Source: Sphingopyxis sp. (GTDB lineage Bacteria; Pseudomonadota; Alphaproteobacteria; Sphingomonadales; Sphingomonadaceae). Taken from it: a DNA stretch of 64,000 nt. Positions within the stretch are counted from its first letter, which is position 1. Each line of letters begins with the position of its first letter. Below are positions 1 through 64,000 of this stretch, in pieces. The notes below the pieces were generated by a model that saw only the letters and a list, made by a program, of their open reading frames with translations, did no database searches and was not told the DNA's origin. The DNA is taken from NCBI RefSeq assembly GCF_025869345.1, contig NZ_JAOZVW010000138.1:1-64000 (forward strand), written 5' to 3'. The position numbers and the translations under genes are program-made.

Positions 1-1008
1 CACGCCTTCTTCAAGGCGCTGCTGTTCCTCGGCGCGGGCTCGGTGATCCATGCGATGCACCATGAGCAGGACATGCGCTATTACGGCGCGCTGCGTAAGC
101 ACATCCCGCTCACTTACTGGGCGATGATGGCGGGGACGCTGGCGATCACCGGCGTCGGCATCGCGGGCGTCGCGGGTTTCGCGGGCTTCTATTCGAAGGA
201 CGGCATTCTCGAGGCGGCCTATGCCGCGGGCGGCGGCGGACAGGTCGCTTTCTGGGTCGGCACCTTCGCGGCGCTACTCACCAGCTTCTATTCGTGGCGC
301 CTCGTCTTCCTGACCTTCCACGGCAAGCCGCGCTGGGACCAGAGCGAGCATATCCAGCATGCGGTGCACGATGATCATGGGCACGGCCATGACGACCATG
401 CCCATGCGCATCACCATGACTCACACGGGGACGGCACCGCGGGCTATCACCCGCACGAAAGCCCGCTCTCGATGCTGATCCCGCTCGGGGTGCTGTCGCT
501 CGGCGCGGTGTTCGCGGGTTTCGTCTTCCACCATGCGTTCATCGATCCCGAGGGCGGAATGGCCTTCTGGAAGGGCAGCCTCTTCTTCGACGAGCATCTG
601 ATGCACGCAGCGCACGAAGTGCCGCTGTGGATTAAGTGGGCGCCGTTCACCGCGATGGCGATCGGTCTGGCGATTGCGTGGAACAATTATATCCGCGACA
701 CCAGCCTGCCGGCAAAATTCGTGGCGCAGTTCAGGCTGCTGCACCAGTTCCTGTACAACAAATGGTATTTCGACGAGCTCTACAACATCCTGTTCGTGAA
801 GCCCGCCTTCGCGATCGGCCGCTTCTTCTGGAAGCGCGGGGATGAAGGCACCATCGACCGCTTCGGTCCCGATGGCGTCGCGGCGCTCGTCCAGGGGGGG
901 ACCCGGCTCGCGGTCCGGCTGCAATCGGGTTATGTTTATGGATATGCGTTCGTGATGCTGCTCGGTCTCGTCGGCCTCGCCAGCTGGGCCATGGTGAAGT
1001 TCCTGTGA
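1..1008 (+). CDS. nuoL: NADH-quinone oxidoreductase subunit L (5' partial)
   Basis: C-terminal part of the antiporter-like membrane subunit of respiratory complex I, which takes part in proton pumping. The reading frame is open from base 1 ([14 protein letters not shown]), so the ATG at 43 is internal and the start lies left of the window. Several hydrophobic helices are visible. A histidine/aspartate-rich segment (around [18 protein letters not shown]) sits between two of them, about residues 120-155 of the visible part. The final amphipathic and transmembrane portion matches the NuoL C terminus. The stop overlaps the GTG start of nuoM (GTGA), so translation is coupled. Family assignment is secure; the His-rich loop is the only odd element. 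Confidence 0.96.
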
Positions 1009-2561
1009 GCGGGCTTCCCATCCTGTCGCTGATGCTGGCGATCCCCGCGATCGCCGCCATCGCCTGCCTGTTCGTCGAGGCGAAGCCCGCGCGCATGATC
1101 GCGCTCGGCGCGACGCTGGTCGATTTCGCGCTCGGCATCATGCTGTGGGCGAATTTCGACATCGGCGGCGCGCAATGGCAGTTCACCGAGCGCGCCGACC
1201 TGTTCGGCCGTTTCCAGTGGGCACTCGGCGTCGACGGCGTCGCGATGATGCTGATCGTGCTCAGCACCTTCCTGATGCCGCTCTGCATCCTCGCGAGCTG
1301 GGAATCGATCAAGCAGCGCGTCGGCCTCTACATGGCGATGTTCCTCGTCATGGAAGTCATCATGATCGGCGTCTTCGCGGCGCAGGATCTGCTGCTCTTC
1401 TACATCTTCTTCGAGGGCGTGCTGATCCCGATGTATCTGATCATCGGCATCTGGGGCGGCCAGAACCGCATCTATGCGGCGTTCAAATTCTTCCTCTATA
1501 CGCTGCTCGGATCGGTGCTGATGCTCGTCGCGATGATCGCGATGATCCGCGAGGCGGGGACGACCGAGATTCCGGTCCTGTTGAACTATAATTTCCCGCC
1601 GGAGATGCAGACCTGGCTGTGGCTCGCCTTCTTCGCGAGCATGGCGGTCAAGATGCCGATGTGGCCGGTCCACACCTGGCTTCCTGATGCGCACGTCCAG
1701 GCGCCGACCGCGGGCTCGATGATCCTGGCGGGCGTGCTGCTCAAGATGGGGTCTTACGGCTTCCTGCGCTTCATGATGCCGATGTTCCCCGACGCCTCGG
1801 CGCAATTCATGTGGCTCGTGTTCGCGCTGTCGATGGTCGCGGTCGTCTATACCAGCCTCGTTGCGCTGGTGCAGAGCGACATGAAGAAGCTGATCGCTTA
1901 TTCGTCGGTCGCGCATATGGCGATCGTCACCGCGGGCCTCTATGCCTTCAACCAGCAGGGGATCGAGGGCGCGCTGATCATCATGCTCAGCCATGGCGTC
2001 GTCTCGGCCGCGCTCTTCTTCTGCGTCGGCGTGATCTACGACCGGCTGCACACGCGCGAGATCAGCCGCTACGGCGGGCTTGCAGTGAACATGCCGGCCT
2101 ATGCGCTGTTCTTCATGCTGTTCACCATGGCGTCGATCGGCCTGCCGGGCACCAGCGGCTTCGTCGGCGAATTCCTGAGCCTCGCCGGCATCTATGAGGC
2201 GTCGAGCTGGGCGGCGTTCGTCTGCACCACCGGCATCATCCTCGGCGCCGCTTACATGCTGTATCTCTATCGCCGCGTCGTGTTCGGCGAATTGACCAAG
2301 GACGATGTGAAGGCCATGCCCGACCTCAATCCCCGCGAATGGGCGATCTTCGTGCCGCTCGCCGCGGTCGCGCTGTGGATGGGCGTCTATCCCGAGAGCT
2401 TCCTCGCGCCGATGCGCGGCGACGTGACCACGGTGGTCGCGCGGCTCGCCCCGGCGAAGCCCGCGGGCGACGCGCATGTCACGGCGGGCAAGCCCAAGGC
2501 GGCCGCTCCGGCGCACGGAGACGCCAAGGGCGAAGCGCATCATGCGGGAGGCGTCCAATGA
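1005..2561 (+). CDS. nuoM: NADH-quinone oxidoreductase subunit M
   Basis: Second antiporter-like proton-channel subunit of complex I, in the cytoplasmic membrane. The 518-residue product is a normal length for NuoM and carries about 14 hydrophobic helices. The family core is visible: the [19 protein letters not shown] segment and a lysine in [14 protein letters not shown]. The start is GTG, chosen because it overlaps the nuoL stop by four bases and gives a plausible membrane N terminus. The C terminus ends in an Ala/Lys/His-rich tail of about 30 residues after the last helix, which probably lies outside the membrane. The stop overlaps nuoN (ATGA). Confidence 0.97.
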
Positions 2562-3997
2562 CCGCTGATCTCGCGCTCGTCTGGCCCGAGCTGATCCTGA
2601 CGATCGGCGGGCTGATCACGCTGATGCTTGGCGCCTTCGCGGGCGACCGGCAGGTCGGGCTCTATCAGCTCGCGGCGCTGCTGACGCTCGCCGCCGCGGC
2701 GGTCGCGGTCGCGGCGCTGTTCGGCACCGAGGCTTCGGTCTTTTCGGGCACGCTCGCGGTCGACGGCTTCGGCGGGTTCGCCAAGCTGCTCATCTATGCC
2801 GCGAGCTTCGTCTGCATCGCGATCGCGCCGCGCTATTTCGGCGAGGCGATGCGCGCCGAATATTCGGCGCTGATCGTCTTCGCGGCGCTCGGCATGGGCA
2901 TCATGGCCTCGTCGCGCGACCTGATGACGCTCTATGTCGGGCTCGAGCTCAACAGCCTTGCCTCCTATGTGCTCGCCAGCTTCATGCGTAATGATGATCG
3001 GTCGAGCGAGGCGGGGCTCAAATATTTCGTCCTCGGTGCGCTCGCTTCGGGCATCCTCCTGTTCGGCATCTCGCTGCTCTACGGCTTTTCGGGTACCACC
3101 GATTTCGCCGGGGTCGCCACGGCGATGGCGGGCGGGGTCAATATCGGCCTGCTGTTCGGCATCGTCTTCGTCGTCGCGGGGCTGGCGTTCAAGATCAGCG
3201 CGGTGCCGTTCCATATGTGGACCCCCGACGTCTATGAAGGCGCGCCGACCCCGGTGACGACCTTCTTCGCCAGCGCGCCCAAGGTCGCGGCGATGACGCT
3301 GCTGACGCGCGTCCTGATCGATGCGATGGGCCCGGCGGGCCCGGCACTCGCGGCATGGCAGCAGATCATCATCTTCCTGTCGCTCGCCTCGATCATCCTC
3401 GGCGCGGTCGGCGCGATCGGGCAGAAGAACATCAAGCGCCTGCTCGCCTATTCGTCGATCAACAATGTCGGTTTCATGCTGATCGGTCTCGCTGCGGGAA
3501 CGCAGCAGGGGGTCGAGGCGGTGCTGACCTATCTGCTCGTCTATGTCGTCACGACGATCGGCGCTTTCCTGTTCGTCATGCAGCTCCGCGATGCCGATGG
3601 TCGGATGGTCGAGAGCATTCCCGCCTATGCCGGCCTGTCGAAGCGCCAGCCGGGGCTCGCCGCGGCGATGGCGGTATTCCTGTTCAGCCTCGCCGCGATC
3701 CCGCCGCTGTTCGGCTTCTGGCCGAAGTATCTGGTGTTCGAGGCCGCGGTGAACGCGGGGCTCGTGCCGCTGGCAGTTGCCGGGGTGGTCGTGTCGGTGA
3801 TCGGCGCTTTCTATTATATCGCGATCATCAAGACGATGTACTTCGACGAGGAGCCCGAGACGGTGATCCGGAACGGCGGATCGCGGGTCGAGGGCGCGGT
3901 GATCGGCGTCAGCGCGCTGTGGTTGTCGGTGATCGGCTATCTCTTCATCCCGATGCTGGCGGCGGCCGCGGCGAGCGCTGCTTCGGTGCTGTTCTGA
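2558..3997 (+). CDS. nuoN: NADH-quinone oxidoreductase subunit N
   Basis: Third antiporter-like subunit of complex I, 479 residues, with about 14 predicted helices. Family-typical segments include [34 protein letters not shown] and [17 protein letters not shown]. The ORF track extends upstream to 2339, but that part lies inside nuoM in another frame. The ATG at 2558 overlaps the nuoM stop and gives the usual NuoN N terminus ([14 protein letters not shown]). It is the last nuo gene. Its TGA overlaps the apparent CTG start of birA, so the respiratory operon reads directly into cofactor genes. Confidence 0.97.
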
Positions 3998-4719
3998 TAC
4001 CGCCGATCGAGCGGATCGCGCAGACAGGTTCGACCAATGCCGACCTGCTGGCGCGGCTGGCAGGCGGTGAGCATGTCGGCGAGGGGCATTGGCTCGTCGC
4101 AGACCGTCAGACCGCTGGGCGCGGTCGCCTCGGGCGTCCGTGGGATGATGGGCAGGGCAATTTCATGGGCTCGACCGTCGTGCAGCTTACCGCGGGCGAT
4201 CCGTCGCCCGCGACGCTGGCATTGGTCGTCGCGGTCGCGCTGGCGAAGGTGGTGACGATCTTCGCGCCCGCGGTTCCGCTTCAGCTCAAATGGCCGAACG
4301 ACCTGTTGGTGGATGGCGCGAAATGTTCGGGCATATTGCTCGAACGCAGCGGCAATGCCGTGGTGATCGGGGTAGGGGTCAATCTTGCCTCGGCGCCCGA
4401 GCTGCCCGACCGCGCGACCTTCTCCTTCGCCGGGGCCGGCATCGCGATCGACCGCGACCGCTTTGCCGAGGCGCTGGCGGTCGCGCTGGTCGATGCGCTG
4501 TGGAGCTGGCGGCAGGAGGGCGTCGAAAGCATCGTGCGCGCGTGGCTGCCGCTCGGCCACCCGGTGGGGACGCCGCTCCGCGTGTCCGAACAGGGCATCG
4601 ACGGGACGTTCGATGGGCTCGCGCCCGATGGTGCGCTGCGCTTGCGCCGCGCCGACGGGGAGGTCATGCTGATCCACGCGGGCGACGTCGAACTGCAACG
4701 GCCCGTGAAGGGGAACTGA
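3994..4719 (+). CDS. birA: Biotin--[acetyl-CoA-carboxylase] ligase
   Basis: Attaches biotin to the biotin carboxyl carrier protein of acetyl-CoA carboxylase through biotinyl-AMP; cytoplasmic. About 241 residues, the single-function type without the DNA-binding N-terminal domain of E. coli BirA. The nucleotide/biotin loop GRGRLGRPW (about residues 42-50) and the [10 protein letters not shown]...KCSGILLE block (about 99-117) are intact, followed by the small C-terminal SH3-like domain. No ATG, GTG or TTG lies near the conserved N terminus. The CTG at 3994 overlaps the nuoN TGA (CTGA), mirroring the GTGA and ATGA overlaps upstream, so I take it as the start. Function is confident, start moderate. 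Confidence 0.9.
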
Positions 4720-4720
4720 G

Positions 4721-5506
4721 ATGCTGCTCGCGATCGATGTCGGCAACACCAACGCCAAATTCGCGCTGTTCCGGGAAACCGAGCTGCTCGCGCGCTGGCG
4801 CATCGCGACCGACGACCGCCGTACCGCCGACGAATATATGGTCTGGCTCGACCAGCTCATGCGCATCGAGGGGCATGACCGTGCCGAGGTCGATGCCGTG
4901 ATCATCTCGACCGTGGTGCCGCGCGCGCTGCACAATCTGCAACTGCTCGCCGTCAAATATTTCGGCGTCGACGCGCTCGTTGCCGGGCGGGAGCCGGTGA
5001 GCTGGGGGATCGCGCTCAAGGTCGACGAGCCGCAGTCGGTCGGCGCCGACCGTGCGGTCAATGCGATTTCGGCGCAGGCGGTCGCGCCCGGCAAGGACAA
5101 GCTCGTCATCAGCTTCGGCACCGCGACGACGCTCGATCATATCGGGCCCGAGGGCGCCTATCTGGGCGGGATCATCGCGCCGGGGGTCAATCTGTCGCTC
5201 GAAGCGCTCGTCGCCGCCGCGGCCAAGCTGCCGCGCATCGCGATCGAAGCGCCGCCGACAGCTAGTGTCATCGGCCGCACCACCGAAAGCCAGATGCTGA
5301 TCGGCGTCTATTGGGGCTATGTGGCGATGATGGAAGGGCTGATCGCGCGCATGAAGGCCGAGATCGGCACGCCGCTGACCGTCATCGCGACCGGCGGCCT
5401 CGCGACCCTGTTTCAGGAGCAGGCGCATCTGTTCGACCGTATCGAGCCCGACCTGACGCTGAACGGGCTGATGCACCTCTATCATCAAAGGAATATGAGC
5501 GCATGA
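4721..5506 (+). CDS. coaX: Type III pantothenate kinase
   Basis: Phosphorylates pantothenate in the first step of coenzyme A synthesis. 261 residues, normal for CoaX. The N-terminal ASKHA phosphate motif [14 protein letters not shown] is intact. The central [20 protein letters not shown] carries the second phosphate-binding motif, and [15 protein letters not shown] follows. It starts one base after the birA stop, and its own stop overlaps the RNase J ATG (ATGA). The nuo-birA-coaX-rnj order is often seen in sphingomonads and other alphaproteobacteria. Confidence 0.95.
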
Positions 5507-7137
5507 CCACCCCCGGCAAGGAGCTGCTTTTCCTCGCGCTCGGCGGGTCGGGCGAGATCGGCATGAACGCCAATCTCTATGGCTGCGACGGCAAATGGAT
5601 CATGCTCGACTTGGGCGTGACTTTCGGCAGCGCCGATTATCCCGGCATCGACATCGTCATGCCCGACCTTGAATTTATCGAGGACCGCAAGAAGGATCTG
5701 CTCGGCATCGTGCTGACCCACGGGCACGAGGATCATATCGGCGCCATCCCCTATCTCGCCGCCGACCTTGGCGTGCCGCTCTACGCCAACCGCTTCACCG
5801 CGGGTCTGATCGCGCACAAGCTCGCTGAAGAGGGGCTGGAGAAGGAGGTCGAGATCAGGGTCGTCGACATCGACGCGCAGTTCGAGATCGGGCCCTTCGG
5901 CATCCGTCTGGTTCCGCTCGCGCATTCGATCCTGGAGATGAGCGCGGCGGTGATCGACACGCCCTATGGCCGGGTGTTCCACACCGGCGACTGGAAACTC
6001 GACGAGGAGCCGATCCTCGGCGCCCCCGCGACCGCGGCGGCGCTGACCGCGGTCGGCGACGAGGGCGTCGATGTTCTCGTCTGCGATTCGACCAACGCCT
6101 TCAACGCCGAGGCGTCGGGAAGCGAAGGCAGCGTCCGCGACGGGCTGATGCACGCGGTCGGTGCGGCGAAGGGCAGGGTGGTCGTCACCACTTTCGCTTC
6201 CAACGCCGCGCGGCTCGCAACCTTGGGCGCGGTAGCGAAGGCGACGGAGCGCACGCTGTGCGTTGCCGGGCGTTCGCTCGACCGTATCCTCGGCGTCGCG
6301 CGGTCGGTCGGATATCTGAACGATTTCCCGCCGACGGTCGATTTCGACGAGGCGATGCGGCTGCCGCGCGACAAGCTGATGGTAATCGCGACCGGCGGGC
6401 AGGGCGAACCGCGCGCGGCGCTTGCGCGCATGGCGGGCGACGTCCACCAGATCAAGCTCGAGGCGGGCGACACCGTCGTCTTCTCCTCGAAGCAGATTCC
6501 GGGGAACGAGGTCGCGATCGGGCGGATCATGAACCAGCTCGCCGCGAAGGACGTGCTGACCGTCACCGAGAAGCAGGCGCATATCCACGTCAGCGGCCAT
6601 CCGGGGCAGCCCGAACTCGCCGCGCTCTATGGTTGGCTGCGGCCGAAACTGATCGTGCCGGTGCACGGCGAGATCCGCCATATGCACGAGCAGGCGCGCT
6701 TCGCGCTCGAAAAGGGCGTGCCCGACGCGCTGGTGCAGGAAAACGGCGATCTCGTCCGCCTCGCGCCCGGCCCGGCGCGCATCGTCGAGCGGGTGCGATC
6801 GGGACGGCTGCTCCTCGACGGCGACGTCATCCTCCCCGCCGATGGCGAGACGATCAACGAGCGGCGCAAACTGGCGCTGAACGGCCAGATGTCGGTCGCG
6901 GTGGTGCTGTCGGGTGGCAAGTTCGTCGAGAGCGCGATCCACTATCGCGGCGTGCCGGTCGAGGACGACCGTGAGACCTTCATCGAGGAGCTGAACGAGG
7001 CCGCCGAACAGGCCGCGACCGGAAAGGCGCGCGACCGCGATGCGCTGAAGGAAGCAATCCGCCTCGGCGTCCGCCGCGTCGCGACCGACTGGACCGGCAA
7101 GAAGCCGATCACCGACGTGCTGATCATGGATATCTGA
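5503..7137 (+). CDS. rnj: Ribonuclease J
   Basis: Metallo-beta-lactamase/beta-CASP nuclease with 5'-3' exo- and endonuclease activity in RNA turnover and maturation. 544 residues from the ATG overlapping coaX. The dinuclear zinc site is visible at [10 protein letters not shown] (about residue 73) and [10 protein letters not shown], and the beta-CASP part includes [15 protein letters not shown] and [11 protein letters not shown]. The ORF-track start at 5311 is in coaX and spurious. The C-terminal RNase J domain ([14 protein letters not shown] and beyond) is complete. Confidence 0.95.
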
Positions 7138-7140
7138 GCG

Positions 7141-7401
7141 ATGAAATGGACCTCGGCCCTCGCGATCTACACGCTCTTCTGGGCGTTCAGCGCCTTCTTC
7201 GTGCTGCCCTTCCATGGCCGCCGGACGGAAGACGATGCGGTGCCGCTGGTCAAAGGACAGGAACCGGGTGCCCCCGCGCGCTTCCGCCCGGGGCGCATCC
7301 TGCTGCAGATGACGGTCGTCGCGACGATCGGCTTCGTCATCTTCTACATCGGCTATGTGCAGGGCTGGGCCGATCCCGACGTGCTGAGCGGGCGGGCGTA
7401 G
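7141..7401 (+). CDS. DUF1467 family small membrane protein
   Basis: 86-residue protein of unknown function, DUF1467-like. It has an N-terminal transmembrane helix (about residues 4-24, ALAIYTLFWAFSAFFVLPF), a short polar linker with RTEDDAVPLVKGQEPGAP, and a second helix (about 55-77). It follows rnj by three bases and closes the operon. In alphaproteobacteria this family commonly lies next to RNase J, which supports the call, but no role can be deduced. Confidence 0.85.
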   Translation: MKWTSALAIYTLFWAFSAFFVLPFHGRRTEDDAVPLVKGQEPGAPARFRPGRILLQMTVVATIGFVIFYIGYVQGWADPDVLSGRA

Positions 7402-7445
7402 AAACATCCCGGCAGGAGCGTGATGACCTTGGATTGATCCGAATG

Positions 7446-7526
7446 CGTCATTGCGAGCACAGCGAAGCAATCCAGAGCGGTTAACGTGCACGCTGGATTG
7501 CCGCGTCGCTTCGCTCCTCAATGACG
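7446..7526. repeat. Intergenic palindromic repeat (CGTCATTGCGAGC...CAATGACG)
   Basis: An imperfect inverted repeat of about 80 nt whose arms run CGTCATTGCGAGC...GCAATCCAG and CTGGATTGCCGCG...CTCAATGACG. It folds into one long hairpin with a short variable centre. Sequences with these arms are widespread as dispersed intergenic palindromes in alphaproteobacteria, and spurious RHCEHSEAIQ-type peptides come from them. It lies between the convergent DUF1467 and GNAT genes and could also help end transcription from both sides. Confidence 0.75.
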
Positions 7527-7538
7527 ATTCTTCCTGCT

Positions 7539-7967
7539 TCAGATGAGCATCTTTTTCATGAAGAAGCGAGGATAGTAAGGCGCGGGGCCTCCGATCTCGC
7601 CAAACACCTCGAAGCCATGACGCTCATAAAACGGCTTGGCCTGGAAGGCATAGGTGTCGAGAAGCATATGGTTGCAGTTGCGGCGACGCGCTTCCTGCTC
7701 CGCCAGATCGAGCAACTTTGCCCCGATGCCCTTGCCGCGCAAAGCTTCCGGCAGAGCGATCATCTCGATATGAAAACCGCCCCAGCGCGACGATCCGATC
7801 AGCCCGCCAATCACCTGACCATCATCGATTCCGGTCACCAATGCAGCAAAGTCGTGGTTATCCAGCGAAGGCACGGCTTCCCGCGTAAACATCCGTAGCG
7901 CTTCCAGCACCGCAGCACATTCGACCTCACTGGGCCGTGTAGTTGTTTGGATCGTTACGCCGTTCAC
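7539..7967 (-). CDS. GNAT family N-acetyltransferase
   Basis: Probable acyl-CoA-dependent N-acetyltransferase of about 142 residues; substrate unknown. The acetyl-CoA loop is clear in PEALRGKGIGAKLLDLAEQ, followed by the C-terminal half with YAFQAKPFYERHGFEVFGEI and a basic MKKML end. The track start at 8027 would overlap the neighbouring gene by 41 bases, so the GTG at 7967 (VNGVTIQTTTRP) is preferred; a TTG at 7976 is equally possible. No strong ribosome-binding site is visible at either. It probably follows 7987-10362 in one transcript. Confidence 0.85.
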   Translation of the reverse strand: MNGVTIQTTTRPSEVECAAVLEALRMFTREAVPSLDNHDFAALVTGIDDGQVIGGLIGSSRWGGFHIEMIALPEALRGKGIGAKLLDLAEQEARRRNCNHMLLDTYAFQAKPFYERHGFEVFGEIGGPAPYYPRFFMKKMLI

Positions 7968-7986
7968 GCCGTTCAAGCCGGCTTGG

Positions 7987-10362
7987 TCAGTTCCGCAGCC
8001 GGTCGATCGCCTGCGCGAGCGCGACATAGAGCTTGCCGATGTCCGACGACAGCAGGGTGACGCTGATCGCCGAGCCGTCGCGCGCGCCGATCAGCAGGCG
8101 CAGCATCGCCTCGAAATCGTGGATGAACTGGTTCACCGACGCGTGGAAGCCATCGTCATTCTGATAGAGGCGCAGGATTTCCTTGGCCTCGCTATTCTCG
8201 ACCAGCTTGACCGCGCGGCGTGAGAAGACGCCGCGGTCGCCCTTCAGATAGGCGTCCCAGGCGGTGTCGCTGACTTCGCTCGACAGGATTTTGGTCATGT
8301 CGATTGCGGTCGATTTGAGCGCTTCGGTCAGCACCCCGACCTGCTTCGCGAGCGAATCGCGGTCCGATGCGGCGATCGCCTGTTCGGCCTCGATCGCGCG
8401 CTGCTCGACGCTGGCGCTGGTGTCCATGATGGTGATGAGCTGGCGCATCAGCCGGTCGGCGGCGCCGTTCGCGGCCTCGACCGCGCGCTGCGAGGCGTCC
8501 TCGATCGCGGTGAGCTGCGCCATGATCTCCGACTTGAAGGCGGCGTCGATCGCTTCGGTCGCGGTCGCTTGCATCGCCTCGCGCGCGCCGGCGACGAGAT
8601 TTTCCAGTGTCCGGCGCGCTTCCTCGGCCGCCGCATCGGCGGTCGTGCGCACCTCGCCGAGTGTGGCGATCATCCGCGCGCCGCCCTGTTCGGCGAAGTC
8701 GTCGGCACCGCTGCGCAGCCGCGCGAGCGCGGCGTCGGCCTCGGCGAGCGATGCATTGACGCGATCGGCGAGCGCCTGCTGGCTTTCGGCGTGCGCCGCC
8801 ATCTTGTCTTCGCTCGCCTGCAAGGTCGATTTGACCGCGCTGACGTGCGACAGCGCCGACTGCGCCACCAGCTCCGACGCTTCGAGCATGGGTTTGAGTT
8901 CGGCGAGCGTCGTCTGCGTCGTCTTGCCGTGCGAGGCCATGCGATCAAGCGAGCGCGGGAGCGTTTCGTCGAGTTCGCGCGTCACCGCGTCGAGCGCGAG
9001 CAGCAGCGATTCGGCCTGGGTGATGAGCTGGTGCGCCGAGCCGTTGCCGGTCTGCACTTCCGCCATAAAGGCAGCGAGCTGGTCCTTGGTGCCGTCGATC
9101 GCGCGGCCGATCACGCCGGTGCTCGCCGAAACGCTGACGTCGAGAAGCTCGAGCTGCTGGCCGACATCGGCGACATGCGTCTTGATCCGCGCGGCGAGCG
9201 CTTCGCTTGCTTCGCCATGTGCGGTCAGATCCGCCCCGATCGCGTCGCCCGCGGCGCGGGCGGCGGCGAGGCGCGCGTCGAGCTGGGACGCGGCGGTATC
9301 GACGCCGTCGCGGAACTGGCGCCAGCTATCGTCCATTCGGGCGGTCACCGTGGCGATCGTCGATTGGAGATCGTCGCGCGCGGTCGCGGCCGCCTGCGTC
9401 ATGCGGGCGAAGGCGACGTCATGGGCTTCGGTGACGTGCGCGGACGCCTCGACCAGTCCGGCCTCGGCATCCTTCGCCTGTTGCTGCAACGCGCCGATCG
9501 CCTCGTGCAGGCTGGCGGCCGATGCCGCGCCGGCATCCCTGGCCTTGACGGCTTCCTCGGACAGCGCGGCGAGCCGGGCTTCGAGATTGGCGCCCTGCTG
9601 GTGCGCGACCAGTCCCGCCTCGCGAAAATTGACCGCGAGCCGCTGCGCGACGTCGTCGATTCGCGGCAGCCCAGCGAGCAGCCCGTCCATCCGCTGCATC
9701 GCGACATCGCCCGACCGCGCGAGCTGGTCGTGCGCATTGGCGATGACCGACGCATTGGTCGCGAGCTTGTCGCTGCTCTCGCTGAGCCGGGTCACCGTAT
9801 CGAGCCCGAGCTGCTGCACGCTGCGCGCCTGTTCGGCGAGTTGCCGCTGCGCGTCGGCGAGATGCGCCGCCAGCGCGCGCATCGAATCGTTGAGCGCGTG
9901 ATTTTCGTCGCGAAGCGCCTTGGCTGCGCGTGCGAACCGCGCCTGTTCGGATCGGCCCGAGCGCAGCAGCGCCATCCACAGCACCGCGAGCAGGGTCAGC
10001 GGCATCGCGACCGTCGCGACGAGCGCGGGCCAGTCGGTCAGCGCGGGGGCGCGCGAAAAACCAGCCGTCGCGGCGGTGAGTGCGAAGATCGTCCAGCCCA
10101 GACCGGCGATCAGCAGCAGGATGGGGGCGACGCGGTCACGGAAGGCCGAGGGCGCTTCCGCCGCGCCGGAAACCTCATCCTCTTCGGTTTCGGCGAGCGC
10201 CGACATATCGAGCCAATCCCGCTCCACCGATGCGGCGGCTTCGGGCTCAGGCACGGATTCGGGCGCCGCGACGTCTGCCGGGGCAGCTTCGTCCGTGCCG
10301 TTCGATTCCGGTTTTGCCGCGGCATCCCGCCACAATCCGACGATCTTCTTTTCCCCCGTCAT
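7987..10362 (-). CDS. Large membrane-anchored coiled-coil protein, function unknown
   Basis: 791 residues. An acidic, Ala/Pro/Glu-rich N terminus (about 1-72) precedes two hydrophobic helices (about 79-101 and 112-134). A very long Ala/Glu/Gln/Asp-rich helical region (about 140-690) carries almost uninterrupted heptads and few prolines. A shorter C-terminal part (about 690-791) looks globular. With two helices, both ends probably lie on the same side of the inner membrane. It resembles scaffold-like or RmuC/KfrA-like coiled-coil proteins only in composition, and I do not recognise a family. It is divergent from the HPt-like gene at 10431. Confidence 0.8.
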   Translation of the reverse strand: MTGEKKIVGLWRDAAAKPESNGTDEAAPADVAAPESVPEPEAAASVERDWLDMSALAETEEDEVSGAAEAPSAFRDRVAPILLLIAGLGWTIFALTAATAGFSRAPALTDWPALVATVAMPLTLLAVLWMALLRSGRSEQARFARAAKALRDENHALNDSMRALAAHLADAQRQLAEQARSVQQLGLDTVTRLSESSDKLATNASVIANAHDQLARSGDVAMQRMDGLLAGLPRIDDVAQRLAVNFREAGLVAHQQGANLEARLAALSEEAVKARDAGAASAASLHEAIGALQQQAKDAEAGLVEASAHVTEAHDVAFARMTQAAATARDDLQSTIATVTARMDDSWRQFRDGVDTAASQLDARLAAARAAGDAIGADLTAHGEASEALAARIKTHVADVGQQLELLDVSVSASTGVIGRAIDGTKDQLAAFMAEVQTGNGSAHQLITQAESLLLALDAVTRELDETLPRSLDRMASHGKTTQTTLAELKPMLEASELVAQSALSHVSAVKSTLQASEDKMAAHAESQQALADRVNASLAEADAALARLRSGADDFAEQGGARMIATLGEVRTTADAAAEEARRTLENLVAGAREAMQATATEAIDAAFKSEIMAQLTAIEDASQRAVEAANGAADRLMRQLITIMDTSASVEQRAIEAEQAIAASDRDSLAKQVGVLTEALKSTAIDMTKILSSEVSDTAWDAYLKGDRGVFSRRAVKLVENSEAKEILRLYQNDDGFHASVNQFIHDFEAMLRLLIGARDGSAISVTLLSSDIGKLYVALAQAIDRLRN

Positions 10363-10430
10363 CCTGCCATCTTAGCACCAAATGCCGTCCATGGAACGGA
10401 AACTTAACCACGATCTGGCAAGGCTGTGGA

Positions 10431-10727
10431 ATGTCGTTCGATAGCGGGCCCCTCGACCGGTATATCAGCGCGGCGGTCGGCGACGATCCGGCCGCGGCAC
10501 GCGAGTTGCGCGCAAGCTTCGCCGCGGGCGCGCGCGAGCTTGCCGACCTGATGCGCCGGTCGCGCTGCGACGCGAACTGGCATGCCGCCGCCGAACGCCT
10601 GAAAAGCCTGGCCGCGACATTCGGCATCATCCCGTTGATTCAGCTTGCCGAAACGGCAATGGACGGCGTGCCCGGCGATCCCGCCGTTCTGCGCGATATC
10701 AACGCGGCGATCGAGCGCATCGCATAA
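10431..10727 (+). CDS. HPt-like four-helix protein lacking the phospho-histidine
   Basis: Small helical protein of 98 residues, hidden in the ORF track inside a longer frame. The segment WHAAAERLKSLAATFGI (about residues 50-66) lines up with the HPt signature H-x-L-K-G...G, but the phosphorylated histidine position is Glu55. The only nearby histidine is His51, one helical turn earlier. If the alignment holds, the protein is a pseudo-phosphotransfer domain. The start at 10431 (MSFDSGPLDRY) was chosen because the reading frame upstream antisenses 7987-10362. Moderately confident as a real gene; function open. Confidence 0.65.
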   Translation: MSFDSGPLDRYISAAVGDDPAAARELRASFAAGARELADLMRRSRCDANWHAAAERLKSLAATFGIIPLIQLAETAMDGVPGDPAVLRDINAAIERIA

Positions 10728-10895
10728 GCGCGCCTGCATCGGCGGGTTCAATTCCCGTTCAGCCGCCCGCCGCCAATGGAAATATCGATCCCGGCCGTCT
10801 TGCCTTGGCAACGCTACGGGTCTAGCCGCGTTCTGAACTGCGGCTGGCCCCCGCTTGTCTTAAGGCAAGCCGGCCGTTTCTGAGGAGAGATTTTG

Positions 10896-12179
10896 ATGTT
10901 CAACCGTTTCCGCCCGATGTCCGCAACGGCGATGGCGGCTATTCTCGGCTGCTCGATGATGGCGCTGACCGTCCCCGCGGCGGCGAAGGAAAAGCCGAAG
11001 AAGGAAGAGGCGGCGAAGGGGCCGTCGCTCAGCCCGAGCAAGGCTTTTGCGCCCGCCGGCAAGAAGATGGAAGACGCCGCCAAGAAGAAGGATGCGGCGG
11101 CGCTCCAGGCGGCCGTGACCGAAGCGCAGAGCGTCGCGAGCAGCAACGACGACAAATATTTCCTCGGCTTCTACACGCTCCAGCTCGGCATCCTGAACAA
11201 GGATGAAGCCTTGCAGGCGCAGGGGCTCGACATGGCGCTCGATTCGGGCTTCGTCCCGGCCACCGACGCGGGCCTCTATAATTTCTATTCGGGGCGTTTC
11301 GCCTATGTGAAAAAGGATTATCCGAAGGCGATCCAGCGTTTCGAAGCGGCCAAGGCGGCTGGATCGGCGGAGGAATCGCTGCCCGTTCTGTTGATGGACA
11401 GCTATTTGAACGCCGGGCAGGTCGATCAGGGGCTTGCCATCGCGAAGGCCGGAATCGAAGCCGCCCATGCCGCGGGCCGGCCCGCGGCCGAAGACCTCTA
11501 TGTCCGTCCGGCCAAGGCGCTGCAGGCCGCGAAACGGACCGACGACCTGCTCGACCTGCTGACGCTGCGCGTGCGCGACTATCCGCAGCCGGAGATCTGG
11601 CGCAACACGCTCTATATCCTGCTCCAGCAGGTCGGCGGCGACAAGGACCTGAACCTCGACATTCTGCGCCTGATGCGCGCCACGGGCGCGATGACCGACC
11701 GCGGCGAGTATCTGGAATATACGGCGCTCGCCACCGACGCCGGCTTTCCGGGCGAAGTCGTCGCGGTGATCAACGAGGGCCTGGCCAAGAATGTGTTCCC
11801 GAAAACCGACGCGCGCTTTGGCCCGCTCCTCGCGTCGCAGACCGAGCGCGCCAGCGCCGACCGGGCGGGGCTGATCGCCGACGCGGGCAAGCCGGGGCTG
11901 ACCTCCAATCCCAAGGTCGCGCGCAGCACCGCCGACGCGCTTGTCGGCATCGGCGAAGTCGCGAAGGCGATTCCGATCTATGAAGCGATCGCGGCGGCCG
12001 ATCCGGTCGCGCAGTATCGCCTTGGCGTCGCGCAGGCGCTGGCCGGCCAGTCGGATGCGGCGACCGCGAGCTTCGCCAAGGTGCAGGGAAACCGGGCGCG
12101 CCTTGCCAGGCTGTGGACCGTTCATACCCAGCCCAAGGCGGCTCCCGCGGCACCGGCGGCTCCCGCCCCCGCTAACTGA
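10896..12179 (+). CDS. Secreted helical-repeat (TPR-like) protein, function unknown
   Basis: 427 residues with an N-terminal signal peptide (basic MFNRFRP, hydrophobic core, cleavage near VPAAAKE) and therefore probably periplasmic. The mature part is a series of helix pairs reminiscent of TPR units (for example SGRFAYVKKDYPKAIQRFEAA and VGIGEVAKAIPIYEAIAAADP). It begins with a Lys/Glu-rich stretch and ends with an Ala/Pro-rich tail. The ATG at 10896 is preferred over the TTG at 10893 because of the GAGGAG at 10882. A strong terminator follows directly, so it is probably a single-gene unit. Confidence 0.8.
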   Translation: MFNRFRPMSATAMAAILGCSMMALTVPAAAKEKPKKEEAAKGPSLSPSKAFAPAGKKMEDAAKKKDAAALQAAVTEAQSVASSNDDKYFLGFYTLQLGILNKDEALQAQGLDMALDSGFVPATDAGLYNFYSGRFAYVKKDYPKAIQRFEAAKAAGSAEESLPVLLMDSYLNAGQVDQGLAIAKAGIEAAHAAGRPAAEDLYVRPAKALQAAKRTDDLLDLLTLRVRDYPQPEIWRNTLYILLQQVGGDKDLNLDILRLMRATGAMTDRGEYLEYTALATDAGFPGEVVAVINEGLAKNVFPKTDARFGPLLASQTERASADRAGLIADAGKPGLTSNPKVARSTADALVGIGEVAKAIPIYEAIAAADPVAQYRLGVAQALAGQSDAATASFAKVQGNRARLARLWTVHTQPKAAPAAPAAPAPAN

Positions 12180-12196
12180 TCGCGCGGTCATTTAAC

Positions 12197-12236
12197 GAAA
12201 AAGGGCGCCTTTCCACGGGAAGGCGCCCTTTTTTCT
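12197..12236. terminator. Bidirectional intrinsic terminator
   Basis: An 11-bp perfect stem AAGGGCGCCTT / AAGGCGCCCTT (12201-12211 and 12220-12230) around an 8-nt loop, preceded by an A-run and followed by TTTTTT. It lies between the convergent genes ending at 12179 and 12254 and has the correct features to stop transcription in both directions. Confidence 0.93.
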
Positions 12237-12253
12237 GCCCGATCGTATCGCGG

Positions 12254-12730
12254 TCAGGTTTCGACGGGAATCCCCGAAAGCTGCTTGGCGGTGCGGATCG
12301 TCAGCGAGGTCTTGACGCTCGTGACATTGGGCGCCGAGGTCAGGTGCGCGGTCAGGAAGGACTGGAAGCTCTGCAGGTCGCGCGCGACGACCTTGAGCAG
12401 GAAGTCGATCTCGCCATTCAGCATATAGCATTCGCGCACTTCGGGAAGCTGGCCGACATAATCCTCGAAAGATTTGAGGTCGGACTCGGCCTGGCTGCGC
12501 AGGCTCACCATCGCAAAGACCGTGATGCCATAGCCGAGCTTCGCGGCGTCGAGGTCGGCGTGATAGGAGCGGATGACGCCCGACTCCTCCAGCGCGCGCA
12601 CCCGGCGCAGGCAGGGCGGCGCCGTCAGCCCGACCATCTGCGCCAGCTCGACATTGGTCATCCGCCCGTTTTTCTGCAGTTCGGCGAGTATCTGCAAGTC
12701 GATCTGATCGAATTTCTGGCTTGCCATCAT
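12254..12730 (-). CDS. Lrp/AsnC family transcriptional regulator
   Basis: 158-residue feast/famine regulator. The N-terminal winged helix-turn-helix (about residues 8-60, LAELQKNGRMTNVELAQMVG and PPCLRRVRALEESG) is followed by a RAM/Lrp ligand domain (about 70-150). These usually bind amino acids and assemble as octamers. Length is standard. It is divergent from the kinase-like gene at 12878 across about 150 AT-richer bases where autoregulation would be expected, though I cannot define an operator. The physiological ligand is unknown. Confidence 0.93.
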   Translation of the reverse strand: MMASQKFDQIDLQILAELQKNGRMTNVELAQMVGLTAPPCLRRVRALEESGVIRSYHADLDAAKLGYGITVFAMVSLRSQAESDLKSFEDYVGQLPEVRECYMLNGEIDFLLKVVARDLQSFQSFLTAHLTSAPNVTSVKTSLTIRTAKQLSGIPVET

Positions 12731-12877
12731 TGAAACATCCGCTTTCTAAAACTGCGGCGACCATAATATTATTTCAGCCGATTGCAATTGTCCCACAATG
12801 TGACGCGGATGGTTAAGGCACTTTCATGACCGGGTGATTCACGCTAGCCGCTAAGCATACGCTAACCAACGAACAGG

Positions 12878-14521
12878 GTGTGGGGCCGGCTTCGCGTGAC
12901 CGCTGACTCGATGATCGCGACCATCTTGCGCCAGGCGCCGCGCGATCCGCGTGCGCGCATCGCGGCGTGGCGCCAAATCTCCGATATTCTCGCGCAGCGC
13001 GGTAATCAACTGTCCGATGACGACGCTCGGCGCGCCCTTCACGCACTCGCCATATTGCGGCCGCAGGTGCCCGAAAAGATACGCCGCGATTGCGCCGCGG
13101 CGATCGCGCGCCACGGCCGCTTCGCGCCGCTCGTCGCTTTCTATGCCAACGATGTGCCCGCCGTGTCGGCGGCGATGCTTCAGCGCGCGCGGCTGACGGA
13201 GACCGACTGGCTCGCGCTGCTTCCCGCGACCGCTGCAACCGCGCGCTCGATCCTGGCCGGGCGCGACGACCTGCCCGGCGATGTCCGGCGCGCGCTCGAA
13301 AGCCTGGGCGCGGGGTCGGTCGCGCTGCCGCAGCCAGCCGCGGCTTCGGCCGCCGCCGATCCGCGGGACGGCGAGCCGCTGGCGGCTGCGGACAGCGCGC
13401 CGAGCCAGATCAGCGAGCTTGTCCGCCGCATCGACCGTTTCCAGTCGGCGCGGGCGCAACCCCCGGCGCGCAAGGCCAGCACCGGCTTCCTGTTCGAGGC
13501 TGGGCCGGATGGGCTGATTCGCTGGGTCGACGGGATCGCGCGCGGCGCGGCGATCGGCCTGTCGATCGCCGAATCCGCCTTTGGCGGCGAGCCGGGCGCC
13601 GATGGCGCGGCGGCGGGCGCCTTTCGCCAGCGCGCGGAAATCGTCAACGCCCGCATGATGCTCGAAGGTGCGGCGGCGGATGCCGGCGAGTGGCGGTTTT
13701 CGGCAGTGCCCTGGTTCGATTCGGCAACCGGGCAGTTCCGCGGCTATCGCGGCAGCGCACGTCGCCCGCAGCCGAGCGAATTGCCCTATGGACGTCCGGC
13801 AGTCCAGGAATCGGGCGATTCGATCCGCCAGTTGATCCACGAACTGCGCAGCCCGCTCAACGCGATTTCGGGGTTCGCCCAGATCATTTCGGGCCAGATG
13901 TTCGGGCCGGTCAGCGCTTCCTATCGCGCGATGGCAGAAGCGATCGTCGCCGATGCGGCCGCGATCCAGGCGATCATCGAGGATCTCGACACCGCGACCC
14001 GCGCCGCCGGGCCGCAGGTGCCGCCGCCGCCGGGCGAAACGGCGGACCTTGGCGCAGTGATGACGCAGGTCGAGACGGATCTGGGCGCGATCCTTGCCGA
14101 CCAGCGGGTCGACCTCAGCATCTCGCGGGTCGGCGGGCCGTTCGTCGCGCGGGTCGGCGACGCCAATTCGCGGCGCATGATCGGACGGCTGCTGACCGCG
14201 CTTGTCGATATTTCGGAACCCGGCTCGGTGCTTGTCGGGCAGCTCGTGACCGAAGCGGCGCAGGACGATACGCTGCAACTGCGTGTCGTCCGGCCGCTCG
14301 CGATCCGTTTCGCGACCGCCGCCGACCTGCTCGACCCCGGGTTCAGCCCCGAAGGCGAAGCCCCCGGCGCGGCGATTCTGAGCCTCGGCTTTTCGTTGCG
14401 CCTCGTCGACAGCCTCGCGCGGGGGGCAGGGGGACGTCTCGATATTGGGCATAACGCCTTGACCTTGCACCTGCCCTCGGCCAACCCAAGCACCGAGCTC
14501 GGCGTTCAGCAGGGCGAATAG
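12878..14521 (+). CDS. Histidine-kinase-like protein with degenerate ATPase domain
   Basis: 547 residues from a GTG start, without transmembrane segments, so probably cytoplasmic. Residues about 1-165 are a helical N-terminal domain, about 190-300 look PAS-like, and about 305-385 form a dimerisation/phosphoacceptor region with an intact H-box (IHELRSPLNAISGF). The following ATPase region is unusual. No N-box asparagine is found where RRMIGRLLTALVDIS should carry it, the DxGxG box is replaced by LDPGFSPEG, and only a G2-like LGFSLRLVDSLARGAGG remains. It may be a pseudokinase or phosphatase. A second GTG about 6 codons downstream is also possible. Confidence 0.8.
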   Translation: MWGRLRVTADSMIATILRQAPRDPRARIAAWRQISDILAQRGNQLSDDDARRALHALAILRPQVPEKIRRDCAAAIARHGRFAPLVAFYANDVPAVSAAMLQRARLTETDWLALLPATAATARSILAGRDDLPGDVRRALESLGAGSVALPQPAAASAAADPRDGEPLAAADSAPSQISELVRRIDRFQSARAQPPARKASTGFLFEAGPDGLIRWVDGIARGAAIGLSIAESAFGGEPGADGAAAGAFRQRAEIVNARMMLEGAAADAGEWRFSAVPWFDSATGQFRGYRGSARRPQPSELPYGRPAVQESGDSIRQLIHELRSPLNAISGFAQIISGQMFGPVSASYRAMAEAIVADAAAIQAIIEDLDTATRAAGPQVPPPPGETADLGAVMTQVETDLGAILADQRVDLSISRVGGPFVARVGDANSRRMIGRLLTALVDISEPGSVLVGQLVTEAAQDDTLQLRVVRPLAIRFATAADLLDPGFSPEGEAPGAAILSLGFSLRLVDSLARGAGGRLDIGHNALTLHLPSANPSTELGVQQGE

Positions 14522-14578
14522 CCCGCGCGGCGGGCTGGGGGTGGCCCGCACGCGGGCTCAGGGGCGGAAGGGAAAAAG

Positions 14579-15604
14579 GTGCAGCCTGCGGGCAATTTCC
14601 TGACGCATCCGGCGGATGCGGGGCTTATCGGCCTCGAAGACGGCGAGCGACCGCGCTTCTGGGTGACGTGCGACACCGAGGAGGATTTCGACTGGTCGGC
14701 GCCGTTCGCGCGCACCGGATACCGGCTCGATTCGGTCCCCGCGCTCGCCGAATGCCAAAGCTATTTCGAGCGCGCGGGGGTGAAGCCCATCTATCTGGTC
14801 GACTGGCCGATCGTCGAAGACGATCGCGCGGCCGCCATATTGGGCGATGCGCAGGCGCGGGGGGGGTGCGAGATCGGCGCGCAGCTCCACCCCTGGGTCA
14901 CGCCGCCCCACGATGAGCCGGTGAACGAGCGCAACAGCTATACCGGCAATCTGCCGCCGGCTTTGCAGCGCGCCAAGATGACGGCGCTGCGCGATGCGAT
15001 CCGCGACCGGTTCGGGGTGGCCCCCACGGTCTATCGGGCCGGGCGCTATGGCCTGGGCCCCGAAACCGCCACGATGCTCGCCGAGCTCGGCTTTCGGTGC
15101 GACACGTCGGTGCGGGCCGGGTTCGACTATCGCGGCGGGCACGGTCCGGATTATCGTGCCGCGCCGCTCAAACCCTGGTGGGTGCCGACGGCGCATGGCG
15201 CGGTGCTGGAGGTGCCGGTGACGACCGTGTTCGGCGGCCTTATGGGGCTGAAGGGCAAGCGGCTCTATCATCGCATCACCCGCGACGGCACGCGTATACG
15301 GGCGGCGTTGGCGCGGCTCGGACTGGTCGAACGGATTGCGCTGACGCCCGAGGGCATTCCCGCGGAGCGGGCGTGCCGCGCGATCGACATCGCGCTGGAC
15401 CGGGGGTTGCCGGTGCTCAATTTCTCTTTCCATTCGCCGTCGCTACAGCCCGGAAATACGCCTTATGTCCGAAGCGATGCCGATCTCGATCTTTTTTACC
15501 GCTGGTGGGACAATGTGCTGGACCATCTCGCGCTGCGCGGGGTCGAGGCGACCGATGCGGCCGCGATCCTAGCGACGGCCGAACGGAAAGCGCCGGCTGT
15601 TTGA
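14579..15604 (+). CDS. Polysaccharide deacetylase family protein (WalW-like)
   Basis: 341 residues with the NodB-type fold. RFWVTCDTEEDFDW (about residues 26-39) carries the catalytic and metal aspartate region, and EIGAQLHPWVTPP (about 98-110) carries a metal-binding histidine. YRAGRYGLGPETATMLAELG and NFSFHSPSLQPGNTPY supply the later motifs. Such enzymes remove N- or O-acetyl groups from surface or capsular polysaccharides. No signal peptide is seen. The start is GTG at 14579 with GGAAGGGA upstream. Substrate unknown. Confidence 0.85.
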   Translation: MQPAGNFLTHPADAGLIGLEDGERPRFWVTCDTEEDFDWSAPFARTGYRLDSVPALAECQSYFERAGVKPIYLVDWPIVEDDRAAAILGDAQARGGCEIGAQLHPWVTPPHDEPVNERNSYTGNLPPALQRAKMTALRDAIRDRFGVAPTVYRAGRYGLGPETATMLAELGFRCDTSVRAGFDYRGGHGPDYRAAPLKPWWVPTAHGAVLEVPVTTVFGGLMGLKGKRLYHRITRDGTRIRAALARLGLVERIALTPEGIPAERACRAIDIALDRGLPVLNFSFHSPSLQPGNTPYVRSDADLDLFYRWWDNVLDHLALRGVEATDAAAILATAERKAPAV

Positions 15605-15674
15605 TCCAAGCCGCTTGCCAATCGCCGCCGCGCTCCGCTATCGCCCGCATACCCCCGCCGGGTGTTGCAAATGG

Positions 15675-15750
15675 GGGCCTGTAGCTCAATGGTTAGAGCT
15701 GGCCGCTCATAACGGCTAGGTTGCGGGTTCGAGTCCTGCCGGGCCCACCA
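15675..15750 (+). tRNA. tRNA with CAT anticodon (probably Ile2, possibly Met)
   Basis: A 76-nt cloverleaf: acceptor GGGCCTG pairs with CGGGCCC, D-arm TAGCTCAATGGTTAGAGCT, anticodon arm GGCCG-CTCATAA-CGGCT, T-arm TGCGGGTTCGAGTCCTGC, CCA encoded. The anticodon is CAT. The CTCATAA loop context and overall similarity to bacterial Ile2 tRNAs favour the lysidine-modified isoleucine tRNA that reads AUA. Automated tools often label such genes Met. Confidence 0.95.
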
Positions 15751-16509
15751 TTCGAAAATAACGAAGTAAAATCAACAACTTGTGATGATTTGAATGGATC
15801 GAGCAAGGTTAAGCTGAAAAATTTTAATTTTTGTTTTCAACACTATAGGTGAGTCTTTCTGGTACTGCTGAGGTCATTTGGGGGTGTCACGGCGATATCG
15901 AGAAAGCCCCTGATGCGGTAGAACGATGGAGTTCCGAGAGCGCCGTGCGATTTCCATAAATCTATAAGATGAAGGCATCGGCGGTCCGTCCGGTGCGCGA
16001 CGGCTTTGCGCCTCATGTCGGCCGTTCCATGGGCTGCTCGGCGAGTCCGAAAGCAGATGCAGTGTTTGCGGACCTTGAAGGCTGTCCGGATTCATCAGCT
16101 CGATCTGCGGGAATTGTCGTTCGTTCAGACGCGCAGCACGGACCAATCAGCGGTCACAGTATTGGCCGACCGCAAGCAAGCCTGTTTCTCCGACGGACCA
16201 CTCTCGCATCGACGGTGCGAAAGTTGTACGGACCGTAAATCAGGACGATGGCCGCACCTACAGCGGATCGTGGCTGTTCGTGCCCATCCTGAAACGAGCA
16301 AGGACAGTCGCCCCGGCAACTGTCTCCGCCAGCTGTGACGCGAAAACCACGATAAAGCTGATCGGGGGCAATGCGTTCGATCGAGGCGGCGCGCGTCTTC
16401 ATGTTTCCAAGAAGGGCTCCGACTGTGCAAGCGGGGCTCTTCCGGCGTGCAGGTCCCGCTCTTCAAAGGCTCATTTGAATCGCTCGTGAATCGCTCGGCG
16501 CGAGGTCGG
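15751..16509. other. Gene-poor stretch between tRNA and adhesin gene
   Basis: No ORF here has a recognisable domain, convincing start or codon bias. Small track ORFs on both strands overlap one another and look like noise. The first 110 bases after the tRNA are markedly AT-rich compared with the rest of the window (runs such as AAAAATTTTAATTTTTGTTTT), then GC rises again. The stretch could be a decayed insertion next to the tRNA 3' end. I found no second copy of the tRNA end that would mark an attachment site. Confidence 0.55.
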
Positions 16510-19158
16510 CTAAAATTCTCCCGCCACGCCAACGCGGACAGCGTTGTTGCCGTGTCCCGCGTAGGCGAAACCCGCTGTGAGGGCGAAGGGGTTCTCGGTG
16601 TCCAGCCGGTGCGAGATCGCGCCGCCGATCGCCTGCGCCTCGCGGAAGGTCGCTCCGTTGAGGGAATAGCTCGTCCGTCCGGGTGCCGACGGCATCGGAG
16701 CGTAGCCCATTGCCATCGCTGCAGCGGTGCCGGAGCGTGCGTCGCGCCGGACGCGGTCGAGGTCGAAGCGGATCTCTGCCAGATCGCCCGGCCCGAAATC
16801 GGCGAGCGCGAGATTGCCTGCTGCGTCCGACGTCACATAGCTGACCGGACCCGACTGGGCAGCGCGGCTCGCCGCCGATCCGATCCCGGCGAGCGTATAG
16901 GTCGAGGCGCTCGATCCGAGCGACACCTGGCCCGTGCGGCTCGCGACGGCATTCTCGCCGATTGCCACCGCTCCCGCCGCCATCGCCTGGGCATTGCTGC
17001 CGAGCGCAATCGCCGATTGTCCTTCTGCCACGCTGTCGGCGCCGATGGCCACGGCCGCGAGCCCGGTCGCGCGGTTGTCCGCACCGATAGCGACTGCACC
17101 GCGCCCCGTCGCGTGATTGGGGTCGCCGATCGCGACGGCTCCATCGCCTGACGCAACATTGCCGAGACCGATCGCCACCGCGGCGCCGTCGGTCGCCTGC
17201 GCACCGGTGCCGATGGCGACCGCATCGTCGCTGCCGGCATTCGCTCCAGAACCCATCGCGATGGCGTTCGTGCCGGTTGCGGTTGGCCGGGCACCGCTGC
17301 CGTTGATCGCCATATAGTCGGTCCGGGCCAGTGCCTCATCGGCGCTCGCCCTGGCGATCTGGGCGTTGGCCGAGGCGCTTTCGGCGATCGAGCGGGCAAG
17401 ATTGGCGTTGGTCTGCGCGGCGACCGCGACCGTCTCCGCATCTTCGGCCTTCACCGCGGCAGCGTCGGCCGCGGTCTGGGCATTGTTCGCGTTGGCGAGT
17501 GCCAGTTCCGCCGTCTGGCGCGTCACCGCGCCGCTGGCGATGGCTTCGCTGGCGAGGTTGTGGGCCTCGTCCGCACGCGTCTGTGCGGTCGCGGCCTCCG
17601 TGCGGGCAATCGCGGCCTCGCTTGCTGCATTGTTTGCGGTCGCCTGCGCGGTGGCGGCGTTCGCGAGCGCGGTATTGGCGGTATTCTGGGCCGTGGCTGC
17701 GTTCGCCAGCGCCGTATTCGCGGTGCTCTGCGCTGTGGCCGCATTGGCGAGCGCCGTGTCGGCCGTACCTTGTGCCGCGGCAGCGTTGTTCAGTGCGGTG
17801 GTCGCCGTTGCTTGCGCAGTTGTGGCGCTGGCAAGCGCGCTGTCCGCGGTTGCCTGAGCCGTCGCGACCGCCTGATTGGTCGTATGAAGCTGCCCGCCTG
17901 TCACGGCGTCGGCGGATCCCGCCGCGACGCTGCCATCGGCGACGTTGACGATTCGGCGCTCGGCGCCCGCAGCGCCGACCGAGACGGTGTTCGCCTGATC
18001 CGCGACCGATCCCTGTCCCAGCGCGACGGCGCTCTCGCCGGTAGCGCTCGCGCCCTGGCCGAAGGCAGAGGCGCCGAGGGCATGGGCCTTGGCGTTCTCG
18101 CCCACCGCTGTCGCGTCGGTTTGTCCGGCGGCGGCCCCGCCCGCCTCCGCATTGGCGCCGATCGCCGTCGAGCGGGCATTGAAATAGATCTGGCCGTTCC
18201 AGGTGCTGCCGGCCTGAGCGGAATGGCCGATAGCGGTGCTCGATGGACCGACCGCAAGACTCCGTGCGCCGTTCGCAGTACTGTAATCGCCATCGACAAA
18301 GCTGCCCTGGCCCGTGGTGGTGCTGTTGGCGCCAATGACACCGGCGCTTTGGCCGATCGCAGTACTGTTGATGCCCATAGCGGTGGCGGCCTGGCCCACC
18401 ACCGTGCCGTTCGCGCTATAGGCGATGCTGCGCTGGCCGATCGCGGTGCCATTGACGTCGAAGGTCTGGCTTAGCGTGCCGATCGCGGTGCTATAGTCGC
18501 CCATCGCCTGCGCCTCCTGTCCGAAAGCGGAGGCGTCGATGGCATTGGCCCTGGCGTTCGCTCCCACGGCGGTCGCATTGTTTTGGCCGGCGGCGGTCGT
18601 GCCCGCCTGCGCCAGCGCACCCAGCGCGGTGGTCCCGGAATTGATGAAGCCGTTCGCCGACGTTCCGCCGGCCTTGGCCTGGAACCCCGTCGCTGTGCTG
18701 TGTTCGCCCGACGCGAAACTGGCCACGCCCGTCACCGTGCTGCCGTCGCCGGACGCGACACTATCGGTACCGGTGGCTGTTGTATAATAGCCGCTTGCGA
18801 CGCTGTTCGCACCGGTTGCGGTACTGAAATCGCTGCTTGCGATACTGTTCGCACCCGTCGCTGTGCTGCGAATGCCGCTGGCCTCGCTTCCTCTGCCGGT
18901 GGCGGTTGCGGCAAAGCCGCTGGCGGTGCTGCCGTGCCCCGTCGCGGTGGTCGCGGTGCTGCTTGCGGTGCTGTCCCGGCCGATGGCGGTGCTGTTGAGC
19001 CCGCTGGCCTCGCTATCCTGGCCGCATTCGGTGGAATTCGCGCCGGTGCCATTGTTGCACTCCGGCGTCGGGTCGGCGCGGGCGGCCGTAGACAGCATCA
19101 GCGCAGCGGTGACGGCGAAGGGGCTGGCGGCAAGCAGTTTTACGCGCGTGAGACGCAT
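16510..19158 (-). CDS. Trimeric autotransporter adhesin (YadA-like)
   Basis: 882-residue outer-membrane adhesin predicted to form a homotrimer. The start at 19158 (MRLTRVKLLAASPF) has a signal peptide and AGGGGA upstream; the track start 30 codons earlier lacks these. After a short Cys-containing stretch comes a first head (about 45-385) of 14-residue YadA-type repeats (S-TATG--S-ASG). A neck (NTVSVGAAGAERRIVNVADG, about 387-430) leads to an Ala-rich stalk with 14-residue repeats (about 435-615), a second head (about 616-755, AVAIG--NRATG units) and the C-terminal membrane anchor ending in phenylalanine. The divergent kinase/regulator pair is its likely controller. Confidence 0.95.
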   Translation of the reverse strand: MRLTRVKLLAASPFAVTAALMLSTAARADPTPECNNGTGANSTECGQDSEASGLNSTAIGRDSTASSTATTATGHGSTASGFAATATGRGSEASGIRSTATGANSIASSDFSTATGANSVASGYYTTATGTDSVASGDGSTVTGVASFASGEHSTATGFQAKAGGTSANGFINSGTTALGALAQAGTTAAGQNNATAVGANARANAIDASAFGQEAQAMGDYSTAIGTLSQTFDVNGTAIGQRSIAYSANGTVVGQAATAMGINSTAIGQSAGVIGANSTTTGQGSFVDGDYSTANGARSLAVGPSSTAIGHSAQAGSTWNGQIYFNARSTAIGANAEAGGAAAGQTDATAVGENAKAHALGASAFGQGASATGESAVALGQGSVADQANTVSVGAAGAERRIVNVADGSVAAGSADAVTGGQLHTTNQAVATAQATADSALASATTAQATATTALNNAAAAQGTADTALANAATAQSTANTALANAATAQNTANTALANAATAQATANNAASEAAIARTEAATAQTRADEAHNLASEAIASGAVTRQTAELALANANNAQTAADAAAVKAEDAETVAVAAQTNANLARSIAESASANAQIARASADEALARTDYMAINGSGARPTATGTNAIAMGSGANAGSDDAVAIGTGAQATDGAAVAIGLGNVASGDGAVAIGDPNHATGRGAVAIGADNRATGLAAVAIGADSVAEGQSAIALGSNAQAMAAGAVAIGENAVASRTGQVSLGSSASTYTLAGIGSAASRAAQSGPVSYVTSDAAGNLALADFGPGDLAEIRFDLDRVRRDARSGTAAAMAMGYAPMPSAPGRTSYSLNGATFREAQAIGGAISHRLDTENPFALTAGFAYAGHGNNAVRVGVAGEF
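17600..17851 (-). repeat. In-frame 42-nt repeats coding the adhesin stalk
   Basis: Six consecutive 14-codon units in the adhesin gene encode TA-x-ALANAATAQ-x-type peptides (for example TADTALANAATAQS, TANTALANAATAQN). Two heptads per unit fit a trimeric coiled coil. Middle units are nearly identical, so unit number could change by slippage or recombination. Confidence 0.85.
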
Positions 19159-19312
19159 GAGATTTCCCCTGATTCGTGGTAACACGCCGCCATCCGGCCC
19201 GAAGAGCGAAGTCTCCGCGCGGATGCTGCGGATCTGCTCCTCGGACACGCCGACGCCGGGTCATGTCGTCCGGTCAGACTAGGGGCGCGAGGGCCGGCGA
19301 TTCTACCGATCA

Positions 19313-19340
19313 ATTCCGATGAATTCTGACCGATTCTGAC
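19313..19340. promoter_or_regulatory. Candidate response-regulator binding site (10-bp direct repeats)
   Basis: Three head-to-tail copies of an ATTCYGAY motif (ATTCCGAT, ATTCTGAC, ATTCTGAC) begin at 19313, 19323 and 19333, exactly one helical turn apart. They lie in the 275-nt region between the adhesin and the two-component genes. OmpR-family regulators typically bind such phased direct repeats. Binding itself is inferred. Confidence 0.6.
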
Positions 19341-19433
19341 GATGCCGGTGCGGTTTAGTGTGGTGAATCCGACGCAAACCATTGAACCAGGCCAGAAAAT
19401 ATCGGATAGCTATTTTATGGGCGCGCGAACGAC

Positions 19434-20879
19434 ATGCTTGATCTGAAGACGATCCTGATCGTCACCTTGGCGACGGCATGCCTTCAGGCGACGGTCTGGA
19501 TTTTCGCCTGGCGTGCCTGGCGGCATCTCTATGAACTCAAGTTTCTCGCCGCCGGTTTCGTCGCGATGGCGGCGGGCGTGTCGCTGATGCTCCTGCGCGG
19601 CGGCGACCCGACGGGGGGAGCGATCATCATCCCGAACCTCACCATCAAGCTCGGGCTGGTCCTGTTGGCCGAGGGGCTGGCCCGCTTTCTCGGGCAGCCG
19701 CGTTATAGCTGGATCGGCATGTCCCTGCTGATCGCCCATGCCGCAGCCTGGAGCTTTATCGTGGCGGTAGATCCGGGCAACATCGCGGCCCGCATTCACA
19801 CCTCGACGATCTTTACCGTCACCATCATGTCGGTGATGTGCCTGGGACTCGCGCGCGACCGCATGCAACCGGCGGCGCTGCGCTGGACCACGATCGCCGT
19901 ACTCGCCGAATATATGCTGGCGAGTATCGTCCAGAGCGTCCTGGAGATTGGCTTGCCCGCCGGTTTTCGGAGCGCGCCGGTGCTGGCCGACCGCAATGCC
20001 TGGTATCTGCTACAGGGTACGCTGTTTCTGTTGGCGCTTTTCGCATGCCTGCTTTTCATGGTGAGCTGGCGGCTGTCCCTGGATCTGCGCGAGAAGAACG
20101 ACAGCCTCTCTCGCGAAGTGCAGGAACGGCGGCGGCTCGAAAGCGATTTGAGCGTGAGCCTGGAGACCGAGCGCGCGTTGCGTGAAGAGCAGACCGACCT
20201 CATGCGGATCGTCAGCCACGAATTCCGCACACCGCTGGTCATCATTCGCAATGCTGCGGAAATGATCGGTCTCGTCGGCGATAAATCGCCCGAAGCGACG
20301 CGCGAGCGACTCTCGGGGATCGATGAGGCGCTCGATCGCCTGTTCACCCTGATCGATCGATTCATCGCCGAAGACCGCGAACGCGTCTATCGGCCCGAGC
20401 CGATCCGGCTCGGCTCGGTCCTCGACGACGTGAAAAGGCATTTTGCGCGGATGGGTTCGGGTGATCGCCTGGAGGTTGCTGCCGAGAAGGATATCATAAT
20501 CCTCGCCGACGCCGAGATGATCATGACGGTCCTCATCAATCTTGTGGACAATGCGCTGAAATATTCGCCTGGCCATTGCCCGGTCAGCCTTGCGGTTCGG
20601 GAAGAGCCCGCCTGCCTCATAATCGACGTGCGCGATCGGGGAATGGGCATTCCCGAAGGGCAGCGGGGCAAGGTCGGGCGCCGTTTCTTTCGGGCCTCCA
20701 ATGCTGCGACGACCGCAGGCACCGGCCTGGGCATCTATTCGGCTCGCCGGCTGCTTGCCTATCATGGCGCAGCGGTGGATTTCGAACCCCAAGGCGAATG
20801 CGGCACCGCAGCCGTCGTACGGTTTCCGCTGCCCGCCGACTGCGTGCCCGGCCCTGTCGGTGAGCATGTGACGGCATGA
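19434..20879 (+). CDS. Membrane sensor histidine kinase
   Basis: 481 residues. The N-terminal half holds six or seven transmembrane helices with no large periplasmic domain, so sensing probably occurs in the membrane. A coiled-coil linker (about 215-250) leads to the phosphoacceptor motif VSHEFRTPLVIIRNA (about residue 260), N-box LINLVDNALKYSP (about 365), DRGMGIP and GTGLGIYSARRLL (about 429). All catalytic boxes are intact. It overlaps the response regulator gene by four bases and is divergent from the adhesin gene. Confidence 0.93.
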   Translation: MLDLKTILIVTLATACLQATVWIFAWRAWRHLYELKFLAAGFVAMAAGVSLMLLRGGDPTGGAIIIPNLTIKLGLVLLAEGLARFLGQPRYSWIGMSLLIAHAAAWSFIVAVDPGNIAARIHTSTIFTVTIMSVMCLGLARDRMQPAALRWTTIAVLAEYMLASIVQSVLEIGLPAGFRSAPVLADRNAWYLLQGTLFLLALFACLLFMVSWRLSLDLREKNDSLSREVQERRRLESDLSVSLETERALREEQTDLMRIVSHEFRTPLVIIRNAAEMIGLVGDKSPEATRERLSGIDEALDRLFTLIDRFIAEDRERVYRPEPIRLGSVLDDVKRHFARMGSGDRLEVAAEKDIIILADAEMIMTVLINLVDNALKYSPGHCPVSLAVREEPACLIIDVRDRGMGIPEGQRGKVGRRFFRASNAATTAGTGLGIYSARRLLAYHGAAVDFEPQGECGTAAVVRFPLPADCVPGPVGEHVTA

Positions 20880-21568
20880 CCCATATCCTGATCGTCGAGG
20901 ATGAGCCCCGCTTGCGCCAGGATCTCGGCGATTTTCTCGAGTTGCGCGGGTTTGATGTCACGACGGCTGCCACGGCGCAGGACATGCGCGCGGCGCTTGC
21001 GGACGGTCCTCCACCGGCCGTGATAATCCTCGACGTCGGATTGCCCGACGGAAATGGCTTCGACCTGGCTATGGAAATCCGCCAAAGTCAGGATTGCAGG
21101 ATCATCATGTTGACCGCCTTTGGCGACAGTGCCGATCGTGTTCGAGGGTATGACAGCGGCGCCGACATTTATCTCGTCAAGCACAGCACATTGCGGGAGA
21201 TCGAAGCTGCGATCCGCAGCCTGCTGCGGCGCACCGGAAGTCTGTCGGGGCCGGCGGATGGCGGCAAGGGGTGGGTCCTGGACAAAGCCGATTGGGCGGC
21301 GATCGCGCCAGACGGGACGGCGCTGAAGCTGACGGCAACCGAGTTCGCGTTCCTGAGCCTGTTGTGCAAACGCCCGGGAGAGATTTGCGCGCGCGACGAG
21401 ATCGTGAAAGCGCTCGCCCGGCCCGGAGGGCATTTCGATAATCGTCATCTTGACGCGGTCGTGAGCCGACTGCGCCGCAAGTTCGCAAGAGCCGCAAATC
21501 TCTCGTCCGCGATCAAGGTGGTCTACGGCGTCGGCTATACCTTCACCGCAGACATCGCCGTGAAATGA
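20876..21568 (+). CDS. OmpR/PhoB-family response regulator
   Basis: 230 residues: receiver domain (about 1-118) with acidic pocket EDE near the N terminus, phospho-aspartate in IILDVGLPDGNG (about residue 51), MLTAFGDS and the conserved lysine in LVKHST, then a winged-helix DNA-binding domain (about 130-228, LTATEFAFLSLL and HLDAVVSRLRRKF). The ATGA overlap with the kinase marks them as a cognate pair. The phased repeats at 19313 are a plausible target, controlling the adhesin, its own operon or both. Confidence 0.94.
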   Translation: MTHILIVEDEPRLRQDLGDFLELRGFDVTTAATAQDMRAALADGPPPAVIILDVGLPDGNGFDLAMEIRQSQDCRIIMLTAFGDSADRVRGYDSGADIYLVKHSTLREIEAAIRSLLRRTGSLSGPADGGKGWVLDKADWAAIAPDGTALKLTATEFAFLSLLCKRPGEICARDEIVKALARPGGHFDNRHLDAVVSRLRRKFARAANLSSAIKVVYGVGYTFTADIAVK

Positions 21569-21700
21569 GCGTCGGCGGGCGTAGGCGGTATCGACGCCAC
21601 CACTGTCCGCATGTCCGGGACGACGGGCCGCCAGGGTTTGATGCGGCGGCTGCAAAGCGGGCCTGTTCTCCTGTCGTTGGCGTTAGGGGGCGGGGCGAGT

Positions 21701-23047
21701 TCAGCGATCGGCTCTCGCGGCGAAGGGATTCTCGCGCAGCGACCTGCGCGCGGTTTCGGGCATGTGGTGCAGCGCGACGAGACCGATGACGCAGGCGATC
21801 ATCATATAATAGGCGGGCATGAGCTGGTCGCCCGTCCAGTCGATCAGGGCGCTGCCGATCACCGGCGCGGTGCCCCCGAAAATCGAGGTCGAGACATTGT
21901 AGGCGATCGCGAAGCCCGCAAAGCGCACCGGGGTCGGAAACAGTGCCGGAAAGGTCGCCGAGATGGTGGCAAGCTGCGGCACATAGAGGAGGCCGAGCAG
22001 GACGAAGGCGACGGTCGCGCCCGCGAGGCCCGTGCCCATCAGCATATAGAGCGGCACGACCGCGACCAGCAGCCCGAACAGCGAGACGCGCCACATCGGC
22101 CGCCGTCCGACGCGGTCCGAGAGCGCACCGGCGAAAGGCAGGAACAGCATCATGAAGACCATGCCGACGATCGGCACGATCAGCGCCTGGTCGGGCGACA
22201 GGCCGATGCGACGCTGAAGATAGGTCGGCATGTAACTGAGCAGCGTATAGTTGACGACATTGAGCGCCACGACCAGCCCGCCGACGACGAGCAGCGGACG
22301 CCAATGATCGCGCATCAGCGCGCCGATCCGGGGCGAGCGGCGCGCTTCGGCGACCACGCATTCCTCGAGGAAGATCGGCGTGTCCTCCATCCGCGAGCGC
22401 AGATAGGTGCCGATCAGCCCCATCGGCGCGGCGATCAGGAAGGGGATGCGCCATCCCCAGTCGTGCATCGCCGCATCGCCGAGGGTCAGCGAGAAAAGGA
22501 GCATCAGCGCCGCGCCGAGCGAGAAGCCGGCAAGCGTCCCGAATTCGAGGAAGCTGCCGAAGAAGCCGCGGCGGTCGTCGGGCGCATATTCGGCCATGAA
22601 GGTGGCGGCGCCGCCATATTCGCCGCCGGTCGAAAAGCCCTGCACCATGCGCAGCAGGATCAGCAAGGTCGGCGCCCAGAAGCCGATATGGGCATAGGAG
22701 GGGATGAGTCCGACGCCGAAGGTCGCGCCCGCCATCAGCAATATGGTCAGCGCGAGCACCGATTTGCGCCCGATGCGGTCGCCGAGCGGCCCCCAGAACA
22801 GGCCGCCCAGCGGCCGGACCAGAAAGGAGATGGCGAAGGTCGCGAGCGCGAACAGCACCGCTTCGTCGGTATCGCCCGGAAACAGCGCCGCCGAGATATA
22901 GGTCACGCCATAGGCATAAATGCCATAGTCGAACCATTCGGTCGCATTGCCGAGCGCCGATGCGGCAATCGCGCGGCGCAACGTCGAAGGATCGGCGGGC
23001 GCGCAGGCCGGCGCGGTATCGGGGGGCAAAGCGGTTTGCGGGGTCAT
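21701..23047 (-). CDS. MFS transporter, metabolite:H+ symporter (ProP-like) type
   Basis: 448 residues with 12 predicted helices. The signature GNATEWFDYGIYAYG (about residues 33-47) and RPLGGLFWGPLGDRIGRK place it in the MHS subfamily with the osmolyte importer ProP and with organic-acid carriers. Its start overlaps the stop of the preceding MFS gene, so it ends the long ectoine transcript. Uptake of ectoine, hydroxyectoine or another osmolyte is a reasonable inference from context; the sequence alone cannot separate that from a dicarboxylate carrier. The long ORF 21543-22937 is a shadow frame. Confidence 0.88.
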   Translation of the reverse strand: MTPQTALPPDTAPACAPADPSTLRRAIAASALGNATEWFDYGIYAYGVTYISAALFPGDTDEAVLFALATFAISFLVRPLGGLFWGPLGDRIGRKSVLALTILLMAGATFGVGLIPSYAHIGFWAPTLLILLRMVQGFSTGGEYGGAATFMAEYAPDDRRGFFGSFLEFGTLAGFSLGAALMLLFSLTLGDAAMHDWGWRIPFLIAAPMGLIGTYLRSRMEDTPIFLEECVVAEARRSPRIGALMRDHWRPLLVVGGLVVALNVVNYTLLSYMPTYLQRRIGLSPDQALIVPIVGMVFMMLFLPFAGALSDRVGRRPMWRVSLFGLLVAVVPLYMLMGTGLAGATVAFVLLGLLYVPQLATISATFPALFPTPVRFAGFAIAYNVSTSIFGGTAPVIGSALIDWTGDQLMPAYYMMIACVIGLVALHHMPETARRSLRENPFAARADR

Positions 23048-24294
23048 GTCGTCACCTGTTGCTGGGAATCGTCGGGGTCGCCAGCGGGGTCGAGCAGCGC
23101 CGCGGTCGGCGTCGTGCGCGGCAGAATCTGGAAATCCTGCTGCGCCTCGCCCGGCACCGCGTCGGTCGCCGCGAGGCGCCAGAGGCCAAAGCCGAGCATC
23201 GCGCCGGCCGCGAGCGCGATGAAGAGGAACAGGCCACCTGCGCCCGCGCGCGTCATCGCCGCCGCCGCGCCGATCGGGCCAAGCGCCGCGCCGGCGGAAT
23301 AGAGAAGGACGAGCTGCCCGCTCGCGGTCACGCGCTCCGACGGCAGCAGCCGGTCGTTGGCGTGCGCGACGCTGAGCGGATAGAGCGCGAAGCTGAGCCC
23401 GCCGAAGGCGAAGCCAAGCGCGAGCAGCAGCGCGCCCGTGGGTTCCGTCGCAAGCGCGATGCTGACCCCGAGCGTCAGCGCGAAGCCGCTAACGATGACG
23501 TGGCGGCGGTCGTAGCGGTCGGACAGGTGGCCGAGCGGCCATTGCAGGGCCACCCCGCCGACGATCACCACCGTCATGAAGGTCGCGGTTTCCACAAGGC
23601 TGAGCCCAAGTCGCCGTGCGTAAATGGCGGCGAGGCCGTAAAAGGCGCCGAGCAGCAGCCCAGTGATCCCCGCTCCGGCGACACCGAGCGGCGAGGCGGC
23701 GAACAGGCGGCGCAGCGGCAGCGAGGCGGCCTCCGCGAATGCCGGCGCGGCGCTGCGCGTCAGGCAGACCGGAAGGATCGCGAGCGAGATGAGGATCGAG
23801 GCAAGCTCGAACGGCACGTGCGGCGCGGCGCCGCCGCCCGAGCGTAGCAGCAACTGGCCGATCGCCTGCCCCGAATAGAGGGCGATCATATAGGAGGCGA
23901 GGATCGTCCCGCGCGTGCCTGCCTCGGCACGGTCGCCCAGCCAGCTTTCGAGGCAGACGAATACCCCCGCGACGCAGACGCCATCGATCAGGCGCAGCGC
24001 GCCCCAGGGCACCGGGTGGCGGACCAGCGCATAGGTGAGGGTGCTGGCGGAGAGCAGCGCGACGAAGGCCGCGAAGGCCCGGATATGCCCGACCCGCCGC
24101 ACCACCTTCCCGGCGTGCAGCGCGCCGATGACGAGGCCGACGAAATAGGCGGTCGCGACGAGGCCGATGACCATCGTGCCGCTGCCCGCGCGTTCGAGCC
24201 GAAGGCCGATCAGGGTCGATAGGAAGCCGCTGCCCGCCATCATCACGAAGATGGCGATCAGCAGGCTTTGGACCGGGCGGAGCGAGGCGAGCAT
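23044..24294 (-). CDS. MFS transporter (YcaD-like) in ectoine operon
   Basis: 416 residues with 12 hydrophobic helices. The N terminus MLASLRPVQSLLIAIFVMMAGSG and the RLERAGSGTMVIGLVATAYFVGL segment resemble the YcaD/YfcJ-like group of MFS proteins. The track ORF runs 131 codons further upstream into the aspartokinase gene; the ATG at 24294 is chosen because it begins a proper first helix 11 bases after the ask stop. Its stop overlaps the next MFS gene (ATGA). The substrate is unknown; position suggests export or recovery of a compatible solute. Confidence 0.85.
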   Translation of the reverse strand: MLASLRPVQSLLIAIFVMMAGSGFLSTLIGLRLERAGSGTMVIGLVATAYFVGLVIGALHAGKVVRRVGHIRAFAAFVALLSASTLTYALVRHPVPWGALRLIDGVCVAGVFVCLESWLGDRAEAGTRGTILASYMIALYSGQAIGQLLLRSGGGAAPHVPFELASILISLAILPVCLTRSAAPAFAEAASLPLRRLFAASPLGVAGAGITGLLLGAFYGLAAIYARRLGLSLVETATFMTVVIVGGVALQWPLGHLSDRYDRRHVIVSGFALTLGVSIALATEPTGALLLALGFAFGGLSFALYPLSVAHANDRLLPSERVTASGQLVLLYSAGAALGPIGAAAAMTRAGAGGLFLFIALAAGAMLGFGLWRLAATDAVPGEAQQDFQILPRTTPTAALLDPAGDPDDSQQQVTT

Positions 24295-24305
24295 AAGTGG
24301 CGGCG

Positions 24306-25766
24306 TCAGGCGGCGCGCCGGTCCTCCGCGGAGATCGCCCCGTCCTCGACCAGCGCCCCGTCCTCGACGAGCGCCTTGTGCAGCGCGCGCACCGCCACCT
24401 CGAAATCGCGCGGCGCGACGAGGAACTGCACGTCGACGTTGCGGATCTGGTGCTGCATCGCGATCATCGGCACACCGGCTTCGTCCAGCGCGCGCAGCGC
24501 ATCGGGGACCAGGCCGGGGCGCGCGATGTCGCTGCCGATCACCGATACCATCGCGACCGGCTGCGCGGTGATCGATGCGTCGGGATAGCGGTCCTGCAAC
24601 TCGGCGACAGCCGCGTTCACCGCGGCGGCGCTTGCCGAGAGATAATGGGTGATCGTGTTGGCGTTCGACGATTTGCTGACGATCCACAGTTTGTGGCGGG
24701 TCAGCGCATCGAGGATCGCGGCGTCATAGCCCTTCACCCCGACCATATCCTGTTCGAAGAATTGCAACGCCTGCATCTGCCGCAGGCCGGTGACGATCTC
24801 GACCCGCGGGACGTCGGAGACATAGTCGCCGGTGACGAGCGTTCCCGCATCCTCGCGATCGAACGTGTTGCGCACGCGCAGCGGAATGCCCGACTGGCGA
24901 AGGCCGCGCCCGGCGCCCGGGTGGATCGCCTCCATGCCCAGATTGGCGAGCTGGTCGGCGACGTCGTAATTGGTGCGGCCGATCTTTCGCGCCTTGCCTT
25001 CGCCGACCAGCTTGGGATCGGCGCTCGACAGGTGGAATTCCTTGTGGATGATCGCCTCGCGTGCGCCGGTCAGGACCGCGATGCGCGAGAAGGTCATTTC
25101 GGTATAGCCGCGCGCATAGCGCCGCACCATGCCGCCCTCGCAGCCGGCATAGCCGGTGACGACGGGCAGGGCGGTGGAAAGGTCGATGGCGGCGAACGCC
25201 TGTTCGATCCGCGCGTCGAGACTGCCGAGATCGTCCTGATTCCATAAGGTCAGGTCGACGAAGCGCGCGTTCACGTCGCGGTCGCGAAGCAGCAGGCTGG
25301 TGCTGTGTGCGCTATGCGCCTCGCCGATACCGGCCAGCAGTTCGCGCGCGGTCGTCAGCTGCTCCTTGACGCAGAAGCGGCCATGGCTGCGGAGCCGGGC
25401 GAGATCGTCGAGACAGGCGGCGACCGCCGCGATCCGCTGATCGACGAACGCATCGGCTTCGGCGCGGCTTTCGGGGCGCGCGAACATCGCCGCATTGCGT
25501 TCGTGCATGGCGCTGCGGACGATTTCGATCGCCTCGCGCCAACCGCCATCATCCTCCTGGGCGACGAAACGGCCGTAAACGCCGGGCGCGTCGCTCTTCT
25601 TGTTCTCGAGCAGCAGGTCGGTCATGCCGCCATAGGCCGAGACGACGAAGATGCGGTGATAGAGATTGGCGCCCGACCGCCCTGCGATCAGGACATTGTC
25701 GAACAAGGTCGCCGTCGCGGCCATCGAGGTGCCGCCGATCTTTTCGACGCTGTGACGCCCCGTCAT
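24306..25766 (-). CDS. ask: Aspartate kinase, ectoine-operon type
   Basis: Phosphorylates L-aspartate at the entry to aspartate-semialdehyde supply. 486 residues from the ATG overlapping the ectD stop. The nucleotide loop VEKIGGTSM near the N terminus (rather than the usual VxKFGGTSM) is characteristic of the specialised Ask_Ect group, which is thought to escape normal feedback inhibition by lysine and threonine. Two ACT domains occupy the C-terminal 150 residues. Placement inside the ect operon means precursor supply is co-induced with ectoine synthesis. Confidence 0.93.
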   Translation of the reverse strand: MTGRHSVEKIGGTSMAATATLFDNVLIAGRSGANLYHRIFVVSAYGGMTDLLLENKKSDAPGVYGRFVAQEDDGGWREAIEIVRSAMHERNAAMFARPESRAEADAFVDQRIAAVAACLDDLARLRSHGRFCVKEQLTTARELLAGIGEAHSAHSTSLLLRDRDVNARFVDLTLWNQDDLGSLDARIEQAFAAIDLSTALPVVTGYAGCEGGMVRRYARGYTEMTFSRIAVLTGAREAIIHKEFHLSSADPKLVGEGKARKIGRTNYDVADQLANLGMEAIHPGAGRGLRQSGIPLRVRNTFDREDAGTLVTGDYVSDVPRVEIVTGLRQMQALQFFEQDMVGVKGYDAAILDALTRHKLWIVSKSSNANTITHYLSASAAAVNAAVAELQDRYPDASITAQPVAMVSVIGSDIARPGLVPDALRALDEAGVPMIAMQHQIRNVDVQFLVAPRDFEVAVRALHKALVEDGALVEDGAISAEDRRAA

Positions 25767-26683
25767 GCCGGCACGCCTTCGAAAAGGACCCCGCGCTCGA
25801 CCGTCAACGGCTCGGGGTCGCCGCGATGGGCGAGGAACCATGGCCGCGGCTTGTCCACCCCGAAGGGTTTTTCGAGGCGATTCCGGACCGCGTTATAGAC
25901 GAGGAAGGCATTGGCGCGCGGAAAGGGCGTGATGTTGCCGTTCGATCCGTGCATCAGGTTGCAGTCGAACAGGATGACGGTGCCGGGCTTGCCGGTCGGC
26001 GCGACGATGCCGTGCCTGTGCGCGAGTTCGGCCAGGCTGTCCTCGTCGGGGACGCCATATTCCTGTTTCTTCAGCGAACGCAGATAATGATTGTCGGGCG
26101 TTTCGCCGACGCAGGTCAGATAGGTGCGGTGCGACCCCGGAAGGACCATCAGCGGCCCGTTGTGCGGCGTGTTCTCGGCCAGCAGGACCGACATCGACAG
26201 CGCGCGCATCCGCGGCATGCCGTCCTCGACATGCCAGGTCTCGAAATCGCTGTGCCAATAGAATTCGCGGCCCTTGAAGCCGGGTTTGTAGTTCAGGCGC
26301 GACTGATGGATATAGACCTCGTCGCCGAGCAGGAAGCGCGCGACGCCGGCGAGCCGGGAATCGGCCGCAAGCCGCGCCATGACCGGGCTCTGCCGGTGGA
26401 TCTCGAAGACCGAACGTATCTCGTCGCTCTGCGGCTCGGTCACGATGGTATCGCTGTCGAGCGCTGCCGGATCGGCAAGCAGGCTGCCGGCGGCGCGCTG
26501 GAGGAAGGCAACCTCTTCGTCCGAAAAGATATTCTCCAGCAGCATATAGCCGTCGCGATCGAACGCGGCGGCCTGCCGCGCGGTGATCGGCGCGTCATTG
26601 CTCCAGTCGCTATGAACGACCGGATCGAGGCGCGGGCGCATCTCCGCTTCGGCCGCGCGGCGTGATGGGTAGAGGTCTTGCAT
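25763..26683 (-). CDS. ectD: Ectoine hydroxylase
   Basis: Non-heme Fe(II)/2-oxoglutarate dioxygenase converting ectoine to 5-hydroxyectoine. 306 residues. The iron triad is visible as H-x-D in FYWHSDFETWH (about His145, Asp147) with the distal histidine in CNLMHGSNGNITP (about 243). The family signature around the H-x-D motif is intact. The gap to ectC is about 30 bases and ask overlaps downstream. Presence of ectD indicates that both ectoine and hydroxyectoine are made. Confidence 0.96.
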   Translation of the reverse strand: MQDLYPSRRAAEAEMRPRLDPVVHSDWSNDAPITARQAAAFDRDGYMLLENIFSDEEVAFLQRAAGSLLADPAALDSDTIVTEPQSDEIRSVFEIHRQSPVMARLAADSRLAGVARFLLGDEVYIHQSRLNYKPGFKGREFYWHSDFETWHVEDGMPRMRALSMSVLLAENTPHNGPLMVLPGSHRTYLTCVGETPDNHYLRSLKKQEYGVPDEDSLAELAHRHGIVAPTGKPGTVILFDCNLMHGSNGNITPFPRANAFLVYNAVRNRLEKPFGVDKPRPWFLAHRGDPEPLTVERGVLFEGVPA

Positions 26684-26715
26684 CGGACGTCTCCCTTTCT
26701 CGTGTCAAATGGCTG

Positions 26716-27129
26716 TCAGTCGGCGGGCGCTGGCTCGCGCGCCGGATCGGGGTCGGCGGGATAGGCCCCGGTCTCGTCATGCACCTCCTTGCCGGTGACC
26801 GGCGGGTTGAAGGCGCAGGCGGTCAGGATATCGGTTTCGGGCCGCACGATGTGGCGGTCATGCGCATTGAGCGCATAGATCACGCCGGGTTCGAGCCGGT
26901 GGATTTCGCCCGTTCCCAGGTCTTCGATGGTTCCGGTCCCCTTGAGGATGAACACCGCTTCCAGATGATTCTGATAGTGCATCTTGAGCTCGGTGCCCGC
27001 GAACATGGTGGTGATGTGGAAGGAAAAGCCCATGCCGTCGTCCTTCAGCAGCATGCGGGCGCTGGCCCAGCCGTTCGAACGGACATTGCGGCCGGTCTTG
27101 CGGACGTCGGCCAGTTTGCGAACGATCAT
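26716..27129 (-). CDS. ectC: L-ectoine synthase
   Basis: Cyclises N-gamma-acetyl-diaminobutyrate to ectoine. 137 residues, a normal-length cupin. The metal/substrate region is visible in [15 protein letters not shown] and [16 protein letters not shown], and the hallmark C-terminal [17 protein letters not shown] is intact. It follows ectB by 14 bases with a GGAGATATTC-type ribosome-binding site. Confidence 0.97.
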
Positions 27130-27143
27130 GTGAATATCTCCTG

Positions 27144-28448
27144 CTATTCGGCGGCGACGGCGTAATCGGCGGCCATCGCGTCGCGGATCCTGGTTTCGAG
27201 GATGTCGAGGCCGGCGGCGAGAATCGCATCGTCGATGACGAGCGGCGCCAACACCTTGATCACCTCGTCACGCGCGCCGCTGGTCTCGATGATCAGTCCG
27301 GCGTCGAAACAGGCGGTGGTCACGGCGGCGGCGAGTTCGCCCGACCCGACATTGACGCCGCGCATCATGCCGCGGCCGCGCACCTCGAAGCCGTGCTCGG
27401 CGGCGATCCGGGCGAGCCGTGCTTCGAGCAGGTCGCCGCGCCGGCGAATGTCGCGCTGGAAGGCATCGTCGCTCCAGAAATGCCGCAGCGCGGCCGTCGC
27501 GGTGACGAAGGCATGATTGTTGCCGCGGAAGGTGCCGTTGTGCTCCCCCGGCGACCATTGGTCGAGTTCGGGGCGAAGGAGCGTCAGGGCAAAAGGCAGG
27601 CCCATGCCCGACAGCGATTTCGCCAGCGTCACGATATCGGGCGTGAATCCCATCTCCTCGAAGCTGAAGAAGCGGCCTGTCCGTCCGCAGCCGGCCTGAA
27701 TGTCGTCGACGATCAGCAGCGCGCCATGCGCCTTCGCGATCGCGGCGATCCGGCGCAGCCATGCGGGCGACGCGGCGTTGAGGCCGCCTTCGCCCTGCAC
27801 GGTTTCGACCAGAATGGCGGCGGGCGCATCGAGGCCGCTCGACGGATCGGCGAGACGCTGTTCGAGCAGGTCGGCGGTATCGACGCCGGGGCCGTAATAG
27901 CCGTCATAAGGTTCGTGGGCGACATGGGCGAGCGGCACGCCCGCCCCGCCGCGTTTCGCGGCATTGCCCGTGCAGGCGAGGGCGCCCAGGGTCATGCCGT
28001 GAAAGCCGTTGGTGAAGGCGATCACCATCTCGCGCCCGGTGACCTTGCGTGCGAGCTTGATCGCCGCCTCGACCGCATTGGTGCCGGTCGGGCCGGTGAA
28101 CATGACGCGATAGTCGAGCGCGCGCGGCTTCAGGATCAGCGTCTCGAAAGCGCTCAGGAAATCCCGCTTGGCATCGGTGTGGAGATCGAGCCCGTGGGCG
28201 ATACCGTCGGCGTCGATATAATCGAGCAGCGCCTGCTTCAATATCGGGTGGTTGTGCCCATAGTTGAGCGTCGAACAACCCGACAGGAAATCGAGATAGC
28301 GGCCGCCCTGGTCGTCGTGCATCCATACGCCCTCGGCGCGGCCGAACTGACGCGGCATCGATCGGGCGTAGCTGCGCACCGCCGATTCGCGGCGGTCATA
28401 GATAGCCCTGTCCGGAATCGCGCCGGACGGTTCAGGTGTCATCATCAT
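27144..28448 (-). CDS. ectB: Diaminobutyrate--2-oxoglutarate transaminase
   Basis: Class III PLP aminotransferase making L-2,4-diaminobutyrate from aspartate semialdehyde and glutamate. 434 residues. The [20 protein letters not shown] phosphate-binding part, the [17 protein letters not shown] block with the PLP-pyridine aspartate, and the Schiff-base lysine in [10 protein letters not shown] (about residue 275) are all present. Three consecutive ATG codons (28448, 28445, 28442) leave the start uncertain by two residues. It is second in the operon, three bases after ectA. Confidence 0.96.
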
Positions 28449-28451
28449 GGT

Positions 28452-29003
28452 TCATCCCCGTTTTTCGTGGATAGTCTTGCGATCGATCGGCCCGATGCGG
28501 GCCAGGAATTCGGTGGCGTGGGCACCGGCGAAATGGGTTTCGCGCTCGAAAAGAGCGCTGCGGCGGAGCGGGGCGTTCCAGTCACGCGCGAGACCGCGAA
28601 AGAGGCCCCACGAGGCCTGATTATCCTCGGTGATCGTCGTGAGGAGATGCGTCGCATCGCGCTGCGCCGGTCTCGCCAGCAGGGCGGAGATCATGCGGCT
28701 GGCGAGCTGCTTTCCGCGTCCTTCCGTCGCTACGGCGACCTGCCACACGAAAAAGGCCTCGGGCTCGGAGGGCGGGCGGTAGCCGGACACCCAGCCGACG
28801 ATGCGGCCCGCCTTTTCGGCGACGATGCAATGATCGGCGAAATGCTCGCACTGCAGAAGGTTGCAATAGCGGCTGTTGCGATCGAGCGGCGGGCAGGCGG
28901 CGATCAACGCCGTTATGGCCGGCCCGTCGGCTGCAAGCGGTTTGCGAAATCGCACATCGTCCGCCGTGGCTGGCGGTTCATCCCGATCTTTCCCTGGAGG
29001 CAA
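28452..29003 (-). CDS. ectA: L-2,4-diaminobutyrate acetyltransferase
   Basis: GNAT-fold enzyme acetylating the gamma-amino group of diaminobutyrate. Up to 183 residues. Typical EctA blocks are visible: PPLDRNSRYCNLLQCEHFADHC, FFVWQVAVATEGRGKQLASRM (acetyl-CoA loop) and TTITEDNQASWGLFR. No ATG lies near the expected N terminus. The frame opens at TTG (29003) without a strong ribosome-binding site, and a GTG 20 codons later (VRFRKP) is an alternative. It heads the ect operon downstream of the AT-rich control region. Confidence 0.93.
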   Translation of the reverse strand: MPPGKDRDEPPATADDVRFRKPLAADGPAITALIAACPPLDRNSRYCNLLQCEHFADHCIVAEKAGRIVGWVSGYRPPSEPEAFFVWQVAVATEGRGKQLASRMISALLARPAQRDATHLLTTITEDNQASWGLFRGLARDWNAPLRRSALFERETHFAGAHATEFLARIGPIDRKTIHEKRG

Positions 29004-29141
29004 TGACTCTGCGTCTTTTTGCCGATCAAATATCTTTCATCTCCTGAAAAGATTTTCTGCTTGCCCGGAGCAAGCCGGGTCATGATTCGAAGGAAATATA
29101 AGGAATTTCGATGTTATCTCAACCCTCGGTCAATATTTATC

Positions 29142-29156
29142 TTTCATAATATGAAA
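29142..29156. promoter_or_regulatory. Candidate EctR operator palindrome
   Basis: TTTCATA-A-TATGAAA, a perfect 7-bp inverted repeat around one base, inside the AT-rich 219-nt gap between divergent ectA and ectR. A weaker, related ATCTTTCA...TGAAAAGAT repeat lies at about 29032-29053, nearer ectA. MarR proteins bind palindromes of this size. Position and symmetry support an EctR operator; binding is inferred. Confidence 0.6.
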
Positions 29157-29222
29157 TATTATTCGATTCTCCCAAGCCAGAACGGCTTTGCACCGGGTGT
29201 GCGACGACGCTAACGAATATCC

Positions 29223-29702
29223 ATGGAATCGGAGATAGCGAATGCGACGTTGAAGGCTCTGCGGCGCGTCTTGCGCGCTGCTGAAGGCGGCACCCGTCGC
29301 CTGGCCGCGACGACGGGGCTTACGCCTTCGCAATTGCTGGTGCTGCGCGAGATCGACGGCGGTGAAGACGTGACCCCGGGCGTCGTCGCCCAGCGCCTGC
29401 AATTCAGTCATGCGACGATCACGGCGATCGTGGATCGTCTCGTCGCTCTGCACCTCGTGACCCGCGCACGCAGCGATCGGGATAAACGGCGGATGCTGTT
29501 GGAGACGACTTCGGAAGGAAGGCGCCGCCTGGTGGAGGCGCCCGATATGCTGCAGGAAATATTCGGCGTCCGTTTCTCGGCGCTTCCTGCGTGGGAGCAG
29601 GCGATGATCCTGGCAGGCACGGAGCGATTGGCCGACATATTGGGTGCGGGGGATATGGATGCGGCGCCCTTGCTCGACGCGGGCGCAATAGATCGAACCT
29701 GA
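29223..29702 (+). CDS. ectR: MarR family regulator of ectoine genes
   Basis: 159 residues with a MarR winged helix (about 35-110): TGLTPSQLLVLREID, VVAQRLQFSHATITAIVDRLV and the wing RARSDRDKRRMLLE. A divergent MarR gene directly upstream of ectA is the classic arrangement of EctR, a repressor of osmotically induced ect operons. The symbol rests mainly on that context. The gene is convergent with the next cluster. Confidence 0.88.
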   Translation: MESEIANATLKALRRVLRAAEGGTRRLAATTGLTPSQLLVLREIDGGEDVTPGVVAQRLQFSHATITAIVDRLVALHLVTRARSDRDKRRMLLETTSEGRRRLVEAPDMLQEIFGVRFSALPAWEQAMILAGTERLADILGAGDMDAAPLLDAGAIDRT

Positions 29703-29810
29703 CCCCGGACATTTAGCAGATGGCCAACGTCTTCTGCGGGCGGCTTCCACCGCGACATTTTATCCAGCTGGTGAATTAATGGGTCCCGACCCTAAGGAGC
29801 GTGTCGCCAT

Positions 29811-30599
29811 TCATGGAGCGAGGCCGTTTCGGTCCAGAAAGTCGAAGAGCGCCGCATTGAACGCATCGGCGACTTCGGCGAAGGGATAGTGGCCGGCATT
29901 TTCAAATATTCGGACCTTGGCGCCGGGGATCAGCGCCGCCGTCTGTTCGACGAGATGCGGCTGCGCCACCGGGTCGTGACGTCCGCCGACACAGAGTACT
30001 GGCACTTCCAGTGCCTGGACGACCGGCACGCCTTCATAGCGCTGGATTGCGAGCATTGCCTGGATGAAGGTTTCGCTCGGCGTCTTGCCGGCAATGTCGA
30101 GCACCAGATCGACGGCCGGACCGCTCGATGTGGGCGCGAACATCGATTTGAGCAGCGGCATGGCCGCCTCGGCGAGTGTTCTGACCTGCCGCAGCGGCGG
30201 AATGCGCTTTTCGATGAAGTCGCGGGCGAAGTCTTCGCCGCCCTGCGCCAGCGCGGCGATCGAAGCGGAAATGACGACGGCATGAATCCGGTCCGGGATC
30301 AATTGCGCGACCTTCGGCCCGACGATGCCGCCCATCGAATGGCCGATGATGATATTCTTTTCGGTGCCGAGCTCGGCGATCAGATGCGTCGCGCTTTCCG
30401 CGACCATCTCGATGCTGTAATCGGCGGGCAGCGGCGACAGGCCATATCCCGGCGCGTCCCAGGCGACGACGCGATAGCCCCGACCGACCAGCGCTGAAAT
30501 CTCATGAACCCAGTAATCCTTGGAACCATAGCCGCCGTGGAGCAGGAAGATGGTGATCGGACCATCGCCGATCTTCATATAGTCGGGCATGCGCATCAT
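29811..30599 (-). CDS. Alpha/beta hydrolase
   Basis: 262 residues from the ATG overlapping the MFS stop; the track ORF to 32624 is a run-on. The oxyanion HG dipeptide (FLLHGGYGS), nucleophile elbow GHSMGG (Ser about 88), acid in GGRHDPVAQ and histidine in ENAGHYPF form a complete triad. It resembles carbon-carbon bond hydrolases and esterases of aromatic pathways. It is the last gene of the unit CoA-transferase, MFS, hydrolase, and may hydrolyse a cleavage product in the MarR-controlled pathway. Substrate unknown. Confidence 0.88.
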   Translation of the reverse strand: MMRMPDYMKIGDGPITIFLLHGGYGSKDYWVHEISALVGRGYRVVAWDAPGYGLSPLPADYSIEMVAESATHLIAELGTEKNIIIGHSMGGIVGPKVAQLIPDRIHAVVISASIAALAQGGEDFARDFIEKRIPPLRQVRTLAEAAMPLLKSMFAPTSSGPAVDLVLDIAGKTPSETFIQAMLAIQRYEGVPVVQALEVPVLCVGGRHDPVAQPHLVEQTAALIPGAKVRIFENAGHYPFAEVADAFNAALFDFLDRNGLAP

Positions 30600-31948
30600 T
30601 CGGTCTCCTCGTTGTCGGAAGCGGGCTCGCGGGTGGCGAGCAGGAAGAACAGGCCGGCCACGGCGTAGAGGGCAAAGGCGATCGCGAAGGCGAGCTGGAG
30701 CCCAGTGAAGGACGCGGCGCGGCACGCGGCGTCGGCGATCGGGGCGCCGTGCCCCTCCGCCCCGGCGGCGCAGCGGGCGAAGCCCGCGCCCAGGGAGCGG
30801 GCGGCGAAATGGTCGCTTGCCCAGCCGATCAGCAGCGGGCCGAGCCCCAGCCCGATCAGGTTCATCGCCAACAGCAGCACCGCCGCGGCGCGGGCGCGCA
30901 TCCGCGCGGGAAAGCCGTTCTGCACCGCTCCCAGCGCCGGACCGATGTGCAGGTCGCGCAGGATGGTCGCCGCGACGACCAGCATCGCGACCGTGGGTAG
31001 CGAGGCGGAATAGACGGCGGCGATATAAAGCGGCGCGGCGGCCAACATCCCGAATCCCGGCACGATCAGGCGGTCGCGCCCGGTCCTCGCCGCTATCCGG
31101 TCGGTCACGACTCCGCCCAGACTGGTTCCCGCGAAAGACGCGAGGCCATAGATCACCCCATAGCCGAGCGCGGCCTGAAACAGGTTGAGGTCGGTGCCGC
31201 GCAACAGGAAGGGGATAGCGAACACGACCATGCCGAAGCCGACGAAGCCGCTGATCGTGTTGGCGATCAGGATATAGCGCAGCCGCCGGGTGCCCCAGAA
31301 ATGTCCAACGACCGCGGCGAGCGACGGCGCTTGCCGTTCCGGCGCGGCGCGCCCGGGGTCCGCGATCGTCAGGCGGATGAGCAGTGCCAGCAGGATGCCG
31401 GGAAGGCCGACGATCATGAACGCCGCGCGCCAGCCAAAATGATGCGCGATCCAGCCCCCTGCGACCGCGCCGAACAGCGCGCCGAGCGGGATGCCCAGCG
31501 AATAGATGCCATAGGCCGTGGCGCGACGTTCGGGTGGGAAATAGTCGGCGATCAGCGAATGGGCGGGCGGCGTGCAGCCTGCTTCGCCGACCCCTACGCC
31601 GACCCGCGCCAGGAAAAGCTGCGCAAAATTCTGCGCAAGTCCGCATAAGGCGGTCATCGCCGACCAGACGGCGATCGCGACCGAGATGATCGTCACACGG
31701 TCGCGGGTTTCGGCAAGCCGGGCGATCGGGATGCCGAGCGTGCAATAGAAGATCGAAAAAGCCAGTCCACTCATCAGCCCGACCTGGGCATCGCTGAGTT
31801 CCAACTCGGTCTTGATCGGTTCGGCGAGCGAGCCGATGATCGTTCGGTCGATGAAATTCAGCATGTAGGCGGCCATCAGCATCAGCAGCACGAAGCGGGC
31901 GCTCGGCCTGCGGCGCTGCGGCGCGGTTGCCCAGGGCCGGACGGTCAT
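30596..31948 (-). CDS. MFS transporter in MarR-controlled catabolic cluster
   Basis: 450 residues with 12 helices. The N-terminal AAYMLNFIDRTIIGSLAEPIK and GLAFSIFYCTLGIPIARLAE segments match the spinster-like/aromatic-acid-transporter branch of MFS proteins common in sphingomonad catabolic clusters. The ATG at 31948 overlaps the CoA-transferase stop, and its stop overlaps the hydrolase gene. It probably moves the substrate or a cleavage product across the inner membrane, complementing the outer-membrane TonB receptor at 37167. Confidence 0.9.
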   Translation of the reverse strand: MTVRPWATAPQRRRPSARFVLLMLMAAYMLNFIDRTIIGSLAEPIKTELELSDAQVGLMSGLAFSIFYCTLGIPIARLAETRDRVTIISVAIAVWSAMTALCGLAQNFAQLFLARVGVGVGEAGCTPPAHSLIADYFPPERRATAYGIYSLGIPLGALFGAVAGGWIAHHFGWRAAFMIVGLPGILLALLIRLTIADPGRAAPERQAPSLAAVVGHFWGTRRLRYILIANTISGFVGFGMVVFAIPFLLRGTDLNLFQAALGYGVIYGLASFAGTSLGGVVTDRIAARTGRDRLIVPGFGMLAAAPLYIAAVYSASLPTVAMLVVAATILRDLHIGPALGAVQNGFPARMRARAAAVLLLAMNLIGLGLGPLLIGWASDHFAARSLGAGFARCAAGAEGHGAPIADAACRAASFTGLQLAFAIAFALYAVAGLFFLLATREPASDNEETE

Positions 31949-33129
31949 GCCGGGGCTCCTTCGGAGGCGGGGATGATGCCGTCTTCGATCGCGGCGGCAA
32001 TGCGCTCGGCGGCGATACCGAAGTCGGCCAGAACCGCCGGGCCATGTTCGCCGATCGCCGGGGCATGGGCGAGCATGCCGACCTCCTGCCCCGGCACCTG
32101 GACGCGCGGCGTGTCGCCCAGCCCGGGCTGGGGATCGCGGCATATCCGCGAAAGCGCCTGAAAATGCGGATCGTCGAGCAGGTCGCGAAGGCTGTTGACC
32201 TTTGCCCCGACGATGCCCGCGCGGGCGAAATCCGCATCCCACGCCTCCGCCTCGCGCTCGGCGAGCGCGGCGATGATCGCCGCTTCGCAGGCGGCCCGAT
32301 GCCCGGCGCGCGCGGCGCGTGTGGTAAAGCGCGCATCGGCGGACCATTCGGGATGGCCGAGCGTCTGGGCGAGCAGGGCGAATTCACGGTCGTCCTTGAT
32401 GGCGAGGGCGACGAGTCCTTCCGCGGCGGGGAAAATCCCGGTTGGAACGCCCGCCGAACCGCCGGTCGCCGGCGGCAGCATCGCTGCTTCGGCCAGTTTG
32501 GGCGCCAGAAAGGCCGCGGCCGCCTCCAGCAGGCTGATGTCGATGCGCCGCCCCGTGCCGAAGCGGAAGCGCGCGAGCAGCGCGGTCGTCGCCGCCTGCG
32601 CGGCATAGAGGCCGGTGAGCACATCGACTGGAATATAGTCCATCAGCACCGGCGCGCCCTGTGCGTCGCGCGTCATGTCGAGCCAGCCGGCCTGCGCCTG
32701 GATCACCGTGTCGAGCGCCGGCCGGCCGGCGTGCGGACCGCGCGCGCCAAAGCCCGAGATCGCAAGATAGACGATATCCGGCCGGTCGCCGCGCAGCCTG
32801 TCATAACCCAGGCCGAGCCGATCCATGACGCCGGGGCGAAAGCTTTCGACGACGATGTCGCATTGTCGCGCCACATCGCGCGCCAGGGCTAGTCCGGCGG
32901 GTTGCTTAAGATCGATCGCGAGCGATTTCTTGCCGCGGTTGAAGGTCAGGAAGGGCAGGCCGACCGTCCCCGCCTTGCGCCCGATCATCCGTCCCCAGTC
33001 GCCCTGCAGCGGTTCGACCTTGATCACCTCGGCTCCCGCCAGGGCGAGGAGATGGGCGGCATAGGGGCCGGCGACCCCGGCGCTGGCGTCGAAGACGCGG
33101 ATTCCTTCCAGCGCCATTTTCGTCCCCAT
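31945..33129 (-). CDS. Class III (CaiB/BaiF) CoA-transferase
   Basis: 394 residues. Motifs of the formyl-CoA/CaiB family are present: GIRVFDASAGVAGPYAAHLLALAGAEVIKVEP at the start, FNRGKKSLAIDLK, and a candidate catalytic aspartate in DYIPVDVLTGLYAAQ (about 190-205). Such enzymes move CoA between carboxylic acids, activating a substrate for degradation. The start at 33129 (MGTKMALEGIRV) is preceded by GGGAG; the upstream track start is not credible. It heads the leftward unit, and operator copy 1 (33178) lies between it and the divergent NMO-family gene. Confidence 0.92.
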   Translation of the reverse strand: MGTKMALEGIRVFDASAGVAGPYAAHLLALAGAEVIKVEPLQGDWGRMIGRKAGTVGLPFLTFNRGKKSLAIDLKQPAGLALARDVARQCDIVVESFRPGVMDRLGLGYDRLRGDRPDIVYLAISGFGARGPHAGRPALDTVIQAQAGWLDMTRDAQGAPVLMDYIPVDVLTGLYAAQAATTALLARFRFGTGRRIDISLLEAAAAFLAPKLAEAAMLPPATGGSAGVPTGIFPAAEGLVALAIKDDREFALLAQTLGHPEWSADARFTTRAARAGHRAACEAAIIAALAEREAEAWDADFARAGIVGAKVNSLRDLLDDPHFQALSRICRDPQPGLGDTPRVQVPGQEVGMLAHAPAIGEHGPAVLADFGIAAERIAAAIEDGIIPASEGAPA

Positions 33130-33177
33130 GCCTATCTCCCTTTTTGCAAAATCGGCTTGCCTTGACGATCTTTTTAA

Positions 33178-33189
33178 TTGATCAATCAA
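33178..33189. promoter_or_regulatory. Candidate MarR operator, copy 1
   Basis: TTGATCAATCAA, an inverted repeat TTGAT-CA-ATCAA, in the 86-nt gap between the divergent CoA-transferase and NMO-family genes. The identical 12-mer recurs at 36554 and, inverted, at 37103. With flanks, copies 1 and 3 share 17 bases (ATTGATCAATCAATAAT). Confidence 0.75.
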
Positions 33190-33215
33190 TAATGTCGAGA
33201 GCAAAAGGAAACACC

Positions 33216-34250
33216 ATGGCCGTAAATCCATCCGAAACGCTTGTCGCGACGCTGAAACTGCCCGTTTGCGCCGCGCCGATGTTTCTCGTCTCAGGCCCCG
33301 AACTGGTGCTTGCCGCCTGCCGCGCGGGCGTACTCGGCGCCTTTCCTACCCCCAATGCGCGTAGCATCGACGATCTGGCGAACTGGTTGGAGCGTATCGG
33401 CGCGGGCGTTGCGGCGATCGAGGCGGAGACGGGGCGCGCGCCGCCATGGGCCGCCAACCTCGTCACCCATTCGACCAATGCCCGCCTGCCGGATGATCTG
33501 GCGCTGATCGCGCACCATCGGCCGCCGGTGGTCATCACCGCGCTCGGCAGCCCCAAGCGCGCGCTCGATACGGTACATGGCTATGGTGGGCTGGTGCTCG
33601 CCGACGTCACGTCGCTGGCGCTGGCGCGAAAGGCGATCGCCGCGGGGGTCGATGGCCTGGTCTGCGTCTGCGCGGGCGCCGGCGGCCACACGGGCAGCCT
33701 GTCGCCCTTTGCCTTCATTTCCGCCGTGCGCGCCGAGTTCGACGGGTTGATCGTCGCGGGCGGCGGCATCGCCGACGGATGGGGCGTCGCGGGCGCGATC
33801 GCGGCGGGTGCGGACATCGCCTATGTCGGCACCCGCTTCATCCCGGCGTTCGAGAGCGGGGCCGACCCTCTGCATAAAGGCTATGTGATTTCCGAAGCGA
33901 TCGACGGGCTGATCGTCAGCGACGCGATCAGCGGCGCGCCGGCATCGTGGATCAAGGCCAGCCTTCGGGCCGCAGGCATCGACCCCGACGCCCTGAAGCC
34001 CGGAAGCACCGCGAAGGACTATGACTCGGCAAAGGGAGGCGAAAAGAAACGATGGAAGGAAATCTTCGCCGCCGGACAGGGCATCGGGCGGTCGCGCGTC
34101 GAACAGTCGGTGGACGAGGTCGTCGCGGAACTCGACGCCGAATATCGCCAGGCGCGTGATCGCTTCGCCGGCCTGGGCAAGGCGTGGGAGGCGCCGGCGC
34201 TCGTTGCGGATGCCGAGGTCGATCTGGGCGCCGCAGCCATCTCGCCATGA
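33216..34250 (+). CDS. Nitronate monooxygenase / NPD family flavoenzyme
   Basis: 344 residues, FMN-dependent TIM barrel. N-terminal PVCAAPMFLVSGPELVLAACRAG, the active-site VCAGAGGHTGSLSPF with its histidine, GGGIADG and the FMN phosphate motif AYVGTRF are visible. Members oxidise nitronates, but many in catabolic clusters act on other substrates or as enoyl reductase-like flavoenzymes. The ATG at 33216 has AAAGGAAA upstream. It is divergent from the CoA-transferase across operator copy 1 and the only rightward gene before the MarR gene. Confidence 0.88.
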   Translation: MAVNPSETLVATLKLPVCAAPMFLVSGPELVLAACRAGVLGAFPTPNARSIDDLANWLERIGAGVAAIEAETGRAPPWAANLVTHSTNARLPDDLALIAHHRPPVVITALGSPKRALDTVHGYGGLVLADVTSLALARKAIAAGVDGLVCVCAGAGGHTGSLSPFAFISAVRAEFDGLIVAGGGIADGWGVAGAIAAGADIAYVGTRFIPAFESGADPLHKGYVISEAIDGLIVSDAISGAPASWIKASLRAAGIDPDALKPGSTAKDYDSAKGGEKKRWKEIFAAGQGIGRSRVEQSVDEVVAELDAEYRQARDRFAGLGKAWEAPALVADAEVDLGAAAISP

Positions 34251-34295
34251 CCGATGCGGTGCGACGGCGTTCGCGTCCCGCGAGGCTGCCCCGGA

Positions 34296-34985
34296 TCAGT
34301 TGTCGAGCATCCAGTGCGACAGCAGGTCGGCCATCGCCCGCGGCCGCTCCATCGGCAGCAGGTGGCCCGCACCGGCGACGACATGGGTGCGTGCGCTGCC
34401 GACCAGTTCCTCCATCCGCGCGCGCGGCGTCAGCGGGTCGGCTTCGCCCGCCATCAAGATGAGCGGGCCGTCGAAACTCGCCAGCCGGTCTGTGCGGTCG
34501 GGGCGCGCCATCGCCGCAGCGCTATGGGCGATGAAGCGGCCGGCGCCATAATCCGCCACCATCGCCGCGCGGCGGGCCATCAGATCGGCGTTCGCAATAC
34601 TGTCGGGGTGAAAGGCGGCGGTGGCGTTCGCCTGCACCATCGCTTCATATCCGCCGCTGCGCGCGGTCGCGATCGCCCGTTCGCGGTTGTCGCGCCCCGC
34701 ATCGCCGTCCGCACCCGGCAGCGATCCGGCCAGCGCGAGGCCGGCAATGCGGTCTGGCGCGCGTGCCAGCATCGCCAGCGCGACATAGCCGCCGAAGGAG
34801 AAGCCGCAGAGGTGGAAGCGTCCGGGCAGGCCCGCGAGCAGATGATCCGCCAGCGCGTCGACCCGGTCGAGCGCCGGCAGCGTCGGCGCGCGCGCGTCGA
34901 TGCGCGGATCGATCGCTGCGACGACATCCGCGAAGACCGCGCCCGTATTGTTGAGGCCGGGCAGGAGGAGGAGCGGCCGGGTCAT
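34296..34985 (-). CDS. Alpha/beta hydrolase
   Basis: 229 residues, starting at the ATG that overlaps the dioxygenase stop; the long track ORF is a run-on. The fold begins with LLLLPGLNNTGAVF, and the nucleophile is in CGFSFGGYVA (Ser in G-F-S-F-G). The acid lies in AGEADPLTP and the histidine in GAGHLLPMERP. The oxyanion region reads LPGLN rather than HG. Translational coupling to the carotenoid-oxygenase-family gene suggests it works on the same compound, for example on an ester of substrate or product. Confidence 0.86.
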   Translation of the reverse strand: MTRPLLLLPGLNNTGAVFADVVAAIDPRIDARAPTLPALDRVDALADHLLAGLPGRFHLCGFSFGGYVALAMLARAPDRIAGLALAGSLPGADGDAGRDNRERAIATARSGGYEAMVQANATAAFHPDSIANADLMARRAAMVADYGAGRFIAHSAAAMARPDRTDRLASFDGPLILMAGEADPLTPRARMEELVGSARTHVVAGAGHLLPMERPRAMADLLSHWMLDN

Positions 34986-36481
34986 GCGGCCGGGCGCTCT
35001 CCAGCCAGCCGATCGGCCTCGACCCAGCAGGCGTGCGTGCCGACCGACAGGCGTTCGGGAAGGATCACCGTCGCGATCGGCCCCTTGTCGATCTGCTTTG
35101 CATCGAAGACCAGCAGTTCCGACCGGTCGGCATCCATGTCGGCGACCATCGACAGCAGATAACCGTCGTCCTCGTCGACCGCGCCCTCGCGGCGGGCCAT
35201 CTGCGGCTCGCTGCCGAACCGGCCCGGACCATATTCGAACCGCTGCTGCGCCCCGGTTTCGAGGTCGTATTTCTTGAGTCCGCCGAACAGCCAATGGCCC
35301 GGAACATACAGGACATTATAGCTGTAGCGATAGCGCGCCGCGGCATAATCGTTGCTGACTACCGGGAACTCGCTGACCTCGTCGTCGATATATTGCTCGC
35401 GTGTCTGGCCGGTCTTCAGATTGAAGCGCCAGCGGTGCATCAGCGTCTTGTTGTTATGCTTGTCGAGGTTCGCGCGGATACGTTCATAAACTGCTTCGCG
35501 TCCGCCCTGATGCTCGCCCACAGGGATCATCTTGTAATCAGGCATGATGCAGCCATCCATCACCACCTCGTCACCGTCCTCATAGCAATTGGAGAGATGC
35601 AAGATGTAGCAACTCGATCCTTCGAACCAGCGAATGTCGGTTCCCTTGCCGAAGCGCGGGATGATACCGAAACGCGCCGGCAGGTCGCGGTTGAACTGCA
35701 GCTTGTGCTCGCCGCGTTTGAGGCCCTCGGGCTCGAAGAACAGGGGCAGGTCATGCAGGATCGAATAGTTGGCGGTGATCCCCATGTCGTGGGGCCAGCG
35801 CGCGCCGGGCAGTTCGATCGGCGTGAAGTTAACCAGCCGGTTGTTCCGGTCGATCACCCCGTAATTCATATAGGGGGGATGTTCGGGGAAGTTGAAGAAC
35901 ATCATGTCGCCGGTGGCCGTATCGACCTTGAAATGCGGGCCAACGCCGTCGCGGACGAGGCGCGACCAGTCGGGATCGGCGCCCAGCGTTTCCAGCGTCT
36001 CGGGGTCGAGGCGCCATGCCTCGCTGCCCTGGCCCATGCAGGCGAGCAGCTTGCCGTTGTGCGCGATCACGTCGGTGCCGGCATTATCCTTCATCGCTCC
36101 GATCGCCCCCCACCCGCGGCGCGACGCCTTCGCCGGCTCGAGCAGGCCCGGCCAGAGCGAGCGGCCCGCCGCCTGCTCGGCAAGGAAGCCGGTCGTCTGC
36201 ACGAACCGGTTGCGAAAGCGGGCGCGTCCGTCGTCGAACTGCACAGATGCCAGCATGCCGTCGCCATCGAAGGGGTGATAAAGCCCAAGCGGCTCATGCA
36301 CCTGATTATGTGCATTGCGAATGAAAACGCCGTTCAGGTCGCGCGGAATCTCCCCGACGACCTTCAGGTCGCCGTAATCGGATGTCCATTGCCGCGACGT
36401 GGGGCGGAAGGGGCCTTTCAGGAACGGATTGTCGTTGTCGGGCGCGACGGTCAGCGTGACGTCGTCATTATGGTGCAGCAT
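34982..36481 (-). CDS. Carotenoid oxygenase family dioxygenase (lignostilbene-dioxygenase-like)
   Basis: 499-residue Fe(II) enzyme of the family that splits carbon-carbon double bonds of carotenoids, apocarotenoids or stilbenoids into two carbonyl products. The start motif GVFIRNAHNQVHEPLGLYHPFDGDGM is typical. Four candidate iron-ligand histidines are seen in VGPHFKVD (about 182), RWPHDMGIT (about 231), CYILHLSNCYEDGDE (about 294) and VGTHACWVEAD (about 482). Sphingomonads use this family for lignin-derived stilbenes, but the substrate here cannot be assigned. It is divergent from the MarR gene across operator copy 2. Confidence 0.92.
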   Translation of the reverse strand: MLHHNDDVTLTVAPDNDNPFLKGPFRPTSRQWTSDYGDLKVVGEIPRDLNGVFIRNAHNQVHEPLGLYHPFDGDGMLASVQFDDGRARFRNRFVQTTGFLAEQAAGRSLWPGLLEPAKASRRGWGAIGAMKDNAGTDVIAHNGKLLACMGQGSEAWRLDPETLETLGADPDWSRLVRDGVGPHFKVDTATGDMMFFNFPEHPPYMNYGVIDRNNRLVNFTPIELPGARWPHDMGITANYSILHDLPLFFEPEGLKRGEHKLQFNRDLPARFGIIPRFGKGTDIRWFEGSSCYILHLSNCYEDGDEVVMDGCIMPDYKMIPVGEHQGGREAVYERIRANLDKHNNKTLMHRWRFNLKTGQTREQYIDDEVSEFPVVSNDYAAARYRYSYNVLYVPGHWLFGGLKKYDLETGAQQRFEYGPGRFGSEPQMARREGAVDEDDGYLLSMVADMDADRSELLVFDAKQIDKGPIATVILPERLSVGTHACWVEADRLAGERPAA

Positions 36482-36553
36482 CGCCTTTTCCCTTTATGCT
36501 CTTCTCTCGACTGGCCGCTACTATCCGTGCATAGAAGGCAAGAGTCAAGATCG

Positions 36554-36565
36554 TTGATCAATCAA
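36554..36565. promoter_or_regulatory. Candidate MarR operator, copy 2
   Basis: TTGATCAATCAA, identical to copy 1, in the gap between the divergent dioxygenase and MarR genes and only about 20-30 bases from the MarR start codon. Occupancy would be expected to repress both directions. Confidence 0.75.
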
Positions 36566-36584
36566 ATAAATGGGATGTGATGCC

Positions 36585-37058
36585 ATGCCGAAGCAAAGTG
36601 GAAAAAAAGGCGAAGAAAAGGGGCTGCGCTCGCTCGACCTGCCCGAACCGCGCGATTTCATCCCGCGGCTGATCCGCGCGCACAACAATCTGATCAATGC
36701 CTTTGAAAAGCTCTGCGGCATCCACATGGCGCGCTGGCGCCTGCTCTTCAATCTCGCCCGGCGGGGCAGTTCGTCGCAGAACGACCTGTCGCGGTCGACG
36801 ACGATGGCTCCCGCCGCGGTTACGCGGATTCTGGCGGATATGGAACGTCAGCAGCTCATCCGCCGCAAACCGTCGGCGCAGGACAGCCGCCAGATGATCG
36901 TCGAACTGACTCCGGCGGGCGAGCAACTGGTGATGGAAACGGCGGTGAAGCGCGAACAGTTTCTGCAACAGGCGCTGGCCGGATTCAGCGATGCCGAAAT
37001 CATCCTGCTCGAACGGCTTCTCGGCGATCTGGAAACCAATCTCGGCGCGGCGCGATAG
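36585..37058 (+). CDS. MarR family transcriptional regulator of the dioxygenase cluster
   Basis: 157 residues from ATG 36585 (GGGA nine bases upstream); the in-frame ATG at 36570 adds five residues. The winged helix (about 55-125) shows LFNLARRGSSSQNDLSRSTTMAPAAV, VTRILADMERQQLI and the wing basic pair in RRKPSAQDSRQMIV. Helices at both ends form the dimer. It sits between two of the three operator copies. MarR proteins usually act as ligand-released repressors, so the inducer is likely a pathway substrate or CoA thioester. Confidence 0.92.
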   Translation: MPKQSGKKGEEKGLRSLDLPEPRDFIPRLIRAHNNLINAFEKLCGIHMARWRLLFNLARRGSSSQNDLSRSTTMAPAAVTRILADMERQQLIRRKPSAQDSRQMIVELTPAGEQLVMETAVKREQFLQQALAGFSDAEIILLERLLGDLETNLGAAR

Positions 37059-37102
37059 GCATTTCGGTTCGCGGGAATTGACAGGGTTTCCTCTCCATAT
37101 TA

Positions 37103-37114
37103 TTGATTGATCAA
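37103..37114. promoter_or_regulatory. Candidate MarR operator, copy 3 (inverted)
   Basis: TTGATTGATCAA, the reverse complement of copies 1 and 2, 53 bases upstream of the TonB receptor start and downstream of the MarR stop. The longer ATTATTGATTGATCAAT here is the exact complement of the 17 bases around copy 1. Confidence 0.75.
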
Positions 37115-37166
37115 TGATAGGTCGGTCGAATCGGCAACAGCCGGGATAAATGGGGAGGTTTCGTTC

Positions 37167-39506
37167 ATGCGCAGCAAGTTTTTGTTCACCTTGGGGGCAA
37201 GTGTCTGTGCCCTGTCGGCTGCATCCGCCAACGCCGAGGACGGGGCAGCGACGGCTGCCGCCGACCCCGCGCCTGCTGCCGCCGATACCGATGCGGGCGA
37301 TGCGATCGTCGTGACCGCCCGGCGCCGCGAAGAAAATGCGCAGGACGTTCCCGTCGCGGTGACGGCGTTGTCGGGTGGCGCCTTGCAGGCTCGCGGCATC
37401 GTGCGTAGCGACGATCTTCAGTTCGCGGTGCCGGCGCTGCGCATCTCGCCACAGATCAGTCCCGCCACCCCCAGCTTCGTGATCCGGGGGCAGGGGCGCG
37501 GCCTGTTCCAGGGCGCGCTGCCCGCCGTCGTCACCTATTTCGCCGACGTTCCATTGCCCCAGGATGGGAGCATCGTGTCGCTTTACGATCTTCAGTCGGT
37601 GCAGGTGCTGAAGGGGCCGCAGGGCACGCTGTTCGGCCGCAACACGACCGGCGGGGCGATCCTGCTGACGCCGACCCGGCCCAAAACGACCCAAGCGGAA
37701 GGCTATGTCGAGGCGAGCATCGGCAATTATGACGCGCGATCGCTGACGCTGGCGGCCAATGTTCCGTTGATCACCGACAAGCTGGCGGTGCGCGTCGTCA
37801 ACGACTTCGTCCGGCGGGACGGCTTCGTCAAGGATATCGGCGGCGGGCCGGCGCTGGGCAGCAAGCACAGCGATTCGGCGCGTCTGTCGGTTCTCGCGAC
37901 CCCGACCGAAACATTCGAAAATCTGCTGATCGTCGATATCTCGCGGACCGACGAGACGGGCCCCGCGATCGTTCCGACCGGCGTTTTCACCGATGCCGCG
38001 GGCAATCCCGAGGGCAGGGCGGCGGCGGCCGGCAACTATCCCTTCTTCTTCGGCGGAACGCTGGCGAACGATGTGCGCCTGCAACTGGAGCGCGTTCGGG
38101 CGCTTGGCGGCATTCTGGCGGCCGATCCGGGCGTGCAGGGCAGCTATCGCGCCCGAAGCTGGGGGGTCGTCAACACGACGAGGCTCGACCTTGGCGACAT
38201 CACGCTCAAGAATATCTTCGGCTATCGCAATGCCAAGGTCTTCAACCAGTTCGACGTCGACGGGCTGCCCGCCAGCATCAACGACCGCATTAACGGCTAT
38301 GGCGCCTTTCCACAGGTCGCGGTGGACGCCGTCACCAACGAGTTCCAGATTCTGGGCGGTCTCTTGGACAAGCAGCTCGAATTCGTCGTCGGGGCTTTCT
38401 ATCTCAATGAGGGGCCGACGGGCGAATCGGGCAGCCAGGCGCTGCAATTCTTTCATGCCGGATCACCGGCGCCGGTCGTTCAAAACGCCTATATCCGCGA
38501 CAAGAGCAAGGCGCTGTTCGCGCAGGCAACCTGGCATTTCCGAGGCGCGCTGGAGGGGTTGAACCTGACCGGAGGCTATCGCCACACATGGGACAACCGC
38601 AGCTTCTGTGCCATTCAGCAAACGCAGTCGGTGGGTCCCGATCAATGCGCCGGGATCGAACGCAAGACTCGCTTCAACGCGCCGGGATATACGCTGTCGC
38701 TGGATTATCATGTCGCCGATCGCGTTCTGCTCTATGCCGCGCATCGTCGTGGTTTCCGTGGCGGCGGCGTCAATACCAACGTCCCCGCCAACCTGATTCA
38801 GGGAAGCTATGCGCCCGAAACCGTCACCGACTATGAAGGCGGGATCAAGTCCGACTGGCGCGTCGGCGGCATGACCGGTCGCTTCAACTTTTCCTATTTC
38901 CGGGCGAACATCTCCGATTTCCAGGCCTCCGCCGTGGCCGCGCTGCCGCTGCCCGGCGGCGGGACGCTGAACTCGTCGATCGTCGCTAACGCGGCCAAGG
39001 CACACACCGAAGGTTTCGAGGCCGAGTTGGCGATAACCCCCGTCCGCGGCCTGACCTTCACCGCCAACTATGAACGTTTCAAGGGGCGGTTCGACAAATT
39101 CGACGGACCGCCGGGCTTCCCGGCGGGCGATCTGCTCAGCTACCAGTTCAATACGCCGAAATACACGCTCAATCTCAATGGTCGTTACGACATCGATTTG
39201 CCGGCGGGATTGGGGGATCGGATCGGCCTGTCGGTGAATCTCTATCGCCGGTCGCGGACCTTGATTTCGACGACTCAAGGGCTTCCCAACCAGTATAACA
39301 TGGAACCCGCATTCAACGTGGTCGACCTCCGCGCGGAATGGAAGCGTGTTGCCGATACGCCGGTCGATGCTGCGCTGTTCGTGAAGAACGTCGGCGATAC
39401 GCGCTATCGTGTCGGGATGTCGAACAGTGCTTCGGTCTTTTCGCTGGCGACATCCTTCTACGGCGACCCTCGCACCTATGGTCTACAACTGCGCTATTCG
39501 TTCTGA
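37167..39506 (+). CDS. TonB-dependent receptor of the MarR cluster
   Basis: 779-residue outer-membrane active transporter. Signal peptide MRSKFLFTLGASVCALSAASANA is preceded by GGGGAGG. The TonB-box-like DAIVVTARRREENAQDVPVAV leads into the plug (about 45-165) with VQVLKGPQGTLFGRNTTGGAI, followed by the 22-strand barrel and an aromatic C terminus (LQLRYSF). The plug resembles the group of sphingomonad receptors often linked with aromatic or terpenoid uptake. Operator copy 3 places it in the MarR regulon. Confidence 0.95.
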   Translation: MRSKFLFTLGASVCALSAASANAEDGAATAAADPAPAAADTDAGDAIVVTARRREENAQDVPVAVTALSGGALQARGIVRSDDLQFAVPALRISPQISPATPSFVIRGQGRGLFQGALPAVVTYFADVPLPQDGSIVSLYDLQSVQVLKGPQGTLFGRNTTGGAILLTPTRPKTTQAEGYVEASIGNYDARSLTLAANVPLITDKLAVRVVNDFVRRDGFVKDIGGGPALGSKHSDSARLSVLATPTETFENLLIVDISRTDETGPAIVPTGVFTDAAGNPEGRAAAAGNYPFFFGGTLANDVRLQLERVRALGGILAADPGVQGSYRARSWGVVNTTRLDLGDITLKNIFGYRNAKVFNQFDVDGLPASINDRINGYGAFPQVAVDAVTNEFQILGGLLDKQLEFVVGAFYLNEGPTGESGSQALQFFHAGSPAPVVQNAYIRDKSKALFAQATWHFRGALEGLNLTGGYRHTWDNRSFCAIQQTQSVGPDQCAGIERKTRFNAPGYTLSLDYHVADRVLLYAAHRRGFRGGGVNTNVPANLIQGSYAPETVTDYEGGIKSDWRVGGMTGRFNFSYFRANISDFQASAVAALPLPGGGTLNSSIVANAAKAHTEGFEAELAITPVRGLTFTANYERFKGRFDKFDGPPGFPAGDLLSYQFNTPKYTLNLNGRYDIDLPAGLGDRIGLSVNLYRRSRTLISTTQGLPNQYNMEPAFNVVDLRAEWKRVADTPVDAALFVKNVGDTRYRVGMSNSASVFSLATSFYGDPRTYGLQLRYSF

Positions 39507-39672
39507 ATGCTTTTTGACGGGCTGGACCGGGCGTCCCATTCGTTCGAGTTGCGGATTGTCATAAACCGCGGCGAAGGCAAATTCTGGATGGCTTCGCCGA
39601 TTCCATTTAACCACGAAGTTTACTCGGTTATCTTGCTCGTCTGGTGAGTGTCAGCTTTCAACATTTTGGGCT

Positions 39673-39695
39673 CGGAAGCCGCCTGTCCGCTTCCG
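39673..39695. repeat. Intergenic hairpin with TGTCCGCTTCCGGCCA motif
   Basis: CGGAAGC (39673-39679) pairs with GCTTCCG (39689-39695) in the gap between the convergent receptor and NMO-family genes. The right arm is part of TGTCCGCTTCCGGCCA, similar to sequence at 50570 and 57825. No T-run follows, so it is better called a dispersed repeat fragment than a terminator. Confidence 0.5.
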
Positions 39696-39739
39696 GCCAC
39701 GAGCGACCACGTCACCGCCTGTGGAGCATGGCGTCGACT

Positions 39740-40714
39740 TTAGGTTGAGCCCAGTCTATTCCGCACGGCTTCGGCCTGCGCCATGATATTCTTGACCAGT
39801 TCGGCGCAGGTCGGGATGTCGTGGATCAGCGCCTGGCTCTGGCCGCTTGTCCAGATGCCGCCGTCGACGTCGCCGTCGCGCAGCACATTTTCGCGCCCGC
39901 GGACGCCCGCCATCAGGTGACGGACATCGTCGAAGGTCTTGGTCGGATCACGCTGGATCGCCGCGACCTCGTCCGACACCGCGTTCTTCGCAACGCGCGC
40001 GGTGTTGCGCAAGCTGCGGCCCACGAGGACGGTGTCGAGTTCGCTCGCATCGACGATGCGCTGCTTCACATTCTGGTGGATTGTCGCTTCGACGGTGGCG
40101 CAGAAGCGCGTGCCCATATTGACCGCATCGGCGCCGAGCGCGAGCGCGGCGACCAAGCTGCGCCCATCGGCCATGCCACCCGACGCAATGATCGGCACAT
40201 CGGGAAGCGCATCGACCGTCGCGGGCAGCAGCACGACGAGCCCGACATCGTCCTCGCCGGGGTGACCCGCGCATTCGAAGCCGTCGATGCTGATCATGTC
40301 GACGCCCTTCTTCACCGCCGACACCGAGTGGCGCACCGAGGTGCATTTGTGGATGACGGTGACGTCGGCTTCCTTGAAGCGCGGCAGATGATCGGTCGGC
40401 GCACGGCCCGCGGTCTCGACGATCTTGATCCCGCTGGCGATGATCGCCTCGCGATATTCGTCATAGGGGATAGGGTTGATCGATGGCAGCAGGGTGAGGT
40501 TCACGCCAAAGGGCTTGTCGGTCAGCTTGCGCGTCGCCTCGATCTCGTCGAACAGCGCTTGGCCGGTCGGATACATATGCGCGGTGATGAAGCCGAGCGC
40601 CCCCGCATTGGCGACCGCGGCGACCAGCGGACCATAGCCCACGCCGGTCATCCCGCCCATGATGATCGGGGTATCGATGCCGAACTTCTCGGTAATGCGC
40701 GTCTTTATGGCCAT
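39740..40714 (-). CDS. Nitronate monooxygenase / NPD family flavoenzyme
   Basis: 324-residue FMN enzyme, different from the one at 33216. N-terminal DTPIIMGGMTGVGYGPLVAAVANAG, active-site DGFECAGHPGEDDVG, ASGGMADGRSL and NMGTRFCATVEA are present. Preceded by GAAGGGAAATAGC. It is the last gene of the TetR-linked operon, 61 bases after the SnoaL-like gene. In comparable acyl-CoA degradation clusters such proteins have been proposed to act as enoyl-type oxidoreductases; the actual reaction is unknown. Confidence 0.9.
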   Translation of the reverse strand: MAIKTRITEKFGIDTPIIMGGMTGVGYGPLVAAVANAGALGFITAHMYPTGQALFDEIEATRKLTDKPFGVNLTLLPSINPIPYDEYREAIIASGIKIVETAGRAPTDHLPRFKEADVTVIHKCTSVRHSVSAVKKGVDMISIDGFECAGHPGEDDVGLVVLLPATVDALPDVPIIASGGMADGRSLVAALALGADAVNMGTRFCATVEATIHQNVKQRIVDASELDTVLVGRSLRNTARVAKNAVSDEVAAIQRDPTKTFDDVRHLMAGVRGRENVLRDGDVDGGIWTSGQSQALIHDIPTCAELVKNIMAQAEAVRNRLGST

Positions 40715-40775
40715 TGCCGCTATTTCCCTTCTTCATTCTGTACTGTACCGGAACGCAGCTTCGCGCCATTTGCGA

Positions 40776-41324
40776 TTAAGCCGATGCGGGTTTCGCTTTG
40801 CCCATGAGAGACAGCAGATAGGCTCCCCCAATGTGGCCGTTTCGCGCCGGCAACATATCGAACTGACGCATCATCTCTGTAATCTCATATTGCGCCATGT
40901 AATCGGACAACCGCCCGTCGCGAAAGCCGAGAAAGATGTCGCAGCCGTAGGTCGTTGCCTTGGTACCCTTGCCCGAGGCGGGCGGCGCGGTGGCCGTCTG
41001 TTCGAACAGGTAGAGCGCGCGCCCGGCATCGGGCGCGCTGAAGAACTGCACTTCGCGGAAATGCACGTCGGGCATAACTGCCCAGATCTTGTCGACATAG
41101 GCGCGCATCGCGTCATGGCCGTGGATGATCTCTGGCCAGAATATCGTGTCGTTCCAGCGGATGTCGGGGTGGATCAGCGCCATGACCTCATCGGTGTCGT
41201 GCGAATTCCAAGCGGCTTCCCAGCGGCTACCGAAATCGCGGAAAAATTCGGCGGTGACGATGTCGGCGGTGGGCAATCCGACATAGGTCTGGCCGATCGC
41301 ATCGGCGGTGTCGTGTGCAGGCAT
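40776..41324 (-). CDS. SnoaL-like / NTF2-fold protein
   Basis: 182 residues with the cone-shaped NTF2-like fold signature: FGSRWEAAWNSHDTDEVMALIHPDIRWNDTIF (helix-turn then strand), HGHDAMRAYVDKIWAVMPDVHFR and a C-terminal sheet region. Such small proteins act as isomerases, cyclases or hydratases, or only bind ligands. GGAGAAGAG precedes the ATG. Its place between a thioesterase gene and a flavoenzyme gene suggests a role in the same pathway; chemistry cannot be read from sequence. Confidence 0.82.
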   Translation of the reverse strand: MPAHDTADAIGQTYVGLPTADIVTAEFFRDFGSRWEAAWNSHDTDEVMALIHPDIRWNDTIFWPEIIHGHDAMRAYVDKIWAVMPDVHFREVQFFSAPDAGRALYLFEQTATAPPASGKGTKATTYGCDIFLGFRDGRLSDYMAQYEITEMMRQFDMLPARNGHIGGAYLLSLMGKAKPASA

Positions 41325-41343
41325 AGGCTCTTCTCCGTGGCGG

Positions 41344-41781
41344 TCAGGGGGCGATCGGCGCCGGCCGTGGCTGTTTGAACAAGGCGGTGGCCCGGGCGAT
41401 CCGACCGGGCGATCCCACGACCGATCCGGTCACAAACATCAGGCTGCGCGTCGTGTGCTCGAGCGTAACGCGGCTTTCGATCCAGTCGCCCTGCGGCGCG
41501 CCCTGAAGAAAGTCGATGCTGAGATTGATCGTCGGGCCGCCCCAGTCGTGACCGCAAATCTCGATCGCACAGACGCCGAGCGCGATATCGAGAAAGGTCG
41601 ACAGCAGGCCGCCATGGCAGAAGCCGAGGCGGTTGCACTGGTGCGCCTGCACCTCCATCCCGAAGCGGACCGGCTCTTCGGCGTTGCCCGTATAGAGCAT
41701 CTGCATGCCGCCGACATGCTCGCAAAAGGGATCGCTGAAATTCAGCGGACTCCAATCGCCGGCTGTTCGCTGTCGCATCAT
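41344..41781 (-). CDS. PaaI-type hot-dog acyl-CoA thioesterase
   Basis: 145 residues. The hot-dog core is clear in HQCNRLGFCHGGLLSTFLDIALGVCA, with the HGG turn and the following acidic residue typical of PaaI-like thioesterases. It starts at the ATG overlapping the ligase stop. In catabolic operons such enzymes release CoA from dead-end intermediates, so it may rescue CoA in this pathway. Confidence 0.9.
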   Translation of the reverse strand: MMRQRTAGDWSPLNFSDPFCEHVGGMQMLYTGNAEEPVRFGMEVQAHQCNRLGFCHGGLLSTFLDIALGVCAIEICGHDWGGPTINLSIDFLQGAPQGDWIESRVTLEHTTRSLMFVTGSVVGSPGRIARATALFKQPRPAPIAP

Positions 41782-43592
41782 CCGGACTCCACCAGATTGC
41801 TGGCGGCTTGCCGGAACGACATCACGGCAGCGTCAGGGCGGTCCGCATAGAGGCGCTCGACGTCGGCGGTGCGCCTTTCGCGCACTACGCGCTGCGCCAC
41901 ATTGCCCTTTACGGTCACCTCGCCGGTTTCGAACGACGCCGGCTCATCGAGGATCAGCGCCGCGCCGATCCGACGCGCAGCGCCGCTCTGGGCCGCGTTG
42001 AACGCCGTGATTGCCTGTTCGATCCGCGCGCGCAGTTTGGGCGCCTTGTCCGGTGTGCGGAGCCAGAGCAAGGCCGACGGATATGGCCGGTTGAGACCGC
42101 AAATGACCGCATCGGATACATGCTCGCCGCATGCCGCCAACAGCGCCAGCCGCAGCGCCTCAACGGTAACATAGGTGCCGGAATCAAGCTTGAAATCTTC
42201 CGAAAGGCGGCCCGCGAAGACGAGCCCGGCGCGCGGGTCGTCGGGGGCGGCGAAGCGGACGGCGTCGCCGGTATGGAAATATCCTTCGTCGTCGAACAGC
42301 GACGCCGAGGCTTCGGGCGCGCCGACGTAGCCGCTTCGTGGCATCATCGTCGGTCCCTTGACCCGCATCTCGTATCGCCCATCGAACGGAACGAGCTTGA
42401 GGTCGGTGGCGGGCAGGGGAAGCCCGATCACGTCGGTCCCGCCTTCGGTCCAGTATTTCAGCGTCCCGAACAGATATTCGGTCGCGCCATAGAAGGAGAA
42501 GATCGGCACAGCCTTGCCGCGCGCGGTGATCGACAGCGCGACCAGCCGGTCGCGGACATCTTCGGCGAGCACCGCACCGCCGAAGCCGAGGAATTTGAGG
42601 CGCGAGAAGAAATGGCGGCTGAGCTCGGCATCGACCTCGAGCGCTTGGCACAGCATCGTGTAGCCCAGCGGTACGGTAATGAAATAGGATGGCGCGACGT
42701 CGCGCAGATTTTCGAGCGTCTTTGCAAACAGCCCGGGGGTCGGCTTGCCGTCGTCGATCCACACTGTGCCCCCGGCGGCGATCGTGTTGTTGAAGTTGAA
42801 GTTGCCCGCCATGATGTGGCTGAACGGCATAGCTTCGAGGATCTGCGGCGGATCGTCGCCGAAGTCGAGCAGGCCGAGGGCCCGGTTCTGCGCGATGGTG
42901 ATGTTGAGATTGGCGTGCGGCTGTGGTGTCGCCTTCGGCGACCCGGTCGATCCTGATGTGTAGATGATCCGCGCGATATCGCCGGGGAGGATCGCCTCCA
43001 TCCGCTCGGTCACGTCATGACGGGGCGGTGTTGCAATAACCTCGGCCCAGGATGTGATGGCGAGCCCGTCGACCGTGCCCGATACCGCGACGATCGTTAC
43101 CCCGAGTGGTGCGAGCGCGCGCAGTGCTGCGGCATAGCGCGCTGCATCGTCGACGACGACGACCTTCGCGCCGACTACCGAGACGCATTGGCGGAGCTGG
43201 GCATGATCTTTCGACATCAGCGAATAGGCGACGCTGACGGGCGCGATCGCTGCGCCGCTGCGCTGGACGCCAATGGCGGCGATGCCATGCTCGATCGACG
43301 GTTCGGACAGGAAGGAGACGACGTCGCCGACGCCAATCCCCTGGTCGATCAGCCATTGCGCCAGACCATCGGCGGCGCGGCGTGCCTCACCATAAGATAT
43401 GCTTCGCCATGCGCTGCTCGCTTCGCGCTGGCGCATGAAGGGTGCGTCGGGCGCGCGCTCGGCCTGTTCGTCGAAGACGTGCGCGAGCGATTTGGGGACC
43501 GGGCCGAGCGGCAGGCCGGAACGCAGGATGATGCTGCCGTCGTCGCGGCGGTCGAGCGTCACGCTGGGGGCAGGGGGACTCGCAAACTCCAT
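41778..43592 (-). CDS. AMP-binding acyl-CoA ligase (feruloyl-CoA synthetase-like)
   Basis: 604 residues. Activates a carboxylic acid to its CoA thioester via an acyl-adenylate. P-loop motif IIYTSGSTGSPKATP (about 212-226; the usual G after PK is A), adenine motif SFYGATEY, ribose aspartate in YFHTGDAVRF, and a candidate C-terminal catalytic lysine in GEVTVKGNVAQR are present. Overall it is closest to feruloyl-CoA synthetase-type ligases, so an aromatic or cyclic acid substrate is plausible. It is immediately preceded by the SDR gene with no gap. Confidence 0.9.
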   Translation of the reverse strand: MEFASPPAPSVTLDRRDDGSIILRSGLPLGPVPKSLAHVFDEQAERAPDAPFMRQREASSAWRSISYGEARRAADGLAQWLIDQGIGVGDVVSFLSEPSIEHGIAAIGVQRSGAAIAPVSVAYSLMSKDHAQLRQCVSVVGAKVVVVDDAARYAAALRALAPLGVTIVAVSGTVDGLAITSWAEVIATPPRHDVTERMEAILPGDIARIIYTSGSTGSPKATPQPHANLNITIAQNRALGLLDFGDDPPQILEAMPFSHIMAGNFNFNNTIAAGGTVWIDDGKPTPGLFAKTLENLRDVAPSYFITVPLGYTMLCQALEVDAELSRHFFSRLKFLGFGGAVLAEDVRDRLVALSITARGKAVPIFSFYGATEYLFGTLKYWTEGGTDVIGLPLPATDLKLVPFDGRYEMRVKGPTMMPRSGYVGAPEASASLFDDEGYFHTGDAVRFAAPDDPRAGLVFAGRLSEDFKLDSGTYVTVEALRLALLAACGEHVSDAVICGLNRPYPSALLWLRTPDKAPKLRARIEQAITAFNAAQSGAARRIGAALILDEPASFETGEVTVKGNVAQRVVRERRTADVERLYADRPDAAVMSFRQAASNLVESG

Positions 43593-44450
43593 TCAGGCCA
43601 TCCTGTACATTGTCCGCGGATCGCCAAGCGCGGCGCCCAGCGAATCGGCGGTCGTTTCCGGCAGATCGAATTCGGAACCGAATGGCGCCGCTGTCATCCG
43701 GTCGCCTGCCGATCGCTGCCAGCGCATCTGCGCGCCCCAGCCGCCGCCGCACTCGACGATCTCGCCGGTCCGCGTCGATCCAGGGTCGAGCAGTGCCATC
43801 AGAAAGGGCGAAATCTGTTCGGGACGCAAGCAATGCTTCATACGGTCGGAAAAGACGCCGTCGGTCATTTCGGTCAGCGCCATCGGGGCGATGGCGTTGG
43901 CGCGGATGCCGAGCCGTTCCCCTTCGATGGCCAGCGTCTTCATCAGGCCAATGATACCGCTTTTCGCCGCCGCATAATTGGCCTGCCCGAAGGCGCCGTG
44001 CATCCCCGCACCTGAAGTGGTGAACACGATCGAGCCGCGCCCTTGTGTCGTCATCGGTTCCCATACCGCCTTGGCGCAGGCGAAGCTGCCGCCGAGATGG
44101 ACGTCGATCACCTCCGACCATTCCTCTGCCGTCATCTTTGCGAAGCTGCGGTCGCGGACCACGCCCGCGTTGATCACCAGCCCGTCGATCGAACCATATT
44201 CGGCGAGCGCGGCTTCGACGAAGGGTGCGGGATCGCGGATGTCGCACCGGATCGCGATCGCAATGCCTCCCTCCCGCCGGATCGTTTCGGCAGCGGTTGC
44301 GACGTCTTCGCCGCGTCCGGTCAGGACAAGCCGTGCGCCGGCGCGGGCGAGGTCAGCGGCATATTGCCGCCCGAGCCCGCGGCTTGCGCCGACGATCACG
44401 ACGACCGATCCTTCGAGACCGGCGGAGGCGAAGGAAGGAGAGCCCGTCAT
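43593..44450 (-). CDS. SDR family 3-hydroxyacyl-CoA dehydrogenase-like protein
   Basis: 285 residues. NAD(P)-binding motif VGASRGLG (a TGxxxGxG variant), NAG in LVINAGVVRDRSF, the catalytic tyrosine/lysine in NYAAAKSGIIG and the active-site serine region FTTSGAGMHGAFG are intact. The C-terminal GGGWGAQMRWQRSAG resembles the dehydrogenase part of multifunctional enzyme type 2 (17-beta-HSD4). It probably oxidises a 3-hydroxyacyl-CoA in this beta-oxidation-like operon. The start at 44450 is chosen over the longer track ORF, which overlaps the crotonase gene. Confidence 0.9.
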   Translation of the reverse strand: MTGSPSFASAGLEGSVVVIVGASRGLGRQYAADLARAGARLVLTGRGEDVATAAETIRREGGIAIAIRCDIRDPAPFVEAALAEYGSIDGLVINAGVVRDRSFAKMTAEEWSEVIDVHLGGSFACAKAVWEPMTTQGRGSIVFTTSGAGMHGAFGQANYAAAKSGIIGLMKTLAIEGERLGIRANAIAPMALTEMTDGVFSDRMKHCLRPEQISPFLMALLDPGSTRTGEIVECGGGWGAQMRWQRSAGDRMTAAPFGSEFDLPETTADSLGAALGDPRTMYRMA

Positions 44451-44460
44451 CGGTCGCGTA

Positions 44461-45228
44461 TCAGCGTGTTCCCGATCCGACCTTGGCGCGTGCGGCCAGC
44501 ATGCGGTCCGAAATTTCCGGATTCCAGTGGACGTCGCGATACTGGACGTGGCCGTAGACATAGGCCGCCATCGGATCCATCGCCCAGCTACGGCGCAGCA
44601 TTTCGGTTGTGCGTACGACGGTCGGCACGGTCGTCGAGGCGATCTCGCCGGCCATCGCTTGCGCCGTCGCGAGCAGTTTGCCTTCGGGCGCGATCTCGTC
44701 GATCAGGCCGATGCGCAGCGCTTCCTGCGCATCGATACGACGCCCGGTGAGCACGAGCAGCTTCGCCTGGCTCTGCCCGACGATGCGCTGCAGCGGATCG
44801 ACGAAGGGGGTCAGGCCGAAGCGGATCTGCGGAAAGCCGAATTTGGCGTTGGGGCTCGAAATGCGGATGTCGCAGAAGACCGCGATGTCGCAGCCGCCGC
44901 CGAAGGTCGGCCCCGCGACCGCGGCGATCGTCGGCTTGGGATATTCGAGCAGTTCGAGATAGCCGTAATAGGTCGCATCATACCAGCGCAGCCGCTCATC
45001 TTCGCTTTTCCAGTTCATGGTGTCGAGATCGAGCCCGGCGGAGAAATATTCCTCGGTTCCGGTGATGACGACCGCCGCGACGCTGTCGTCACGCCGCCAT
45101 TGCTGGAGCGTTTCGACGAGGTCTTCGAACAATTCGGTGCTGAGTGCATTCTTCTTGTCGGGGCGGTCGAGGAAGATGGTGGCGACGCCGCCCTTTACCT
45201 CGCTGCGCATCGTGCCGTGCTTTGCCAT
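44461..45228 (-). CDS. Crotonase-family protein lacking hydratase glutamates (first)
   Basis: 255 residues, enoyl-CoA hydratase/isomerase fold. The CoA-binding and oxyanion parts are good (ALSTELFEDLVETLQQW, GTEEYFSAGLDLDTM, AGPTFGGGCDIAVFCDIR). The two catalytic glutamates of classical hydratases are not where expected: FGFPQIRFGL has Gln in the PE position, and GQSQAKLLVLTG has Leu in the second. It may therefore be an isomerase, hydrolase or ring-opening enzyme. AGGAGTGAATAT precedes the ATG. Confidence 0.88.
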   Translation of the reverse strand: MAKHGTMRSEVKGGVATIFLDRPDKKNALSTELFEDLVETLQQWRRDDSVAAVVITGTEEYFSAGLDLDTMNWKSEDERLRWYDATYYGYLELLEYPKPTIAAVAGPTFGGGCDIAVFCDIRISSPNAKFGFPQIRFGLTPFVDPLQRIVGQSQAKLLVLTGRRIDAQEALRIGLIDEIAPEGKLLATAQAMAGEIASTTVPTVVRTTEMLRRSWAMDPMAAYVYGHVQYRDVHWNPEISDRMLAARAKVGSGTR

Positions 45229-45258
45229 ATATTCACTCCTGGGTTTCGGGATTTCGGA

Positions 45259-46422
45259 TCAGAGATTTCGGGCGATGAGCAATTTCATCACCTCGCTCGC
45301 GCCGCCGTAGATGCGGTGGATGCGGCTATCGCGGAACATGCGCGCGATCGGATATTCGAGCATATAACCATAGCCGCCGAAGAGCTGGAGGCAGCCGTCG
45401 ACGATCTTCGTCAGCTCCTCCGATGCCCAATATTTGGCCATCGAGGCGAGCTCGGCGGTGAGTTCGCCGCGCACGAGCAGGTCAGTGCAATGATCGACGA
45501 AGACGCGGCAGACAACCGCCTGCGTCTTGTATTCGGCGAGCTTGAACTGGGTGTTCTGGAAATCGGCGAGCGTCTGGCCGAACATCGGGCGTTCGCGCGT
45601 GTAGCGGATCGTCTCGTCGAGCGCGCGCTCGATCATTGCCATCGCCTGCCAGGCGATGATCAGCCGTTCCTGCGGCAGTTTTTCCATGAGCTGCGGCAGC
45701 CCGCGGCCCACGGTGCCGCCGAGCAGCGCACCGTCGGGAACGAACAGATCGTCGAAGAAGAGCTCGGACGTGTCCTGTCCCTCCTGACCGACTTTGTCGA
45801 GATTGCGCCCGCGGCGGAAACCCTGCGGATCGCCGCGGGCATCGACGATGAACAGCGAGATCGACCGGCTGCCCCCCGCAGGATCGGTCTTGGCCGCGAC
45901 AAGGATGACATCGGCGATCTGGCCGTTCGAGATGAAGGTCTTTTGCCCGCTGAGGCGCCAGCCGCCGTCGCATTTGCGCGCGGTCATCTTCATGCCCTGC
46001 AGGTCCGACCCGGCGGCCGGCTCGGTCATCGCGATCGCGGTGAGGCATTCCCCCGAGCAGAATTTCGGCAGCCAGCGGCGCTTCTGCACCTCAGTGCCGA
46101 AGCTGGAGAAATAGGGGAGGATCACCGCGTTGTGCAGGCTGATTGTCAGCGCGTCGGCGCCGCGATGCCCGATCGCCTTGGTGATGATCGCTTCGAACCG
46201 GAAATCGGCACCCGCGCCGCCATAGGCTTCGCCAACCGAGATGCCGAGCAGGCCAGCTTCGGCTGCCGCGGTCCATGTGGCGCGGTCGACGCATTTGGCG
46301 TCGCGCCACCGGTCGATCGCCTCGGGCGCGGCGTGCGCGGCAAGGAAGCCGTCGACCGAACGCGCGAACTGCTCGCACTCCTCGGCTACGAAAATGTCGG
46401 AGGCGACGACGTCGAGGGTCAT
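45259..46422 (-). CDS. Acyl-CoA dehydrogenase
   Basis: 387-residue FAD enzyme introducing the alpha-beta double bond in an acyl-CoA. The FAD/substrate motif AIAMTEPAAGSDLQGMKMTA, the NGQIADVILVAAKTD region, QLFGGYGYMLEYPIARMFRD and the C-terminal IYGGASEVMKLLIARNL with the likely catalytic glutamate are present. The start overlaps the end of the second crotonase gene. Length is standard. Confidence 0.93.
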   Translation of the reverse strand: MTLDVVASDIFVAEECEQFARSVDGFLAAHAAPEAIDRWRDAKCVDRATWTAAAEAGLLGISVGEAYGGAGADFRFEAIITKAIGHRGADALTISLHNAVILPYFSSFGTEVQKRRWLPKFCSGECLTAIAMTEPAAGSDLQGMKMTARKCDGGWRLSGQKTFISNGQIADVILVAAKTDPAGGSRSISLFIVDARGDPQGFRRGRNLDKVGQEGQDTSELFFDDLFVPDGALLGGTVGRGLPQLMEKLPQERLIIAWQAMAMIERALDETIRYTRERPMFGQTLADFQNTQFKLAEYKTQAVVCRVFVDHCTDLLVRGELTAELASMAKYWASEELTKIVDGCLQLFGGYGYMLEYPIARMFRDSRIHRIYGGASEVMKLLIARNL

Positions 46423-47213
46423 GGCTTTCCGGCGCGTTCGATTGCAACCGGGTCACCGGACTTCAACCGGTTGAAGCCGCGTGAAATGCGCTCGCGGAAG
46501 ATGCCGCGCTGGAGCAGGTCGTGCGTGACCGTCAGCTCATATTGCAGCGCACCGAGATGATCCATGTTCGAGGCGCGCAGCGCGACGCCTTTGAAGATCT
46601 TGGCCAGTTCGGGGCCCATTTCGGCAATCTGCTTTGCGAGCGTCAGCGACCGCGACCGAAGTTCACCGACCGGCGTCACTTCGCTGACGAGGCCGATCCG
46701 CAGAGCTTCCTGCGCGTCAATCGGGTCGCCGGTATAATAGAGGCGGCGGGCATGCTGCTTGCCGACGCGCGACATGATGCCGTGATAAAAGCCGTTCATC
46801 GCATATTTGACCTGCGTCGATCCGAAGAGCGCGTTTTCCGACGCGACGGTGATGTCGCACATATTGGCGACATCCATGCCGTAACCGGGGGCGACCCCCG
46901 CGACCGCCGCGACCGACGGTTTGCCGAAATCATAGATCGCCTTCATCAGCGCGAGCGCGAGGTCGTTGAAGCGGCGGCGGTCGTCGTCGCCCGCCGTATT
47001 GAGGATGTCGACGCGCCAGCCGGCGCAGAAATAGTCCTCGTTGCCGATGAATAGCACGCACGACACGGCGTCATCGTCTTCCCAGGCGCGCAGCGCGGCG
47101 ATGATGTCCTCGTGCAATTCCCAGCCGAGCGCGTTGCGCACCTCGGGGTGGTCGAGCTGAAGAATGCCGACGCCGTCCTCGACGCTGGTGTTCAGATAAC
47201 GGAAGTCGGTCAT
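46419..47213 (-). CDS. Crotonase-family protein lacking hydratase glutamates (second)
   Basis: 264 residues; first gene of the operon. Crotonase features include ALGWELHEDIIAALRAW, GNEDYFCAGWRVDIL and VAGVAPGYGMDVANMCDI. As in the other copy, the classical hydratase pair is absent: FGSTQVKYAM replaces the PE motif and ARRLYYTGDPID lacks the second glutamate. The oxyanion region PGYGMD also differs from the usual GGGxE. It shares only modest similarity with the 44461 protein, so it is unlikely to be a recent duplicate. The TetR-type palindrome at 47228 lies 15 bases upstream. Confidence 0.88.
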   Translation of the reverse strand: MTDFRYLNTSVEDGVGILQLDHPEVRNALGWELHEDIIAALRAWEDDDAVSCVLFIGNEDYFCAGWRVDILNTAGDDDRRRFNDLALALMKAIYDFGKPSVAAVAGVAPGYGMDVANMCDITVASENALFGSTQVKYAMNGFYHGIMSRVGKQHARRLYYTGDPIDAQEALRIGLVSEVTPVGELRSRSLTLAKQIAEMGPELAKIFKGVALRASNMDHLGALQYELTVTHDLLQRGIFRERISRGFNRLKSGDPVAIERAGKP

Positions 47214-47227
47214 CGCTAATCCTATTA

Positions 47228-47245
47228 TTACCTACTGGTCGGTAA
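47228..47245. promoter_or_regulatory. Candidate TetR operator upstream of acyl-CoA operon
   Basis: TTACCTACTGGTCGGTAA, an 18-bp imperfect palindrome directly upstream of the first operon gene. It matches the palindrome at 48125 apart from a few positions; the joint consensus is TTACCGACCGGTCGGTAA. Confidence 0.75.
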
Positions 47246-47331
47246 CATTGTCATATGCGCGGCGACAGGGGCTGTCAACTCGCGGCGGGAAAGGCCGCGA
47301 GGCGTGCGGGATCGCGATGTCCGGGATCAGG

Positions 47332-48054
47332 TCAGGGCTTGCCGATGCCGTCGAGAATCATCGCGACGAACTGGTCGGATACCGCGCCCGGCGCGATCTG
47401 CAGTGCGCCCGACTGCCAGTGCGTCATCCAGTTGACCATGCCGAAGATGCCGAAGGAAATGATGCGCGCGTCGTCGAAGGCGAGTGATCCGTCCTTGCGC
47501 CCGACCTCGAGCCGGTCGAGCAGGTCGCGGTTCAGCATCCGCTTGTAGTTGCGTGACTTGGCCTTGCCGGCATCGCTCATCACACGCTCGTCGGCGACGA
47601 TCATCGACAGGACATTATCCTGCAACAGGTCGACATAGCATTCGATGAAGATGCGGACGCGTTCGCGGCCGGGCAGGCGGATATCGTCGCGATCGGCTAT
47701 TTTTTGCTGGAACAGGATGTAGCCGCGCGCGATGCATTCGAGCAGGATTTCCTCCTTGCTCGCGAAATGATAATAGAGGCTGGGCTTGGTGATCGACAGG
47801 CCTGCGGCGATGTCGTCGAGGCTGGTGCGATCATAGCCGCGCTCGCGGAACATCGTCGAAGCGATCGCCATGATCACCTCCTTGTTGACGCTGCCGCGCT
47901 TGCGACCTGGCCTTGCCGCCGCGGCGGGGCCTGTTCGTGTTTGGGCGGGCGTCGCCGATGCCCGTGTCTTTCTCGATGCTTCCGCCATTGCTTTCACCAT
48001 GCGCCGGATATCCGCTTGCTGCGGTGCTTCCGGCTGCCCCTGAACGCGAGGCAT
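47332..48054 (-). CDS. TetR family transcriptional regulator
   Basis: About 240 residues with an unusually long, basic, Ala/Pro/Thr-rich N-terminal extension (about 40-50 residues). The helix-turn-helix follows: VNKEVIMAIASTMFRERGYDRTSLDDIAAGLSITKPSLYYHFASKEEILLECI. The C-terminal half is the variable ligand/dimer domain. Start codons at 48054 or 48000 are possible. It lies between its two likely operators and is divergent from the TonB receptor, so it probably represses itself, the receptor and the operon, with an acyl-CoA as likely inducer. Confidence 0.9.
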   Translation of the reverse strand: MPRVQGQPEAPQQADIRRMVKAMAEASRKTRASATPAQTRTGPAAAARPGRKRGSVNKEVIMAIASTMFRERGYDRTSLDDIAAGLSITKPSLYYHFASKEEILLECIARGYILFQQKIADRDDIRLPGRERVRIFIECYVDLLQDNVLSMIVADERVMSDAGKAKSRNYKRMLNRDLLDRLEVGRKDGSLAFDDARIISFGIFGMVNWMTHWQSGALQIAPGAVSDQFVAMILDGIGKP

Positions 48055-48124
48055 AGGTCCGTCGCGACCCACTGGTCAATAGTTGCCGCCATCATTGCCG
48101 ATTTGACAATGATCGGAAGCAATA

Positions 48125-48142
48125 TTACCGACCGGACGGTAA
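48125..48142. promoter_or_regulatory. Candidate TetR operator, regulator/receptor promoter
   Basis: TTACCGACCGGACGGTAA, a nearly perfect 18-bp palindrome between the divergent TetR and TonB receptor genes. It shares the TTACC...CGGTAA arms and spacing with the site at 47228. Confidence 0.8.
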
Positions 48143-48208
48143 CAAAAGATTTGAACGCTCTTTCCGGATCTGAACCGGGCGTTACAGATGGTCATCGGGA
48201 GGGAAATT

Positions 48209-50524
48209 ATGGCGCTTTCAAAGATGCGTAGCTCGTCGTCGGTCGCGGCCCTGCTGTTCGCGCTGGTTGCGAATCAGGCGGCGGCGCAGGATGCGGTCTC
48301 GGCGGAGGAGGGCGAAGCCGCCGGCACGAACGAGATCATCGTCACCGCGCAGAAGCGCAGCGAAGGCATCAACAGCGTGCCGCTGTCGATCACCGCGGTG
48401 TCGGGCGACGACCTGCAGGCGCAGGGCGTGACCGACGTCGCAGGGCTGGCGAAAGTGACTCCCGGCTTCAACGCGATCAACAGCGGTTTCGGCACGCCCG
48501 TCTATTTCCTGCGCGGCATCGGCTTCTTCGACAGCAGCCTTGCTGCGAAGCCCACAGTGACCGTCTACACCGACGAAGTGCCGATCCCCTATTCGGTGAT
48601 GACCGCGGGCGCCTCTTTCGATTTGGAACGCGTCGAGGTGCTGAAGGGGCCACAGGGCACCTTGTTCGGGTCGAACGCCACCGGCGGCGCGATCAACTAT
48701 ATCGCCGCCAAGCCGACCTGGTCGCCGGAGGCGGGGCTGGCGCTCTCCTTTGGCCGCTTCAACCGCTTCAGTGCCGAAGGCTATGCCAGCGGGCCGCTGT
48801 CGGAGACGCTCGCCGCGCGCATCTCGCTGCGCCACGAAGGCGGCGGCGACTGGCAGAAAAGCTATACCCGCGACGCGAGCCTCGGCCAGCGGGCCTTCAC
48901 GCAGGGGCGCGTCCAGCTCGCCTTCCGGCCCGTCGATACGGTGCGCCTGAACCTGATGGTCAATGCCTATCAGGACCATGGCGACACGCAGGCGCCGCAG
49001 TTCATTGCACCCTTCCAGCAATCGGCAGGCTTCTTCGACCCGCGCCTGCCGACCTATCCGGTCGCGCCGGAGGACAATCGTGCCGCCGACTGGGGCACCA
49101 GCTATCCGCTGAAAAAGGACAATTGGCAGGTGCAGGCGGCGCTGCGCGGCGAAGTCGACCTCAGCGACGACATCACGCTCACCTCGATTTCGGCCTATAC
49201 GCGCTTCAAGGAAGCCTATGGCCAGGAGTCCGACGGCACGACGCTGCGGCTGACCGACGTGTTCCTCGAAGGCGACATCAAGTCGTTCAGCCAGGAACTG
49301 CGACTGGCCGGCTCGCTGCTGGGCGACGGCACATGGATCGTCGGCGGCAATTATGAATGGGGCAAGACGCACGAGCTTCTGACTCAGCGGCTCAACGACC
49401 AGTCTTCGGCGCATGTGTTCGACCGCTTCGGCTTTCCGTCGATCGACCTGGTGCCGCAGCTCGGCGACACGAAATATCGCAGCTATGCGGCCTTTGCCGA
49501 CGTCAGCGTGCCGATCGTCGACACGCTGACGCTCATCGGCGGCATCCGCTACACCGACACCAAGGTCGATTTCGGGGGATGCACGCTGAGCGCCGGAAAT
49601 GGCACCTACGCGCGCGGTTTCGAGCTGATCTTCGGTTTGCCGTCGGGGACGATTCCGCTGGGCGGCTGCGTCACCTTCGACGACGCCGGACGTCCGGGCA
49701 AATTCACGGGAAGCCTGCCGGAGGACAATGTGTCGTGGCGCGGCGTGCTGCAGTGGAAACCGGCGAACGGCCAGCTCGTCTATGCCAGCGTCAGCCGGGG
49801 CTACAAGAGCGGCTCGTTCGCGACGCTCGCGGGCAATCGCTTCGCTCAGTACAAGCCCGTCCGGCAGGAACAGGTCACGGCCTATGAAATCGGCTTCAAG
49901 TCGGCGCTGCTCGATCGCCGGGTGCAGCTCAACGGTGCGCTATTCTATTACGACTATCTCGACAAGCAGTTGAAGGGGCGCACGATCGTTCCGGTCTTCG
50001 GTCCGCTCGAGGCGCTGGTCAATGTGCCCAAATCGCGGATCAAGGGCGCCGAGCTGCAGCTTATCGTCACGCCGGTCGACGGGCTGCGTGCCAACCTCGG
50101 CGCGACCTATATCGATAGCAAGGTAACGCGCTCCTTCTCCAACTATACGGCGTTCGGGGCAGTCACCGACTTCAACGGTTTCCGCTTCCCCTACACGCCG
50201 AAATGGCAGCTCAACGCAGATCTGGAATATCGCTGGGATGTCGGCGGGTCGAAGGAAGCCTTCGTCGGCGCGAACTATACGTACCGCAGTTCGACCTATG
50301 GCGATTTCAAGCCCGATACGCGTCTCGCCATCGACGACTATGGTCTGCTCGACCTGCGCGCGGGCATTGGGCATGTTGACGGGAAGTGGACAGCGAGCCT
50401 CTATGCGCAGAACGTCACCAACGAATATTACTGGAACACCGCGGCGCGGCGCGGCGATGCGGTGATCCGCTTCACCGGCATGCCGGTAACCTATGGCCTG
50501 AACGTGGCTTTCAAGTTCAGATAG
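48209..50524 (+). CDS. TonB-dependent receptor of the TetR cluster
   Basis: 771-residue outer-membrane transporter. The start at 48209 (MALSKMRSSSSVAALLFALV, a signal peptide) has a strong GGGAGGGAAATT; the track start seven codons upstream is less likely. TonB-box/plug entry NEIIVTAQKRSEGINSVPLSI, plug motif VEVLKGPQGTLFGSNATGGAI and the C-terminal aromatic beta strand (YGLNVAFKFR) are intact. The TetR-type palindrome upstream indicates co-regulation with the acyl-CoA operon. Confidence 0.95.
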   Translation: MALSKMRSSSSVAALLFALVANQAAAQDAVSAEEGEAAGTNEIIVTAQKRSEGINSVPLSITAVSGDDLQAQGVTDVAGLAKVTPGFNAINSGFGTPVYFLRGIGFFDSSLAAKPTVTVYTDEVPIPYSVMTAGASFDLERVEVLKGPQGTLFGSNATGGAINYIAAKPTWSPEAGLALSFGRFNRFSAEGYASGPLSETLAARISLRHEGGGDWQKSYTRDASLGQRAFTQGRVQLAFRPVDTVRLNLMVNAYQDHGDTQAPQFIAPFQQSAGFFDPRLPTYPVAPEDNRAADWGTSYPLKKDNWQVQAALRGEVDLSDDITLTSISAYTRFKEAYGQESDGTTLRLTDVFLEGDIKSFSQELRLAGSLLGDGTWIVGGNYEWGKTHELLTQRLNDQSSAHVFDRFGFPSIDLVPQLGDTKYRSYAAFADVSVPIVDTLTLIGGIRYTDTKVDFGGCTLSAGNGTYARGFELIFGLPSGTIPLGGCVTFDDAGRPGKFTGSLPEDNVSWRGVLQWKPANGQLVYASVSRGYKSGSFATLAGNRFAQYKPVRQEQVTAYEIGFKSALLDRRVQLNGALFYYDYLDKQLKGRTIVPVFGPLEALVNVPKSRIKGAELQLIVTPVDGLRANLGATYIDSKVTRSFSNYTAFGAVTDFNGFRFPYTPKWQLNADLEYRWDVGGSKEAFVGANYTYRSSTYGDFKPDTRLAIDDYGLLDLRAGIGHVDGKWTASLYAQNVTNEYYWNTAARRGDAVIRFTGMPVTYGLNVAFKFR

Positions 50525-50553
50525 GCCTCGTACGGCAACTTTCGCTAAATGGT

Positions 50554-50582
50554 GGCCGAGAGCGGACTATCCGCTTTCGGCC
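50554..50582. terminator. Strong hairpin between convergent genes (terminator-like repeat)
   Basis: GGCCGAGAGCGGA (50554-50566) pairs with TCCGCTTTCGGCC (50570-50582) with one wobble and a 3-nt loop, between the receptor stop and the stop of the convergent hot-dog gene. No U-run follows. The right arm shares TCCGCTTTCGGCCA with the motifs near 39687 and 57826. Confidence 0.6.
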
Positions 50583-50590
50583 AGAATTGC

Positions 50591-51577
50591 CTAAAGTGCA
50601 TCCCGTCCGTCAACGCGGTACAATCGCGCATGTTCTTCCTCATAACCTGCGAAGCTGTCCTTCATGATCGCCTGGTTGAGCAGCATCGTCGCCAGCAGCC
50701 GGTCCTCGCCAGGGCGATAGACGCGGGTTCTGATCCACAGGCTTTCAGTCCGACGGCTACCGGTCAGCGCAATCGCCTCGCGCTCGATCTCATAGGATTC
50801 GCCAACGAACAGAGGGCCGTCGTGGAGTCGTATCTCCTGATCGGCGAACAGGCCGACGACCGGCCCGCGACGATAGAAGGATTCGCCGCCCCAGGCGTGG
50901 TTGAGGAGGACGCTGATCATCTCTACCGGGATGATCGCTCGGCTGTGCGGCGACGCGCCTGCGCTTTCCTCGGCATAATAAGGCGAGGCTTCGGTTATGA
51001 CGCCGAGTTTCTGGCGCAGTGTGAAGGGATAGAGGTCGCCCATATGCTGGTCGAAGCCCACCGCGACCCGGCGGCGCGGCGTTTTCGTGCCGATCACGAC
51101 GTCTTCGAGGATCACCGGCTGCTCAAGCGCGGGAAGCTCTGCAAGCCGCCGGTCGAGCGCGCTTTCGGGATGGTCCGGTCCGACCGAACAGGTGCCGCGC
51201 AGCACTTCGGTGCCGTCCGCCTTCTCCATCCAGATTTCGGCGATCCTCTGACCGGGAACGACTCGCGCCATATGCGCGCGCACCTCTTCGCCTTCATAGA
51301 CCGGGGCGCGATAATGGGCCGAGATGCAGCCCACATCGAGCCACCGTGGCCCCCATGCGGCGACCGCGAGCGGCGCGAATTGGCTGAAATGGGTCGGCCC
51401 TTCGATCGTGCCGCCCTTGAAGCCCAGCCTCTGCGCGGTCGCGTCATCGTGGATCGAGCTGTGATGATCATAGGATTGGTCGGCGAGCATCTGGCGCGGC
51501 GCGCGCCACGGCCCGCTGAGGCTTTCCCCCTCCGAGATCGCGGTTTCGGGGAAGGGAGATGGCGGTGAGGCAGTCAT
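50591..51577 (-). CDS. Double hot-dog (MaoC-like) protein
   Basis: 328 residues, two tandem hot-dog-like halves. SIHDDATAQRLGFKGGTIEGPTHFSQF in the first half resembles the (R)-specific enoyl-CoA hydratase motif, but the usual Asp-x-Asn-Pro-x-His reads His-x-Ser-Ser-Ile-His, with an Asp one position earlier, so classical hydratase chemistry is doubtful. The second half (about 180-328) contains FYRRGPVVGLFADQEI and ends in an acidic/aromatic tail. It is the last gene of the unit TonB receptor, esterase, hot-dog protein and overlaps the esterase by four bases. Function not assigned. Confidence 0.75.
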   Translation of the reverse strand: MTASPPSPFPETAISEGESLSGPWRAPRQMLADQSYDHHSSIHDDATAQRLGFKGGTIEGPTHFSQFAPLAVAAWGPRWLDVGCISAHYRAPVYEGEEVRAHMARVVPGQRIAEIWMEKADGTEVLRGTCSVGPDHPESALDRRLAELPALEQPVILEDVVIGTKTPRRRVAVGFDQHMGDLYPFTLRQKLGVITEASPYYAEESAGASPHSRAIIPVEMISVLLNHAWGGESFYRRGPVVGLFADQEIRLHDGPLFVGESYEIEREAIALTGSRRTESLWIRTRVYRPGEDRLLATMLLNQAIMKDSFAGYEEEHARLYRVDGRDAL

Positions 51578-52539
51578 GGGCGGTTCCTTTCGAGATGGCG
51601 CAAAAGAAACGCCGCCGTCGTGTCGAGTGCCGTGCGGCTTTCGGGGCTGGCCATCTGCGCCGGATAGGCTTGAAAGGCGTGCGGCATCCCTTCGTAAAGG
51701 TCGAGGATCGCGTGCTGCCCCGCATCGGCGAGCGCGCGGTGGAGGCGCACGAAATTGCTGAGGAAAATCTCGCGCGTGCCGCCCTGGATCAGCGTCGGCG
51801 GAAAGCCGCGCGCGAAATCGGCATAGACGGGCGAGACGAGCGGATTGCGATGCTCGGCGGCGTCGGCATAGGCGAGCGCGGCGTTGGTGAGGTGCCGGTC
51901 GTAGCGGAAGCTGACATCGGCCGCCGCCAGCGTCGCATAGCTGTCTCCCACGGCGCCGATGTCCGACCAGGGGGACCAGAGGACGAGCGCTTCGGGCAAG
52001 GCCAGCCCGAGGTAGCGCAGTTTGAGCGTCGCGGCGACGGCGAGCGCGCCGCCCGCCGAATCGCCATAAAGCGCGACCGGTCCGCGCCCGGTTTCCCCCA
52101 AGTCGCGCAGCACCGCGACCACCTGATCGAGCGCAACCGGCCAGCGCGCCGCCGGGGCCAGCGCATAATCGATCGCGATCGCCGGCATATTGGTGCGCCG
52201 GACGATCGGCAGCACCGACGTCAGCCGCGCCTTCGCGCTATAGAGCGTATAGGCGCCGCCATGCACATAGACGATCGCGCCGCGCGCCGGCCTCGCGGTT
52301 GCCGGATGCACCTCGATCACCGGCACCCCCGCAATCATGCCTTCGAAGACGCGCCCGGGAAAATCCCGGAGCGCGTCGGCCGTGGCTTGCAGCATCGGCG
52401 CATCGACCAGCTGCTGCCGCTGCGCCCAGCCGGCGAGGTCGTCCGGCGCGGGTGTTTCGGGCGTCCGCGCCGGGTCGGGCGCCGCGGCATAATAGACCTG
52501 CCACGACGCCGACACCGTATTGGGCGGCCCAATCATCAA
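51574..52539 (-). CDS. HSL-family alpha/beta hydrolase (esterase)
   Basis: 321 residues of the hormone-sensitive-lipase-like esterase family. Oxyanion motif YVHGGAYTLYSAK, nucleophile in VALYGDSAGGALAVAA (GDSAGG), acid/histidine region in PPTLIQGGTREIFLSN and YEGMPHAFQAY. No signal peptide is evident. Its start overlaps the TonB receptor stop and its stop overlaps the hot-dog gene. It may cleave an ester taken up by that receptor. Confidence 0.9.
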   Translation of the reverse strand: MMIGPPNTVSASWQVYYAAAPDPARTPETPAPDDLAGWAQRQQLVDAPMLQATADALRDFPGRVFEGMIAGVPVIEVHPATARPARGAIVYVHGGAYTLYSAKARLTSVLPIVRRTNMPAIAIDYALAPAARWPVALDQVVAVLRDLGETGRGPVALYGDSAGGALAVAATLKLRYLGLALPEALVLWSPWSDIGAVGDSYATLAAADVSFRYDRHLTNAALAYADAAEHRNPLVSPVYADFARGFPPTLIQGGTREIFLSNFVRLHRALADAGQHAILDLYEGMPHAFQAYPAQMASPESRTALDTTAAFLLRHLERNRP

Positions 52540-55484
52540 TAACGGAACCCCAGAGCGATGCCGTACCGACGCGGTTCGAGCGTGAAGATGTTGGTGAACA
52601 ATCCCGACGAGGCGTCGGTCACATATTGGCCGGTGATCGCGTCATTATCGAGCAGGTTCTGGACGAAGGCGCGGGCGAACCAGCGATCGTCGGGGCCGTT
52701 GAGCTGCACCTGCGCGTTGAGGACATCATAGCTCCGCACCCGGTCGATCGGGCGGTTGAAGACGCGCGAATAGGCGTCGCCGGTCAACGAATAATCGACG
52801 CGGAACACCGCGTTCATCCCGCTGCTGCCGATGTCGGCCGTGTACTGCGCGCCGAGCGAGACCTTGTATTTGGGCGAGTTGGGAAGCTGGTTGCCGCTGA
52901 CATCGACGGGAATGCCGTCGATCAGCTTCGCCGTCGCGACATTGGGATCGAGCTGGATCGGCAGCGGCCCCGGCCCCACTCCGAGCAGCGCGCTGAGTCC
53001 CGCCGACGGGTTGGCCGCCGCCGCAGCGAGCGCGCTGCACATCGAGAAGGCGCCCGTCGCCGCGGTGCCGGGGACCACCACCGGCGCCTTCAGCCCGAGC
53101 CCGGCGTTGACCGCCGTGACGAAGGCGTTGGCAAGCGCGCCATTGCCCGCCGCGGCCGGGGCAACGACGCAATTGGCGCCGCCCGCCAGATCCTTGACGA
53201 TCACCGCGTCGGACCGCCCGCCGCTGGGATCGCGCGGATCGATCAATTGCAGCCTGCCAACCTTGGTGTGCAGATAGCTGGCGTTGAGGTTGAATTGCAG
53301 CGAGCGCGTCGGCGCGAGCACGAACTCGCCCTCGACGCCATAGACCTTGGCATCGACATTGTCGTTGAAGGCGGTCCGCGCGATGATCCGGCTGATCTGC
53401 AGGCCCTTATAGTCGTAGTAGAAGGCCGAAAGATTGGCGCGGAAATGGCCGCCAAGGAAGCTGTTCTTGGTGCCGATTTCGAACGCGTTCAGCACCTCGG
53501 GGTGATAGACTGCGGGCGCCGAGACGATGCTGGGGTTGAACGCCGGATTGATCCCGCCCGATTTATAACCGCGCGAGAAGGAGGCGTAGACGAGCGTCTT
53601 GTCGGTGAAGCTCAGCACCGGATTCCAGTCGAGCACGACGCGGCCGGTAAGCTTGCCGAAGGTCGCTTCGCTCTCGCGATAGGGCTGATTTCCGGCGAGG
53701 CTCGAATCGGCGTCGAAATTCGCGGCATTCGGCGCCGCGAACGCATCCTCCGTTCCATATGGGATGGTGAAGTTGAACAGCATCGACCGGTCGCGGACGA
53801 ATTTCCTGTCGTGCGAATAGCGCAGCCCGCCGGTCAGCTTCAGCGTGTCGGAAAGATCGAAATAGGCTTCGCCGAACGCGCCCCAGGATTTCAGACGGTA
53901 GAGATTGGTTTCGACATTGGCGAAGGGCGATGCCGTCGCCCCCGCGCCGCCAGTCTGGATCGCGCCGACCACCGCAGTGCCATAGTCGAGCCCCGACGAG
54001 GCGACGAAATAATCGCCGTCGGCCTTGTTGTCGACATAGATGCCGCCGAGCAGGAAATTGAACGGACCGTCGAAGTCGGAATCGAGATGCGCCTCGATCG
54101 AATATTGGCGGTTCTTGGCGCGTGATTCGTCATATTCGGCGCCCTGCGGCGAGCAGCGGTTGATGTTGCCGTCGATATAGCCGGTGTAGTTGCGACCCAC
54201 CTCCGACACACAGAGATTGTCGCCCTGAAACAGATGCGACACGGCGTTGGCGAACAGCGGGGTCGGGAAATTGCGCATCGCGAAAATGCCCGAACCCGGC
54301 CCGGTCGCGAGCGGGTTCTGGACCGCCAGATTATAGTCGGTGCGCGAGGTGACCTTGTTGCGCGTATAGCCGCCGGTCAGGTTCAGCGTCACCGCCCCGA
54401 ACTCATGCGCGAGCTTGCCCATCAGTTGCAGCTCGTCGGCGCGATAGGTCGGCTCATAATCGCTGTTGACGGTGCGCAGATCGGCGGGATTGACCGCGCC
54501 CGAGAAGCTGTCGGTGCCATAGACGCTGCCAAGACCAACCGAGGCGACCGCCGCGCTGCCGCTGATGATGCGGAAGAACTCGCTCGACGAGAGCGTGGTG
54601 CCGAGCGTCGCATTATTGTTCACCGTCTCGTTGGCGAGACGGTCGGGCAGGCAGCCGAGTACGCCGGTCGGGTCGCGGTGGCAAAGCTGTTTCTGGATGC
54701 GCGAGCGGTTCGAATTCTCGCGGAAATAATAGCCCATCAGGTCGAGCGTCGTGGCGTCGGTGGGCTGCCAGCGCAGCGAGCCGCGCATCGCATATTGGTC
54801 GCGCCCGTCGATCCGGTTGCCGGTATAGAGGTTGCGCGTATAGCCATCGCGCTTGAGCCACGTGCCCGCGACGCGGATGCCGAGCGTGTCGGTCAGCGGC
54901 ACGTTGACCATCCCTTCAGCGCGGCGCGTATCGTAATTGCCATATTGCAGCGTCGCCGAGGCGCCGAAATCCGACAGGTTTGGCTTGGCGGTGACGAAGT
55001 TGATCACGCCGCCGGTCGCGTTGCGGCCGAACAGCGTGCCCTGCGGCCCGCGCAGCACCTCGACGCGTTCGAGGTCGAAATAGTCGGTTTCGAACAGGCG
55101 CGTCGTCACCAGCGGCATTTCGTTGACCGCGATGCCTATCGAGGTATCGCCGCTCGTCGCGACCGCTGCGTCGCCGACGCCGCGGATCGTGAAATTGGAG
55201 CTCGCGAAATTGCTCTTGGTGAAGGTGACGCTGGGAATCGAGAGTTGCAGATCGGACGTCGACCGGATCTGCTGCTTTTCGAGCGAGTCGGCGTCGAAGG
55301 CGGTGATCGCGATCGGGACATTCTGAAGACTTTCGGACCGGCGCTGCGCGGTCACCACGATGTCGCCGGTCGTGGCGTCCTCAGCGGCGGGCGCTTCGCC
55401 CTGCTGCGCGTGCGCTGCGTGCGTGATGGCGAGCGATGAGGCTCCGGTCGCCAGAATCAGGGCGAATCGGCCGAATGGACGCAT
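52536..55484 (-). CDS. TonB-dependent receptor with long Ala/Gly-rich loop
   Basis: 982 residues, longer than the other two receptors. Start 55484 (MRPFGRFALILATGASSLAIT) has a signal peptide and GGGAGGGAAG upstream; the 74 extra codons in the track ORF are not coding-like. TonB-box/plug DIVVTAQRRSESLQNVPIAI, VEVLRGPQGTLFGRNATGGV and C-terminal RRYGIALGFRY are intact. The extra length includes an Ala/Gly/Pro-rich stretch of about 100 residues near residues 775-880, before the last strands, probably an extracellular loop. Heads an operon with an esterase and a hot-dog protein, divergent from a Crp/Fnr gene. Confidence 0.94.
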   Translation of the reverse strand: MRPFGRFALILATGASSLAITHAAHAQQGEAPAAEDATTGDIVVTAQRRSESLQNVPIAITAFDADSLEKQQIRSTSDLQLSIPSVTFTKSNFASSNFTIRGVGDAAVATSGDTSIGIAVNEMPLVTTRLFETDYFDLERVEVLRGPQGTLFGRNATGGVINFVTAKPNLSDFGASATLQYGNYDTRRAEGMVNVPLTDTLGIRVAGTWLKRDGYTRNLYTGNRIDGRDQYAMRGSLRWQPTDATTLDLMGYYFRENSNRSRIQKQLCHRDPTGVLGCLPDRLANETVNNNATLGTTLSSSEFFRIISGSAAVASVGLGSVYGTDSFSGAVNPADLRTVNSDYEPTYRADELQLMGKLAHEFGAVTLNLTGGYTRNKVTSRTDYNLAVQNPLATGPGSGIFAMRNFPTPLFANAVSHLFQGDNLCVSEVGRNYTGYIDGNINRCSPQGAEYDESRAKNRQYSIEAHLDSDFDGPFNFLLGGIYVDNKADGDYFVASSGLDYGTAVVGAIQTGGAGATASPFANVETNLYRLKSWGAFGEAYFDLSDTLKLTGGLRYSHDRKFVRDRSMLFNFTIPYGTEDAFAAPNAANFDADSSLAGNQPYRESEATFGKLTGRVVLDWNPVLSFTDKTLVYASFSRGYKSGGINPAFNPSIVSAPAVYHPEVLNAFEIGTKNSFLGGHFRANLSAFYYDYKGLQISRIIARTAFNDNVDAKVYGVEGEFVLAPTRSLQFNLNASYLHTKVGRLQLIDPRDPSGGRSDAVIVKDLAGGANCVVAPAAAGNGALANAFVTAVNAGLGLKAPVVVPGTAATGAFSMCSALAAAAANPSAGLSALLGVGPGPLPIQLDPNVATAKLIDGIPVDVSGNQLPNSPKYKVSLGAQYTADIGSSGMNAVFRVDYSLTGDAYSRVFNRPIDRVRSYDVLNAQVQLNGPDDRWFARAFVQNLLDNDAITGQYVTDASSGLFTNIFTLEPRRYGIALGFRY

Positions 55485-55560
55485 ATGTCTTCCCTCCCAT
55501 GCGCCGGCGGTTCGCTTGTGCCGGCTTCGTTGATTTTCCATGGTGCGCTCTGGCATGGCG

Positions 55561-55573
55561 GTCACCGGGTGAC
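55561..55573. promoter_or_regulatory. Candidate Crp/Fnr operator
   Basis: GTCACC-G-GGTGAC, a perfect 6-bp inverted repeat around one base, in the gap between the divergent receptor and Crp/Fnr genes and 24 bases before the Crp/Fnr start. The half-site partly resembles the GTGA halves bound by this family, but the spacing is shorter than a classical CRP box. Confidence 0.45.
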
Positions 55574-55596
55574 TGTTCTCGGGGAGACATTTGGGA

Positions 55597-56295
55597 ATGA
55601 GCGTGCATCGGGACCTCGAAGCAGTGCTGGAGAATGGAGCCTGGTTCGGCGCGCTTCCGGCCGATATCCGCGCAGACATGCTCGCCGCCGGCACCCTCCG
55701 CACCATCGCAGCCGGCCAATATCTCTACGAAGAAGAGGAGGAGCCGAGCGGCCTTCACGGCGTCATTTCCGGCAGCCTGCACGTGATCGGCCTGTCACCC
55801 GACGGCAATGCGGTCACGCTGGGGATTATCCGGCCCGGCGACTGGACGGGCTTTCTCGGCTGCATCGACGGCCTGCCGCACGCCTATTCGGGGATCGCGC
55901 GCGAGGAGACGCGCGTCCTTTCGATCCGTCCGCGCGACGTGATCCGGATCTTCGAACGCAACGTTCCGACCTTTCGCCTGCTGATCGCGCCCGACCTCGC
56001 GATCCGGCGCAAGCTCGGGCGCTATATCGTCGACGATGTCGTGCTGCCGCTGGCGCAGCGCGTCGCCGCGCGGCTCGGCGATCTCGGCCGCTCGCCCTAT
56101 GATTATCCGGTGGGGCCGATCGCGCCGCTCCGCAACATCAGCCAGGAGGAACTGGCGATGTCGGTCGCCGCGACCCGTCCCCGGATCAACGAAATATTGC
56201 GCGACTTCGCGGCCAAAGGCCTGATCGAGCTCGGCTATGGCCGGATCACCGTGATCGACCCCGTCGCGCTCGACCGCTTCGCGCGCGACGGCTGA
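55597..56295 (+). CDS. Crp/Fnr family transcriptional regulator
   Basis: 232 residues: cyclic-nucleotide-binding-like beta-roll (about 15-125), dimer helix and a winged helix (about 180-225, NISQEELAMSVAATRPRINEILRDFAAKGLI). The CRP phosphate-binding GERSAR motif is replaced by GDWTGFLGCIDG and there is no N-terminal FNR cysteine cluster, so neither cAMP nor an iron-sulphur cluster is an obvious effector. ATG 55597 has GGGGAGA upstream. Divergent from, and likely controlling, the third TonB receptor operon. Confidence 0.9.
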   Translation: MSVHRDLEAVLENGAWFGALPADIRADMLAAGTLRTIAAGQYLYEEEEEPSGLHGVISGSLHVIGLSPDGNAVTLGIIRPGDWTGFLGCIDGLPHAYSGIAREETRVLSIRPRDVIRIFERNVPTFRLLIAPDLAIRRKLGRYIVDDVVLPLAQRVAARLGDLGRSPYDYPVGPIAPLRNISQEELAMSVAATRPRINEILRDFAAKGLIELGYGRITVIDPVALDRFARDG

Positions 56296-56376
56296 GCGGC
56301 AATTGTTCCCCGGAGGACAGGATCGGCCGGGCTTCGCTGCTATCGATGCGCGATCGGATGAGAGGAGTCCCACGCC

Positions 56377-57426
56377 ATGATCAAAGCAGCCGTCCTTGCA
56401 ACAATCCTGCTCGCGACGCCCGCCACGGCAAGCCCCGCGGCGCCATTGCCAGCCGTCAGCAGCGCCGATTTCGCTGCCACACCGACCGTCCTCGCCAACG
56501 GCGCGCGCGGCGAGCTGGTGACGTTCGAGAGTCGCTCGCCCGCCGACTGGGGGCCCGCGATGCACGGCGACGCCGGCCCGGCGGTGCGTCTCAACGCCCA
56601 ATTTTTCCGGCCGGCCGCAAAAAAGGGACGCGTCGCGGCCGTGATCATGACGCCGGGCAGCGGAAACCTCGGCACCCATCATCTGGCGGAGGCGTCGGCG
56701 CTGGTCTCAAAGGGTCTCGCGGTGCTGCTGATCGACCCGTTTCGCGGGCGGGGCATCACCGACACGATCGCGGACCAGGGGCGGCTCACCTGGCCGGCGA
56801 GCGCCTATGACGTGCTGGCGGCCGCCCGATATCTGCGCACCCGCGCCGATGTCGATCCCGCGCGGATCGGCGCGCTGGGCGGCAGCCGCGGCGGGACGGC
56901 AGTGATGATGGCGGCGGCGGCGCCCTTTTCGGATGCGATCCTCGGCAAGGGCAAGGGCCTTCGCGCCGTCGTCGCGGGTTATCCCTGGTGCGGAACGCAA
57001 TTCCGCAGCGCGCGGCTGGCCGAGGGTGCGTCGCTGCTCCTGCTGCAAGGCGACCGCGACGACTGGGTGTCGGTTCAGCAATGTCAGGATGCCATACATG
57101 CGATGATCGTGGCAGGGCAGGACGCAACGATGCGGATCGTCGCCGGCGCCGGCCACGCGTTCGACCGCGCCGACGTGCCATCGCCGACGCGCATTCCGGA
57201 TGCGGTGACGTCGACGATCTTTCCCACCGTCTACATGGATGATGCAGGGGTCTATTTCGACCTCGCCACCGGCCAGCCGAACCCGGCGCTGCGGCCCGAG
57301 GATTTCACCGGCTACGTCGTGTCGGGTGGCTTCCTCCGCAAGGGCGTGACGATCGGCAGCCGGCCGGGCGACGCCGACCGGTTTGTGAAGGATATGACCG
57401 ATTTTCTTGCGACGGCGCTCGACTGA
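56377..57426 (+). CDS. Secreted dienelactone-hydrolase-type alpha/beta hydrolase
   Basis: 349 residues with a signal peptide (MIKAAVLATILLATPATASP), so probably periplasmic. IMTPGSGNLGTHHLAEA is the oxyanion-side strand/turn, the nucleophile elbow is ALGGSRGGTAVMM (G-x-S-R-G), the acid lies in LLQGDRDDWVSVQQ and the histidine in VAGAGHAFDRAD. This matches dienelactone-hydrolase-family esterases. It follows the Crp/Fnr gene by 80 bases on the same strand. Substrate unknown. Confidence 0.88.
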   Translation: MIKAAVLATILLATPATASPAAPLPAVSSADFAATPTVLANGARGELVTFESRSPADWGPAMHGDAGPAVRLNAQFFRPAAKKGRVAAVIMTPGSGNLGTHHLAEASALVSKGLAVLLIDPFRGRGITDTIADQGRLTWPASAYDVLAAARYLRTRADVDPARIGALGGSRGGTAVMMAAAAPFSDAILGKGKGLRAVVAGYPWCGTQFRSARLAEGASLLLLQGDRDDWVSVQQCQDAIHAMIVAGQDATMRIVAGAGHAFDRADVPSPTRIPDAVTSTIFPTVYMDDAGVYFDLATGQPNPALRPEDFTGYVVSGGFLRKGVTIGSRPGDADRFVKDMTDFLATALD

Positions 57427-57468
57427 CCGGATGTCCAGGGTCGGCAAGAATAGTGAAAGGAGAACGAC

Positions 57469-57789
57469 ATGAAAACAGCATATGCGATTTTCATTACGGG
57501 AACCGGGGCTCTCTCTCTGGCTGCTTGCTCCTCGGTACCGCGTAACACTGGTACAAGCTATGAATGCAATCGGGGAACGCGATTGTAGGTCGACTATGTC
57601 GGAGAGGGGGCGATCGTGCGGGTCAATGGCGGACGGACAATGGTGCTCAAATCCAGCCCCGCCAATCGCGGGCAGATTTATGAGAACAAGACTGGCGTGC
57701 GTCTGCAACGCAATGGCAATGTCGTGACGTGGAACACCGCCCCGCGTTCGGCGCCGGAAAGCTGCAGGGTCATCAATACACCACTCTAA
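57469..57789 (+). pseudogene. MliC-like lysozyme-inhibitor lipoprotein, interrupted by amber codon
   Basis: A 107-codon frame absent from the ORF track because of an in-frame TAG at 57586-57588 (codon 40). An AAAGGAG site precedes the ATG at 57469. The N terminus is a lipoprotein signal with lipobox LAAC (cysteine 20). Then SYECNRGTRL-stop-VDYVGEGAIVRVNGG and, downstream, RGQIYENKTGVRLQRNGNVVTW match the short beta-barrel fold of membrane-bound inhibitors of c-type lysozyme. Flanking codons on both sides of the TAG stay in frame, so a single CAG/AAG-to-TAG change explains the break. It could be a recent pseudogene, a sequencing error or a readthrough gene. Confidence 0.75.
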
Positions 57790-57823
57790 CGGATTGGGGA
57801 CGGCTGACACTTTGCGAACGCTT

Positions 57824-57862
57824 ATGTCCGCTTCTCACGATCTGTGCCTGCAAGCGGCCATT
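57824..57862. repeat. Fragment of TGTCCGCTT intergenic motif
   Basis: ATGTCCGCTTCTCACG followed by GCAAGCGGCCATTCAGC, with partly complementary GTCCGCTT / AAGCGGCC arms. Related to the hairpins at 39673 and 50554. It lies between the lipoprotein remnant and the convergent cysteine-synthase-like gene. A weak match, reported as a likely dispersed repeat remnant. Confidence 0.4.
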
Positions 57863-57893
57863 CAGCAAACGGCCACTAGCACCATTCCGCACG

Positions 57894-58958
57894 TTATGAT
57901 GGTCTGCCGAGAAAATGGGCGACGCGGTCGGCGCCGGGACTCCAGTTGATCCCCTGCGCCGCGATCCAGTCTTCGTCATAATAGGTGCAGCCATAGCGGT
58001 CGCCGGCATCGCAGAGCAGCGTCACAATGCTGCCGTGCTCCCCCGCGCGTTCCATGTCCTCGGCCAGATGCAGGCACGCCCAGATATTGGTGCCCGTCGA
58101 TCCGCCGACGCGCCGGCCGAGCCGATCGGAGAGCGCGCGCATCGCGCCGATGCTGTCGGCGTCGCTGACCGCGATCATCCGGTCGATCACGCCGGGGAGG
58201 AAGCTTGGCTCGACCCGCGCCCGCCCGATTCCCTCGATCCGAGACATATGGCTGCTGCGCAGCGTCACCTGGCTGCGGTCGGCATGGTGGCGGTGAAAGA
58301 TCGACTGCTCGGGATCGGCGACGCACAGTCGGCTTGGGTGCCGCTGGTAACGGATATAGCGGCCGATCGTCGCCGACGTACCGCCGGTTCCCGCGCCGCA
58401 GACGATCCAGGCCGGCACCGGATATTCCTCCTCGGCCATCTGGGCGAAGATGCTTTCGGCGATATTATTGTTGCCGCGCCAGTCGGTCGCGCGCTCGGCA
58501 TAGGTGAATTGGTCGAGATAATGGCCGCCGGTTTCGTGCGCCAGCCGCTGCGCGACAGCATAGACGGTGCCAGGGTCGTCGACCATGTGGATTTCGCCGC
58601 CGTGAAAGCGGATCGCATCGAGCTTGGGCTGCGCCGTCGCCGCCGGAACGACGGCGATGAAGCGAAGACCGAGCATCTTGGCAAAATAGGCTTCGCTGAC
58701 GGCGGTCGAACCCGACGAGGCTTCAATAACGCATGTGTCTGGCCCGATCCATTCGTTGCACAGCGCATAGAGGAACAGCGAGCGCGCGAGCCGATGCTTG
58801 AGGCTGCCGGTGGGGTGCGAGCTTTCATCCTTGAGATAGAGAGTGATGCCCGGATGGCGATCGAGGTCGAGGCGGATCAGATGCGTATCGGCCGACCGGT
58901 TGAAATCGGCTTCGATGCGGCGCACCGCATTCGCGACCCATCGGCGTCGATCGCTCAC
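57894..58958 (-). CDS. PLP-dependent cysteine synthase-fold enzyme (cysteine desulfhydrase-like)
   Basis: 354 residues, fold type II PLP enzyme. PLP lysine in [19 protein letters not shown] (about residue 54), the asparagine-loop equivalent [14 protein letters not shown] and the phosphate-binding loop [15 protein letters not shown] are present. The pattern fits the PLP-dependent cysteine synthase family that includes mycobacterial Cds1, which releases sulfide from cysteine, more than O-acetylserine sulfhydrylase. Its ATG overlaps the M3 peptidase stop by four bases, so the two are translationally coupled. Confidence 0.87.
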
Positions 58959-60976
58959 GCGAGGCCCCGGCGCGCCAGCATCGCAGCGTTATCGGGCGCG
59001 CGGCCGCGGAAGGCGCGGAAACTCTCCGCGGCAGAGCGCGTCGCGCCGCGCGACAGGATTTCTTCACGCAAGGCATCGCCGGTGGCGCGGTCGACGAGGC
59101 CCGCCTCGACGAACTTGCCGAACCCGTCGGCGGACAGGACCTCGGCCCATAAATAACTGTAATAGCCCGCGGCATAGCCGCCCGCGAAGATATGGGCGAA
59201 GGCATGCGGGAAACGGTGCCACGCGGGCGGGCGGATCACCGCGATCTCGTCGCGGACCGCCCCGATGACCGCCATGGGATCCGAACCGAGCGTGCCGAGG
59301 TGGAGGATCAGGTCGAACATCGCGAACTCGATCTGACGCAGGACGGCGAGGCCCGACTGGAAGTTGCGCGCCGCGAGCATCGCGGCGAAAAGCTCCGCCG
59401 GGAGCGGCTCGCCGGTGTCGAGGTGCCCCGACATGCTCGTGAGTATGTCGCGGTCCCAGGCGAAATCTTCCATCAGCTGGCTGGGAAGCTCGACCGCGTC
59501 CCATTCGAACCCGTTGACCCCGGCGACGCTGGGCCGGTTCACGCGGGTGAACAGCAGGTGGAGGCAGTGACCCGTCTCGTGGAGCAGCGTCTGAACGTCG
59601 CCGTGCGAAAGAAGCGACGGATCGCCGCCGCCACGGGGCGCGAAGTTGCAGGTGAGATAGGCGACCGGATGGCTGACGATATTGCCGCTGCGCAGCCGCG
59701 GCCGCGCCTCGGCCATCCACGCGCCGCCCTTCTTGCCGGCGCGCGCATGGAGGTCGATATACAGTCCGGCAAAGACCAGGCCGTCCTCGCCGACGACGTC
59801 ATAGAAGGTAGCATCGGTGTGCCAGAGATCGACGTCGTCCCGCGCGCGCAGGCGAATGCCGAACAGACGATGGAGAAGTGCCTGCCATCCCTCGATCACC
59901 TTTTCTACCGGGAAGAAGCGGCGGACCGCCTGCTCGTCGACCGCGTAGCGCGCGGCGCGAAGGCGATTGCCGACGAAGCCCATATCCCAGGGCTGCATAT
60001 CGTCGATGCCCAGATCGGACGCGGCGAAGGCGCGCATCTCCGCGAGGTCGCGTTCCGCCGAAGGCCTGGCGCGCGCGGCGAGGTCGCGAAGGAAAGCAAG
60101 GATTTCGCCGCTGTCCGCCGCCATTTTCGTGGCGAGCGACCAGGCGACGGGATCGGAAAAGCCGAGCAGGCCGGCCGCCTCGCGCCGCAGTTCGAGGATT
60201 CGCGCCATTCGCGGGCCATTGTCATACTCCCCGGCATGTGGGCCCTGATCCGACGCCCGGGTGCCAAAGGCCGTATAGAGCGTCTGTCGCAGGTCGCGAT
60301 TCTCGGCGAACGTCAGGACCGCATCGACGCTCGGCATCTGGAGCGTGATGAGCCAGCCATCGAGGCCCTTCGCGGACGCCGCGGCACGGAACATGGCCTT
60401 TGCCGCATCGGGAAGACCCGCCAGTTCGCTTTCGTCGGTGATCTGTTTCGACCAGGCGTCGGTTGCGTCGACGACGGCGCTGCCGAAGGCGGTCGAGAGC
60501 TGCGAGAGCTCGACCGAGATATCGGCGAACCGGGCGCGGGCGTCCGTATCGAGCGCGACACCTGCCAGTCTGCAGTCGCGAAGCCTGCGTTCGATCGCCA
60601 CGCGGTCGGCCAGGTCCAGCGTTGCGAACCCGGGGGTTTTCGCCATGGCGGTCAGCAGGTCGAAATAGGCGCGGTTCTGCAGCGCCCGTGTCGTCGCCTC
60701 GACGATGCGTGCGCGCGCCATGTCGTGCGCCGCACGCAATTCAGGGTTGTCGGCGACCGACTTCAGATGGGAGACCGCCGACCATAGCGCATCGACGGCA
60801 TTTTTCGCGCGCTCGACCGGCATCCATATATCATCGAAGCCAAGCGCCCGCCGATCGACGACTTGATCGGTCGCGGCCTGATACTCGGTTAGCGCGGCGT
60901 CGAGGGCAACCTCGATGGACGCGGGCGTGATCGCCGAAAAGGGCGGGAGCGAAAGGGGTTCGAGGATCGCATTCAT
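58955..60976 (-). CDS. M3 family oligopeptidase
   Basis: 673-residue zinc metallopeptidase of the oligopeptidase A/dipeptidyl carboxypeptidase family. The zinc motif HETGH is in [14 protein letters not shown] (about residue 469), with the downstream glutamate region [18 protein letters not shown]. No signal peptide, so cytoplasmic, where it would degrade short peptides or cleaved signal peptides. Coupled to the cysteine-synthase-fold gene; divergent from the AraC regulator. Confidence 0.94.
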
Positions 60977-61113
60977 TCCATTTCTCCTTGCTGGCCAGCA
61001 CCTGTCCGAATAGAAACAGGTTATGCCGCCTTGCCGCTTCAGGCCACTCGACAGGCCCCTTAATTCTTTTCTATCCGGCGTCCATTCCGGGTTCGGTGCG
61101 ATGGTCGCGACCC

Positions 61114-62088
61114 ATGTCCAGCCTTGAAAACTGGCTCGACTGGACCGCCGCGACCGACGCCCGCCGGCTGGCGGAGTTGACCGCAGAAGATTCGCCGTCG
61201 ACCGTCACCGAATGGGAAGCGGAACTTCGCGATCAACTCGGCTTTGCGGTGGCTTCGCACGGGGCCGGCGAGGCTATTATTTCCGCAGCTATCGATCGCA
61301 TCGACCGCTTCCCCATCGAAATCGGCCGGCTCCGCTATGATGGTCCTGTCCTGGCCCTCGACAATGTCAGCCCAAATCTCTCAACCCTTCACGTCGCTGT
61401 GATTGTCAGCGGACGCGCCCAGCTCGTGCGGTTCCGCAAGGAAAAGATGATTGAAGCAGGCGAGCTGTGCGCCTTCATGTCGTATCTGGACCAGACTCAG
61501 ATCATTCTTGACGGCCCGGCCGAACTTCTTGTCCTTTCACTTCCCTATATGTGGGTCGATGGCCGCGACGAGGGCAAGGGGGTGCTCGACTGGGGTGTGC
61601 CGGTCAAGAAGACCGGCAAGGTCGGCGCCATCCTGCGCACCGCGATCGTCGGCATGGTGGCGGAGCGTCCGTCCGCCGACGGGCATTACGTCTTTCCGCC
61701 GATCGTGCGCGATATCCTTTGCCAGGCGTTCCGCGAATCTTCCGCTGGCGAAGTCGACATCACGGCATATGAAGGGCGGATGCGGCGGCTGTTCCGCTGC
61801 CTTGCCAAACGCGCGGCCGACCCCGCGCTGACGCCCGCCGATGCCGCCGCCGACCTGCGATGCTCGGTCAGTATGCTGCACAAGACGTGCGCCCGCTACA
61901 ATATCACCTTCGGCCGTTTGCTGCTGCACATGCGGCTGTCGCGCGCGAAAGTGGTGCTGGGGAATTCCGACCTCTCGATCGCCGAGGTCGCCTATCTGTG
62001 CGGGTTCAATGAACATTCGCATTTCAGTAAATGCTTCAAGGAGATGTTCGGCCTGTCGCCGAAGGACTACCGCCTCGGCCTTCATTAA
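61114..62088 (+). CDS. AraC family transcriptional regulator
   Basis: 324 residues from ATG 61114 (MSSLENWLDWT); the 42 extra codons in the track look non-coding. The N-terminal ligand/dimer domain (about 1-190) is followed by two helix-turn-helix units (about 225-320): LTPADAAADLRCSVSMLHKTCARYNITF and LSIAEVAYLCGFNEHSHFSKCFKEMFGLSPKDYR. The second is strongly conserved. Divergent from the M3 peptidase; its stop shares a TTAA with the convergent tldD stop. Inducer unknown. Confidence 0.91.
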   Translation: MSSLENWLDWTAATDARRLAELTAEDSPSTVTEWEAELRDQLGFAVASHGAGEAIISAAIDRIDRFPIEIGRLRYDGPVLALDNVSPNLSTLHVAVIVSGRAQLVRFRKEKMIEAGELCAFMSYLDQTQIILDGPAELLVLSLPYMWVDGRDEGKGVLDWGVPVKKTGKVGAILRTAIVGMVAERPSADGHYVFPPIVRDILCQAFRESSAGEVDITAYEGRMRRLFRCLAKRAADPALTPADAAADLRCSVSMLHKTCARYNITFGRLLLHMRLSRAKVVLGNSDLSIAEVAYLCGFNEHSHFSKCFKEMFGLSPKDYRLGLH

Positions 62089-63545
62089 GCCGTCCCGCCC
62101 ACCGTCATCCCGTCGATCCGGACCGTAGGCTGCCCGACACCGACCGGCACATTCTGTCCCGCCTTGCCGCACATGCCGCTTCCGCCATCGATCGCCAGGT
62201 CGTTGCCGATCATCGCGATATGCTTCAGCGTTTCGGGACCGCTGCCGACCAGCGTCGCGCCCTTCACCGGTGCGGTCAGGCGGCCATTCTCGATGAGGTA
62301 GGCGTCGGTCGCCTGAAACACGAAGCGTCCGTTGGTGATGTCGACCTGGCCGCCCCCGACCCCGGCGACATAAAGGCCCGAGGCGACCGATCCGATGATC
62401 TCCGCAGGATCGTGCGAACCGCCGAGCATGAAGGTGTTGGTCATCCGCGGGATCGGCATCGCCGCATAGGATTCGCGGCGTCCGTTGCCGGTGGACCGCG
62501 TTCCTAGCAGATGCGCATTGTGCAGGTCGTGGAGGAATCCGGTTAATATGCCATCCTCGATCAGCGGCGTGCGCTCGGTCGGCTGGCCTTCGTCATCGAT
62601 CGTCAGCGAGCCGTGGCTTCCCGCGATCATGCCGTCATCCACCACAGTAACGCCTTTCGCCGCGACGCGTTGACCGACGAGGCCGGCAAAGGCCGAGCTT
62701 CCCTTGCGCAGAAAATCGCCTTCGAGGCCGTGGCCGACCGCCTCATGAAGCAGGATTCCGGTCTCGCGCGGGCCGAGCACGACGGTCATCGGTCCCGAAG
62801 GGGCGGCGCGCGCATCGAGCTGTCGCAAGGCCCGGTCGACCGCCTTGCGGACTTGCGCTTGCACGCGTTCCCGGGTCAATTCCTCGAACGCCATCCGCCC
62901 GCCGTCGCCGACATGGGCTCGCGCCTTGCGGCCGTTCTGCTCGGCGAAGACGGTGATGTCGAGGCGGACGAGCGGGCGGGCGTCGGCATTGCGCGCGCCG
63001 TCGCTGCGCGCGATGAAGACGTGGTTCTGCTCGATCTGCAGCATGACCGTGACCTGGCTGACGCGGGGATCGGCCGCGCGCGCCAGCGCATCGACCCGTT
63101 TCAGCAGATTGACGCGTTCGTCGGCGGTGCTTTGCCCCAACGGATCGGCCATTGGATAGAGCGCGATCTGTCCATCGGACGCCTCGCTTCTCCCGGTGTT
63201 TCCCAGCGCGATGCGTGCGCTCCGGCCAGCGTGCCCGACCGCCCGCGTAGTGTCGGCGGCGCTCGCGAGGGCGGCGAGCGAAATATCGTCGGAATAGGAA
63301 AGTGCCGCATGTTCGCCGGCGATCGCGCGCAGACCGACGCCCTGACGGAAGCTGTGGCTGCCCGTGTTGATCTGACCTTCGTTCAGGCGCCACACTTCAC
63401 GGCGCCTGGCCTGGAAATAAAGGTCGGCATAGTCGATCGACCGCGTCATCACGCCGCCCAGGATCGTGTCGAGATGGGACCGGTCGAGATTGTTGGCGGT
63501 CAGAAGGCCGGTTTCGACCTGGCTGTTACTGGGTGTCATCGTCAT
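62085..63545 (-). CDS. tldD: Metalloprotease subunit TldD
   Basis: 486 residues, active subunit of the heterodimeric TldD/TldE peptidase that matures microcins and other modified peptides and degrades unfolded peptides. The zinc motif HEAVGHGLEGDFLRKGSSAF (about residue 268) and the C-terminal GGGQVDITNGRFVFQATDAYLI are present. It is 10 bases after the pmbA stop, as expected for the pair. Start codons at 63545 and 63539 are both possible. Confidence 0.94.
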   Translation of the reverse strand: MTMTPSNSQVETGLLTANNLDRSHLDTILGGVMTRSIDYADLYFQARRREVWRLNEGQINTGSHSFRQGVGLRAIAGEHAALSYSDDISLAALASAADTTRAVGHAGRSARIALGNTGRSEASDGQIALYPMADPLGQSTADERVNLLKRVDALARAADPRVSQVTVMLQIEQNHVFIARSDGARNADARPLVRLDITVFAEQNGRKARAHVGDGGRMAFEELTRERVQAQVRKAVDRALRQLDARAAPSGPMTVVLGPRETGILLHEAVGHGLEGDFLRKGSSAFAGLVGQRVAAKGVTVVDDGMIAGSHGSLTIDDEGQPTERTPLIEDGILTGFLHDLHNAHLLGTRSTGNGRRESYAAMPIPRMTNTFMLGGSHDPAEIIGSVASGLYVAGVGGGQVDITNGRFVFQATDAYLIENGRLTAPVKGATLVGSGPETLKHIAMIGNDLAIDGGSGMCGKAGQNVPVGVGQPTVRIDGMTVGGTA

Positions 63546-63555
63546 CTCCGTCCGC

Positions 63556-64000
63556 TCAGCGCCCGGCGACGCGCATCGCGCCGACCAGGATGGAACCGCT
63601 CGTTATCGATTGTTCGACATGCTCGTCGGCGCCGATCGCCACGATCTCGCGCATAAGATCGGGCAGCGACCCGGCGATCGTGACGCCTTCGACGGCGTGA
63701 GCGATTTCGCCGTTCACCACGCGCTGACCCGTCACCGCGAAGGAGCAATCGCCCGTCGTCCGCTCGGTGCCGCCACCGGCGATGTCGGTGACGAGCAAGC
63801 CGTTGCCGAGCTTGCGGAGCATGGCTTCGCGGGTGTCCGAAGGCCGCGTGTTATGGCCGACCAATCGCAGATTGGACATTCCGCCGGCATGTCCAGTCAG
63901 TGGCAGCCCCAGCCGCTGTGCCGAATAGCGTGAGAGGGCATAGCTTTGCAGCACGCCGCGGTGTACGAGGTCGCGGTCGACCGTCGCGACGCCCTCGGCA
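63556..64000 (-). CDS. pmbA: Metalloprotease subunit PmbA/TldE (5' partial)
   Basis: C-terminal portion of the TldE/PmbA partner. The frame is open to the right edge of the window (AEGVATVDRDLVHRGVLQSYAL), so the track ATG at 63954 is internal. Visible family features include the SYALSRYSAQRLGLPLTGHAGG core and VNGEIAHAVEGVTIAGSLPDLM near the C terminus. It lies just upstream of tldD in one operon. Confidence 0.9.
   Translation of the reverse strand, partial: AEGVATVDRDLVHRGVLQSYALSRYSAQRLGLPLTGHAGGMSNLRLVGHNTRPSDTREAMLRKLGNGLLVTDIAGGGTERTTGDCSFAVTGQRVVNGEIAHAVEGVTIAGSLPDLMREIVAIGADEHVEQSITSGSILVGAMRVAGR

Follow-up and report, generated by a model that had tools for sequence, protein, structure and literature searches.

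MarR proteins typically bind a palindrome as dimers, control divergent genes as well as their own gene, and are released by early intermediates of a pathway (PMC5487221). The closest described systems are the MarR-type repressors of aromatic catabolism such as HcaR, CouR and HpaR, and the locus studied here is like them in having a local MarR gene beside catabolic genes, a divergent target operon and palindromic operators in the gaps between genes. Its CoA-transferase and CoA-ligase genes would also suit a regulator that an early, CoA-linked intermediate releases, which is what was reported for HcaR (PMC5487221). It is unlike these systems in its operator sequence and its target genes, and its MarR reached 59.8 bits against the HpaR equivalog model (TIGR02337), where the cut-off is 121.2. 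The SlyA operator TTAGCAAGCTAA, as quoted in PMC8070244, has the same geometry, a 12-bp palindrome of the form 5-N2-5, but its half-site is TTAGC rather than the TTGAT found here, where the regulon is local and covers three gaps; the MarR scored 45.6 bits against the SlyA equivalog model (NF002926), with a cut-off of 120. The sphingomonad lignostilbene dioxygenase systems also use an oxygenase of the RPE65/CCD type, and lignostilbene dioxygenase (LSD) isozyme I aligns with the present enzyme over its full length (189 bits), but the Tyr-101/Lys-134 pair is replaced here and the NCBIfam LSD score is 241, below the cut-off of 800. In its type the system is ordinary, a familiar local MarR regulon and no new kind of control. 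Searches of the literature with the 12-base repeat described below returned unrelated papers only, and no paper was found that ties this gene set to a MarR.

The window analysed is a stretch of 64,000 nucleotides from Sphingopyxis sp. (contig NZ_JAOZVW010000138.1), and the genes and candidate operators of the cluster are collected in the table. The regulator scored above the cut-off for both MarR families (PF01047, 42.8 bits, cut-off 24.6; PF12802, 43.1 bits, cut-off 27), and the RPE65/carotenoid-cleavage domain spans the full length of the dioxygenase, which places it in that superfamily. Judging from their close spacing on the same strand, the MFS transporter and the second hydrolase are apparently co-transcribed behind the CoA-transferase.

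Table. Genes of the catabolic cluster and candidate operators, in window coordinates
Feature	Position	Strand	Basis or remark
MFS transporter and second alpha/beta hydrolase	29811..31947	-	translations only
Family III CoA-transferase	31945..33129	-	Pfam CoA_transf_3, 327 bits
Candidate operator S1	33175..33192	+	TAATTGATCAATCAATAA; CoA-transferase/NMO divergent gap
NMO-family flavoenzyme	33216..34250	+	Pfam NMO, 97.8 bits
Alpha/beta hydrolase, downstream of dioxygenase	34296..34985	-	Pfam Abhydrolase_6
RPE65/carotenoid-cleavage-family dioxygenase	34982..36481	-	PF03055 (RPE65), 409.5 bits, residues 27-487
Candidate operator S2	36551..36568	+	TCGTTGATCAATCAAATA; dioxygenase/MarR divergent gap
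MarR-family regulator, proposed binder of S1-S3	36585..37058	+	157 aa; Pfam MarR
Candidate operator S3	37100..37117	-	TCATTGATCAATCAATAA on minus strand; MarR/TonB-receptor gap
TonB-dependent receptor	37167..39506	+	Pfam Plug

A sequence-only reading of this locus had proposed that one inverted repeat, placed at three promoters, defines a MarR regulon. The repeat TTGATCAATCAA was found where that reading had put it, on the plus strand at 33178-33189 and 36554-36565 and as its reverse complement at 37103-37114, and the first and third copies do share 17 bases, ATTGATCAATCAATAAT. All three copies lie in short intergenic regions as claimed, namely the CoA-transferase/NMO gap (33130-33215), the dioxygenase/MarR gap (36482-36584) and the MarR/TonB-receptor gap (37059-37166). 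A further match with one mismatch, at 33174, overlaps the first copy and is part of that site. The palindrome is very probably a switch bound by the cluster's own MarR, as judged from sequence comparison, and the findings below were used to evaluate that reading.

The dioxygenase was used as a query against about 85,000 genomes, which gave 80 loci. The best of these was in Sphingobium jiangsuense (L005), where the gene order is identical and the dioxygenase is 90%, the NMO 80%, the MarR 78%, the CoA-transferase 75% and the TonB receptor 66% identical. The two sphingomonad MarRs show no difference in the recognition-helix stretch APAAVTRILADMERQ. S. jiangsuense has the repeat in the same three gaps, and each copy points the same way with respect to its genes; S1 corresponds to L005:11255, S2 to L005:7919 and S3 to L005:7368. 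When each gap was aligned with its counterpart, the longest identical run was the site plus one flanking base, 13 bp in all, within an overall identity of 60-76%. A fourth copy lies at L005:2580-2591, 96 bp before the ATG (2676) of an SDR gene with an aldehyde dehydrogenase gene behind it, which suggests that the pathway has further steps.

A more distant pairing was found in Rhizobiales bacterium 62-17 (L021), where the MarR beside the dioxygenase is just 38% identical and the gap between the two genes holds TTGATCTATCAA and TTGATAAATCAA, with 15 bp between them. The operator is thus kept together with the regulator elsewhere, at three orthologous sites in S. jiangsuense and at two in the Rhizobiales genome, and S2 has the position expected of a local regulator's palindrome, between marR and its divergent target.

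With these sites aligned, conservation extends over 18 bp, and the operator reads as the palindrome T-N2-TTGAT-N2-ATCAA-N2-A. The core TTGAT-N2-ATCAA of the earlier description is therefore present, but its 12 bp are too short for a conserved operator of at least 18 bp. The T at -3 and the A at +14, which fall outside the 12-mer, are invariant and symmetric in 7/7 sphingomonad sites, and this outer pair is also kept in the two Rhizobiales sites. The flanks of the sphingomonad sites are A/T-rich. All seven sphingomonad sites have CA as their central dinucleotide, and the two Rhizobiales ones have CT and AA. At each of the seven the CA center also keeps its direction with respect to the genes; with its center constant and its orientation conserved, the operator is not fully symmetric. 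Genome-wide, every match to the 18-bp pattern falls within the cluster (3/3 in this genome, 4/4 in S. jiangsuense and 2/2 in Rhizobiales 62-17). The pattern eliminates all unrelated core matches in the latter two genomes; in S. jiangsuense (4.8 Mb), four of the five core matches fall in the orthologous cluster.

The sites were then placed against predicted promoters. These promoters are consensus matches, and a shuffle control yields about as many promoter-like sites, and conservation across species is better support for the assignments than the generic scan. The predicted CoA-transferase promoter, TCGACA-N16-TAAAAA (TCGACA-N17-TAAAAT in S. jiangsuense), has S1 within its spacer, and S3 overlaps the -10 element of the predicted TonB-receptor promoter TTGACA-N17-TATTGA, of which the -35 element is conserved and the -10 element reads TATGTT in S. 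jiangsuense. A repressor that acts by occlusion would suit both placements. S2 precedes the marR ATG by about 20 bp, which fits autorepression of marR, and, on the upstream side of the predicted dioxygenase promoter TTGACT-N17-GATAGT (GATAAT in S. jiangsuense), it stops 5 bp short of the conserved -35 box. At the dioxygenase gene its effect could be either activation or repression. For NMO and marR, the predicted promoters are weak and lack conservation.

Altogether, an autoregulating, ligand-released MarR repressor acting over three gaps and about five promoters is, on sequence grounds, the model that we consider highly likely. A dimer of the MarR would bind the 18-bp palindrome in the three gaps and repress its own gene and the divergent dioxygenase-hydrolase operon, and it would also repress the TonB receptor gene, the CoA-transferase operon (with the MFS transporter and hydrolase genes) and the NMO gene. 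A substrate or intermediate of the pathway would then free the MarR and turn the entire cluster on. What we infer is that the cluster MarR is the protein that binds, that it represses, that a ligand releases it and that the genes serve one pathway.

The same MarR might act on the same sites as an activator, or in a dual role, at some promoters, and at that of the dioxygenase above all. Some MarR proteins do activate, and PA3458 appears to do both (PMC8070244); the position of S2 just upstream of a -35 box is conserved in both species and would suit this. However, S1 and S3 fall within or across elements of predicted promoters, and S2 is also close enough to the marR start codon to fit autorepression, so that this version appears unlikely beside simple repression.

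It is far less probable still that another regulator binds the sites, such as the product of a second MarR gene in the window (29223-29702). That gene lies at a distance of 3.5 kb, and many MarR proteins have TTGA/TCAA half-sites, but upstream of it the motif is missing and a different palindrome, TTTCATAATATGAAA, stands at 29142-29156. In S. jiangsuense the 63% homologue of this gene is on a different contig, again without the motif upstream, and the sites track the cluster MarR instead. The second MarR gene adjoins ectB/ectA-like genes of the ectoine type. TTTCATAATATGAAA is possibly its own operator; the palindrome is absent upstream of the 63% homologue (L111).

How closely sites and cluster MarR go together was seen within the genus. 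The cluster MarR was found in none of the 79 other genus genomes and so in 1/80 overall, and in no genome but the one that has it does the extended site occur more than once. The 18-bp pattern is present as a single copy in five of the other 79 genomes and absent from 74, and the 12-mer occurs 0-2 times per genome in the 35 other genus genomes scanned for it. One identical 18-mer that fits the operator pattern, TGATTGATAAATCAAGCA, was seen once each in G597, G590, G124, G408 and G588, genus members without the MarR.

The exact site was absent from the other MarR-dioxygenase clusters (L006, L007, L011, L012, L014, L016-L019, L024, L050, L096), and the MarR-like neighbors at dioxygenase clusters without it are 30-38% identical, which counts against the model. 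No close MarR turned up in plasmid collections, where the best is 33% identical and comes from Cupriavidus basilensis, beside a 69% dioxygenase. Searches at the level of genus and family gave no further genome with the MarR, and an order-level search gave one partial homologue (38%) without the site. The 44-51% dioxygenase homologues in other genomes of the family are probably paralogues, and the 11 of them that were retrieved have neither the MarR nor the sites. At two dioxygenase clusters, CAATCATTG is seen twice per gap upstream of more distantly related MarR genes (L050, about 6900-6960; L096, about 9168-9318). It may be a drifted operator having the half-site ATTG(AT) alone in common, and was dropped as operator evidence as too weak.

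Within the present genome, TTGATNNATCAA has exactly three copies in the whole 3,996,317 bases, all three inside the cluster, and the 4.0-Mb scan found none outside it. Allowing one mismatch gave 13 more scattered matches besides the one overlapping S1, so that the exact sites stand out. Under a first-order (dinucleotide) model of the window (65% GC), 1.8 core matches are expected per genome and 0.0018 in the 3.9-kb interval that holds three. This agrees with the earlier statement that the set is very unlikely to have arisen by chance, and the finding that would have spoken against the proposed regulon, a 12-mer that is common and randomly placed, was not what the scan returned. AT-rich words are likelier in AT-rich promoter DNA, but with that expectation, no copy elsewhere, flanks that are unlike each other and position and orientation conserved in a second species, there is next to no likelihood that the copies arose by chance or form a dispersed repeat with no regulatory role. 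The proposed MarR regulon is supported by the confinement of all three genome sites to the cluster and by their conserved position and orientation in S. jiangsuense, and further by the 38% identical MarR with its two sites and by the near-absence of the operator from sister genomes that lack the MarR.

The enzymes have a wider distribution than this control. Many of the 80 loci have an alpha/beta hydrolase close to the dioxygenase, the NMO gene adjoins the dioxygenase also in Pigmentiphaga and other Burkholderiales, and these carry the dioxygenase-hydrolase-CoA-transferase-NMO run without the cluster MarR, so the enzymes move together as a set and are regulated differently from place to place.

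Among solved structures, the dioxygenase is closest to carotenoid 9,10-dioxygenases (237 bits), followed by lignostilbene dioxygenase I. In lignostilbene dioxygenase the Tyr-101/Lys-134 pair binds the 4-hydroxyl of the stilbene (PMC8191317). The residues aligned with this pair are Leu and Gly, with no Tyr or Lys nearby, and a 4-hydroxystilbene substrate is therefore not favored. Tentatively, and at somewhat less than even likelihood, the operator set could mark out all the genes of a catabolic pathway not yet described. There, a CCD-family oxygenase of non-lignostilbene type would split a C=C bond of a substrate imported by the TonB receptor, the fragments would pass to the SDR and aldehyde dehydrogenase (part of the regulon in S. 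jiangsuense), the hydrolase, the CoA-transferase and the NMO-type flavoenzyme, and one MarR would sense an intermediate.

Here a probable regulator-operator pair with a sharply bounded regulon was obtained from sequence alone. The regulon groups the genes of an uncharacterized catabolic cluster that is common to sphingomonads and, in part, Burkholderiales, and release from the operator would offer a direct assay route to the substrate.

Beyond the TonB receptor, a minus-strand run at 39740-48072 of the window encodes enoyl-CoA hydratases, an acyl-CoA dehydrogenase, an SDR, an acyl-CoA ligase, a thioesterase, a SnoaL-like protein and a second NMO. With a TetR-type gene and a divergent TonB receptor gene at its head and no copy of the operator, it looks like an independently regulated degradation operon.
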